A stretch of 35,989 nt of DNA, from positions 1 through 35,989 of the IMG/VR virus record IMGVR_UViG_3300028393_000183; one strand, 5' to 3'. Origin of the DNA: a virus. Shown in pieces: positions 1-35,989 of this stretch. The first letter of the stretch is position 1. Every line of letters starts with the position of its first letter. The notes under the pieces are model-generated. The model did no database searches and was not told the DNA's origin. It saw nothing but the letters and a program-made list of their open reading frames with translations. Made by a program: the position numbers and the translations under genes.

Positions 1-2389
1 CAACACTACCTGCTCTTGGTTGAAAAACTATACTACCACTATCAGCAATTAAATATTCACTTGTTTGAAATTGAAAATATCTATTTGTATTTGAAGCAGC
101 ACCTACTATACCTATTTCTAAATATTGTGGACTTGTAGCATCAGAAGATGATAAAGCCATAAATTTATTTAAGGTTGTACTTGTTTTTGCAGAAGTAGTT
201 TTAATTTCAAATGCATAGTTTGTACTATTTTGACTTATAAGTAAACTTGCACCAAAATTCCCTGTTGCAGCTGTATTTATTTGAACACTACCTGCAACTG
301 CCAACCCGTTTGTAGGTGCAGCCGTACTCGCTGAATATCCTATGGCTGCGTTACCGTTGACTTGAAATTTAGAACCTAAAGTAATTGTTCCTAAACCTAA
401 TCTAGTATTAGTATTATCCCAAAAAAAGTTTGCATTATTTTGAGCAAGTACTCCACTCGCTCCTGCATATAAAACACTACCTGCGGTTGCACTTGTGATT
501 GTTCCGCCGATAGCCATTGTTGTAGTAGAACCACTAGTACCAGAAGTACCCGTAGTACCAGAAGTACCCGTAGTACCAGAAGTACCCGTACCACCACTAG
601 TACCAGAAGTGCCATCACTACCTGAAGTTCCACTAGTTCCTGTAGAACCTATAGCACCACTAGTACCAGAAGTTCCTGAAGTACCTGAAGGAGCATTGAA
701 TGTTGTTTGTACATAAGAATAGAAAGAACTACCTTCTGTATAAAAAGTAGCTGTTTTACTAGCTGTTCCATTATTTTTACCAATAACTTTGCAATACAAT
801 CTATCTGTAGAATTTATTGCTCCTCCAATCCAAAATGCATCAACATAAACTTGTTGTACATCTGCATTATCTAAAATTAAAACACTATTAGTAGTAAGTA
901 ACAATGTAGAAGTTCCACCAATAGTGTATTTATACATTTCTACATATATATCCCATCCATTTGTTGTTGCTGTATTTAGAATATGTACTGTAAATGCCCA
1001 ATTACCTGATGGTACATTTGTCAATCCGGGTACACCACTATCTGTGGCAAAAGTATTAAATGTACCTGTAGCTCCTGCTGCTAAAGTTAAATTTTGTGTT
1101 GTTTGTCCTGTAATTGTAGGATTTGGACTAAGTTGTTTATATGTAGGACTACCAATTGCAGATGAAGTATTTAATGATAAATTCATCCAAAATATTTGAC
1201 CACCACTTACCCCACTAATTCCTGATGTACCTGATGTACCACCCGTACTTGAACCAGAAGAACCAGAAGAACCTGATGTACCTGTTGAACCTGAAGTACC
1301 ATTACTTCCAGTCAAACCAGAGCTGCCACTTGTACCGCTTGTCCCATCTATTCCGCTAGAACCTGATGTTCCAGAAGTACCTGATGTACCGCTTGTTCCT
1401 GTTGTTCCTGATGTGCCACTTGTACTACTTGAGCCAGAACTACCACTTGTACCTGTAGTTCCACTTGTACCTGTAGTCCCTGATGTCCCACTTGTACCTG
1501 TAGTCCCAGAAGTCCCTGATGTACCTGATGTACTAGATGAACCACTAGAACCAGAAGTTCCAGAAGTGCCATCACCCCCACTTGCACCATCTAAATTTAC
1601 AATCCAAGAAGAATATGTACCTGAACCAACTGTTCTAGTAGGCTCTGCAAATACTAATGCTCCTGTGGTTGAATTATATGAAATAACCTCACACTCTTGA
1701 AAGTGTGTATTGTCGTGAACTACTGCTATTGATTGAGCTGGACTATATGCTAATCCAACTCCCACTATTAAAGTACCTGAATTACCTAAAGTAAATGTAG
1801 TATTTGATGTGGTAAAATATTTATCTCCATTATATCCCGATGTACCAGAAGTTCCACTTGTTCCTCTTGTGCCACTTGTTCCTGAAGAACCTGATGTACC
1901 AGTAGTTCCCGATGTACCACTTGTTCCTGAAGAACCTGATGTACCACTTGTACCTCTTGTACCAGAACTTCCACTAGTTCCACTTGTTCCACTACTACCA
2001 GAAGTAGATATATAACTAGAAACAAAATTATCTATTTCTACTATATCTCCTGCTTCAACAGGATTATTTAAAATTACAGTTGTGCCATTTGTTGCTGTAT
2101 AATCAAATTGTGATAATTTAACACCATTAACAAAAACCGCAAGCATACTAGTAACATACCCACTTGGTACATTAAAAATAGTTTGTCCCGCTGTTGCTGT
2201 GTATGTATAAACTATCATGGCACTTGTTCCAGAAAATCCAGATGTGCCTGAAGTACCTGAAGTACCACTTGAACCAGATGAACCAGATGTAATATTACCA
2301 ACGGAATCTACAATACCATCAGTAGCAACAAGAACCCCATTTAAGTTTCTTATTTTAAATTCACCTGATATTAAATTTTGTATTGCCAA
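1..2389 (-). CDS. Tail fibre / adhesin with collagen-like Gly-Thr-Ser repeats (3' end outside window)
   Basis: The frame is open from 2389 to the window edge, about 796 residues, so the C-terminus is missing. Four blocks of Gly-X-Y triplets, mostly GTS, GSS and GTT, alternate with non-repeat domains. Residues about 60-126 contain YTATAGQTIFNVPSGY and VFVNGVKLSQFDYTAT, a domain seen in many phage tail fibres. A second domain at about 186-270 contains DKYFTTSN and ECEVISYNSTTG. Further on, GSVLYAGASGVLAQNNANFF and RLGLGT are typical of fibre shafts that end in a trimeric receptor-binding tip. The inferred role is host recognition at the tail end. No ATG exists in frame near the start; the TTG at 2389-2387, 11 nt past the upstream stop and after an A-rich stretch, is the best start and gives MAIQNLISGEF. 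It lies last in the late operon as seen here. Confidence 0.85.
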   Translation of the reverse strand, partial: MAIQNLISGEFKIRNLNGVLVATDGIVDSVGNITSGSSGSSGTSGTSGTSGFSGTSAMIVYTYTATAGQTIFNVPSGYVTSMLAVFVNGVKLSQFDYTATNGTTVILNNPVEAGDIVEIDNFVSSYISTSGSSGTSGTSGSSGTRGTSGTSGSSGTSGTSGTTGTSGSSGTSGTRGTSGTSGTSGYNGDKYFTTSNTTFTLGNSGTLIVGVGLAYSPAQSIAVVHDNTHFQECEVISYNSTTGALVFAEPTRTVGSGTYSSWIVNLDGASGGDGTSGTSGSSGSSSTSGTSGTSGTTGTSGTSGTTGTSGTTGTSGSSGSSSTSGTSGTTGTSGTSGTSGTSGSSGIDGTSGTSGSSGLTGSNGTSGSTGTSGSSGSSGSSTGGTSGTSGISGVSGGQIFWMNLSLNTSSAIGSPTYKQLSPNPTITGQTTQNLTLAAGATGTFNTFATDSGVPGLTNVPSGNWAFTVHILNTATTNGWDIYVEMYKYTIGGTSTLLLTTNSVLILDNADVQQVYVDAFWIGGAINSTDRLYCKVIGKNNGTASKTATFYTEGSSFYSYVQTTFNAPSGTSGTSGTSGAIGSTGTSGTSGSDGTSGTSGGTGTSGTTGTSGTTGTSGTSGSTTTMAIGGTITSATAGSVLYAGASGVLAQNNANFFWDNTNTRLGLGTITLGSKFQVNGNAAIGYSASTAAPTNGLAVAGSVQINTAATGNFGASLLISQNSTNYAFEIKTTSAKTSTTLNKFMALSSSDATSPQYLEIGIVGAASNTNRYFQFQTSEYLIADSGSIVFQPRAGSV
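526..690 (-). repeat. Collagen-like repeat block 4 with perfect 18-bp units
   Basis: This block encodes G-T-S/G-T-T triplets in the fibre. Within 541-594 an 18-bp unit (GGTACTTCTGGTACTACG on the minus strand) recurs head to tail with no mismatch, which suggests recent slippage expansion. Antisense reading produces artificial Val-Pro-Glu repeats. Confidence 0.85.
1201..1577 (-). repeat. Collagen-like repeat block 3 (longest)
   Basis: About 125 residues of Gly-X-Y with X-Y mostly Thr-Ser, Ser-Ser or Thr-Thr, occasionally interrupted (SSST, GLTGSN, GIDGTS). The DNA units are 9 or 18 bp and have diverged by synonymous changes. In phage fibres such stretches form trimeric, collagen-like rods; that structural role is inferred. 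Confidence 0.85.
1831..2008 (-). repeat. Collagen-like repeat block 2
   Basis: About 58 residues of GTS/GSS/GTT triplets, with GTR twice, between the YTATAG-type domain and the GYNGDKYF domain of the fibre. Confidence 0.8.
2219..2291 (-). repeat. Collagen-like repeat block 1
   Basis: About 24 residues of GSS/GTS triplets with one GFS, directly after the short N-terminal segment of the fibre. Confidence 0.75.
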
Positions 2390-2400
2390 TTTTATTTTTT

Positions 2401-2934
2401 TTATTGTTGAACTAATACTCTAACAAATTCACCAGCATAAAATGGTACTGTTAATGCCACTGTTAATGATGCCGATTCTTTATTCCAAACCACTTGATTG
2501 CCTGTTGGTAATCCAGATGTCAATATCTCTCCTACATCATTACCTTGTCTAAATGCGTTTACGCATCTTTTTCCAACTGCCTCTGGGAAGTATATTGTAA
2601 CTGAATTTAAAACTGCATTAGATGAATATTCATATACGTTAAAGTTTCCGCCACCACCGGGGATAACGCCACCACCACTATTTCCAGTACCTAATATTTT
2701 ATTTGCAATTTGTAATTGAGCACCACAAAGAGCATAAACATAATTAGATACACCCGGAAGTCCAGTTAATCCTTGTTCAATTCCATATTGTAATGCAGCT
2801 CTTTCAATGTAAAGTTGTTGAGCCTTACGAGGGTCAATAGTTCCGTTGAAGAACTGATTTTGCTTGGGGATTGCATCGTTCCACAAATACTGTGAAATTT
2901 CTGCTAGAGATACTACTGTATTTGAATCTAACAT
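2401..2934 (-). CDS. Small tail-associated protein, unknown role
   Basis: A 177-residue protein starting MLDSNTVVSLAEISQYLW and containing a glycine-rich linker (GNSGGGVIPGGGGNF) near residues 84-98, between a helical N-terminal half and a beta-type C-terminal half. It starts directly after the stop of the 172-residue gene and precedes the fibre, so it is probably a tail component or fibre adaptor. No catalytic motif or membrane segment is seen. The role is inferred from position only. Confidence 0.6.
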   Translation of the reverse strand: MLDSNTVVSLAEISQYLWNDAIPKQNQFFNGTIDPRKAQQLYIERAALQYGIEQGLTGLPGVSNYVYALCGAQLQIANKILGTGNSGGGVIPGGGGNFNVYEYSSNAVLNSVTIYFPEAVGKRCVNAFRQGNDVGEILTSGLPTGNQVVWNKESASLTVALTVPFYAGEFVRVLVQQ

Positions 2935-3453
2935 TTAGAAGAATATTGATGAGTTAGTAGAAATATATGTTGCTCTGTTTAATGCAGCTTGTGCTGAATA
3001 AATATCAGATGCAAAAGTAATCGCTTGAATTGCGGAATCTATTTCAACTTTTAGAATTAGTTTATTCTGATACCACCAACTGCTTGCTGTTAAATTAGCA
3101 TTAGCAACTTGTGATTCAGTTAAACCATAATAAAATGTTTCGTTATATGCTGTGAATGCAAAAGAAATTGTCTTTGACGTAACCACAGTTTGAATACCAC
3201 TCATCCATTGTACTGTGATACTCAATGCAGTATCTTGAGATAATACATCTAAATTAATACTTGTATCTACCAAGTCCCAAACTATATAATCTGTAGTAGT
3301 CCCAGCAGGCACCAAAAATGTACCATTAGACTGCAATAAATAAACTCTTCTTGAGGCTATCGTCACATCAGAGCCAGTACTAGTATCTGTTAATGTAATT
3401 ACACTAGGAGTTCCGCTAGTCTGAGATGCGGTAAAATTCGGTACTAAGGGCAT
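2935..3453 (-). CDS. Putative tail/fibre-adaptor protein
   Basis: A 172-residue protein starting MPLVPNFTASQTSGTPSVI, followed by TLTDTSTGSDVTIASRRVYL, VPAGTTTDYIVWD and YNETFYYGLT. I recognise this as a family common in phages of Bacteroidota and gut crAss-like phages, found beside tail-fibre genes; the pattern suggests an Ig-like beta domain followed by a short helical tail. No biochemical role is known to me. It is the first gene after a short intergenic gap that holds a promoter-like box and it abuts the 177-residue gene, so the two are probably co-expressed with the fibre. Confidence 0.65.
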   Translation of the reverse strand: MPLVPNFTASQTSGTPSVITLTDTSTGSDVTIASRRVYLLQSNGTFLVPAGTTTDYIVWDLVDTSINLDVLSQDTALSITVQWMSGIQTVVTSKTISFAFTAYNETFYYGLTESQVANANLTASSWWYQNKLILKVEIDSAIQAITFASDIYSAQAALNRATYISTNSSIFF

Positions 3454-3470
3454 TGTATTAAAATTTTACC

Positions 3471-3503
3471 CAAATATAAGAAATTTATGGCTATTTAAGG
3501 CAA
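3471..3503 (-). promoter_or_regulatory. Bacteroidota-type promoter for the tail-fibre genes
   Basis: On the minus strand the sequence reads TTG (3503-3501), 22 nt, then TATATTTG (3478-3471), about 17 nt before the ATG at 3453. It matches the TTG / TAnnTTTG consensus with a slightly long spacer. It would let the fibre genes be expressed separately from the 1125-residue gene upstream. Confidence 0.5.
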
Positions 3504-3506
3504 AAA

Positions 3507-6500
3507 TTAATCCTGTTCCTTCCCTATTCCTTGTGTTGCCCTAGCATCTTTTAAATCATATAAAATATCCTCGTCAATAGCTTCTTTCTCGCCAAATAAC
3601 TTTAACTTAATTTCTTCTGTAGCAAATGTTTTTAATCTTTGTATTTCTTTAGTTAATTCATCTTTTGTCGCAAGATTTGGACCTTTGCCGTCAACTATTT
3701 TTGTTACTATATTCCCTTTTTCATCAACTACTGGGAATCCTTTTTTATGAATATTTGTTATCAATTCTTTCATTAAACTATCTCTTTCATCTACAAATTT
3801 GTAAAATTCTTTATTTGTAATTGGTCTACCCTTATCATTATAATTAAACATAGTATTTCTATCCATTGATGATGAAGTTACGGTAGCGTCTAATAATGAT
3901 GGCAAATCCCTTTGGTCAAATTGTTTGTCATTTTGTACTTTCATTCCATAAAATGTTGGTATTGCATACAAAATTGCCTCTGCCCCTGATGCTTGATATC
4001 CCTTTCTAAAGTCTTGGACAAATAATGGCTCAAGTAAGTCACTTGATAATTCTTTTTTAATATTATATGGTTTACCAGAAAAACCTTTATTTGTAGCTAT
4101 ATCAGCCCCTATGCCAAATAGAGGATTAGCTTTACCCCTGAAAAATTTATAGGACTCTTGTACTACATCAACTTTTTTAGCCTGTCCATTAGCTCCAATT
4201 TTTTGAGCAGGTCCCAATCTACCTCCAGATAAAGAACTAAGAGTAGAAGAACCTATCATAACTAAGAATTTAACTACAGAGCTATATGGTCCGAATAAAT
4301 TCAATGACCATCCAGTTTTTGAATTTTTTATCTGACCAAAAGTAACACTCTCTGGGTCCCAATCAACATCCATATCCTTATTCAAAGAGAAAGCAGCCAT
4401 AATTAAAATGGAAGTAGAAATACCCCTAACTGTTGCTTTTATAGCTCTAGCTCTACCCTCTGGATTCATGCTACTATAGTAACCTTTCGGTCTTCCTTCT
4501 TTGTCTTTTGGTCCCCATTTCTTATTTGAAATTATATCGCTTAATCCCAATTTATTCAACGTAGAAGCAAGTAATTTAGGTGACCATAAAACAGCCCCTA
4601 AATATGGCTCAGCCTCTCTTGCCATAACTTTACCTCTTCCAGTCATATTATTGATTTGACTAGCTAAATCTTTATAATCTTGTAAACTATTTTCAATTGT
4701 TTTACCCTGCTCCATCAAGTTTTCAGCTGCCTTACTAAATAATGAAACTCTAACTTCATTACTAAAACCCGAAAATAATCTTTCAAAAGGAGCAGTTGTG
4801 TATTTTGCCACACCAAATCTTTCAAGTAGATTTTTTCTACCCATCGACTCTTCTCGCATAGATGTTTTAATTCCCTTTGGATCTAAAATATCTAAACCTG
4901 ATTTTTCAATCATATCCCACAAGGGCTTATTTTCATGTATTTCTATAAGCCTTCTTGTAAATGCAGCTTCACTTTTAGCAGCAATCCATTGAAATTTTAA
5001 TGATTGTAATGCTGGCTTGTTTTTACTTATACTTACAGTAGGCAAAAATTTACCTTTTTCCTTTTTTACCGATAATCCCCATGCTTCAGGGTCCATCATA
5101 ACTGAATTACTTTGCACAAATACAGCAGAGTTATCTATACCAGCTTTTAATGCCATTACGGTATTGGCAAATTCTTTTCCTACTTGTTTTACCTGTCCCC
5201 ACTTACCTTCTTTTTCCATCCTATCCTTGTCAGCTGCTACAAGAAAATCATGTTTTAAATTATCTATTTTACTAACCCCATCTAAATAATCATTATAAAG
5301 TTTTTCATATTTTTTCTTTACTTCAGGATTTTGTATAAATGTTTCTGGTCTAGCTTTTTCTTCAAATTGTTTATTTTTTATCTTATCCTGTATTTCTTTA
5401 GCTCTTGCTTCGTTTCTTTTTACAATAGCTCTTAACTTAGATTCATCATAATAACCACCTTCTTTTCTAGCTTCTTTTAATTGTTTTTCTAAATCTAATA
5501 TTTCTCTATTTTTTTCAATTTTCTTTTTCTCTTGCGCTTTTGCACCGCCTTTTGCTTCTTCTATTGATTTCTTTAATTCAGTTTTTCTTAGTTCTTCTTC
5601 TTTTTGTTTTACTTGTTCTGTTTTTTCAGTTTTAGTTATTTGTGGGAATTCAGCTTTTACCCCATACTTTAAATCTAAAATTTTTGATGCTAAATTAGCT
5701 TCTCTATTAATGTTTAATAAATTAGCTTTTGCCTCATTAATTGTTTTTTTAGCTTCTTTATATTTGCCTGCCATTACATCTATTACATCCCTTTCTGTCA
5801 ACCCGTCTATTTCATCTTTTAATATACCATGAATATTTTTTACTATTTCTTCAAATTTTTCAATACCTTCTTCAGCATATATCTTTACTAACTTTGCAAT
5901 ATCTGGTGAAATTCTAAATAAATCTACAACTGGTCTAGTCGGGTCTGAATATAATTTACCTCTTGATTCTTTTAATTTTTGCCTAATATCATTAATTACA
6001 TCAGACCTTTCTTTACTATAATCTCTTTTAGCACCTCTTGTTTTTTTAGCTTCTACTTTTGCCTTTGCAAATTCTTGTTCAGCTAAAATCTTATTATTTA
6101 TTACTTCTAAAGTTTCTTTTTCTTTTTTAACTTTATCTAGTTCTTTTTGTATATTCTTATAATCCTCTACAACTTTCCCCATTTGGCTGTCAGTCAATTC
6201 CTCAACGCCATTGGCATCCCTAATTACAGTAACATAATCACTTAATGTTTGTAATTGTTCTAATGGCGAAGCAGCTGTACCTTGCAACATTCTAAAGTTT
6301 CTACCCATTGTTGCACCAGACTTCAATTTAGCCTCTGTAAACCTAGCTAATTCTCTTTGTACTTTTTTGTTAAATGGATCTTTTACTAATTGTGCGTCTA
6401 AATCTGATGCATACATTTTTAATATTTCAGATTCTACAGCACTTGTAGGTAATGCCTGCTCCATTCTTTTTACTAATGATTCTAAATCGTACCCTTTGGA

Positions 6501-6884
6501 TAATTCATCTACTGCTTGCTGTCTTATTTCCTCATCTGTAATTACTTTACCTTCGTATTCTGGTAAGCCAATTTCAAGCCTCCTTTGCAAGTTTTCCTCT
6601 TTTGTAATACCCCTTAAGGTTTCTTCATAACTTTCAGTTTCTTCGGAAGCTTCAACCCTTTGCTTGCTTGATCGAATTCGTTCACTACTTTTGGTGAAAT
6701 CTTTCCTTGCGCCTCTAGGACGTGAAATTTCTTCCTCTGCGCTTCGCTCTTGTACGGCATCTTGTATTATTTTTGATTTTGATAAATCTTGTTCTAAAAG
6801 GTAATCTTTAAGCTCTGCCTCGGTAAATTCTTTAAATTCGCCTTTGGATATTTCAATAAGATATTTGCAAGGGTTTTTTGCCAT
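3507..6884 (-). CDS. Very large virion/cargo protein with phage polyvalent-protein-type C-terminal domain
   Basis: A 1125-residue protein. Residues about 235-510 are highly charged and predicted coiled coil (Lys/Glu-rich). Residues about 570-960 resemble the conserved domain near the C-terminus of many large phage proteins ('large polyvalent protein associated' type). Visible landmarks are APFERLFSGFSNEVRVSLF, NNMTGRGKVM, LWSPKLLASTLNKL, a hydrophobic helix near 818-834 and SVTFGQIKNSKTGWSLNLFG. Such proteins are usually packaged in the virion and ejected with the DNA; that role is inferred. No peptidoglycan hydrolase or protease motif was found. The ATG overlaps the ferritin stop by one base (TAATG), which implies translational coupling. 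Confidence 0.7.
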   Translation of the reverse strand: MAKNPCKYLIEISKGEFKEFTEAELKDYLLEQDLSKSKIIQDAVQERSAEEEISRPRGARKDFTKSSERIRSSKQRVEASEETESYEETLRGITKEENLQRRLEIGLPEYEGKVITDEEIRQQAVDELSKGYDLESLVKRMEQALPTSAVESEILKMYASDLDAQLVKDPFNKKVQRELARFTEAKLKSGATMGRNFRMLQGTAASPLEQLQTLSDYVTVIRDANGVEELTDSQMGKVVEDYKNIQKELDKVKKEKETLEVINNKILAEQEFAKAKVEAKKTRGAKRDYSKERSDVINDIRQKLKESRGKLYSDPTRPVVDLFRISPDIAKLVKIYAEEGIEKFEEIVKNIHGILKDEIDGLTERDVIDVMAGKYKEAKKTINEAKANLLNINREANLASKILDLKYGVKAEFPQITKTEKTEQVKQKEEELRKTELKKSIEEAKGGAKAQEKKKIEKNREILDLEKQLKEARKEGGYYDESKLRAIVKRNEARAKEIQDKIKNKQFEEKARPETFIQNPEVKKKYEKLYNDYLDGVSKIDNLKHDFLVAADKDRMEKEGKWGQVKQVGKEFANTVMALKAGIDNSAVFVQSNSVMMDPEAWGLSVKKEKGKFLPTVSISKNKPALQSLKFQWIAAKSEAAFTRRLIEIHENKPLWDMIEKSGLDILDPKGIKTSMREESMGRKNLLERFGVAKYTTAPFERLFSGFSNEVRVSLFSKAAENLMEQGKTIENSLQDYKDLASQINNMTGRGKVMAREAEPYLGAVLWSPKLLASTLNKLGLSDIISNKKWGPKDKEGRPKGYYSSMNPEGRARAIKATVRGISTSILIMAAFSLNKDMDVDWDPESVTFGQIKNSKTGWSLNLFGPYSSVVKFLVMIGSSTLSSLSGGRLGPAQKIGANGQAKKVDVVQESYKFFRGKANPLFGIGADIATNKGFSGKPYNIKKELSSDLLEPLFVQDFRKGYQASGAEAILYAIPTFYGMKVQNDKQFDQRDLPSLLDATVTSSSMDRNTMFNYNDKGRPITNKEFYKFVDERDSLMKELITNIHKKGFPVVDEKGNIVTKIVDGKGPNLATKDELTKEIQRLKTFATEEIKLKLFGEKEAIDEDILYDLKDARATQGIGKEQD

Positions 6885-7384
6885 TATACATCAGATATGT
6901 GTTGGTCAAATTCTAATAATTCTTTTGTTGATTCTGCTATTTTATATTTAGCCAATAAGTCACCATAATGACCAACAGCTTCTCTTTGAATTTTTAAAAA
7001 TTTCAATAAATATTGAGCTACAACTACATCTTCATCTTCTGCTTTTTCGTAAAATTCTTTATATTGATTATATACATCCATTTCAATGTTATAACCAACT
7101 TCCAATGCATCGCCAATATCTGTTACTTTATCGGTAATAGCATCTATTTTTGGCAAATCTGCGCAATCACCCATATCATTCATAAATTCTACATGCATTT
7201 GATAATGAGTCAATTCTTCAGCACTTTCTGCTAAGAAGTACTTTTGGCTACCAAAATAACCTATTCTTTGCAATTGGTTTGCAAGGCTTTTCCATAGATT
7301 TGATTGATACAATTCTATATAAATTGCATCCTGCATGCCTTTTTTCATGCTTGGGCTTAATAAGGATTTTAATCCGTTGGACAT
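6884..7384 (-). CDS. Ferritin (FtnA-type ferritin-like di-iron protein)
   Basis: A 166-residue protein, the usual length of bacterial non-haem ferritin. It aligns by eye with E. coli FtnA along most of its length: IELYQSNLW with NLELYSSLLY, AEELTHYQMHVEFMNDMG with QEEMTHMQRLFDYLTDTG, and a matching last helix. Ferroxidase ligands E17, E50, H53, E94 and Q127 correspond to E24, E57, H60, E101 and Q133, with spacings 33, 3, 41 and 32 (FtnA: 33, 3, 41, 33). FtnA E130 corresponds to A136, although E135 is adjacent. Family knowledge: ferritins form 24-subunit shells, oxidise Fe(II) and store iron. The gene overlaps the 1441-residue gene by 16 nt and the 1125-residue gene by 1 nt, so it belongs to the putative virion-cargo operon. 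It may store iron, limit oxidative damage or be packaged. Confidence 0.8.
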   Translation of the reverse strand: MSNGLKSLLSPSMKKGMQDAIYIELYQSNLWKSLANQLQRIGYFGSQKYFLAESAEELTHYQMHVEFMNDMGDCADLPKIDAITDKVTDIGDALEVGYNIEMDVYNQYKEFYEKAEDEDVVVAQYLLKFLKIQREAVGHYGDLLAKYKIAESTKELLEFDQHISDV

Positions 7385-10300
7385 ATTTTTTCTATTTTAA
7401 GTTCTTTAAGTAATTCCTCAAATTTACTATTTATTATTTGTCTTTTTTCAATTTTAGTCAAGTCTTTATACGTTTCTTCTAAGCCTTTGGCTTCTTGAGG
7501 CTTGCCAGCTTCTCTAACACTAACCTTTTCAGCAATCTTTTCTTTACCTCTTTCGGAAGGCTGTTTAGCTTGTCTTTCAATTTCTGTTTCATATTGTTCT
7601 ATTAAATTATTGATATGCTCATCTGGTACTTTCCCAAAGTTGTAATCATCTTCTCCCGGTTTTTCTAATGTTGCTTCTAATTTTGCAGTTTCTGCTTCCT
7701 CTTCTTCAGGCGTAATATTATACCTTCTATAAAATTCAGCTTCTTCCGCATCAAAATCTACTTCTTTATAACCATCTATTAATGCCTGTGCGGCTTCTGC
7801 TTTAGTTGGATGTTCTGAAATGGCTTGCATTAAAGCATTTTTAATTTCTCTATCATCAATGCCAGATAGTTCTTCGCTTACTCCATGAAGGCTTTCCCAT
7901 ATTGTATGAACTGCCTCATCCAAATCATCCCCTTCCCCTTTTTTAGCAACATAATCCCTTAATCTTGCTTCTTCAGATTTTAACTCTCTTTCACCTGTAT
8001 TTAATCTAGCTCTTTTTACATTGCCTGCTACTTCATCTATAGCTTCCCTGCTTAAATTTGCTCCAGCTAAATATTTTAATGCAGCAGAACGAGCATCACT
8101 TGGCTCTATTTTAGAAGCTTCTTTAATTACATTTCTTGTAATGGCTGCTTTTTCACCTGAAATTTGTCTTGTTAATTTCCTTTCCGCTTCTTGTTTTTCT
8201 TTTAAAGCTTTTTGATATGGTGTAACCTCTTCTTTTGTTTTAGAAATAGATTCTTGTCCTGTATAATTAGATTCACCTTCTGGTTTTAACATTACCTTAT
8301 CGCTACTACGCAGATTGAATATTTTAAATCTTTTAGATTCAGGATGCTCTGAAAATCTTTTAATTTGATAATCAGCTCCAGCTTTAATAATTGTGCCTTC
8401 GCTATATTGTTTCCAATTTTTACTCCAATCTGAAGCCCAAAATACCTTATCACCTACTTTAAATTCAGAAAGCGGTTTCCCTTGTTGTTTTATAAGTTTT
8501 ATTTTATTATCAATAAATTCTTCATCTGTTTTACCTATAGGCTTTAATTCGGGTTGAGCCTGTTCCTGAACTTTAATTTTATTTCTAATATCATCTAATT
8601 CTGCTTTAGCTTCTTTTGCTGCTTTTCTTAATGGGTCAAGTGTTTTTTTGGCTTCCTCTCCACCCATAGCAAACATCCCTTTTTGTTCACCACCAAACAT
8701 ACCAGCCTGCTTTACTTGAGTATCTTCAATTTTATTCCTTGCTTTTTTAAATTTATCTTCAGCAGCTGCAAATTTTGCTTCTGCTTTTTTAAGGTCATCT
8801 TTAGATAATACCGGTTCTGCTTCAATAGGTTTTTCTTTAATTTCTAAAAAATCATTGATTAATTTTACCAATTTAGGATTTTTACCATCTTTTAATGCTT
8901 TATGATAAAAATCTGAAATGTCTTCCCATTTGTTTTCTCTATAATTAAATTTATTCTTTCCTATTAACTCTTGTGCTTCATTATATACATCATAACTTTT
9001 AGGCGATATTTTACCACCTCTATAATCTTTTTCTAATAAATCTGCAATATTTTTAAGTTTTTCAGCTGTATCTTTTACCTTAACTTCATTTTCAGGAAGT
9101 TGTTTAATTTTAAAAGATATATCTTTTTTGTACAATGGCTCTATTTCTCCTTTGTCATTAATTATAAATTGAAAAAGACTACTTTCATCTCTTCCCTCTA
9201 TAGTATATATATCATAATCAACATCGTTTTTAATCGTTTTAATGCCAGTTTTCTTAAAATCTGAACCATGATGAATATCTTTTACACCATCTTCTGATGT
9301 TACTTCAAATTCTATATACTTTAATTTATCTTTTATATTATCTGAAGTTATATTTTTTAACTCTTTATTAGATATAACCTCTTTAGGCTTAGCTTCTTCT
9401 TTTACTTCAGTTGGTTTAACTTCTTCTTCTTTAATTCTATTTCTAATATTATCTACAACTTTATCAATTAATACAGCATCAGGAATTCCATTGGGGTATA
9501 TTTTAGATAATTCTTTAGCTATTTCTACGGCTTCTTTTGGACTATCAAATTCAATATTAGCAATAGCCATGCCACCCTCTTCTTTCCCTTGTATGTTTAA
9601 TAAAACTTTACCTTTAGAATTATCGTTAACCCTATATTTATTATTTTCAAAATAAACATTAGCCCCTGTCCCCAATTGTCTGATTGGCTTAACTTCTTCA
9701 GTTACTTCAACTTTAGCAGGCTTAACCTCTGCTTTAGCTAATTCATAATCAGCTAATGATTTTGGCACAGTTACTCTAACGAATTTTTCTACCTCCCCAT
9801 TTGACAAAGTATTTTCACCACTTGATGATATACGGTTCTTAAATACTTCAGGTACTTCTGTTTCTGATTTATATGTAAATGTAACAACATTACTCTTTGA
9901 TGATTCTTTAAATAATTGTTCTTCAGATGGTTTTTCAGTTGTCTTAATAACTTCTTTTGTTCCAATAGGTTTGCCTTGCATAGCCTCAAATTCTGTTTGG
10001 CTTACTTCTTTACCATCTACTACATATTGTTTAGTTCCTATTTTTTGACCTGTAATATCATCTACTTCTTCTGTTACTCCTGTTGGGTCTTTTGATTCTA
10101 CAACCTTATTAATTTGTTTATTGTAAAAGTTAATTTCATCTTGGTATTCTTTTATCCAAGAATCTATTTGTGGTTTTAATGCATCAGTAGTCTTTTCTTT
10201 ACGAGCTGTTAAATCATCTATATCTTGTTGTATATTTTTAACTTTTTGAGTAAGCCCAGTTACAGATGCTACTTTACCTTCTGGAACTAAATCTTGCACT

Positions 10301-11694
10301 TCCGCTTTGGTTTGTGCAAATTTACTTACATCATCCACAACCTTACCATTATCTCCATATTTTTGAGCTAAAGCATCTAATACAGGTTTAGGTGTTTCTG
10401 AAAGTACATTTTTAGCTGCTGCATATAAAATCTTAGGTACATATGGAGCAGCCATTGCTGTTTTAAATGCAGCATCCATTTTGGCTAAATCACCACCACC
10501 TCTAAACATATTCTCCACCTCTTCTGTTCTATCTACTTTATAACCAGCTTGCTTTTGAGTTTCAGCTCTCCCAAATTCTGCTCCTGCCCCTACAGCAAAC
10601 ATCTTAGGGCTTGACTTAACAACATTTTTCATTGCATCTTTAAATGCATCTGCCGTTCCTTGTTTTAAAATACCTGTGTGACCTTTTACTCCTACAGCAA
10701 GTATAGCCCCTACTAAAAAGTCTGGGATAGCTGATATGGTAGCATTGTCCATAGCCATTTTAGCGGCTTGTATTCTGTCCATTCCTTGGTCCAATCCTTT
10801 TTGATATAGAGCTTTTCTCTGGTTGGCAATACCATTCCAGTACATTTCAGCAGCTACCAATGCTGGACCTCCTACAGCCTCCTCAGCGGCTAATTTTGGC
10901 AATCCTCCTCCTAGTTGACCAAGATATCCTCCAACATTAGATGGTACCGATTCTGGTACATTTGGAGTATTTTTTATTTCTTCATCTGCAAAATCAGCAA
11001 ATTCTTCAGGATTTGTGATTGTATTTATTTTAGTGCTTTTTATTGGCTCTTTAAAGCTCTCAATTGCTGTATTAAATAAAGTTTCTCCTAATCCAGTAGT
11101 TCTTGTTAAGTATGGTTTTTTATCTCTCATACCTTCAACAAGACTTAGATCATTATTTTGCTCTCTTTCAATATAATCTTGTATTTGTTTTTGAGCAGCT
11201 GGTTTAGATGGATCAAATTTTAATCCCTTTTGCTTATATACATCTATAAGTGTATTAATTGCTGCATCCTGTACTTTAAGTTGTTTCTCGTATTTAACAA
11301 CATCTTGCTTTGGTAAATTTGTAGGGATAGTAACACCAGTATATGGTTTTACTCCTAATTTTTCTGCTACTATTTCATCTTCTTTGGTTCTAGACGGAGC
11401 AGGACTAACGCCTTTTTTAAGAGGCTCGATAAATTTTGATGGCAATTCTGTAAGAGAAGATATTTCTCCAGAAGGAAGTGTTTGGTCTTTTTTTTTTAAA
11501 TAAGAATCATAAAATTTAGATTCGTCTAATTTTGTTAAATCATTAGAAATCATAAAGTTATGAATTTCTTTAGCTTTTTCAGGCTTTGAATAAGTATCTA
11601 AAAATGTCTTTTCGTCTAATTTTGTTAAATTATTAGACTTCATAAACTTATATATAGGATTCTCCTGTTGACTATTTTGTATTTCTTCTGGCAT
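7369..11694 (-). CDS. Giant putative virion/ejection protein (1441 residues)
   Basis: The protein opens with two 30-residue-spaced copies of a short motif (FMKSNNLTKLDEKTF and FMISNDLTKLDESKF). Residues about 250-430 are glycine/alanine-rich and hydrophobic (GGYLGQLGGGLPKLAAEEA, SAIPDFLVGAILAVGV), as in membrane-interacting parts of ejected phage proteins. Then come long Lys/Glu-rich segments. Near residue 998 is GMFGGEQKGMFAMGGEEA, a motif I associate with large phage polyvalent proteins, and near 1080 KVGDKVFWASDWSKNW, possibly a small beta-barrel. The C-terminal 350 residues are charged and helical. No catalytic motif was recognised. Packaging with, or ejection alongside, the DNA is inferred from size, composition and position between tail and ferritin genes. 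Confidence 0.6.
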   Translation of the reverse strand: MPEEIQNSQQENPIYKFMKSNNLTKLDEKTFLDTYSKPEKAKEIHNFMISNDLTKLDESKFYDSYLKKKDQTLPSGEISSLTELPSKFIEPLKKGVSPAPSRTKEDEIVAEKLGVKPYTGVTIPTNLPKQDVVKYEKQLKVQDAAINTLIDVYKQKGLKFDPSKPAAQKQIQDYIEREQNNDLSLVEGMRDKKPYLTRTTGLGETLFNTAIESFKEPIKSTKINTITNPEEFADFADEEIKNTPNVPESVPSNVGGYLGQLGGGLPKLAAEEAVGGPALVAAEMYWNGIANQRKALYQKGLDQGMDRIQAAKMAMDNATISAIPDFLVGAILAVGVKGHTGILKQGTADAFKDAMKNVVKSSPKMFAVGAGAEFGRAETQKQAGYKVDRTEEVENMFRGGGDLAKMDAAFKTAMAAPYVPKILYAAAKNVLSETPKPVLDALAQKYGDNGKVVDDVSKFAQTKAEVQDLVPEGKVASVTGLTQKVKNIQQDIDDLTARKEKTTDALKPQIDSWIKEYQDEINFYNKQINKVVESKDPTGVTEEVDDITGQKIGTKQYVVDGKEVSQTEFEAMQGKPIGTKEVIKTTEKPSEEQLFKESSKSNVVTFTYKSETEVPEVFKNRISSSGENTLSNGEVEKFVRVTVPKSLADYELAKAEVKPAKVEVTEEVKPIRQLGTGANVYFENNKYRVNDNSKGKVLLNIQGKEEGGMAIANIEFDSPKEAVEIAKELSKIYPNGIPDAVLIDKVVDNIRNRIKEEEVKPTEVKEEAKPKEVISNKELKNITSDNIKDKLKYIEFEVTSEDGVKDIHHGSDFKKTGIKTIKNDVDYDIYTIEGRDESSLFQFIINDKGEIEPLYKKDISFKIKQLPENEVKVKDTAEKLKNIADLLEKDYRGGKISPKSYDVYNEAQELIGKNKFNYRENKWEDISDFYHKALKDGKNPKLVKLINDFLEIKEKPIEAEPVLSKDDLKKAEAKFAAAEDKFKKARNKIEDTQVKQAGMFGGEQKGMFAMGGEEAKKTLDPLRKAAKEAKAELDDIRNKIKVQEQAQPELKPIGKTDEEFIDNKIKLIKQQGKPLSEFKVGDKVFWASDWSKNWKQYSEGTIIKAGADYQIKRFSEHPESKRFKIFNLRSSDKVMLKPEGESNYTGQESISKTKEEVTPYQKALKEKQEAERKLTRQISGEKAAITRNVIKEASKIEPSDARSAALKYLAGANLSREAIDEVAGNVKRARLNTGERELKSEEARLRDYVAKKGEGDDLDEAVHTIWESLHGVSEELSGIDDREIKNALMQAISEHPTKAEAAQALIDGYKEVDFDAEEAEFYRRYNITPEEEEAETAKLEATLEKPGEDDYNFGKVPDEHINNLIEQYETEIERQAKQPSERGKEKIAEKVSVREAGKPQEAKGLEETYKDLTKIEKRQIINSKFEELLKELKIEKICPTD
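11497..11655 (-). repeat. Tandem 90-bp coding duplication at the N-terminus of the 1441-residue protein
   Basis: Residues 14-36 and 44-66 are two copies of an F-M-x-S-N-x-L-T-K-L-D-E motif. At DNA level a stretch including TTCGTCTAATTTTGTTAAAT on the plus strand is nearly identical in both copies, 90 bp apart. Preserved synonymous sites point to a fairly recent in-frame duplication. Confidence 0.8.
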
Positions 11695-11708
11695 TACTAA
11701 TTTTTTTA

Positions 11709-12998
11709 TTAATTAAATCCACCTTTTGGCACACCTTTAAAACCATTCCCTTTCCCATATTGAGGTTGGCGACCTTTCATTGGTTCAGTATTATATTTTA
11801 ATTGATAATTTTCCATCCCTTGTCTAGTTATTGTACCTGTTTTTGGATTTACAAATTTAACTGGTGTACCATTTTCAAATGTTACATTAAATCCTTTTAC
11901 ATGAGATGCCGTAGGACCAACTGCACTAAATATTTCTGCTGGCAAATTTTCTTTGTAAACATAAATAGTTCCATTATATGGATTACCTGAATTATCTAAT
12001 GCTGTTCCATTTTCAATTTTGCCACTTTTGAAATTCATATCTAATATAGAATCAAATAAATTACCTTGATTTTCGCCACCACCAATCGTTTTTTGAGTAT
12101 TTGGTTTTTGTTTAGCTAATGCTATTCTTATTTGTTCTGCTGTGGTTAATTTGACATTACTTCTTTTTTCATCTTTAGGAGCTTGACTCAAAATATTAGC
12201 ATATGATAATGCTGATAAATAATCAGGGCTTTTTTTATCTGGTAATGTGTAAATTTTATTTAGTCTTTCAACTTCCGATGGTTGACTAGCTATATGTTCA
12301 ATATATTTTCTATAACCAGTATCTTGTAATTCACCATTGGCTAATGTCATAAGTTGACCTTGATCTACTGTTAGCGGACTAACATCTTGGTATTTTACTT
12401 TTGAACCTTCTAAAAATGTAGGCACAGCTGCACCTTCAGTTCTTTTTAATGTATTAATTTTACTTAGTAATGCCATTGGATTATGCGGAGTCCAAGATTC
12501 TATTGTAGTTGCGTCTGGAGCTTCATATCCCAAACCAATTGCCTTTTTAGACCTATTAAGCATATCAAATACTTGATTTTCATCTACAGCTTTTCCTGAT
12601 TTGTGTAGTTGGTCTATATATGTTTTAAAAGCTTTATCTTCACCATATGCTTGCTTAGATTGACCAATTAAATTTTGAGCATCTCTTAAAGTTGCATTAT
12701 ATGTTGATTGAAATTCTGCTCCATATTTAGCTGGGTTTAAAATCTTATCTCTATTTTGTAAATAATATTGTTTTGCTTGACCTAATTTATTTAAGAATAC
12801 ATCTTGGTCTTGGCTTCGCATCCCTGCTGGATTTAATGATTTCTCATAATCCATAAAATACTTATCTAAAGCTTCCCTTTTAGCTGCTTCTTTTTGTTGA
12901 AGTTGAATAAATAAATTAGTTGGCTTAGATGTAAAATCTACTGCTATATTACCGCTTCTATATGGGTTTATCCCAGCTATTAATCCTGTTGATGCCAT
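11709..12998 (-). CDS. Putative virion protein, unknown function (429 residues)
   Basis: It starts MASTGLIAGINPYRSGNIAV and has a helical, Gln/Lys-rich first half (FIQLQQKEAAKREALDKYF). The end is glycine-rich and basic (KGNGFKGVPKGGFN). No enzymatic motif, signal peptide or transmembrane segment is evident. It lies 14 nt before the 1441-residue gene and just after the gp14-like gene, so it is probably an internal virion or tail component. I do not recognise a named family. Confidence 0.55.
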   Translation of the reverse strand: MASTGLIAGINPYRSGNIAVDFTSKPTNLFIQLQQKEAAKREALDKYFMDYEKSLNPAGMRSQDQDVFLNKLGQAKQYYLQNRDKILNPAKYGAEFQSTYNATLRDAQNLIGQSKQAYGEDKAFKTYIDQLHKSGKAVDENQVFDMLNRSKKAIGLGYEAPDATTIESWTPHNPMALLSKINTLKRTEGAAVPTFLEGSKVKYQDVSPLTVDQGQLMTLANGELQDTGYRKYIEHIASQPSEVERLNKIYTLPDKKSPDYLSALSYANILSQAPKDEKRSNVKLTTAEQIRIALAKQKPNTQKTIGGGENQGNLFDSILDMNFKSGKIENGTALDNSGNPYNGTIYVYKENLPAEIFSAVGPTASHVKGFNVTFENGTPVKFVNPKTGTITRQGMENYQLKYNTEPMKGRQPQYGKGNGFKGVPKGGFN

Positions 12999-13017
12999 TT
13001 TTTTCTTTTTTATTGTG

Positions 13018-13105
13018 GTTTAGCTACTGCTATACTACCTGCTGAACTTAACCCTTGTCCTGTTTAGCTGCTGCTATACTACCTGCTGAACTTAACCCTT
13101 GTCCT
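13018..13105 (-). repeat. Perfectly adjacent 44-bp tandem duplication at a gene end
   Basis: Two head-to-tail copies, 13018-13061 and 13062-13105, differ at one base (A/G at the ninth position of the unit). Because 44 is not a multiple of three, the second copy met on the minus strand is read in a new frame. The gp14-like protein therefore ends AAAKQDKG at 13048 instead of the likely earlier ending IAVAKPQ with stop at 13012-13010. Confidence 0.95.
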
Positions 13106-13638
13106 ACCATTTGCATCCCTGCATTATATCTTTCCCCAGCTGCTTGCGCTTTTAATTGCTCTAATTGTAATTTACGGTTATATGGTGTCATTTTGTTTAT
13201 ATCAAATTGTCTTTGATAATCAGCAGATTTAAGTTGTGTTGCAGAACCTACTTGACCAAATCTTTGTGCTCTTGAAGCTTCTGCTTGTGCGCCTAGGTTT
13301 TGCATAGCACCCATTTGATTAGCTTGTAAACGACTTATGCCGCCAATTCCTGATCTTCTATCTTGTAATGCACCAATACCTTGAGCTGTTGCTCTTTGTG
13401 CATTCATTGCACCTAATTGATATTGTTGTGATTGATATGGATTCTCTTTATATCTATTCATAGCCTCTTGATAATATGTATCAATTGACTTATCTGCTTT
13501 ATATAAAGGACTATTCCTAGCTTGTTCTTCAAGGGACTTTTGTGCTCTTTTTTGTTGATTATCTGCGGTAATCATTTGCGCTGTGCCAACACCAACACTA
13601 ACTGCTGCTGCTGTAACTCCAATTGCTATAAAACTCAT
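13048..13638 (-). CDS. Small internal virion protein, T7 gp14-like
   Basis: A 196-residue protein with an Ala/Val-rich hydrophobic N-terminus (IAIGVTAAAVSVGVG, residues 4-18), then a Gln/Ala/Arg-rich helical body (NAQRATAQGIGALQDRRSG, GAQAEASRAQRFGQVGSA) and a Gly/Ala-rich end. This composition and length match the small internal or ejection proteins of podoviruses such as T7 gp14, which help DNA pass the envelope; the similarity is compositional, so the role is inferred. The C-terminus was altered by the 44-bp tandem duplication. Its start overlaps the cupin gene by 4 nt. Confidence 0.6.
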   Translation of the reverse strand: MSFIAIGVTAAAVSVGVGTAQMITADNQQKRAQKSLEEQARNSPLYKADKSIDTYYQEAMNRYKENPYQSQQYQLGAMNAQRATAQGIGALQDRRSGIGGISRLQANQMGAMQNLGAQAEASRAQRFGQVGSATQLKSADYQRQFDINKMTPYNRKLQLEQLKAQAAGERYNAGMQMVGQGLSSAGSIAAAKQDKG

Positions 13639-14129
13639 AACTCAATTTTTTTAATTTCTTCTAATGCTTTTAAATATTCAGTTTTAATATCTGTGCCAGT
13701 TAAATAATTTAAATGTGGCTCTAGTATATTTTCTTCTATTTTTTCAACTATTTTTTCTTTCTCTTCATCATTTAAATTATTATATTCAGATTTCATGTCA
13801 TCTATTCTGTGAAAAGTAGTCCAAATACAATCTTCTATAATATATAAAACCCTTCTTGTTCCCGGAATTGTAATCCCAGTGTAAGGGGCTGTTATTTCAT
13901 TCCATTCATCCCCATCTATTGAAACTGCAACCTTACCATAAGAAACAATATAAGGATGCTCTGTTTTGTGAATTTTGCTTGTTATTAAAGATTCAGCAGG
14001 CATAAAAATCTCTCTTATATACATGCCATCTGTAAACCTATGAGTAGTAAGGCAATGAACTGGTTCGCAATTTTCTAACATAGCTGCTTCTAGCTCATCT
14101 AATCTATTATCGTTTTCCCTAATAATCAT
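13635..14129 (-). CDS. Cupin-fold phage protein
   Basis: A 164-residue protein whose residues about 35-110 show the small cupin pattern: DGMYIREIFMPAESL, then H54 and H58 in SKIHKTEHPYIVSYG, then PYTGITIPGTRRVLYIIED and a late H107 (WTTFHRID). Similar small cupins recur beside tail genes in phages. The three histidines could hold a metal, although cupin motif 1 is incomplete because the usual following Glu is not obvious. The C-terminal 50 residues are a charged helix (DEEKEKIVEKIEEN). Its start codon overlaps the stop of the muzzle-like gene by one base. A minor tail protein or a metal- or sugar-binding protein is possible; no substrate can be read from sequence. Confidence 0.65.
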   Translation of the reverse strand: MIIRENDNRLDELEAAMLENCEPVHCLTTHRFTDGMYIREIFMPAESLITSKIHKTEHPYIVSYGKVAVSIDGDEWNEITAPYTGITIPGTRRVLYIIEDCIWTTFHRIDDMKSEYNNLNDEEKEKIVEKIEENILEPHLNYLTGTDIKTEYLKALEEIKKIEL

Positions 14130-17100
14130 TATCTATTATTCAATGGTGAATTAATATATTTAGTCGTTGCGCTATTCAAATATACGAAAGAATTGGCACT
14201 TGCTTTCTCAAATTTTATTACAATATAGTTGCCCTTCAAACTATCCCCTTCTATAAGTCCTCCGGGGCTGTTAGAATCCTTTAAAAATGATGCTTGATAC
14301 TCTGATTCCAAAGTAACAAAATCTGCTTCTAAAAGCTCACTTTGTTGCTTTATACTTGTGCTTCCGCCTGTGTCCATTTGAGTATATATTACCGGACAAG
14401 CCCATGCTGTATTGCCTGTTTCCATAACCGAAATCCATGTCTTTTTATCCATTGAATTTGTGTTAAAAACGTTGGTTATTGAGGCATTATATTGTGTCCC
14501 ATAGAAATTACAATAAGGAAGTGTTCCATGTTTCCATATTTGACCATTTTTAAAGGTAAATAAGGTAGTATTCACTTCGCCCATAAACTCAGGGAAATAA
14601 GAATAAAATGACTCAAATGCATTCTCGTTTTCAGCAAATGAAATAGTATATGGGTCTTGGTGGTATTTTAAAGTAACACCCCCTGATTCGTATCTATTAA
14701 TCTCTTCCATTGCAATTATGTACTTATTAGTATTTGCATCAAATACCCCATAAATACATGGATTACCAGTATAAATACCTCCCGAAACAGGTATCCCATT
14801 ATTTAAATCATTTCTATAAGATGCTGTTTTAGATACAAAAAAAGCATTAGTTTTATTGATGATACTAATTGGTTCAATCCCATTTTGACTTAATCTACAA
14901 ACCACACCTCTATAATTATCTATAAAATAATCTGCAAAGTTATTCCAAGCCAAGCTTGTTGCTGCATCCCCAATACCATAATTACCTGCGTAATATTGTA
15001 TTTTATTAATTAATTGATTACTATTTGCTTGTAATGGATTACCAGTTACATCTTTGACAATTTGAGTCAAAATAGGCACATTACCTACTTTAAATTGTTG
15101 GAATACCTTCAAATATCTATCTCTAACATGCAATCTTAATACATCCCCAAATGTTCTATCATATTCATCAAAATCTTCATAAATAAATCTATTTGTAGCA
15201 TTAATATTAGTATTTGATTGATAAGCCTGACCAAATCTTATAACAGTTGGAAAATAAGTTTGTCTTGCATTTTCATCAATAACAGATGGTCTACCATTAC
15301 TATTGGTAACCAAGTTAAATGTATCATTAAAACTTTGCTCTATAATGCCAATAGTTTTATCTTTTACAATTTGAAAATCAAAATCCATCGGTTGAATAAT
15401 AATATTATTTGCACCAATGGCATCATTTGTAGACTGTGCTACTATCCATATTTTACCTGTTGGGGGAACACTAAATCTTTTATTAATTGTAAATGTTGTA
15501 GGCGTATTTTGAACTATATTATTTATTTCTATAGGTAATAATGAAATAGTATATTTAGCAGCAAAGGGACTTAAATTTGTACATATAATAGCATAAACTG
15601 AAAATGTAGAAGTACCATCAGAATCCATTGTAAATGTTCCGTTAATTGATACTATTTTTTCAGCTAAAGTAGATTTATTATAAAAGAAATAACCCGTACT
15701 AGCCCAAACAGGAAAGAATCCAGCAGTTAAAAATGCTTGAGCATTTGGTTGTGTTTGTATTCTATATGCAGTATTATCTATAGTATTTGTAACATTTATC
15801 GGAAATGTTTCACTTCTATTACCATATGCTCCAGCTGTATCTATATCAAATCTACCTGATGAATATGTAAAATTATCGGAAAATGGAACTGTTCTAAGTC
15901 TATAAAATAAATCTCCATTTGTAACAGGTATAATAGCTGGCACGCCTGATGGATCTATGCTAGATTGTGTTTGTAATAAACCCATATGATATCTATCAGC
16001 TGTTCCCGGATTGCCGATACCATACTCCTTGCCAAATTCATAAAAAAATCTTTGTGTAGAATCAGCATTTGTAGAATAATTATATAATAAAATCTCATAA
16101 TGCTGAAAATCAGGAGTACCGGGAAAATCAAAATTTAAACCTATATCATCATTAGGATATCTTATTTTTAGGAAATTACCGTTCGCTGTGTATGTATTAT
16201 TGTCTAAAGGTGGAGATGGTAATGTTATGTTATATTCAAATGAAGAAACTGTACCTACTATTTCATAATCATATTGGGGCGGATTTGTAAGATAATTTAT
16301 ATCATTACTTACATTATATCTAGCATAAAATCTAATTCTATCTCCTTCTGTGTAATTATATGAAACAACATTTTGAGTTGAACTTATAGCCTCATTATAT
16401 GTAGCTATATTTCCAATACCTATATAAATAAATCTTGAATTATCTACCCCATTAGTAATGCCTGCAAAAGCTGATTCACTAACCCAACATAATCTTTTAT
16501 TATAGGTTGTATTATTTGATCTTAAAACTTGATAATAAGTTGCATATAATGGGGGTATATTAAATATAGATAAATTAATTTCAGGGAATGTAACGCCTTC
16601 TACTCTTGCAGGTGTGTTAATTGTACCTAATGCCGATGTTTGTGCGCCAATTGTTCTTCCCTGTGCATCAAAATATTGAATAGCATATTGATAACCAGAG
16701 TCCCATACATTAGCAAATCGGGTATTATCTGAATCTAATAAAGGGAATGTCTTAAAACCTACAGAGGTCAAAACAAATCCATCTGGATATTCCATAACCA
16801 ATTTATTCCCAACTAATGATATTTGAGTAAATCCTTTTACTATCATTGCGGCAGAAATTCCAGCTAAAATATCACTAACCAAATAAGAACTAGTTATCCC
16901 AGATGTTGAATAAGATGTACTCAAATCTGTTCCATCAGATGCAAATGAATTTATATAATATCCTCCAGCGGCATTATTTAATGTTTCCACCTCATTATCT
17001 AGCCCATTTGTACCAGTACCATATAGGTATATATTCATAAAAGTACCAGTACCATTATCTATACCATCTACTGTTGCAAGCAATAATAATCCAGCTTGGT

Positions 17101-18169
17101 CATAAAAAAAACTAGAAGAACCTGTAGTTTGACTAGCAAACAAATCCATTGTTGTTTTATCATACCCCTCAGTAATGCCAGCATACAATAATACATTACC
17201 ATTTGCTAATTCTCCTGCATTTGCTTTTTGAGGAACCCAATCTTGTAATTGACCTGTTTCTATTACATCTATTTGGATATAAATAGAATCATTGCGAAAT
17301 TTTAAATTATAAATATCGTTATCTAATATAGATAAACTACTTTTATCTAATGATTCTATTAAATACCAATCACTTGTTAAACCATTTGTTGTTTCTCTAA
17401 AGCAAACTTCAATTGCTTTAACATCAGGTCCGCCAGTTGAAAATAAAACTGCTATTCTTGCGTTATTTGTTGCAGTATTATCTGTAAGTGTAAGTGAAGG
17501 CTGTTGAGGTAAAGGAACTATACTTTTTGAACTCCATACAGATTTTTCATTATTATCATAAACATATCTATATGAAAATTGGAATAATTTATTTCTTAAA
17601 TTATTTACAGTTATTGTAGTATCATTTTCATAAGTAACTTTTGGAGGCATAACTGGAGGAGCTTTTGCTACTAGCAAATATTCTAATTTCCAATTTGAAC
17701 CATAAAGATTAACTACATTTAAACTTTTAGGAGGATTATAGCCATCATTAAAAAATAAAATATCACCTTCTAAATCTCTATAAAATATATTAACAGATAA
17801 AACTTTATATGATGGATTAAAATTTAAAATATCTATACCATTACTATCAGTTTTACTTTGCAAAACAATAGCTATCTCCTCTCTATTTAAATCATAATAA
17901 AGTATGGTATTATAACCATTACTATTCCATAAAAAATAATAAGCCCTGTTTCTAACTCTATCAGAATAAAATCCTATTACTTTATTTGTACCAGCAGGTG
18001 GAGAATATGATATTAAGGTATTCCCCAAAATATTTGAAACTACCTTATCTTGCCCAGCACCTTGTGCATCTTTAGTTACATTTAATGCATCAACATAGTC
18101 ATTATTACTAATTCTATAATTAGCATCATCTAAGTTGAGTTTTCCACTAAAGGGTGTATTTATTATCAT
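14129..18169 (-). CDS. Large tail stabilisation/muzzle-like protein
   Basis: A 1346-residue protein with N-terminus MIINTPFSGKLNLDDANYR, followed by ISNNDYVDALNV. This opening is characteristic of the large tail 'stabilisation' proteins of crAss-like and other Bacteroidota podoviruses, equivalent in position to the muzzle protein of phicrAss001. It is rich in Tyr, Asn and Thr and looks all-beta throughout, with no enzyme motif and no coiled coil. It lies 3 nt after the 258-residue connector gene, as expected for a protein that closes or extends the tail tube. The assignment is by family resemblance and order, not by an alignment I could run. Confidence 0.7.
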   Translation of the reverse strand: MIINTPFSGKLNLDDANYRISNNDYVDALNVTKDAQGAGQDKVVSNILGNTLISYSPPAGTNKVIGFYSDRVRNRAYYFLWNSNGYNTILYYDLNREEIAIVLQSKTDSNGIDILNFNPSYKVLSVNIFYRDLEGDILFFNDGYNPPKSLNVVNLYGSNWKLEYLLVAKAPPVMPPKVTYENDTTITVNNLRNKLFQFSYRYVYDNNEKSVWSSKSIVPLPQQPSLTLTDNTATNNARIAVLFSTGGPDVKAIEVCFRETTNGLTSDWYLIESLDKSSLSILDNDIYNLKFRNDSIYIQIDVIETGQLQDWVPQKANAGELANGNVLLYAGITEGYDKTTMDLFASQTTGSSSFFYDQAGLLLLATVDGIDNGTGTFMNIYLYGTGTNGLDNEVETLNNAAGGYYINSFASDGTDLSTSYSTSGITSSYLVSDILAGISAAMIVKGFTQISLVGNKLVMEYPDGFVLTSVGFKTFPLLDSDNTRFANVWDSGYQYAIQYFDAQGRTIGAQTSALGTINTPARVEGVTFPEINLSIFNIPPLYATYYQVLRSNNTTYNKRLCWVSESAFAGITNGVDNSRFIYIGIGNIATYNEAISSTQNVVSYNYTEGDRIRFYARYNVSNDINYLTNPPQYDYEIVGTVSSFEYNITLPSPPLDNNTYTANGNFLKIRYPNDDIGLNFDFPGTPDFQHYEILLYNYSTNADSTQRFFYEFGKEYGIGNPGTADRYHMGLLQTQSSIDPSGVPAIIPVTNGDLFYRLRTVPFSDNFTYSSGRFDIDTAGAYGNRSETFPINVTNTIDNTAYRIQTQPNAQAFLTAGFFPVWASTGYFFYNKSTLAEKIVSINGTFTMDSDGTSTFSVYAIICTNLSPFAAKYTISLLPIEINNIVQNTPTTFTINKRFSVPPTGKIWIVAQSTNDAIGANNIIIQPMDFDFQIVKDKTIGIIEQSFNDTFNLVTNSNGRPSVIDENARQTYFPTVIRFGQAYQSNTNINATNRFIYEDFDEYDRTFGDVLRLHVRDRYLKVFQQFKVGNVPILTQIVKDVTGNPLQANSNQLINKIQYYAGNYGIGDAATSLAWNNFADYFIDNYRGVVCRLSQNGIEPISIINKTNAFFVSKTASYRNDLNNGIPVSGGIYTGNPCIYGVFDANTNKYIIAMEEINRYESGGVTLKYHQDPYTISFAENENAFESFYSYFPEFMGEVNTTLFTFKNGQIWKHGTLPYCNFYGTQYNASITNVFNTNSMDKKTWISVMETGNTAWACPVIYTQMDTGGSTSIKQQSELLEADFVTLESEYQASFLKDSNSPGGLIEGDSLKGNYIVIKFEKASANSFVYLNSATTKYINSPLNNR

Positions 18170-18172
18170 GTA

Positions 18173-18949
18173 TTACGCCTTAACTGTCATTCTTTGTGAT
18201 ATTAAATTCCATTCATAAGCTTGGTCTAAATACATAGGTTTAAACTGTGCATTAGCCAATCTTCTTTGGTTAAAAAACTCTTGTTTTCTATCTCTTTTAT
18301 CTCCTAAGTTACCTTTTCTAGTACTTGGCATTGTTGCTATATCTCTCCATGCAAGCCAAGCTAATAAAGCTTCTCTAAAATGCAATGGAATCATAAACTT
18401 TTCTTCTGGATTTGGACTAGACAAATATTCAATCATAAGATAATCATAGTAAAATTGTTGATTTAACAATATTACACCATTAGAATCATCTATGTTAAAA
18501 GAACCTACAAATGGAGAACCACTAGGGTAACCATATATATTTGTAAAACCATAACCATCCCAATAATTATAAAATATTGGTGCATTATAAATTTGATTCC
18601 AATTTACTAAAGTTTGATCATTTGTAAGAGCTTGTCTATTTGGTAATTGGTCACCAAAAAATGTTAATTTTCTATCAAATTGCAAAGGTATAATTTGTCC
18701 TACTGCATTTAATACCCCTATTTTAGTATAACTGATGTAATCATTAGGTAATTGAACCGTATAATTTGTTGTATCAACAGGCAACTTTACAGACCTTATT
18801 TTGTAGAAAAAGTCTAATCCAAGCCTTTCCATACCTCTATATGCTATATTGTATAGTTTGGCATACTTATGTACGCTTTGCTCCGATTCATCAATGTAGT
18901 CATTGATAACTGAGTCTAATGTTATAAATTGTCTTTCTTGTGATGCCAT
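18173..18949 (-). CDS. Head-tail connector / tail ring protein
   Basis: A 258-residue protein starting MASQERQFITLDSVINDYID, with KYAKLYNIAYRGMERLGLD and then VKLPVDTTNYTVQLPNDYIS. A helical N-terminus followed by a beta domain with a 'LP-x-DY/F' turn recurs in connector proteins of the P22 gp4 / T7 gp11 type and in crAss-like ring proteins. The C-terminus is helical and basic (RKGNLGDKRDRKQEFFNQRR). It lies between the co-chaperonin and the muzzle-like gene. A ring under the portal is the likely role. Confidence 0.65.
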   Translation of the reverse strand: MASQERQFITLDSVINDYIDESEQSVHKYAKLYNIAYRGMERLGLDFFYKIRSVKLPVDTTNYTVQLPNDYISYTKIGVLNAVGQIIPLQFDRKLTFFGDQLPNRQALTNDQTLVNWNQIYNAPIFYNYWDGYGFTNIYGYPSGSPFVGSFNIDDSNGVILLNQQFYYDYLMIEYLSSPNPEEKFMIPLHFREALLAWLAWRDIATMPSTRKGNLGDKRDRKQEFFNQRRLANAQFKPMYLDQAYEWNLISQRMTVKA

Positions 18950-18951
18950 TT

Positions 18952-19224
18952 TTAATTATTTGAAACGTAAGATAAAATATCCATGTGACGTATTAAAAAA
19001 TGAGATTCCCCATTAATTACAAACTCTTCACCTGCTCCTTTTATATGAAAAATCATATCCCCTTTCTTTGCTTCCATTTCTACCTTTGCAGTGCCATTAC
19101 CAACTGCTACAACAACAGCTTTGCTACTTCTAGCCATAGCATATTGTGGGATATATAATCCTCCCTCAGTCATTGTATCTGGTTCACATGGTTTTACTAA
19201 AACGTAATCTCTAATTGGCTTCAT
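18952..19224 (-). CDS. GroES-type co-chaperonin (Cpn10)
   Basis: A 90-residue protein, the length of bacterial GroES. It reads MKPIRDYVLVKP at the start, has the mobile-loop motif EGGLYIP (residues 20-26, GroES: GGIVL), then VVVAVGNG (37-44) and KKGDMIF (53-59), and ends LIRHMDILSYV. All hallmarks of the family are in order. Family knowledge: GroES caps GroEL; phage versions such as T4 gp31 adapt the host chaperonin to fold the capsid protein. Here the gene sits inside the connector cluster, 2 nt before the 258-residue gene, so it would be made with the late proteins it probably helps fold. Confidence 0.88.
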   Translation of the reverse strand: MKPIRDYVLVKPCEPDTMTEGGLYIPQYAMARSSKAVVVAVGNGTAKVEMEAKKGDMIFHIKGAGEEFVINGESHFLIRHMDILSYVSNN

Positions 19225-19237
19225 ATTTATTTTTTAA

Positions 19238-19864
19238 TTATTGATCTACTCCATCATTGGCTGTATCAATAGGTCTTGATTTTTCAAAAGCTAATTGACC
19301 TTTAATATATTCTACTATTAATGGCATATAATCATCAGGGATTATCAATGTTGAAGTCAAATCTGATGAATCGCCACCACTAATCATTCTTAAAGTTGCT
19401 TTATAAGATGTCAAAGGTATAGAGCTTTTAGCATATATATGCTTTCCTTCAATCCAATAAAGAATTTTATTTTGTATTGGTCGCATATTGTCTATATAGG
19501 CAACTTGATTCATGCTTAAAGGTATTGCTGTCTGAGATGTTTTCTTGTCACCAACGAACTGTAAAGTGGCAACACCTTCATTTTTACCTAAAGCAAATGG
19601 AATCTGAGGTAATGGTACTGAATAAGTAACATTATCTACTTGTTCTGCTGATATATCTAAATTAGTATAAGTTGTATAAAAAGAATTATTAATATAGGCT
19701 ATTCCATCCATTTGAATGCTATCTGTATAATTTTTTTTAACAGCTAATCCAATTGCATCATTTAACCACTGATTAACCAAATTATATGTAATATTTGAGT
19801 CATCAGATGGCTGTCCGTTATATATTTGTCTTAATATTCTTTCTATTAATGCGTATCTAGTCAT
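19238..19864 (-). CDS. Head-tail connector / ring-like protein
   Basis: A 208-residue protein with a helical start (ALIERILRQIYNG, NQWLNDAIGLAVKKNY), a beta-rich centre and a C-terminal helix (PDDYMPLIVEYIKGQLAF). This plan matches the two other proteins of the cluster. The start overlaps the stop of the 236-residue gene in TAATG. A structural role at the portal or upper tail is inferred from order and fold pattern. Confidence 0.55.
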   Translation of the reverse strand: MTRYALIERILRQIYNGQPSDDSNITYNLVNQWLNDAIGLAVKKNYTDSIQMDGIAYINNSFYTTYTNLDISAEQVDNVTYSVPLPQIPFALGKNEGVATLQFVGDKKTSQTAIPLSMNQVAYIDNMRPIQNKILYWIEGKHIYAKSSIPLTSYKATLRMISGGDSSDLTSTLIIPDDYMPLIVEYIKGQLAFEKSRPIDTANDGVDQ

Positions 19865-20574
19865 TATTGTCCTGTTTGTGTTACTTGATTAGCATATTGC
19901 TCTACCATACCATCTTGTAAATTTAATCCAATTAATTTTAAAGCACGAGTGATAATTTCTAAAATATCAACATTGTACCAAACTGGTTGTTGACTTCCAG
20001 TAGTAGGAGTTACCCCTGCCCCTGTTTGAGTTGGAGCATAAACAGGTCTTCCACTTACTGTAGTGTAAGCCCATACAATATCTGGAGCTGACCTTACATA
20101 TGATACAATAGGATTACCAGATAAAGTAGCTATATTTTTAGGATAAAACTGAAATTGGTCCTTTTGTAATAAATATATTGGATTGCTAACAATAGGGTCT
20201 ATTTCGCTATTGTAATATGAGTATAAACTATCTTGTGGAACAAATCTAATTCTGTGTAAACCATCTGTTTCCCACATTGCATCTACTTGTAAAAAATTGG
20301 CTGGATATGCTGCTATTCCTGTGGTTGTATTTGGAGCCAATGTTGTTTGTAAAATCAAAGGTGTTAATCTTTGTCTAATATCTTCATTTTGGCTATAAGA
20401 AATACGAGCTTGTGGTCTACCATATTGATATTGTTGAAATTCTCCCAATAAATAATCTTGATATGAAACCTGTGCTTGATTTATAATCAAATTAAAATCC
20501 GATGGCGTTAAATAACCGTTTTGTGCCTTGTTAATTGCAAACTGGCAAATGCGGTACATATCATTAACATTCAT
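19864..20574 (-). CDS. Head-tail connector / ring-like protein, first gene of the tail operon
   Basis: A 236-residue protein starting MNVNDMYRICQFAINKAQNG. The pattern NGYLTPSDFNLIINQAQVSY, then YPANFLQVDAMW and FYPKN, then a C-terminal helix (DILEIITRALKLIGLNL) is shared with connector proteins of crAss-like phages as I remember them. It is the first gene after a terminator and a promoter box. A ring protein below the portal is the likely role; no enzymatic motif is seen. Confidence 0.55.
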   Translation of the reverse strand: MNVNDMYRICQFAINKAQNGYLTPSDFNLIINQAQVSYQDYLLGEFQQYQYGRPQARISYSQNEDIRQRLTPLILQTTLAPNTTTGIAAYPANFLQVDAMWETDGLHRIRFVPQDSLYSYYNSEIDPIVSNPIYLLQKDQFQFYPKNIATLSGNPIVSYVRSAPDIVWAYTTVSGRPVYAPTQTGAGVTPTTGSQQPVWYNVDILEIITRALKLIGLNLQDGMVEQYANQVTQTGQ

Positions 20575-20591
20575 GTATATAAGTTATACAA

Positions 20592-20599
20592 CAAATATA
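20592..20599 (-). promoter_or_regulatory. Promoter -7 box for the connector/tail operon
   Basis: TATATTTG on the minus strand, 18 nt before the ATG at 20574, fits the Bacteroidota TAnnTTTG box. No TTG lies at the usual distance upstream, so it may need an activator or be weak. It directly follows a terminator and thus begins a new transcription unit. Confidence 0.5.
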
Positions 20600-20611
20600 C
20601 GAAAAAGTAAC

Positions 20612-20644
20612 AAAAAAGCCCCGTAATTTTTAGGCTACAGGGCT
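20612..20644 (-). terminator. Rho-independent terminator after the 297-residue gene
   Basis: Arms AGCCC (20617-20621) and GGGCT (20640-20644) extend by GTA/TAC after one mismatch. On the minus strand the hairpin is followed by a six-T run (20612-20617). It separates the capsid genes from the connector/tail genes. Confidence 0.8.
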
Positions 20645-20667
20645 TCTTCTATTTAGAGGGGGAAAGA

Positions 20668-21561
20668 CTAGTTAATCTGTAGTTTTTTCAATTGACTTAA
20701 AAATTGTTTACTTTCATCATTAGGCATCATTGCATACTCTACCAAATAATCTTTTGGATGTGCAGTTCCCGGTATTTTACAAATAAAACCACCGTCCCCT
20801 GCCCAATATGCAGAACCTTGTCTGCTTAATAAATCAATCTTATTGTCTAAAATTGCTTTTTTAACTATAAATGCTACTTCAACTTCTTTGCTTCCTGCAC
20901 TTTGCATGAACTTATTAGGTTGAGCTTCAGCATATAATTCATAATCATTTCTTAAAGCTTCATCTGATTTAGGGAATCCTAATTCGTCAGTAAAGTTAAT
21001 ACCAAGATAATTTGAATGTTTTCTCATTTCCTCCGTACTTGCCATACTTGCGAACTTGATTGCTTCAACTTTTGCAATACGTTTTTTACGTTCAATTTCA
21101 GCTTGGCGAAGTGGATTCCATTGAAAAAATGTTAACTTTCTAGTACCTTTTTTATTAACATTATCAACATTAGCATTAGATTTTTCTAAAAATTCTATTG
21201 CTGCTGTATCCCAATCTGGTACTCTTAATATCCTTGCATCAAAAATTAGGGTTCTTCTATTTTTTTCAATAAAAGCTTTATCTAAGTGTTTTTGATCATC
21301 TATAGAAAGACTTGGAAAGCCATTTAAGAGCCTTATTCTTTCCATTCTTTTATTATCTGGGTTCCATACATCATCCACACATTCCATGTGGTATTTACCC
21401 TTTTTTGTTGTATCTGTTAACTTATAAACTTTATAAGTAACTCCGTTTTGAACCGAGCTAGACTGTGCTGCTTGAGATTCTTCATTTTGTCTAGTTTCTT
21501 TAATATTATCATTATCATATGAAAATACGTCAGATAGACCTGCTGCCTTTAACTTTGCCAT
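20668..21561 (-). CDS. Unknown protein following the major capsid gene
   Basis: A 297-residue protein beginning MAKLKAAGLSDVFSYDNDNI. It has a Gln/Ser-rich linker (residues about 25-40), a central mixed region (YHMECVDDVWNPDNKRMERI) and a helical, basic part (RQAEIERKKRIAKVEAIKF). I do not recognise a family. It is enclosed by two hairpin terminators, with the capsid gene upstream, so its amount is likely tuned separately from capsid protein. A minor capsid, packaging or internal head protein is possible. Confidence 0.5.
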   Translation of the reverse strand: MAKLKAAGLSDVFSYDNDNIKETRQNEESQAAQSSSVQNGVTYKVYKLTDTTKKGKYHMECVDDVWNPDNKRMERIRLLNGFPSLSIDDQKHLDKAFIEKNRRTLIFDARILRVPDWDTAAIEFLEKSNANVDNVNKKGTRKLTFFQWNPLRQAEIERKKRIAKVEAIKFASMASTEEMRKHSNYLGINFTDELGFPKSDEALRNDYELYAEAQPNKFMQSAGSKEVEVAFIVKKAILDNKIDLLSRQGSAYWAGDGGFICKIPGTAHPKDYLVEYAMMPNDESKQFLSQLKKLQIN

Positions 21562-21581
21562 AAATGGTTTTTAAATTTGTT

Positions 21582-21619
21582 AAAAATAGGTAGCGACAAT
21601 CAATTAAGTTGTCGCTACC
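21582..21619 (-). terminator. Strong hairpin terminator after the major capsid gene
   Basis: A perfect 11-bp stem, GGTAGCGACAA (21589-21599) and its complement (21609-21619), with a 9-nt loop. On the minus strand it is followed by TATTTTTAAC. Partial read-through would supply the 297-residue gene at a lower level. Confidence 0.85.
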
Positions 21620-21642
21620 CGTTTATTTTATGTATGAGCTAA

Positions 21643-23067
21643 TTAGTTAGCTTGTACAATGATGAATTGGTTTGCTGCACAAACACGAGTTGATCTGTAA
21701 GTGATCATCGCGATTTGATTAGTCATTGTTCCATCGGTAGGGTTTGGAGAACCACCACCAAATTGCCATACTCTGATACCATTACCAACTGTACCGCCTT
21801 TAGGTGGCTCTTGATACATGATAGTGATATTTTTGTAAGCTTGAGCAGTTCTTGCATCCTTAGTTTCACCCATTGGATAGATTAAACCAAAATTACGGAA
21901 GTAATCGTTTTGAGGAGTCAAACCGGTTGTTACTTCAGTGTTGAATTGGCTATATTTCTTAACATTCAACAAGTAACCATCGATATAGATTTCTTGGAAA
22001 CCATAAGAAACAGAAGCTTCTTTAGATTTTTCACCAGTTCCATAAACGAAAGCACCAGCTGGGTAAGCAGCAAAGATACCATCAGAGAAATCTTGTTTTT
22101 GGAATACGTCAGATAACCAAGCAGATTGCTTAGCACATCCGTTAACGTCCATAATACGAGTGATTTCATGTAACTTTTGGATATCCAAGTTACCCGGAGT
22201 GTAACCAACAGTTTCACCATCAGCAACTACTTTAGGGATAATACCCTGAGCACCTGCTGAGTTAGTCATACCGTTATCGTTATTTGTTTGCAAATTACCA
22301 CGCATTAATTTTGCTTCTACGTTGTTTTTGAAACGAACAAGAGTCTTATACATACCTTTGTAAGTAAACGCAGTCACACCATTAGCAGCCATATCCGCAG
22401 ATACAGGATACTCATAGTATGTTTCAGCCATTTGAGCTAAGTCAGTATTGCTCCAACCATCACGAATTTGAGTGATGTTGTTGTCATACTTTTGGTCCAA
22501 ATGAATTAATGGATTGATTTGAGTTGAAGCTTCACCAGCATCAGTGTCACCAGCGAATAATAAAACCTCACCAGCTAATAAAGAAGTGCTACCAGCAGAT
22601 CTAAATCCTTGACTAGCTAATAATGGTCCTACTACGAATGTAAATGCATATGGAGTAGTTGTATCAATTGATAAAATTTTACCTTCAATATTTGAAGAAG
22701 CTACACGCAATGTTTCACCAACTCTTAATGGAGATTGTGTACCACTGTTATAATAAGCTTCAGCGTTTAAAGTTAAAGTAATGTTAGTGTCAACTGGAGC
22801 TGAAACTGTGCCATTGTTAACAACAGCAACCATTAATTTACCTCTGTTCTCAAACCAGAAGAAATTTTGGTTTTTAACCTCTTCCATTCCAGCATGAGCA
22901 GCTAACCACCATGTGAAATCTTCATTACCATACTTTTCAGTATATTGCTTGTAATATTGAGGAGTTAATAATTGTAAGTCAACCATAAGTTGACGATTTT
23001 GCGACTGGAGGGATATTGCACCCGGTTGCAAAATGTTTGAAGTAGGTATACCCGGACCGCTTGCCAT
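21643..23067 (-). CDS. Major capsid protein
   Basis: A 474-residue protein starting MASGPGIPTSNILQPGAISL. It contains LQLLTPQYYKQYTEKYGNED, then FTWWLAAHAGMEEVKNQNFF, then WFENRGKLMV. I recognise these as features of the major capsid (HK97-fold) proteins of crAss-like and related podoviruses. It lies after the scaffold-like gene and before a strong terminator. Its DNA uses more GC-containing codons than its neighbours, which fits heavy expression. The HK97 fold is inferred from family, not directly visible. The co-chaperonin encoded downstream may assist its folding. Confidence 0.75.
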   Translation of the reverse strand: MASGPGIPTSNILQPGAISLQSQNRQLMVDLQLLTPQYYKQYTEKYGNEDFTWWLAAHAGMEEVKNQNFFWFENRGKLMVAVVNNGTVSAPVDTNITLTLNAEAYYNSGTQSPLRVGETLRVASSNIEGKILSIDTTTPYAFTFVVGPLLASQGFRSAGSTSLLAGEVLLFAGDTDAGEASTQINPLIHLDQKYDNNITQIRDGWSNTDLAQMAETYYEYPVSADMAANGVTAFTYKGMYKTLVRFKNNVEAKLMRGNLQTNNDNGMTNSAGAQGIIPKVVADGETVGYTPGNLDIQKLHEITRIMDVNGCAKQSAWLSDVFQKQDFSDGIFAAYPAGAFVYGTGEKSKEASVSYGFQEIYIDGYLLNVKKYSQFNTEVTTGLTPQNDYFRNFGLIYPMGETKDARTAQAYKNITIMYQEPPKGGTVGNGIRVWQFGGGSPNPTDGTMTNQIAMITYRSTRVCAANQFIIVQAN

Positions 23068-23114
23068 TTTGTTATATTTTTGTTTTTAGATGCTTTGCCA
23101 TTGCGAATAACAAG

Positions 23115-24260
23115 TTACGACCATACCGCTTTTTGAAGCTCTTCAAATGCAGAACCTGCACTTTGAATTGGTGTACCTTGTGGCGTTTGTTTATTCAAGG
23201 TTACATTTCCTGAATTTTTTATGTAAGCTAATTTGGCTTGTGCATATGCTTCATTTGCTGTTTTTCTTAATATTTTATCAAGATTTTCTAGCACATAAAG
23301 GTCTTGCATTGTTTGTCTTACATTTGGTTTCCCATCTTCATAAAACCAACGATTGCCAAACTTGTCTTCTACATCAAAATCAGAAAGTTGTGTTTTTAGA
23401 GCTATTCTTTCTTCATCGGAAATATTGAATGAAATTGGTATTTCGACATCCTCGTCTTTTACCATTAAATCAAATCCTTTGAAATTGTTATAGTCAGACT
23501 CTAAAGTTTTTTCATAGACAGATCTAGCTTTTTGCATCGATTCAAATTCCTCTTGACTCGCTGCTTCCATCTCTTCTTGTCCATAAATATCTGGTAACCT
23601 TAATTCACTTTTTAATTTTTCTAATTCTGGTCTAATCACTTTAGCCTCAATCATCATCTTTCTATCTACATAATCTACTTGAGATTGCCATGATTTAACC
23701 TTCCCAGCATAATCCTCATCGGATTCATCATATCCTTGTTCTGGTTTCAAAGGTACGAAATATTGGTCATAAAACAAAAGGTCAACATCTTCTTGAGTTA
23801 AATCCTTGTATTTATTCTGAATATTCGTTTTAATAATATCAACTGCTAAATCAGGAGTAAGTTCACTTGAAGTTAACTTTTCTAATCTTTTTTGCTGATT
23901 TAAAATGTCATAAACATCATCTGTTTTGCCTTCTTTAATAGCGTCAAATAATGTTTTACTTACGCCATCTTTAAATTCAAAACTTGTTTCAGTTGACTTT
24001 TCCTTAAATTTCTTAAATTCTTGTTCAGCCTCTTCTACACTATCATATCCAAATCTTTCTTTTATAAATTGATTTGAATCAAATGATGTAGTATTTTGTA
24101 CTGATTCTTGTACATTTTCTTGTACTTGTGGTTGCTGTACCTCTGTATTTTCTACATTCTGAGTAGGGATTTCTTCTACTTTAGGTACAAACGTTTCATC
24201 CGAAAACGGATTGAAATCCTGAGCAAGCTCTATTGGGGCTGCTGTGTTATTATCTGGCAT
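23115..24260 (-). CDS. Probable capsid scaffold protein
   Basis: A 381-residue, strongly acidic protein. It has a Gln/Val/Glu-rich, low-complexity N-terminus (residues about 25-65), then mainly charged helices, and a Gln/Ala/Gly-rich tail with helical end (SAGSAFEELQKAVWS). Position directly before the major capsid gene, acidity and coiled-coil-like composition are what scaffolds usually show. No protease motif (Ser-His) was identified. The role is inferred from order and composition. Confidence 0.55.
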   Translation of the reverse strand: MPDNNTAAPIELAQDFNPFSDETFVPKVEEIPTQNVENTEVQQPQVQENVQESVQNTTSFDSNQFIKERFGYDSVEEAEQEFKKFKEKSTETSFEFKDGVSKTLFDAIKEGKTDDVYDILNQQKRLEKLTSSELTPDLAVDIIKTNIQNKYKDLTQEDVDLLFYDQYFVPLKPEQGYDESDEDYAGKVKSWQSQVDYVDRKMMIEAKVIRPELEKLKSELRLPDIYGQEEMEAASQEEFESMQKARSVYEKTLESDYNNFKGFDLMVKDEDVEIPISFNISDEERIALKTQLSDFDVEDKFGNRWFYEDGKPNVRQTMQDLYVLENLDKILRKTANEAYAQAKLAYIKNSGNVTLNKQTPQGTPIQSAGSAFEELQKAVWS

Positions 24261-24285
24261 AAATGCTGATTTGGTTTCTATTTTT

Positions 24286-24936
24286 TTAATCTATACTAAC
24301 TACGCCTAATGGGCTAATTGTGCAAATATATGTTGCAGCCGATGGATTTGATAACAATCTAAATGCATACCAACTTCCGCTAAATGGAGTAGCACTATCA
24401 CCTAAAACTTGTTGTGTTAATCTACTATCACCAAAGAATGCTGTTACACTACCTTGTGTATTAGTATCAGCATAAACAACTCTTGTTCCTTGATTAATTC
24501 CATTATAAGCCGCTGCACTGCTATCATTAGGATAAGGCACTAATGATAATAAATATGCATAAGATAATGGACTATTTGTAGTTGCACCTTGTAATAATAA
24601 ATATTGTCCAATAATTCCAAATTCAACATTTGAATCTGTAGAAATAGATGTAGCATCCGCCTTAGTTGCTAAGTTAATACCTTTTACTATATCCCAATTC
24701 AATGGAACTTCTGGAGCTGGCAATAATTGACCACTAATTGCACCATTGTCATTTGTTGTAAAAAAAGATATTGCTTCTGAAGGTGTTACAAATTGAACAA
24801 CAGCAGAATCCCATCCAGATAAATCTTGGTAATAATAACCTAAAGAATTAAATGAACTAGTTGCATCAATTGTTTTACTAATTTTTGAGCTAAATTTTTG
24901 AAGTCTAATTAATAACTTACTTACTGAAGTTGCCAT
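24286..24936 (-). CDS. Unknown virion-associated protein between portal and scaffold
   Basis: A 216-residue protein with a short helical start (MATSVSKLLIRLQKFSSKIS) and a Ser/Thr/Ala-rich, beta-type body without charged clusters. I do not recognise a family. It begins 11 nt past the portal stop. A head decoration or head-fibre protein would fit its composition, but this is a guess from context. Confidence 0.45.
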   Translation of the reverse strand: MATSVSKLLIRLQKFSSKISKTIDATSSFNSLGYYYQDLSGWDSAVVQFVTPSEAISFFTTNDNGAISGQLLPAPEVPLNWDIVKGINLATKADATSISTDSNVEFGIIGQYLLLQGATTNSPLSYAYLLSLVPYPNDSSAAAYNGINQGTRVVYADTNTQGSVTAFFGDSRLTQQVLGDSATPFSGSWYAFRLLSNPSAATYICTISPLGVVSID

Positions 24937-24947
24937 TTTGTTTTATT

Positions 24948-27317
24948 TTATTGTTGTTCTTGTAATTGTTGTTCTTGTTGTTGTTGTGGTTGTCCTTGTT
25001 GTTGCATTTGCTGTTGCTCTGCTTCTTGTTGTTGAGCTAAAGCTTTTTGTTGTGTTTCGTTTTGTACTTCAATTGGAAGAGTTACATTTTGTAATACATT
25101 AGATATCAATTGTTGAAGTTCTGCTGGGTATGGTATATTAGCTTTAGCAAGATCAAAAACACCTTGTAATATTATTTCTTTTTCTTTAATTAAAGCTTGT
25201 TGTTGAGCAAATGCTGTATCGGCTTGCATTTTTACTTGAATACTAGCTTGTTGTGATTGAGCATTTTGTTGACTATTATTTTTAGCATTTTCTTGCTCTG
25301 TTTTTATAAATTTCTTTTGACCTTGTCTAAAATAAAGTTCACCTAATTCTGCATTTTCTTTTGCAATCCTAATTATTTTAAATGGATCAATATACATTAT
25401 CAATTGAGGATTAGAAGCCATTGCTTGATTCATCATTGCTTCTAATTTAGCAACTTCCATTTCTGTAGGTAACATTTTTAATCTAGTAGTAAAATTTCTA
25501 TCTTTTACATCATCTTGCTTTAATAAATCTCTATATTTTTTAGCCCCATATGTTACACTTGTATTTAATAAACATGCTACTTTTTTAGCTGTTTCTTCCA
25601 TTAAATACATATATGCATCATACATATATTCCGTAGCATCATTTGCTAATATTCTTGAAGTTTCCACATTTGATGCTGCTACTCTTGGTTGTGAAGCTTG
25701 TTGCATTAAGTTTGGATCTACCCCTAATTCTTGTGTTAATACTTGATAATGGAATTGATATAATTGAATTAAAGCATTTAATTGAGGAGCAAAACCACTA
25801 TTAGCTAATTCAGTAATTGGAACAGGTATTCTATTGCCTTCTGCATCTCTACCACGATAATAAAGCTTACCAGTTTGTTCCCAAATCTTTTGAACGTCTA
25901 ATGGCTTTACTGAATCTCCTAATCCCAAATCTAATTCTTGCATTGCGTCTACGTCAATAGCAGCTCCTGCTGGGACCATTTTAGCTACCAATTGTTGAAT
26001 CTTCAATCTAGCTAAAATCATTTGCTCGATAGGTTCTTCAATTTTTTCAGGTACAGCTACGTTTCTTTGGTCGTAGTTTTGGTACATATAAAAGCTATAT
26101 GAGAATTCCGCATTACCAATTTCTTTTGGGTCTTGTGGACGTATCATATTTTTCTTAATACCCCAATCCAACATTGTTTTTGTAACAGGATTATATACGC
26201 CTCTATAAATATTCCATTTTTTCTCTTCTACATATTCTTGATTTTCATCAATTTTTTCTGGCTTACCTTTTCTTATTATTGTACTACCATTCTTTTTAGT
26301 TTTGGTAATAGTATATCCATCAGAATCTAATGTTCTAATTTCAAAATTCATTAAATCAATATTCCACTCATCATATGGACGTAAATAAGCTACGTTCCAA
26401 TCTTGCATCCATTTTATCTTATCTGTAAGTTGATATTCTTTAGCAAACTGAGCTAATTGAAATATTTGCTCTTCTGTTAAAATACCACCATTGTCTTTAC
26501 CATATCTTGCTCTTACTTCACTAATTTTCATTGATGAAATATGACCTCTATAAGCTGTATCTCTAAAATCAGGAAAATCTGAATATGAATAAATAGCATT
26601 TTCAGGACGAATCCATTCAACATGAATCTCTCCATCTTCATCCATCCAAGTATAAGTACATATTAATCCTACTTCAGCAGAATCATGAAGTATTCTTTCT
26701 TTTAAAACATCATTCCAACCATTAGCTTCAAAAACATTATTAACACCTAAGCTATATAATATCTCCTCTGGCAAACGATTAAATTCACTTTTCCATAAAT
26801 CTAAATCATCTTTATCCTCTGCTACAAATTGATCTTCTGGAATAATTGGTATACCAGACTCTTGTTGTAATTGAGATAATACTTCTTTGTTTTGATAAAC
26901 AAATTCAGCTTCATCAGCCAATTCTCTTTTTTTATTTGCAGAATTACTATCTACCGCTGTGACACTAATTTTTTCATTTCTTGACATCCATGAACTAACT
27001 AATCTACCTACAATAGTATTCCCTATAATAATTGATTTCCAATTTATATTTACATAATTAGCTTTCCCATTCATCTCAAGACGATCTAAGAAAACACTCA
27101 TGTCTATTTTACCATTCGCTATTTGTCTATTTTTTCTAAACCTATTATTTCTTATCCAAAAATAAGTTTGATTGCCATATATTGTGGCATAAATATTTTG
27201 TGCTACTTTTCTGCCATATTCAAAATCAGATTTTGATTTAACATTAGTAGTTAACTGAAACGATTTTAATGCTTGACCTGCGTCAGATGCATTTATGTCT
27301 AATGGAGTTGAAGCCAA
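24948..27317 (-). CDS. Portal protein
   Basis: A 789-residue protein, long as in crAss-like portals. A conserved stretch reads NGWNDVLKERILHDSAEVGL, followed by WIRPENAIYSYSDFPDFRD and AYRGHISSMKISEVRARYG. A long helical region follows (PIEQMILARLKIQQLVAKMV), and the C-terminal 35 residues are almost only Gln and Glu, probably a flexible tail. It forms the twelve-subunit DNA gate at one capsid vertex and binds the terminase, encoded just upstream. The stop is 11 nt from the next start. The order terminase, portal, scaffold, capsid supports the call. Confidence 0.78.
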   Translation of the reverse strand: MASTPLDINASDAGQALKSFQLTTNVKSKSDFEYGRKVAQNIYATIYGNQTYFWIRNNRFRKNRQIANGKIDMSVFLDRLEMNGKANYVNINWKSIIIGNTIVGRLVSSWMSRNEKISVTAVDSNSANKKRELADEAEFVYQNKEVLSQLQQESGIPIIPEDQFVAEDKDDLDLWKSEFNRLPEEILYSLGVNNVFEANGWNDVLKERILHDSAEVGLICTYTWMDEDGEIHVEWIRPENAIYSYSDFPDFRDTAYRGHISSMKISEVRARYGKDNGGILTEEQIFQLAQFAKEYQLTDKIKWMQDWNVAYLRPYDEWNIDLMNFEIRTLDSDGYTITKTKKNGSTIIRKGKPEKIDENQEYVEEKKWNIYRGVYNPVTKTMLDWGIKKNMIRPQDPKEIGNAEFSYSFYMYQNYDQRNVAVPEKIEEPIEQMILARLKIQQLVAKMVPAGAAIDVDAMQELDLGLGDSVKPLDVQKIWEQTGKLYYRGRDAEGNRIPVPITELANSGFAPQLNALIQLYQFHYQVLTQELGVDPNLMQQASQPRVAASNVETSRILANDATEYMYDAYMYLMEETAKKVACLLNTSVTYGAKKYRDLLKQDDVKDRNFTTRLKMLPTEMEVAKLEAMMNQAMASNPQLIMYIDPFKIIRIAKENAELGELYFRQGQKKFIKTEQENAKNNSQQNAQSQQASIQVKMQADTAFAQQQALIKEKEIILQGVFDLAKANIPYPAELQQLISNVLQNVTLPIEVQNETQQKALAQQQEAEQQQMQQQGQPQQQQEQQLQEQQ

Positions 27318-27336
27318 TTTAACTTGATTTTGTCCT

Positions 27337-27344
27337 CAAATATA
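27337..27344 (-). promoter_or_regulatory. Promoter -7 box before the portal gene
   Basis: TATATTTG on the minus strand, 19 nt upstream of the portal ATG, in the 59-nt AT-rich gap after the terminase gene. TTG triplets upstream are only 9 and 12 nt away, too close for the usual -33 element, so the match is partial. Confidence 0.45.
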
Positions 27345-27376
27345 CCAAAAAATCAACAAATTAATTAAAAAAAAAA

Positions 27377-29422
27377 TTAACTAAGGCTTGGCGTATAACT
27401 TTTTACCAAAGGTTCCCTTTTTACTTTAAGTTGTACTGGCTCCATTAAACATACCAAAAGCATCAAAAAAGATACTGTTTGGTCAAACTCTGTTCTATTA
27501 TTTGGGTCAAACTTTTTAGCGTCTTCTAGCAAGTTTTCAAAATCTATTGAATCAATATGATTTTCAAAATACATGACTCCAACATCAACTTGTTTTGTTA
27601 AACTAAATGGAGTAGTTGGGAATCCTTTGAATCTTTCTGAATCTTTTTTAGTTGGGTCTATTGATATTTTAGGATATAATCCCAAATAAGACACCCTTCC
27701 CCTATCTCTAAAATAAGACAAGTAATCATCACTATTATGCTCATACCAAGCTCTATACCCATAAAATTCAGCCGCTAACATTACTTGCTCATGCAAGGTT
27801 TCTTTTATTTGTGGTCTACCATAAAGATGACCTATTGCTTTGCCCGTACTCTTAGGGTCAAGTAAATTATATCTTCTTCCTATCCATGCAGAAGCTTTTG
27901 AACCATATTTACCTCCTTGACTGTTGCTATAACCATCAATTGCTATTGCTCCATCTTCTGTTCTGCCCGGTTTCTTTAAATTTATATCGTATGTATGTTT
28001 ATTTTCTTCCCCTTTTGGCGGCAATTGTGTAATTTTCCAATGAAAATCCTCTTCTTTATCTGAAGCCTCCCTCCATCTAACAATTTGGTCTATATCTCTA
28101 TAAAATATTATTTTTCTTTTTAATACAGGATTTTCTTTTAAAAAAACTTCCCTTTCGCCAATATTTAAAGCATTAAATATACACTTATCAGAATCTGTAC
28201 TAAATGCTTCGTCAATTGTAAGTGGTTCTTTTCTAATACGAGCAGACAGTGCTCTTGGATTATTTTTAACTGTTTCTCTATCAGCTAAAATTTGGTCTAA
28301 AGTTTTATTCTCATCTGGATAACCAAAGTCATCAAAATTTCTAGTTCGTTTAGCAGACATAAAGAATCTATAAAGACCACTTGAAGTCGTACCATTATCT
28401 TGCCGCTTATCCTGATTACTTTCCTCCCATAATAATTTAAATGCATCTTGTACGCCATCTTTTTCTGTTGTAAGTTTTTCTACTGTGGTGGTATACAATG
28501 CCTTACCAATAATTTGACCTTCGTCATCAAGCAAACAATAACGCACAACCTCATGTCTATCGTATACGTTTACTTCTGTTGTTTTTCCGCACTCATCCGC
28601 TACATATCTATGTAATTTTTGACCATCATAAGCTACGGCATCTGCTGATTGAAAATCTATAACTGAACCTAATTCATCCTTATCAATATTTTCCTCTGCC
28701 TTTTTACCTCTTACGTTTGTTTTTTGGAATCTCATCTCAGACTTTGGATTTACTCCCAAAGACATATCATATTCTGGTCTAAAAAACTTAGGTAATCTTC
28801 TAAATGGATTTACCACTGTCTTAGCAAAGAATTTTTTAGCATCAGAGCCTGTTTTAGACTGAATACCGCCATTTGTCATCTTAGTCCTTGTAGTATATTC
28901 AGTTACAAATAAACCAGCTACAAATGACTTACCAAAACGTCTTTTAGTTACTTCAAGCATTCCCATACACAATGGGTCTTGAATACAATAATCCATAAAA
29001 TAAAATTTCTCAAGGTCTGGATTTCTAAATTTTGGATAACCAATATCAATTGACCACCATTGTAGATATAAATAATGCAATCCAGTCAAAAATGTAGGCT
29101 TACCATTATTCATGTACCAAAAACCATTTAATCTTCTATCCCATTCTTGTCTTTTAAATTCTTCAAGTCTTTCATCATAAAAATCAACCTCATCATCTTT
29201 CTTTTTCTTATCAAAATCATCCCATTTCTTCATAGTGTCCATATACCAAGAAGGAAGTGGAATTCTTTTCCAATATTGTTCTGATATGTTATCAGACCTT
29301 TTATAAACATCCCTAAATTCTAATTGTTTAGTAATTATGTTAAAAACATAACCTTCTGGTGGTAAGTTACATAACAACCCTTGTATATTTACTATACTTC
29401 CACCTTCAATTTTATCGTACAT
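27377..29422 (-). CDS. Terminase large subunit
   Basis: A 681-residue DNA-packaging motor. ATPase domain: Walker A-like TKRRFGKSF (residues 159-167, K165), Walker B YVADE (273-277), coupling motif TTT (311-313). Nuclease domain of RNase H fold: D496 in IAIDGYS, E552 in AAEFYGY and D647 in TEFDQTV are the likely metal-binding acids. It pumps DNA into the prohead through the portal and cuts it. All key motifs are intact. It begins 2 nt after the small coiled-coil gene in the TerS position and is followed by the portal. Confidence 0.92.
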   Translation of the reverse strand: MYDKIEGGSIVNIQGLLCNLPPEGYVFNIITKQLEFRDVYKRSDNISEQYWKRIPLPSWYMDTMKKWDDFDKKKKDDEVDFYDERLEEFKRQEWDRRLNGFWYMNNGKPTFLTGLHYLYLQWWSIDIGYPKFRNPDLEKFYFMDYCIQDPLCMGMLEVTKRRFGKSFVAGLFVTEYTTRTKMTNGGIQSKTGSDAKKFFAKTVVNPFRRLPKFFRPEYDMSLGVNPKSEMRFQKTNVRGKKAEENIDKDELGSVIDFQSADAVAYDGQKLHRYVADECGKTTEVNVYDRHEVVRYCLLDDEGQIIGKALYTTTVEKLTTEKDGVQDAFKLLWEESNQDKRQDNGTTSSGLYRFFMSAKRTRNFDDFGYPDENKTLDQILADRETVKNNPRALSARIRKEPLTIDEAFSTDSDKCIFNALNIGEREVFLKENPVLKRKIIFYRDIDQIVRWREASDKEEDFHWKITQLPPKGEENKHTYDINLKKPGRTEDGAIAIDGYSNSQGGKYGSKASAWIGRRYNLLDPKSTGKAIGHLYGRPQIKETLHEQVMLAAEFYGYRAWYEHNSDDYLSYFRDRGRVSYLGLYPKISIDPTKKDSERFKGFPTTPFSLTKQVDVGVMYFENHIDSIDFENLLEDAKKFDPNNRTEFDQTVSFLMLLVCLMEPVQLKVKREPLVKSYTPSLS

Positions 29423-29424
29423 AA

Positions 29425-29811
29425 TTAATTTCTTTTACCAGCTAATTCTCCAACTGCATCAGCCATGTTTTCTGGAGAAAATGGCTTTTTATTAATTTGA
29501 ACCACGTCTTTTTTTTCAGCAACTACTTCTTGATTAATACCTGCTAAAACTTCCAATGCCTTTATTGATGCTGAAATAGTGCCTGCATCTACCCAAATTT
29601 TTTGTAATCTCTCAAATGTCTTAATTTTTGGATCATCAATATCAATTGCTGTAAGACTAGTTTTATTCAACAATTCAGCCATTTCATTGGCTTTTCTATT
29701 TAAAGCATGGTATAATTTACCAATACCATCTTGCTCATAATAAGCATTTCTACCTTGTAAATACGCAATTTGTTTTTCTAAATCCTTTATTTTATCTTCT
29801 AATTCTGACAT
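29425..29811 (-). CDS. Small coiled-coil protein in the terminase small subunit position
   Basis: The open frame allows a start at 29820 (MHNMSELEDK), which overlaps the upstream gene by 8 nt. I chose the second Met at 29811 because it follows the upstream stop by one base (TAATATG). The protein has an N-terminal coiled coil (SELEDKIKDLEKQIAYLQG), helices (FERLQKIWVDAGTISASIKA) and a Pro/Ala tail. It lies directly before the large terminase. Position and length fit a TerS, but I see no clear HTH, so the role is inferred. Confidence 0.5.
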   Translation of the reverse strand: MSELEDKIKDLEKQIAYLQGRNAYYEQDGIGKLYHALNRKANEMAELLNKTSLTAIDIDDPKIKTFERLQKIWVDAGTISASIKALEVLAGINQEVVAEKKDVVQINKKPFSPENMADAVGELAGKRN

Positions 29812-29812
29812 A

Positions 29813-30484
29813 TTATGCATTTAATTTTTTGGCATCACTTTTTGTTACACCGACTAGACATTCCCCTTTTTCTACTAATTTAGTTAAATTATGGTCAATC
29901 GCAATTATTTCCTCTCTTGTATTATCTTCATTTTCATAATGCCTTAATCTTATAATGCTTTCTTCTTTGCCATCATCTCCTTGATATATAATTTGATAAT
30001 CAGCAGATTTAACAGTATCGCAAACATTTCCCTTTAATTCACCACTTGTTATATATAATTTGTTCTTAATTTGCTCTGGTTCAATTCCTTGCATAAAACC
30101 TTTATATGGCTTAAATACCCTTAATGCTGTAACATAATTATGCAAAGTGTTCCATGTGGAGCCTCCCCTTTCTCTCCATAAAAAACATTCTTGCTCTGGT
30201 ATTGAATAATATTTAATATCAGATGATGCTTCTTTTGTTGGTGGTTGATAGTTAAAAATTCTATATGTATCATGTGTAGCATTATGGTGTATTAAAATAT
30301 CTGCACCTTCAGTTACACCAATTCCATCAACAACAATTGCATTTACAGGCTTAACATAACGCATATTGAAGTTATCATATTGCCTTTCTAATTTAAGTTT
30401 AGTTCCATCTGCAAAAGTGTGAAAGTTCTTACTTTCTAAATCCACTTTAATAATTACTCTACCTTTTGGAGCTATTAATTTCAT
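29813..30484 (-). CDS. Possible GroES-fold phage protein, first late gene
   Basis: A 223-residue protein starting MKLIAPKGRVIIKVDLES. It continues with VVDGIGVTEGADILIHHNAT, then YYSIPEQECFLWRE. The order (strand with RV-I-K-V, 'VVDG' turn, 'GADILIH' strand, late strand) is reminiscent of a GroES-like barrel with insertions, followed by a second region ending EKGECLVGVTKSDAKKLNA. The resemblance is weak and I could be wrong. It starts the operon that leads to the terminase, after a good promoter (30553-30582). Confidence 0.45.
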   Translation of the reverse strand: MKLIAPKGRVIIKVDLESKNFHTFADGTKLKLERQYDNFNMRYVKPVNAIVVDGIGVTEGADILIHHNATHDTYRIFNYQPPTKEASSDIKYYSIPEQECFLWRERGGSTWNTLHNYVTALRVFKPYKGFMQGIEPEQIKNKLYITSGELKGNVCDTVKSADYQIIYQGDDGKEESIIRLRHYENEDNTREEIIAIDHNLTKLVEKGECLVGVTKSDAKKLNA

Positions 30485-30538
30485 AGTTTAATTAATTTAA
30501 TTCAAAGTTAACGATTTTTAATAACGGTCAAAATTTAT

Positions 30539-30546
30539 TATATTTG
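30539..30546 (+). promoter_or_regulatory. Promoter -7 box for the 78-residue gene
   Basis: TATATTTG, about 44 nt before the ATG at 30590. No TTG is found at -33. The leader that would follow is purine-rich (AACAATTAAAACAAAAAC), typical of well-translated Bacteroidota genes. Confidence 0.5.
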
Positions 30547-30552
30547 TTAAGC

Positions 30553-30582
30553 CAAACATATATTATATAACAATTAAAACAA
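30553..30582 (-). promoter_or_regulatory. Bacteroidota-type promoter for the terminase-leading operon
   Basis: On the minus strand TTG (30582-30580), 19 nt, then TATGTTTG (30560-30553): a full match to TTG / TAnnTTTG. Transcription would start near 30546 and give a leader of about 60 nt before the ATG at 30484. It interleaves with the opposite promoter at 30539. Confidence 0.65.
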
Positions 30583-30589
30583 AAACAAA

Positions 30590-30826
30590 ATGGCACAAGT
30601 AATCAATGTTACTGTATTGCAAAGAAACCAATACAATACAGCTGAAGGAGGTGTTCTTACACTTATCCCAGCACAAGGTTTTACAGCAGTACCTTATTCT
30701 GGAACTATTAATGGTACAGCAGGTCATGCAACTATTACTCTTCCTGCAACTGGTTTAAACCAAAGAAGTACTACTTTAGTAGTTACTTCTACGATTGCAC
30801 AGCTTACAACAGCAGCAAACGCTTAG
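30590..30826 (+). CDS. Small Thr/Ala-rich protein on its own forward transcript
   Basis: A 78-residue protein starting MAQVINVTVLQRNQYNT. It is rich in Thr, Ala, Val and Gly with very few charges, and has alternating beta-type residues (GTINGTAGHATITLPAT, STTLVVTSTIAQL). No signal peptide, membrane segment or catalytic motif is seen. It is the only forward gene on the structural side, with its own promoter, A-rich leader and intrinsic terminator, so it is an isolated, probably strongly expressed cistron. A capsid decoration protein or an acquired 'moron' gene are both possible; I cannot decide from sequence. Confidence 0.6.
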   Translation: MAQVINVTVLQRNQYNTAEGGVLTLIPAQGFTAVPYSGTINGTAGHATITLPATGLNQRSTTLVVTSTIAQLTTAANA

Positions 30827-30833
30827 TAAATTG

Positions 30834-30859
30834 AGCCCCTATTTTTTAGGGGCTTTTTT
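30834..30859 (+). terminator. Intrinsic terminator of the 78-residue gene
   Basis: Stem AGCCCCT (30834-30840) and AGGGGCT (30848-30854) with a 7-nt loop, followed by six T (30854-30859). It works for the plus strand only; the minus-strand side lacks a T run. Confidence 0.88.
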
Positions 30860-30982
30860 ACTTTCTTTATATACTACCTTTAGATTTCTATAAATCCTTT
30901 CAGCATCATCTAAGGTTTTACCTGCCCCAGCTGCTAAAGCTACTGATAACCTTCTTAATTTTTTTGCGGCTTTGTTATTCAT
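30839..30982 (-). CDS. Small conserved-looking phage protein (47 residues)
   Basis: ATG at 30982, stop TAG at 30841-30839, inside the terminator hairpin of the opposite gene. It begins MNNKAAKKLRRLSVALAAGA and ends with basic residues (YKESKKAPKK). The segment GKTLDDAERIYRNLK looks like a helix and resembles small ORFs I have seen in other Bacteroidota phages. It starts 9 nt after the stop of the basic 39-residue gene, which supports it being the last gene of the replication operon. Function unknown. Confidence 0.55.
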   Translation of the reverse strand: MNNKAAKKLRRLSVALAAGAGKTLDDAERIYRNLKVVYKESKKAPKK

Positions 30983-30991
30983 AAGTATTTT

Positions 30992-31111
30992 TTATCTGCC
31001 TTGTCCTCTGTATTGTTTTGGACGTGGTGAATGTTTGTTATAAGATTTTTTAGCTCTTCCTGTCTTTTGTTTACCAAATGTAACTTTTGTGGAATTAGTT
31101 AGTTTCGCCAT
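30992..31111 (-). CDS. Very basic 39-residue protein
   Basis: ATG at 31111, stop TAA at 30994-30992. It begins MAKLTNSTKVTFGKQKTGR and ends SYNKHSPRPKQYRGQGR, with about a third Lys/Arg. Similar tiny basic proteins are common in phages of Bacteroidota. Nucleic-acid or head-interior binding is possible because of the charge, but no motif proves it. It overlaps the winged-helix gene by 17 nt. Confidence 0.6.
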   Translation of the reverse strand: MAKLTNSTKVTFGKQKTGRAKKSYNKHSPRPKQYRGQGR

Positions 31112-31385
31112 TGTTATTTTTATTTATGATTAATTGGTATGAAAATAAACCATTTCCTTCATATTTTTTATTAACGGTATGCGAACCAAAAGATTTTTTT
31201 CTAAAATGCCTTAATTGAGCAGAAATAGAAGCCGGTGGTTCACTAATTAAATCAGCTATTTCAGGCAATGTTCTATACTTACCATCTTGCATTAAATTAA
31301 AAATTTTATGGTGTTGACCACTTAACCTTTTATAATCTCTTTCTTCAATGTAATCACTTCCGACAAAATCTAATACGTTTTGCAT
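31095..31385 (-). CDS. Winged-helix DNA-binding protein
   Basis: A 96-residue protein. Residues about 21-62 read as a winged helix: LSGQHHKIFNLMQDG, then YRTLPEIADLISEP and a recognition helix ASISAQLRHFRKK, followed by a wing (SHTVNKKYEGNGLFSYQLI). It is probably a transcriptional regulator or a helper of replication initiation. It starts 5 nt past the stop of the 74-residue gene. Target unknown. Confidence 0.65.
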   Translation of the reverse strand: MQNVLDFVGSDYIEERDYKRLSGQHHKIFNLMQDGKYRTLPEIADLISEPPASISAQLRHFRKKSFGSHTVNKKYEGNGLFSYQLIINKNNNGETN

Positions 31386-31390
31386 ATTAT

Positions 31391-31615
31391 TTATTTTTTG
31401 GTTTGAAAATAATTTTTATCAATTTCTCCTCCATCCATTTTGTTGGGATAGACCAATATGTCGTCATCGTAGAAGTTCCGCACCATGCCGTTGTGGTATA
31501 ATATGACTTTCCAAACAGTGTTGATGTCACTTCCGTAATCGAGCCATGCAATTGCTTTTCCATATCCTAAAGGGGTTTCTACTTTAATAGTATTTATTAA
31601 TTCGTGTATGTACAT
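31391..31615 (-). CDS. Small hypothetical protein (74 residues)
   Basis: It reads MYIHELINTIKVETPLGYGK, then IAWLDYGSDINTVWKVILY and NFYDDDILVYPNKMDG, a pattern of beta strands suggesting a small SH3-like barrel. The DNA at 31441-31560 is clearly richer in G+C than its neighbours. The start codon overlaps the SSB stop by one base. I recognise similar small proteins near phage replication genes but know no function. Confidence 0.55.
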   Translation of the reverse strand: MYIHELINTIKVETPLGYGKAIAWLDYGSDINTVWKVILYHNGMVRNFYDDDILVYPNKMDGGEIDKNYFQTKK

Positions 31616-31956
31616 TAAAATTGATTTTCTTCTGGTTTATTACTTGATAATAATTGTAAAGATGTTACTCTAGCGTGTAATTGAGCTACAGTTTCTTTAG
31701 TTTTATCATTTAAATATGTTTTAGCTTCTGGCTTACCTTCCATATAAATCAAAGTACCCTTTTTAAGATAGTTTGATACATTTGTTTTGTCTGTCCAATA
31801 AGCACATGAAACCCATGTAGTTTTATCTACATCTTCACCTTGTTGGTTTTTAAACTTTTCACTGTAAGCCATTGAGAAATTAATCACTGTTTTACCATTC
31901 ACTGTGTTAACTACCGCATCTTGTCCTAATCTTCCGATTACTGAAATTCTGATCAT
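31615..31956 (-). CDS. ssb: Single-stranded DNA-binding protein
   Basis: A 113-residue OB-fold protein: MIRISVIGRLGQDAV, INFSMAYSEKF, TTWVSCAYWTDKTNVSNYL, LKKGTLIYMEGKPEAKTYL. These are the standard SSB landmarks in order. It binds ssDNA during phage replication. The C-terminus is short and ends KPEENQF; the usual acidic DDDIPF-like tip that recruits host repair and replication proteins is absent or much reduced, so partners may be phage-encoded. It follows the primase-helicase gene by 18 nt. Confidence 0.85.
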   Translation of the reverse strand: MIRISVIGRLGQDAVVNTVNGKTVINFSMAYSEKFKNQQGEDVDKTTWVSCAYWTDKTNVSNYLKKGTLIYMEGKPEAKTYLNDKTKETVAQLHARVTSLQLLSSNKPEENQF

Positions 31957-31974
31957 TTTTTTGTTTTTTAATTA

Positions 31975-33840
31975 TTAAAATATTACTTCTCCGCCTTCTT
32001 CATCTTTGTATGGAAGCCATGATTGATTAGCTTCTTTTCTTTTCCAAAATTCAAGATTTTTTTTATTCAACATCTCTTGTATAAAATCCCTTCCTTCAAT
32101 AAAAAATCTTCTTCTATCCCAAATATACTCAACCATTATAAATCCTTTTCTACCAACACTTTTCTTTTTAATTTTCTTTGAATGAAACTCTGCTACAGGG
32201 CTACTTGGGTCTGTCTGCGCAAATGGTCTATGGTAAACGGTAATGTTATCCATTTTATTATTCCACATAGCACCATCATTAACATCAAATACATCAGGAC
32301 ACTTGTAGTTATTAGTCCTATCTCTTTCCATTAATTTTGGATGCGCAATAACCCAAAAATACACATCATTTTTCTTTGCAAATCTTGAAAAATCAGCTAA
32401 TAATGTTTCCAAATACTTATCAGTTCTGCCACCAAAACCTTTATAATCATTGGTCATTTGGTTAAACGGATCAATACAACAAAAATCAACCTTCTCTTGC
32501 ACAATTAACTCCAAGAACTTTTCCTTGATGTACTGTGGAGTAGGCGAAAGCATTTCTGCGCTAATGTAAAAAATATGCTTAGAAATAAAATCATATGCTG
32601 CCTCGTAAATATCATTCGCTGGTCTATTTGGATTAAAAGGAGTACACTCACAACCTAAAAGCATCTCAACAAAATCATGGAAATATTCTTCAGCAGGCGT
32701 ATCTTCCGGAGAAAATGTAGCAATTTTTTCGCCATACATGATGATTCGACTAAGCAATTGAGATTTTTGCCAAGCTGTTTTTCCATAATTACCAATACCA
32801 GTAAGTAATGTAATCTCACCTCTTTTTGGTTTAAAAAGATAATCAAGCTCTTTTACACCAACTCCCATAACTTTATCAAAACCATTTTGATTGATAAGCA
32901 AAGCTTTGTCCTTTACATCAATCCCATATACCACATCTTCAACCCTGTAATTATCCCCTTTTTCATCTACAAATTCCTTTTTAACATCAATTTCATAATT
33001 GGTGGTTTTGTTTACTAACTTTTCCTTTTGAAGTATAGCTGAACCAGCAATAGCCCTATTTGCCCTATATCCGCTCTTTACAGCCCCTCTCATCTCCGAC
33101 ATAGTAAAGTCATTACTCACTAAATATTCGGTCGCTATGAGGCTTAAAGCGGCCTCCTCGTTGATTCCAAACCTACAACACGCAGATGCCAACTTAAAAA
33201 TGTAAGTATTTCGCTCTCCAGTCACAAAAGCATCGTTTTTATTCGTAAGCCACTTGAGTATTCTACGAAAGTTCTCGGAATCGTCAATTGTTTCAATTTC
33301 GTTGACTACAACCTTTTCAATTTTCTTAGCCTTTGTAAAAACCACAGCTTTTTCGTTAATGTAAATATCTGGATCAAAACTTTCGTAACAAACCCTACTT
33401 ACATTGATTCCACTACGGTCAATTTCTGGAAATACCTCTTGAAGCGATTGAAAATGCTCTCTGTGCTTTTTACCATCTGCTATTTTAACCAAAGCTTTTA
33501 ATCCATTACCCGATGGGCTAACCCAACAAGCATAGACAAAATCCTTTTGAATTATTTCAGTCTGCTTATCCCTCAAATCAGAAATATCATCAAAATCTAA
33601 AACTATAAATCCACTATGTGCAACCAATTGCTCATCCTTTCGATCTAATCCAAATTTACCACTAAAGCAAATTGATGGTAAATTTAGTTTAAGCTTACTA
33701 GCTTTTTCCTTATCCAAAGCCAATCTAATATCCAAAACCAACCCCTTACTTGCACCTAACTTAATCCTTTCAAGTGCTTTGTCAATAGTTATAAAATGCG
33801 GTTCCTTGCTAAAAATGTTTTTAAAAATAGTAGCTATCAT
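31975..33840 (-). CDS. Primase-helicase (VirE-N/BT4734-like plus RecA/DnaB-type ATPase)
   Basis: A 621-residue protein. N-terminal domain (about 50-165): CFSGKFGLDR, GFIVLDFDDI (acids D82, D84, D85) and WVSPSGNGLKALVKI, as in VirE N-terminal/BT4734-like proteins related to archaeo-eukaryotic primases. A linker domain follows at about 185-270. The ATPase (about 325-580) has Walker A GIGNYGKT (348-355), Walker B FCCIDPFNQM (D457) and AHPKLMERDR near 499. It probably primes and unwinds DNA at the fork, like T7 gp4 but with another primase type. Whether the N-terminal part still synthesises primers cannot be told by eye. It sits between the initiator-like gene and ssb. Confidence 0.8.
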   Translation of the reverse strand: MIATIFKNIFSKEPHFITIDKALERIKLGASKGLVLDIRLALDKEKASKLKLNLPSICFSGKFGLDRKDEQLVAHSGFIVLDFDDISDLRDKQTEIIQKDFVYACWVSPSGNGLKALVKIADGKKHREHFQSLQEVFPEIDRSGINVSRVCYESFDPDIYINEKAVVFTKAKKIEKVVVNEIETIDDSENFRRILKWLTNKNDAFVTGERNTYIFKLASACCRFGINEEAALSLIATEYLVSNDFTMSEMRGAVKSGYRANRAIAGSAILQKEKLVNKTTNYEIDVKKEFVDEKGDNYRVEDVVYGIDVKDKALLINQNGFDKVMGVGVKELDYLFKPKRGEITLLTGIGNYGKTAWQKSQLLSRIIMYGEKIATFSPEDTPAEEYFHDFVEMLLGCECTPFNPNRPANDIYEAAYDFISKHIFYISAEMLSPTPQYIKEKFLELIVQEKVDFCCIDPFNQMTNDYKGFGGRTDKYLETLLADFSRFAKKNDVYFWVIAHPKLMERDRTNNYKCPDVFDVNDGAMWNNKMDNITVYHRPFAQTDPSSPVAEFHSKKIKKKSVGRKGFIMVEYIWDRRRFFIEGRDFIQEMLNKKNLEFWKRKEANQSWLPYKDEEGGEVIF

Positions 33841-33843
33841 CTT

Positions 33844-34578
33844 TTATTTGTTTAGTTGTTCAATCCTTTTTGAGTAATTTATAAAATCTTGATTTTGATG
33901 TAATGAACCGCTTTTTGGTGGCTCTGAATTTGATTTATAAGTTTTTTTAAGATGTGGAAATGTATTTTTTATTTTTGATTTCCAAGCTTTAATAGGTTTC
34001 CCATAACCATCTTTCCAACCTAATTCTGTCCAAGTTTCATATTTAGCTTTTAAAGAAAATTGGTATTCATCAAAAACGGAATTCATATCTTTTTCAATAA
34101 ATTCTTTACAAAAACATAAAAATTCTTCTACTGTTGGAATTTCATTTTTTTTACTCTTTAGTTCTAATTTATCCTTATCCATAACCATAACCATATCCTT
34201 ATCCATATCCATACGCCCTTCCAAGGGGCTTATAAGGGGCTTATTTCTTAAATTATACTTATCAAGCAATATAATTACAGAATTGTGAGATCTATTTTCT
34301 GGATTAAGTCCAGATGGGTATTGAAATTCTACAAATGATGGTATAAACCATTTATTCCCTTTGTCAAAAATTATAATCTTTTCATCAAAAGTTTTAATAG
34401 CTTCTTTTATATCAATTTTTTCTCCTATTCTTATCTGCGCTACGTCAATATCAACTTGCCATATACCTGCATGGTCGCAATCATCACAAATATATAGCCA
34501 AAGGAGCTTATAAGCCCCTTGTAAGCCCCTTATAAATGGTTTTTTCCACTTTTCAGTATCAGTAAATCTCTTAGCCAT
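33844..34578 (-). CDS. Replication initiator / helicase-loader-like protein
   Basis: A 244-residue protein. Residues about 10-90 look like a winged helix (GAYKLLWLYICDDCDHAGIW, then QVDIDVAQIRIG), as in phage O-type or DnaD-type initiators. Residues 122-138 are a Met/Asp/Lys/Val low-complexity linker from a hexamer DNA repeat. The C-terminal part (TWTELGWKDGYGKPIKAWKS, residues 182-201) is typical of phage replication proteins that contact or load helicase. The gene contains two opposed arrays of 11-bp repeats, as expected if the origin lies inside the gene (compare lambda O). It is 3 nt before the primase-helicase. The initiator role is inferred. Confidence 0.65.
   Translation of the reverse strand: MAKRFTDTEKWKKPFIRGLQGAYKLLWLYICDDCDHAGIWQVDIDVAQIRIGEKIDIKEAIKTFDEKIIIFDKGNKWFIPSFVEFQYPSGLNPENRSHNSVIILLDKYNLRNKPLISPLEGRMDMDKDMVMVMDKDKLELKSKKNEIPTVEEFLCFCKEFIEKDMNSVFDEYQFSLKAKYETWTELGWKDGYGKPIKAWKSKIKNTFPHLKKTYKSNSEPPKSGSLHQNQDFINYSKRIEQLNK
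34169..34210 (-). repeat. Hexamer microsatellite (7 units) in the initiator gene
   Basis: Seven consecutive 6-bp units of the form (T/A)TA(T/A)CC on the plus strand, encoding alternating Met/Lys-Asp/Val pairs. Such slippage-prone runs often act as flexible linkers; a role as an easily melted element is also possible. Confidence 0.85.
34221..34242 (+). repeat. Iteron-like array B: two 11-bp units
   Basis: Units CCAAGGGGCTT (34221-34231) and ATAAGGGGCTT (34232-34242) are reverse complements of the array A units. They encode KPLISPLE (residues 113-120) of the initiator-like protein. Confidence 0.8.
34501..34533 (+). repeat. Iteron-like array A: three 11-bp units
   Basis: Units AAGGAGCTTAT, AAGCCCCTTGT and AAGCCCCTTAT in tandem, one per helical turn. 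They lie in the 5' part of the initiator-like gene (residues about 16-26) and are inverted relative to array B, 258 bp away. The first unit deviates at two core positions. Confidence 0.8.
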
Positions 34579-34588
34579 TTTTTTATAA

Positions 34589-34786
34589 TTAATCGTTAGT
34601 AAAATCAGTTCCCATTGCTTTGTTTACCTTTTCTAGATTATCATCTGAAAATTTCATAATCCTATGAATTAAGATTCCGTACAAAGTGCCATATGGTACT
34701 CCTGATTTCCTTGCAAGCCAAGCTAGTGGCCTTTCTTCTTGCTCTAAATGTAGCAAGATAAGGTCTTTTACATTTTGTTTTTTCAT
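34589..34786 (-). CDS. Small HTH regulator
   Basis: A 65-residue protein with a helix-turn-helix at residues about 19-41 (RPLAWLARKSGVPYGTLYGI), close to XRE/Cro-type DNA-binding domains. It is first in the leftward replication operon, 10 nt before the initiator-like gene, so it may autoregulate that operon or the divergent ninG promoter. The upstream gap to the opposite transcript is under 200 nt and strongly AT-rich. No clear TAnnTTTG box was seen on this strand upstream. Confidence 0.7.
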   Translation of the reverse strand: MKKQNVKDLILLHLEQEERPLAWLARKSGVPYGTLYGILIHRIMKFSDDNLEKVNKAMGTDFTND

Positions 34787-34869
34787 AAATATTTTGGTTG
34801 AAGGACAAAGTAAAGAAGTTTTATTTATATAAAAAAATATTTTTCCCCAATTATTTTTTAAAATTTATT

Positions 34870-34898
34870 TTGTGGTTTAATTAAATTAATTATCTTTG
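34870..34898 (+). promoter_or_regulatory. Bacteroidota-type promoter for the ninG transcript
   Basis: TTG (34870-34872), 18 nt, then TATCTTTG (34891-34898): a full consensus match. Transcription should start near 34905, about 10 nt before the ATG of the 23-residue ORF. Confidence 0.7.
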
Positions 34899-34914
34899 CT
34901 AAAACAAATAACCT

Positions 34915-34986
34915 ATGACAATAATACTTTCAATAGCTATTTGGGAATTACTTAAAATATTATATTACAAATTAATTAATAAATAA
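34915..34986 (+). CDS. Putative 23-residue hydrophobic peptide coupled to ninG
   Basis: ATG at 34915, TAA at 34984-34986, whose last base is the first base of the ninG ATG (TAATG). The peptide is MTIILSIAIWELLKILYY followed by KLINK: one uninterrupted hydrophobic helix with a basic end, as in small single-span membrane peptides. It starts just after the predicted transcription start with an A-rich leader. It could be a real membrane peptide or a leader ORF that controls ninG translation; length alone makes chance possible. Confidence 0.45.
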   Translation: MTIILSIAIWELLKILYYKLINK

Positions 34987-35531
34987 TGGCATATAATAGT
35001 ACAATAATAACCAAGAAAAAGCGTTGTGTTAATTGTGGTAATATTGATTATTGGTTTTCAAAGAAGATGTGTAAACAATGTGCTACATTACATTCTACGC
35101 AAAAAAGAATGGAAGAATTTGAAGATGACACAGAGAGTTTCCAAAATCTTGTCCAAGACCTTGACCATGTATTTAGCCAATACATTAGAAATAGATATGC
35201 AGATAAAACAGGCATAGTTGAATGTTATACTTGCGGTAAAAAACATACAATTGCAGAAATACAATGTGGGCACTTTATGGGTAGATCTAATTTAAGCACT
35301 AGATGGCTAGAACAAAATTGCAGACCACAATGCATGGAATGTAATTATTTTAAAACTGGTAATATAGAAGAATTTGAATATAAATTACACGAAGAAAATG
35401 GAGCTTTAGTTGAATATCTTAGAGAAACGGCTAGGCAAACAGCAAAACCTACAAAAGATGAGCTAAAAGGCTTAATCTTAGAATACAGGGCAAAGCTAAA
35501 CTTGGTAAAAAAGAAATTTATTGAAAAATAA
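34986..35531 (+). CDS. ninG: NinG/Rap-like recombination nuclease
   Basis: A 181-residue protein of the phage lambda NinG (Rap) family. N-terminal zinc knuckle: C14, C17, C29, C32. Then a charged helix (residues 41-75), then CYTCGKKHTIAEIQCGHFMG (80-99; C80, C83, C94, H96) and NCRPQCMECNYFKTG (111-125; C112, C116, C119), typical of this HNH-like fold, followed by a helical end. Family knowledge: Rap is a structure-specific endonuclease acting on D-loops and Holliday junctions and supports recombination. All key cysteines are present. It is transcribed away from the replication operon from its own promoter and ends before an intrinsic terminator. Confidence 0.85.
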   Translation: MAYNSTIITKKKRCVNCGNIDYWFSKKMCKQCATLHSTQKRMEEFEDDTESFQNLVQDLDHVFSQYIRNRYADKTGIVECYTCGKKHTIAEIQCGHFMGRSNLSTRWLEQNCRPQCMECNYFKTGNIEEFEYKLHEENGALVEYLRETARQTAKPTKDELKGLILEYRAKLNLVKKKFIEK

Positions 35532-35580
35532 TTTGTATTTTTACGGTGGTTATCATAGTTTGTAGATTTGTAGTTTTCTG

Positions 35581-35611
35581 CCCCATGTTTTAGAATGACA
35601 TGGGGTTTTTT
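35581..35611 (+). terminator. Intrinsic terminator after ninG
   Basis: A 7-bp stem CCCCATG (35581-35587) and CATGGGG (35599-35605), loop of 11 nt, followed by six T (35606-35611), 50 nt after the ninG stop. Confidence 0.9.
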
Positions 35612-35989
35612 ATAGCTCATAAATGAGCCGATTGTCGCTCAAATACGGCTCAAAGTTGTCTAATAAAGCAACTTTTGTGATTGATAACTTTACTATTAGC
35701 GAACTTATGTAACCAAATTGGGAACATTTGCATGAATTTTTCCGAATTATTCATGCATATTTTACACAATATGTTAAATAGTTAGGTTATAATATGTAAA
35801 ATGTTGTAATAGAATTAGGGCAGATATGTTACTGATTTATATATACTTGTAACAAAATTTGTTAATTGTTGGTAGTCATACTACGCAAGTGTTCACATTT
35901 TTAAACCTTTCACGAATTCGTGAACATCACAAATTGTGTAACATTAATACACTTATTCGTACGATAATGTGTTATTAAAGTAACATATA
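35612..35989. other. Non-coding region with clustered palindromes
   Basis: No convincing gene is seen in these 378 nt. Palindromes and inverted repeats are: GCTCAT/ATGAGC at 35615-35628; TGAGCCG/CGGCTCA (35624-35630 and 35646-35652); TGCATGAAT/ATTCATGCA (35729-35737 and 35749-35757); ATTTTACA/TGTAAAAT (35758-35765 and 35796-35803); GTAGT-CAT-ACTAC at 35872-35884; the perfect 14-mer TCACGAATTCGTGA at 35910-35923; CACAAATTGTG at 35928-35938; and TCGTACGA at 35957-35964. This could be an operator/promoter region for genes to the right, or an origin. Confidence 0.6.

Follow-up and report, generated by a model that had tools for sequence, protein, structure and literature searches.

Why would a phage place the gene for a chaperonin lid among the genes for its tail? 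Could the position tell us what parts of the virion depend on the chaperonin cage? In T4-type phages, which are known to encode co-chaperonins, the client is the capsid protein. We analysed a stretch of viral DNA of 35,989 nucleotides (IMG/VR record IMGVR_UViG_3300028393_000183; hereafter the window) that carries a gene for a Cpn10/GroES co-chaperonin of 90 aa at 18952-19224, on the minus strand. An earlier note on this DNA, based on the letters alone, had described a full-length GroES with an intact mobile loop, set between two connector/ring genes with gaps of 2 and 13 nt, and had held that the proposal would fall without a significant Cpn10 match or with loss of the mobile loop across homologues.

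The gene is a complete frame of 90 codons with ATG as start, and its spacing is reproduced exactly: it follows the 208-aa gene at 19238-19864 after 13 nt and precedes the 258-aa gene at 18173-18949 by 2 nt. The product matches Pfam family PF00166 with an E-value of 1.9e-18 (66.7 bits, cut-off 21.1) over profile positions 3-91 of 93, as well as PHROG 3188, 'co-chaperonin GroES' (1e-15). Among PDB chains, phmmer retrieves 7ekq (1.9e-15) and 1lep (1.9e-12). An AlphaFold2 model, with 39 sequences of the window group as input, reaches pLDDT 90 and pTM 0.76. In a Foldseek search of the PDB the top matches of this model are all GroES/Cpn10, with TM up to 0.84; they include Thermus Cpn10 (TM 0.83), human mitochondrial Hsp10 and E. 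coli GroES. T4 gp31 (1g31) appears lower in the list, at TM 0.61 and 16% identity. Both the profile search and the structure prediction that the earlier note had proposed as checks thus agree with a full-length GroES.

The mobile loop, with its core TEGGLYIP at residues 19-26 (19147-19170, minus strand), is likewise intact. Its pattern GG-hydrophobic-x-hydrophobic, GGLYI in the window, is kept in 60 of 60 ring-located Cpn10s, three of which have S in place of the first G, so the loop has not been lost across homologues. No indel is seen in the loop when the window protein is aligned with host-type (Bacteroidota) GroES and with the E. coli sequence. The roof hairpin is 5 residues shorter than that of E. 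coli GroES, which might suggest a phage adaptation that enlarges the cage, as in gp31. We rejected this reading because the sampled Bacteroidota GroES, 89-91 aa long, normally have the same short hairpin; the short roof loop is simply the Bacteroidota form of the protein.

What, then, are the neighbours of this gene? The structural genes of the window (terminase, portal, capsid protein, a 297-aa protein, ring-type genes and a 1346-aa virion protein) all lie on the minus strand. Directly upstream of Cpn10, the 208-aa protein matches PF25702, CrAss_Ring_2, with 9.1e-6 and 25.9 bits, slightly below the gathering score of 27. The R2 of one deep relative matches the same family with 5e-4, and the gene order agrees with that of crAss001 for an R2 assignment. 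Directly downstream (minus strand, as for all these genes), the 258-aa ring/connector protein matches phrog_13977, a virion structural protein (6.5e-16), and has a homologue in gp96 of phi38:1 (2.7e-9). Ahead of R2 lies a 236-aa ring protein (19864-20574) that matches phrog_14543, also a virion structural protein (2.2e-11), and gp95 of phi38:1 (6.2e-16). The 1346-aa virion protein at 14129-18169 (phrog_14478, 4e-56) takes the place of crAss001 gp44, a muzzle/stabilization position. With the names R3/R4, R1 and muzzle assigned by position, the cassette reads R3/R4-type, R2, Cpn10, R1, muzzle-type. The claim that Cpn10 sits between two connector/ring genes is borne out by the CrAss_Ring_2-like protein on one side and the PHROG virion structural protein on the other, and the neighbours can be refined, as far as sequence and order allow, to tail-barrel ring genes of the crAss001 R2/R1 type. 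The major capsid protein (474 aa, about 52 kDa; 21643-23067, minus strand) was recognised by weak profile matches to the MCP-position proteins of elemo (8.1e-10) and phi38:1 (3.7e-8).

Several other genes of the window merit a brief record. A ferritin-like protein at 6884-7384 on the minus strand (PF00210, 3e-13; rubrerythrin, 1.2e-7) is encoded between two very large late-region genes (1125 and 1441 aa), and a possible involvement of iron in the virion, or close to it, deserves attention. An open frame of 806 codons at 2-2419 (minus strand), with long collagen-like repeats of the GTSGTSG type, runs off the end of the window and is probably a tail fibre; plus-strand ORFs with PEVPVVPEVP are its antisense shadow. 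The replication end holds a BT4734-like/PriCT primase-type protein (31975-33840, minus strand; 1.4e-15) and a NinG recombination protein (34986-35531, plus strand; 1.2e-15).

Is the arrangement a peculiarity of one contig? The order R2-Cpn10-R1, with both ring genes directly adjacent, recurs in 58/58 close loci found with the Cpn10 profile, and the gap from Cpn10 to R1 varies only from 2 to 6 nt. An independent collection of deeper loci, found with R1 and R2 as bait, reached 45-60% identity, with the R1 protein down to 45%. Here Cpn10 lies between R2 and R1 in 46 of 48 loci, some contigs being counted twice. Extra genes, for example endonuclease-like ones, have entered the R2-R1 interval in several deep loci and Cpn10 is retained. 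Only two loci, L341 and L417, lack it; their slot holds another small ORF common to both. The position of Cpn10 is not a matter of chance: about a hundred relative loci have the gene at this place.

Some details of these loci stand apart from the main result. The slot ORF of L341 (3590-4000) and L417 (4630-4960) encodes 105-133 aa beginning MYTL and lies between R2 and R1. Endonuclease-like genes are inserted at differing points of the capsid/ring cassette (L181, 2748-3629; L340, 3050-3740; L409, 4620-5516), a parallel to crAss001 gp37 and gp41, and L342 carries between Cpn10 and R1 a frame (2870-3990) with a start like that of GDSL/SGNH esterases (VAYGDSYTDPG). Discarded as relatives were the human gut record MT838442, whose Cpn10 resembles chromosomal Bacteroidota groES and whose contig has no ring genes, and L006/L007, where no other window gene was matched around Cpn10.

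The relatives are metagenomic records without known hosts. Among 83 such records, 81 contain a Cpn10 above the Pfam cut-off. Because 41 of them were picked through the gene for a 223-aa protein discussed below and 38 through ring genes, this frequency is not an artefact of selection. GroEL was found above cut-off in 0/83, although the records may be fragments in which it could be missed in some cases; one gave a 14-bit, sub-threshold local match. The ORFs of the window, itself a 36-kb fragment, include no GroEL. In a tree with Bacteroidota GroES, the ring-located Cpn10s, close and deep, form a single clade with support 100/100, and the window protein shares at most 43% identity with any of 80 sampled Bacteroidota GroES. 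The median dN/dS of Cpn10 is 0.20, similar to R2 and R3/R4, and indicates purifying selection. On comparative grounds, then, this is no stray gene but a genuine phage co-chaperonin of long standing, strongly conserved and set in an unusual and informative place. We also looked for a co-evolving partner by pairwise divergence. Cpn10 does not follow R2 (r 0.71) more closely than other genes (r 0.80-0.90); R2 is even the lowest, and the distance correlation is uninformative.

With which genes is Cpn10 expressed? Upstream of the R3/R4 gene, in the gap that follows the 297-aa gene, a predicted intrinsic terminator with a 15-pair stem and a T-run (20612-20649, minus strand) divides the ring unit from the genes on the capsid side, and a hairpin with a T-run occurs in this gap in 58/58 loci. 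Just beyond it lies the motif TAnnTTTG (TATATTTG at 20592-20599, minus strand), a candidate Bacteroidota-type promoter element, which we take to be the known Bacteroidota -7 promoter pattern. Of 28 distinct gaps, 20 have it at 24-32 nt ahead of the R3 start, where 2.3 would be expected; it occurs in 0/32 of the gaps between the capsid gene and the 297-aa gene. Between the ring genes and Cpn10, no terminator-like site was seen. This combination of terminator and promoter motif most likely places Cpn10 in the transcript of the ring and muzzle genes, apart from the capsid gene.

On balance, we regard it as probable that the phage Cpn10 is a working late co-chaperonin, a lid for host GroEL, which likely assists folding of one or more connector or tail-barrel proteins. 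It would be made late, on the transcript shared with the tail-barrel ring and muzzle proteins, would form a heptameric lid and would dock through its mobile loop on the Bacteroidota GroEL of the host. The lid is expected to serve the host GroEL because the phage group encodes none of its own. Its most likely contribution would be lid capacity, or a lid tuned to the phage, for folding at least one protein of the head-tail connector or tail barrel. The earlier note had spoken of a 'phage-adapted host GroEL', which is better worded as a phage-adapted lid for host GroEL. As clients, the ring, muzzle or connector proteins stand at about an even chance. The terminator and promoter motif, which split the capsid gene from the ring-Cpn10-ring-muzzle genes, favour such tail-barrel clients. 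As a counterpoint, crAss001 and phi14:2 possess R2, yet the corresponding slot in the former holds an HU/IHF-like gene and the latter gives no Cpn10 match; an adjacent Cpn10 is hence no requirement of ring proteins in general.

Could the lid serve something else, or nothing in particular? It might act as a general booster that supplies more lids, or substitutes for a limiting or shut-off host GroES late in infection, with no dedicated client. The protein is a canonical GroES in its anatomy and has no evident extension for a particular client, which fits this, as does the fact that other phages of the wider group meet the need with groEL and groES together at another genomic site. A booster would not need the near-absolute placement in the ring cassette, though operon inheritance could explain it, and we hold the explanation possible at clearly less than an even chance. 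That Cpn10 is an analogue of T4 gp31 with the major capsid protein as its essential client, its ring position being mere operon history, we consider unlikely. The precedent is the best studied of all, namely the requirement of gp31 for gp23 (PMC6318259), and the capsid gene lies only a few genes upstream and encodes a protein of about gp23 size; yet in the relatives a terminator and a new promoter motif stand between that gene and the Cpn10 unit, and the gp31 features that usually go with a larger cage are either absent or not phage-specific, the loop having normal length and the roof hairpin being of Bacteroidota type. We judge it likely that the order of clients is ring, muzzle or connector proteins before general lid supply, with the capsid protein less likely than either.

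GroES forms rings, and its gene sits here exactly between two ring genes; might the protein have become a small structural ring or plug of the virion, seated between R2 and R1, and not serve as a lid? The GroEL-binding mobile loop retained in 60/60 proteins would be needless in a structural part, a heptamer mismatches the 12-fold barrel, and the crAss001 virion structure shows disulfides between R1 and R2 with no such part described (PMC10172136). We regard this role as very improbable. Even less credence, close to none, goes to a recently captured host groES without particular meaning. Its nearest sampled cellular relatives are indeed Bacteroidota GroES, at up to 43% identity, but the single old clade (100/100), the fixed place across strongly diverged phages and the purifying selection speak against it, and tree and synteny together rule out recent capture for practical purposes. 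A lid for the host GroEL with clients in the tail barrel remains our preferred reading. A Cpn10 fixed in the ring cassette of a phage of Bacteroidota-type bacteria suggests that the host folding cage is borrowed for part of the virion, and a testable prediction follows as to which virion proteins need that cage.

The earlier note had also pointed to a possible second GroES-fold protein, of 223 aa, at 29813-30484 (minus strand), upstream of the gene for the terminase large subunit (27377-29422, minus strand; phrog_6681, 1.7e-72). As regards the fold this suggestion holds; co-chaperonin activity is doubtful. The protein matches phrog_13932, co-chaperonin GroES, with 7.7e-6 over residues 11-117, and has no Pfam match. 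Its structure prediction, at pLDDT of only 65, gave a divided answer. Foldseek returned no significant match. VIA-align, in a second look restricted to Foldseek's candidates, assigned the N-terminal domain (residues 1-108; 30161-30484, minus strand) to the Cpn10 type: the nine best PDB rows are all Cpn10, GroES, gp31 or Cpn20, with Z 5.7-4.0, and the next, unrelated one has Z 2.2. For the C-terminal half, the same second look listed no Cpn10 match. When the profile of the family (41 aligned sequences), or its halves, was compared with Cpn10 profiles by hhalign, there was no signal because the alignment is too shallow (Neff 1.7). A C-terminal Cpn10 fold is seen by profile in the alignment of the isolates (93%), though it was not detected in the window family with its shallow alignment. 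The C-terminal half of phi38:1 gp89 is recognisable as Cpn10 (PF00166, 2e-6), which makes gp89 probably a tandem Cpn10. One motif of the 223-aa family, HHN (residues 66-68; 30281-30289, minus strand), does not vary in an alignment of 45 sequences, phi38:1 among them, and is also found in elemo, ctfjg026 and deep relatives. With so little else conserved, the persistence of HHN suggests that the protein does more than act as a simple lid.

The 223-aa protein near the terminase, with its GroES-fold N-domain, is an older partner of the phage group. Tentatively, we propose that this large group of crass-related phages uses two GroES-fold proteins, each for a separate assembly step: a canonical tail-barrel lid for ring or muzzle folding in the host GroEL, and an ancient modified protein with HHN and a long conserved loop at the terminase/portal end, in a position like that of crAss001 gp15, which may be a packaging or portal assembly factor. 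We give this scheme clearly less than an even chance.

How does the ring-located Cpn10 compare with known systems? Like Bacteroidota GroES, it has a full-length Cpn10 profile, a beta-barrel in the model, an equally long mobile loop and the short roof hairpin. It differs in that the phage proteins form a deep clade of their own, at no more than 43% identity to the 80 sampled sequences, in that GKYAGTE of Bacteroidota GroES is replaced by HIKGAGEE, and in that the gene lies in a virion operon without groEL. With T4 gp31 it shares a phage-encoded GroES fold without a phage GroEL. T4 gp31 takes the place of GroES for gp23, which requires it, and has a mobile loop of 22 residues instead of 16 (PMC6318259). 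In the window protein the loop is not lengthened, the roof hairpin is that of host GroES and not a phage-specific loss as in the gp31 type, and the gene, unlike that of T4, is placed among tail-ring genes. Host GroE is required for lambda heads and for T5 tails (as cited in PMC4294664).

The isolates phi38:1, elemo and ctfjg026 are more distant members of the wider phage group, with terminase, portal and ring genes homologous to those of the window. The Cpn10 profile picks up their small GroES as it does the window protein. Unlike the window group, these sister phages have no Cpn10 in the ring cassette and possess both members of a groEL-groES pair at another site, apart from their ring genes; their R3/R4-type and R1-type genes are adjacent, with neither R2 nor Cpn10 between them, and a tblastn search with R2 found no match in the isolate collection. 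The wider group therefore meets the need in two ways, with both chaperonin components or with a lone lid in the ring operon. Literature searches on crAss or Bacteroidetes phages with GroES or co-chaperonins, subscription papers aside, brought up no description of this arrangement.

The 223-aa protein, too, has counterparts of similar place and very low sequence similarity. Annotated as GroES, phi38:1 gp89 and elemo gp30 lie directly before the terminase, and crAss001 gp15, a 'putative 10kDa chaperonin', lies a few genes before it. At 136 aa, the latter consists of one Cpn10-like domain; the 223 residues of the window protein include HHN and a long, strongly conserved loop. The comparison links gp15, annotated but apparently undiscussed, to a feature of the whole group. 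The tail-barrel genes of crAss001, with ring assignments taken from PMC10172136, run gp40 (R2), gp42 (HU/IHF-like), gp43 (R1) and gp44 (muzzle), the same order of R2, small gene, R1 and muzzle as in the window. The slot between R2 and R1 is thus filled by an HU/IHF-like gene in crAss001 and by Cpn10 in the window, where the co-chaperonin is locked between tail-ring genes across a whole crassvirus-related phage group.
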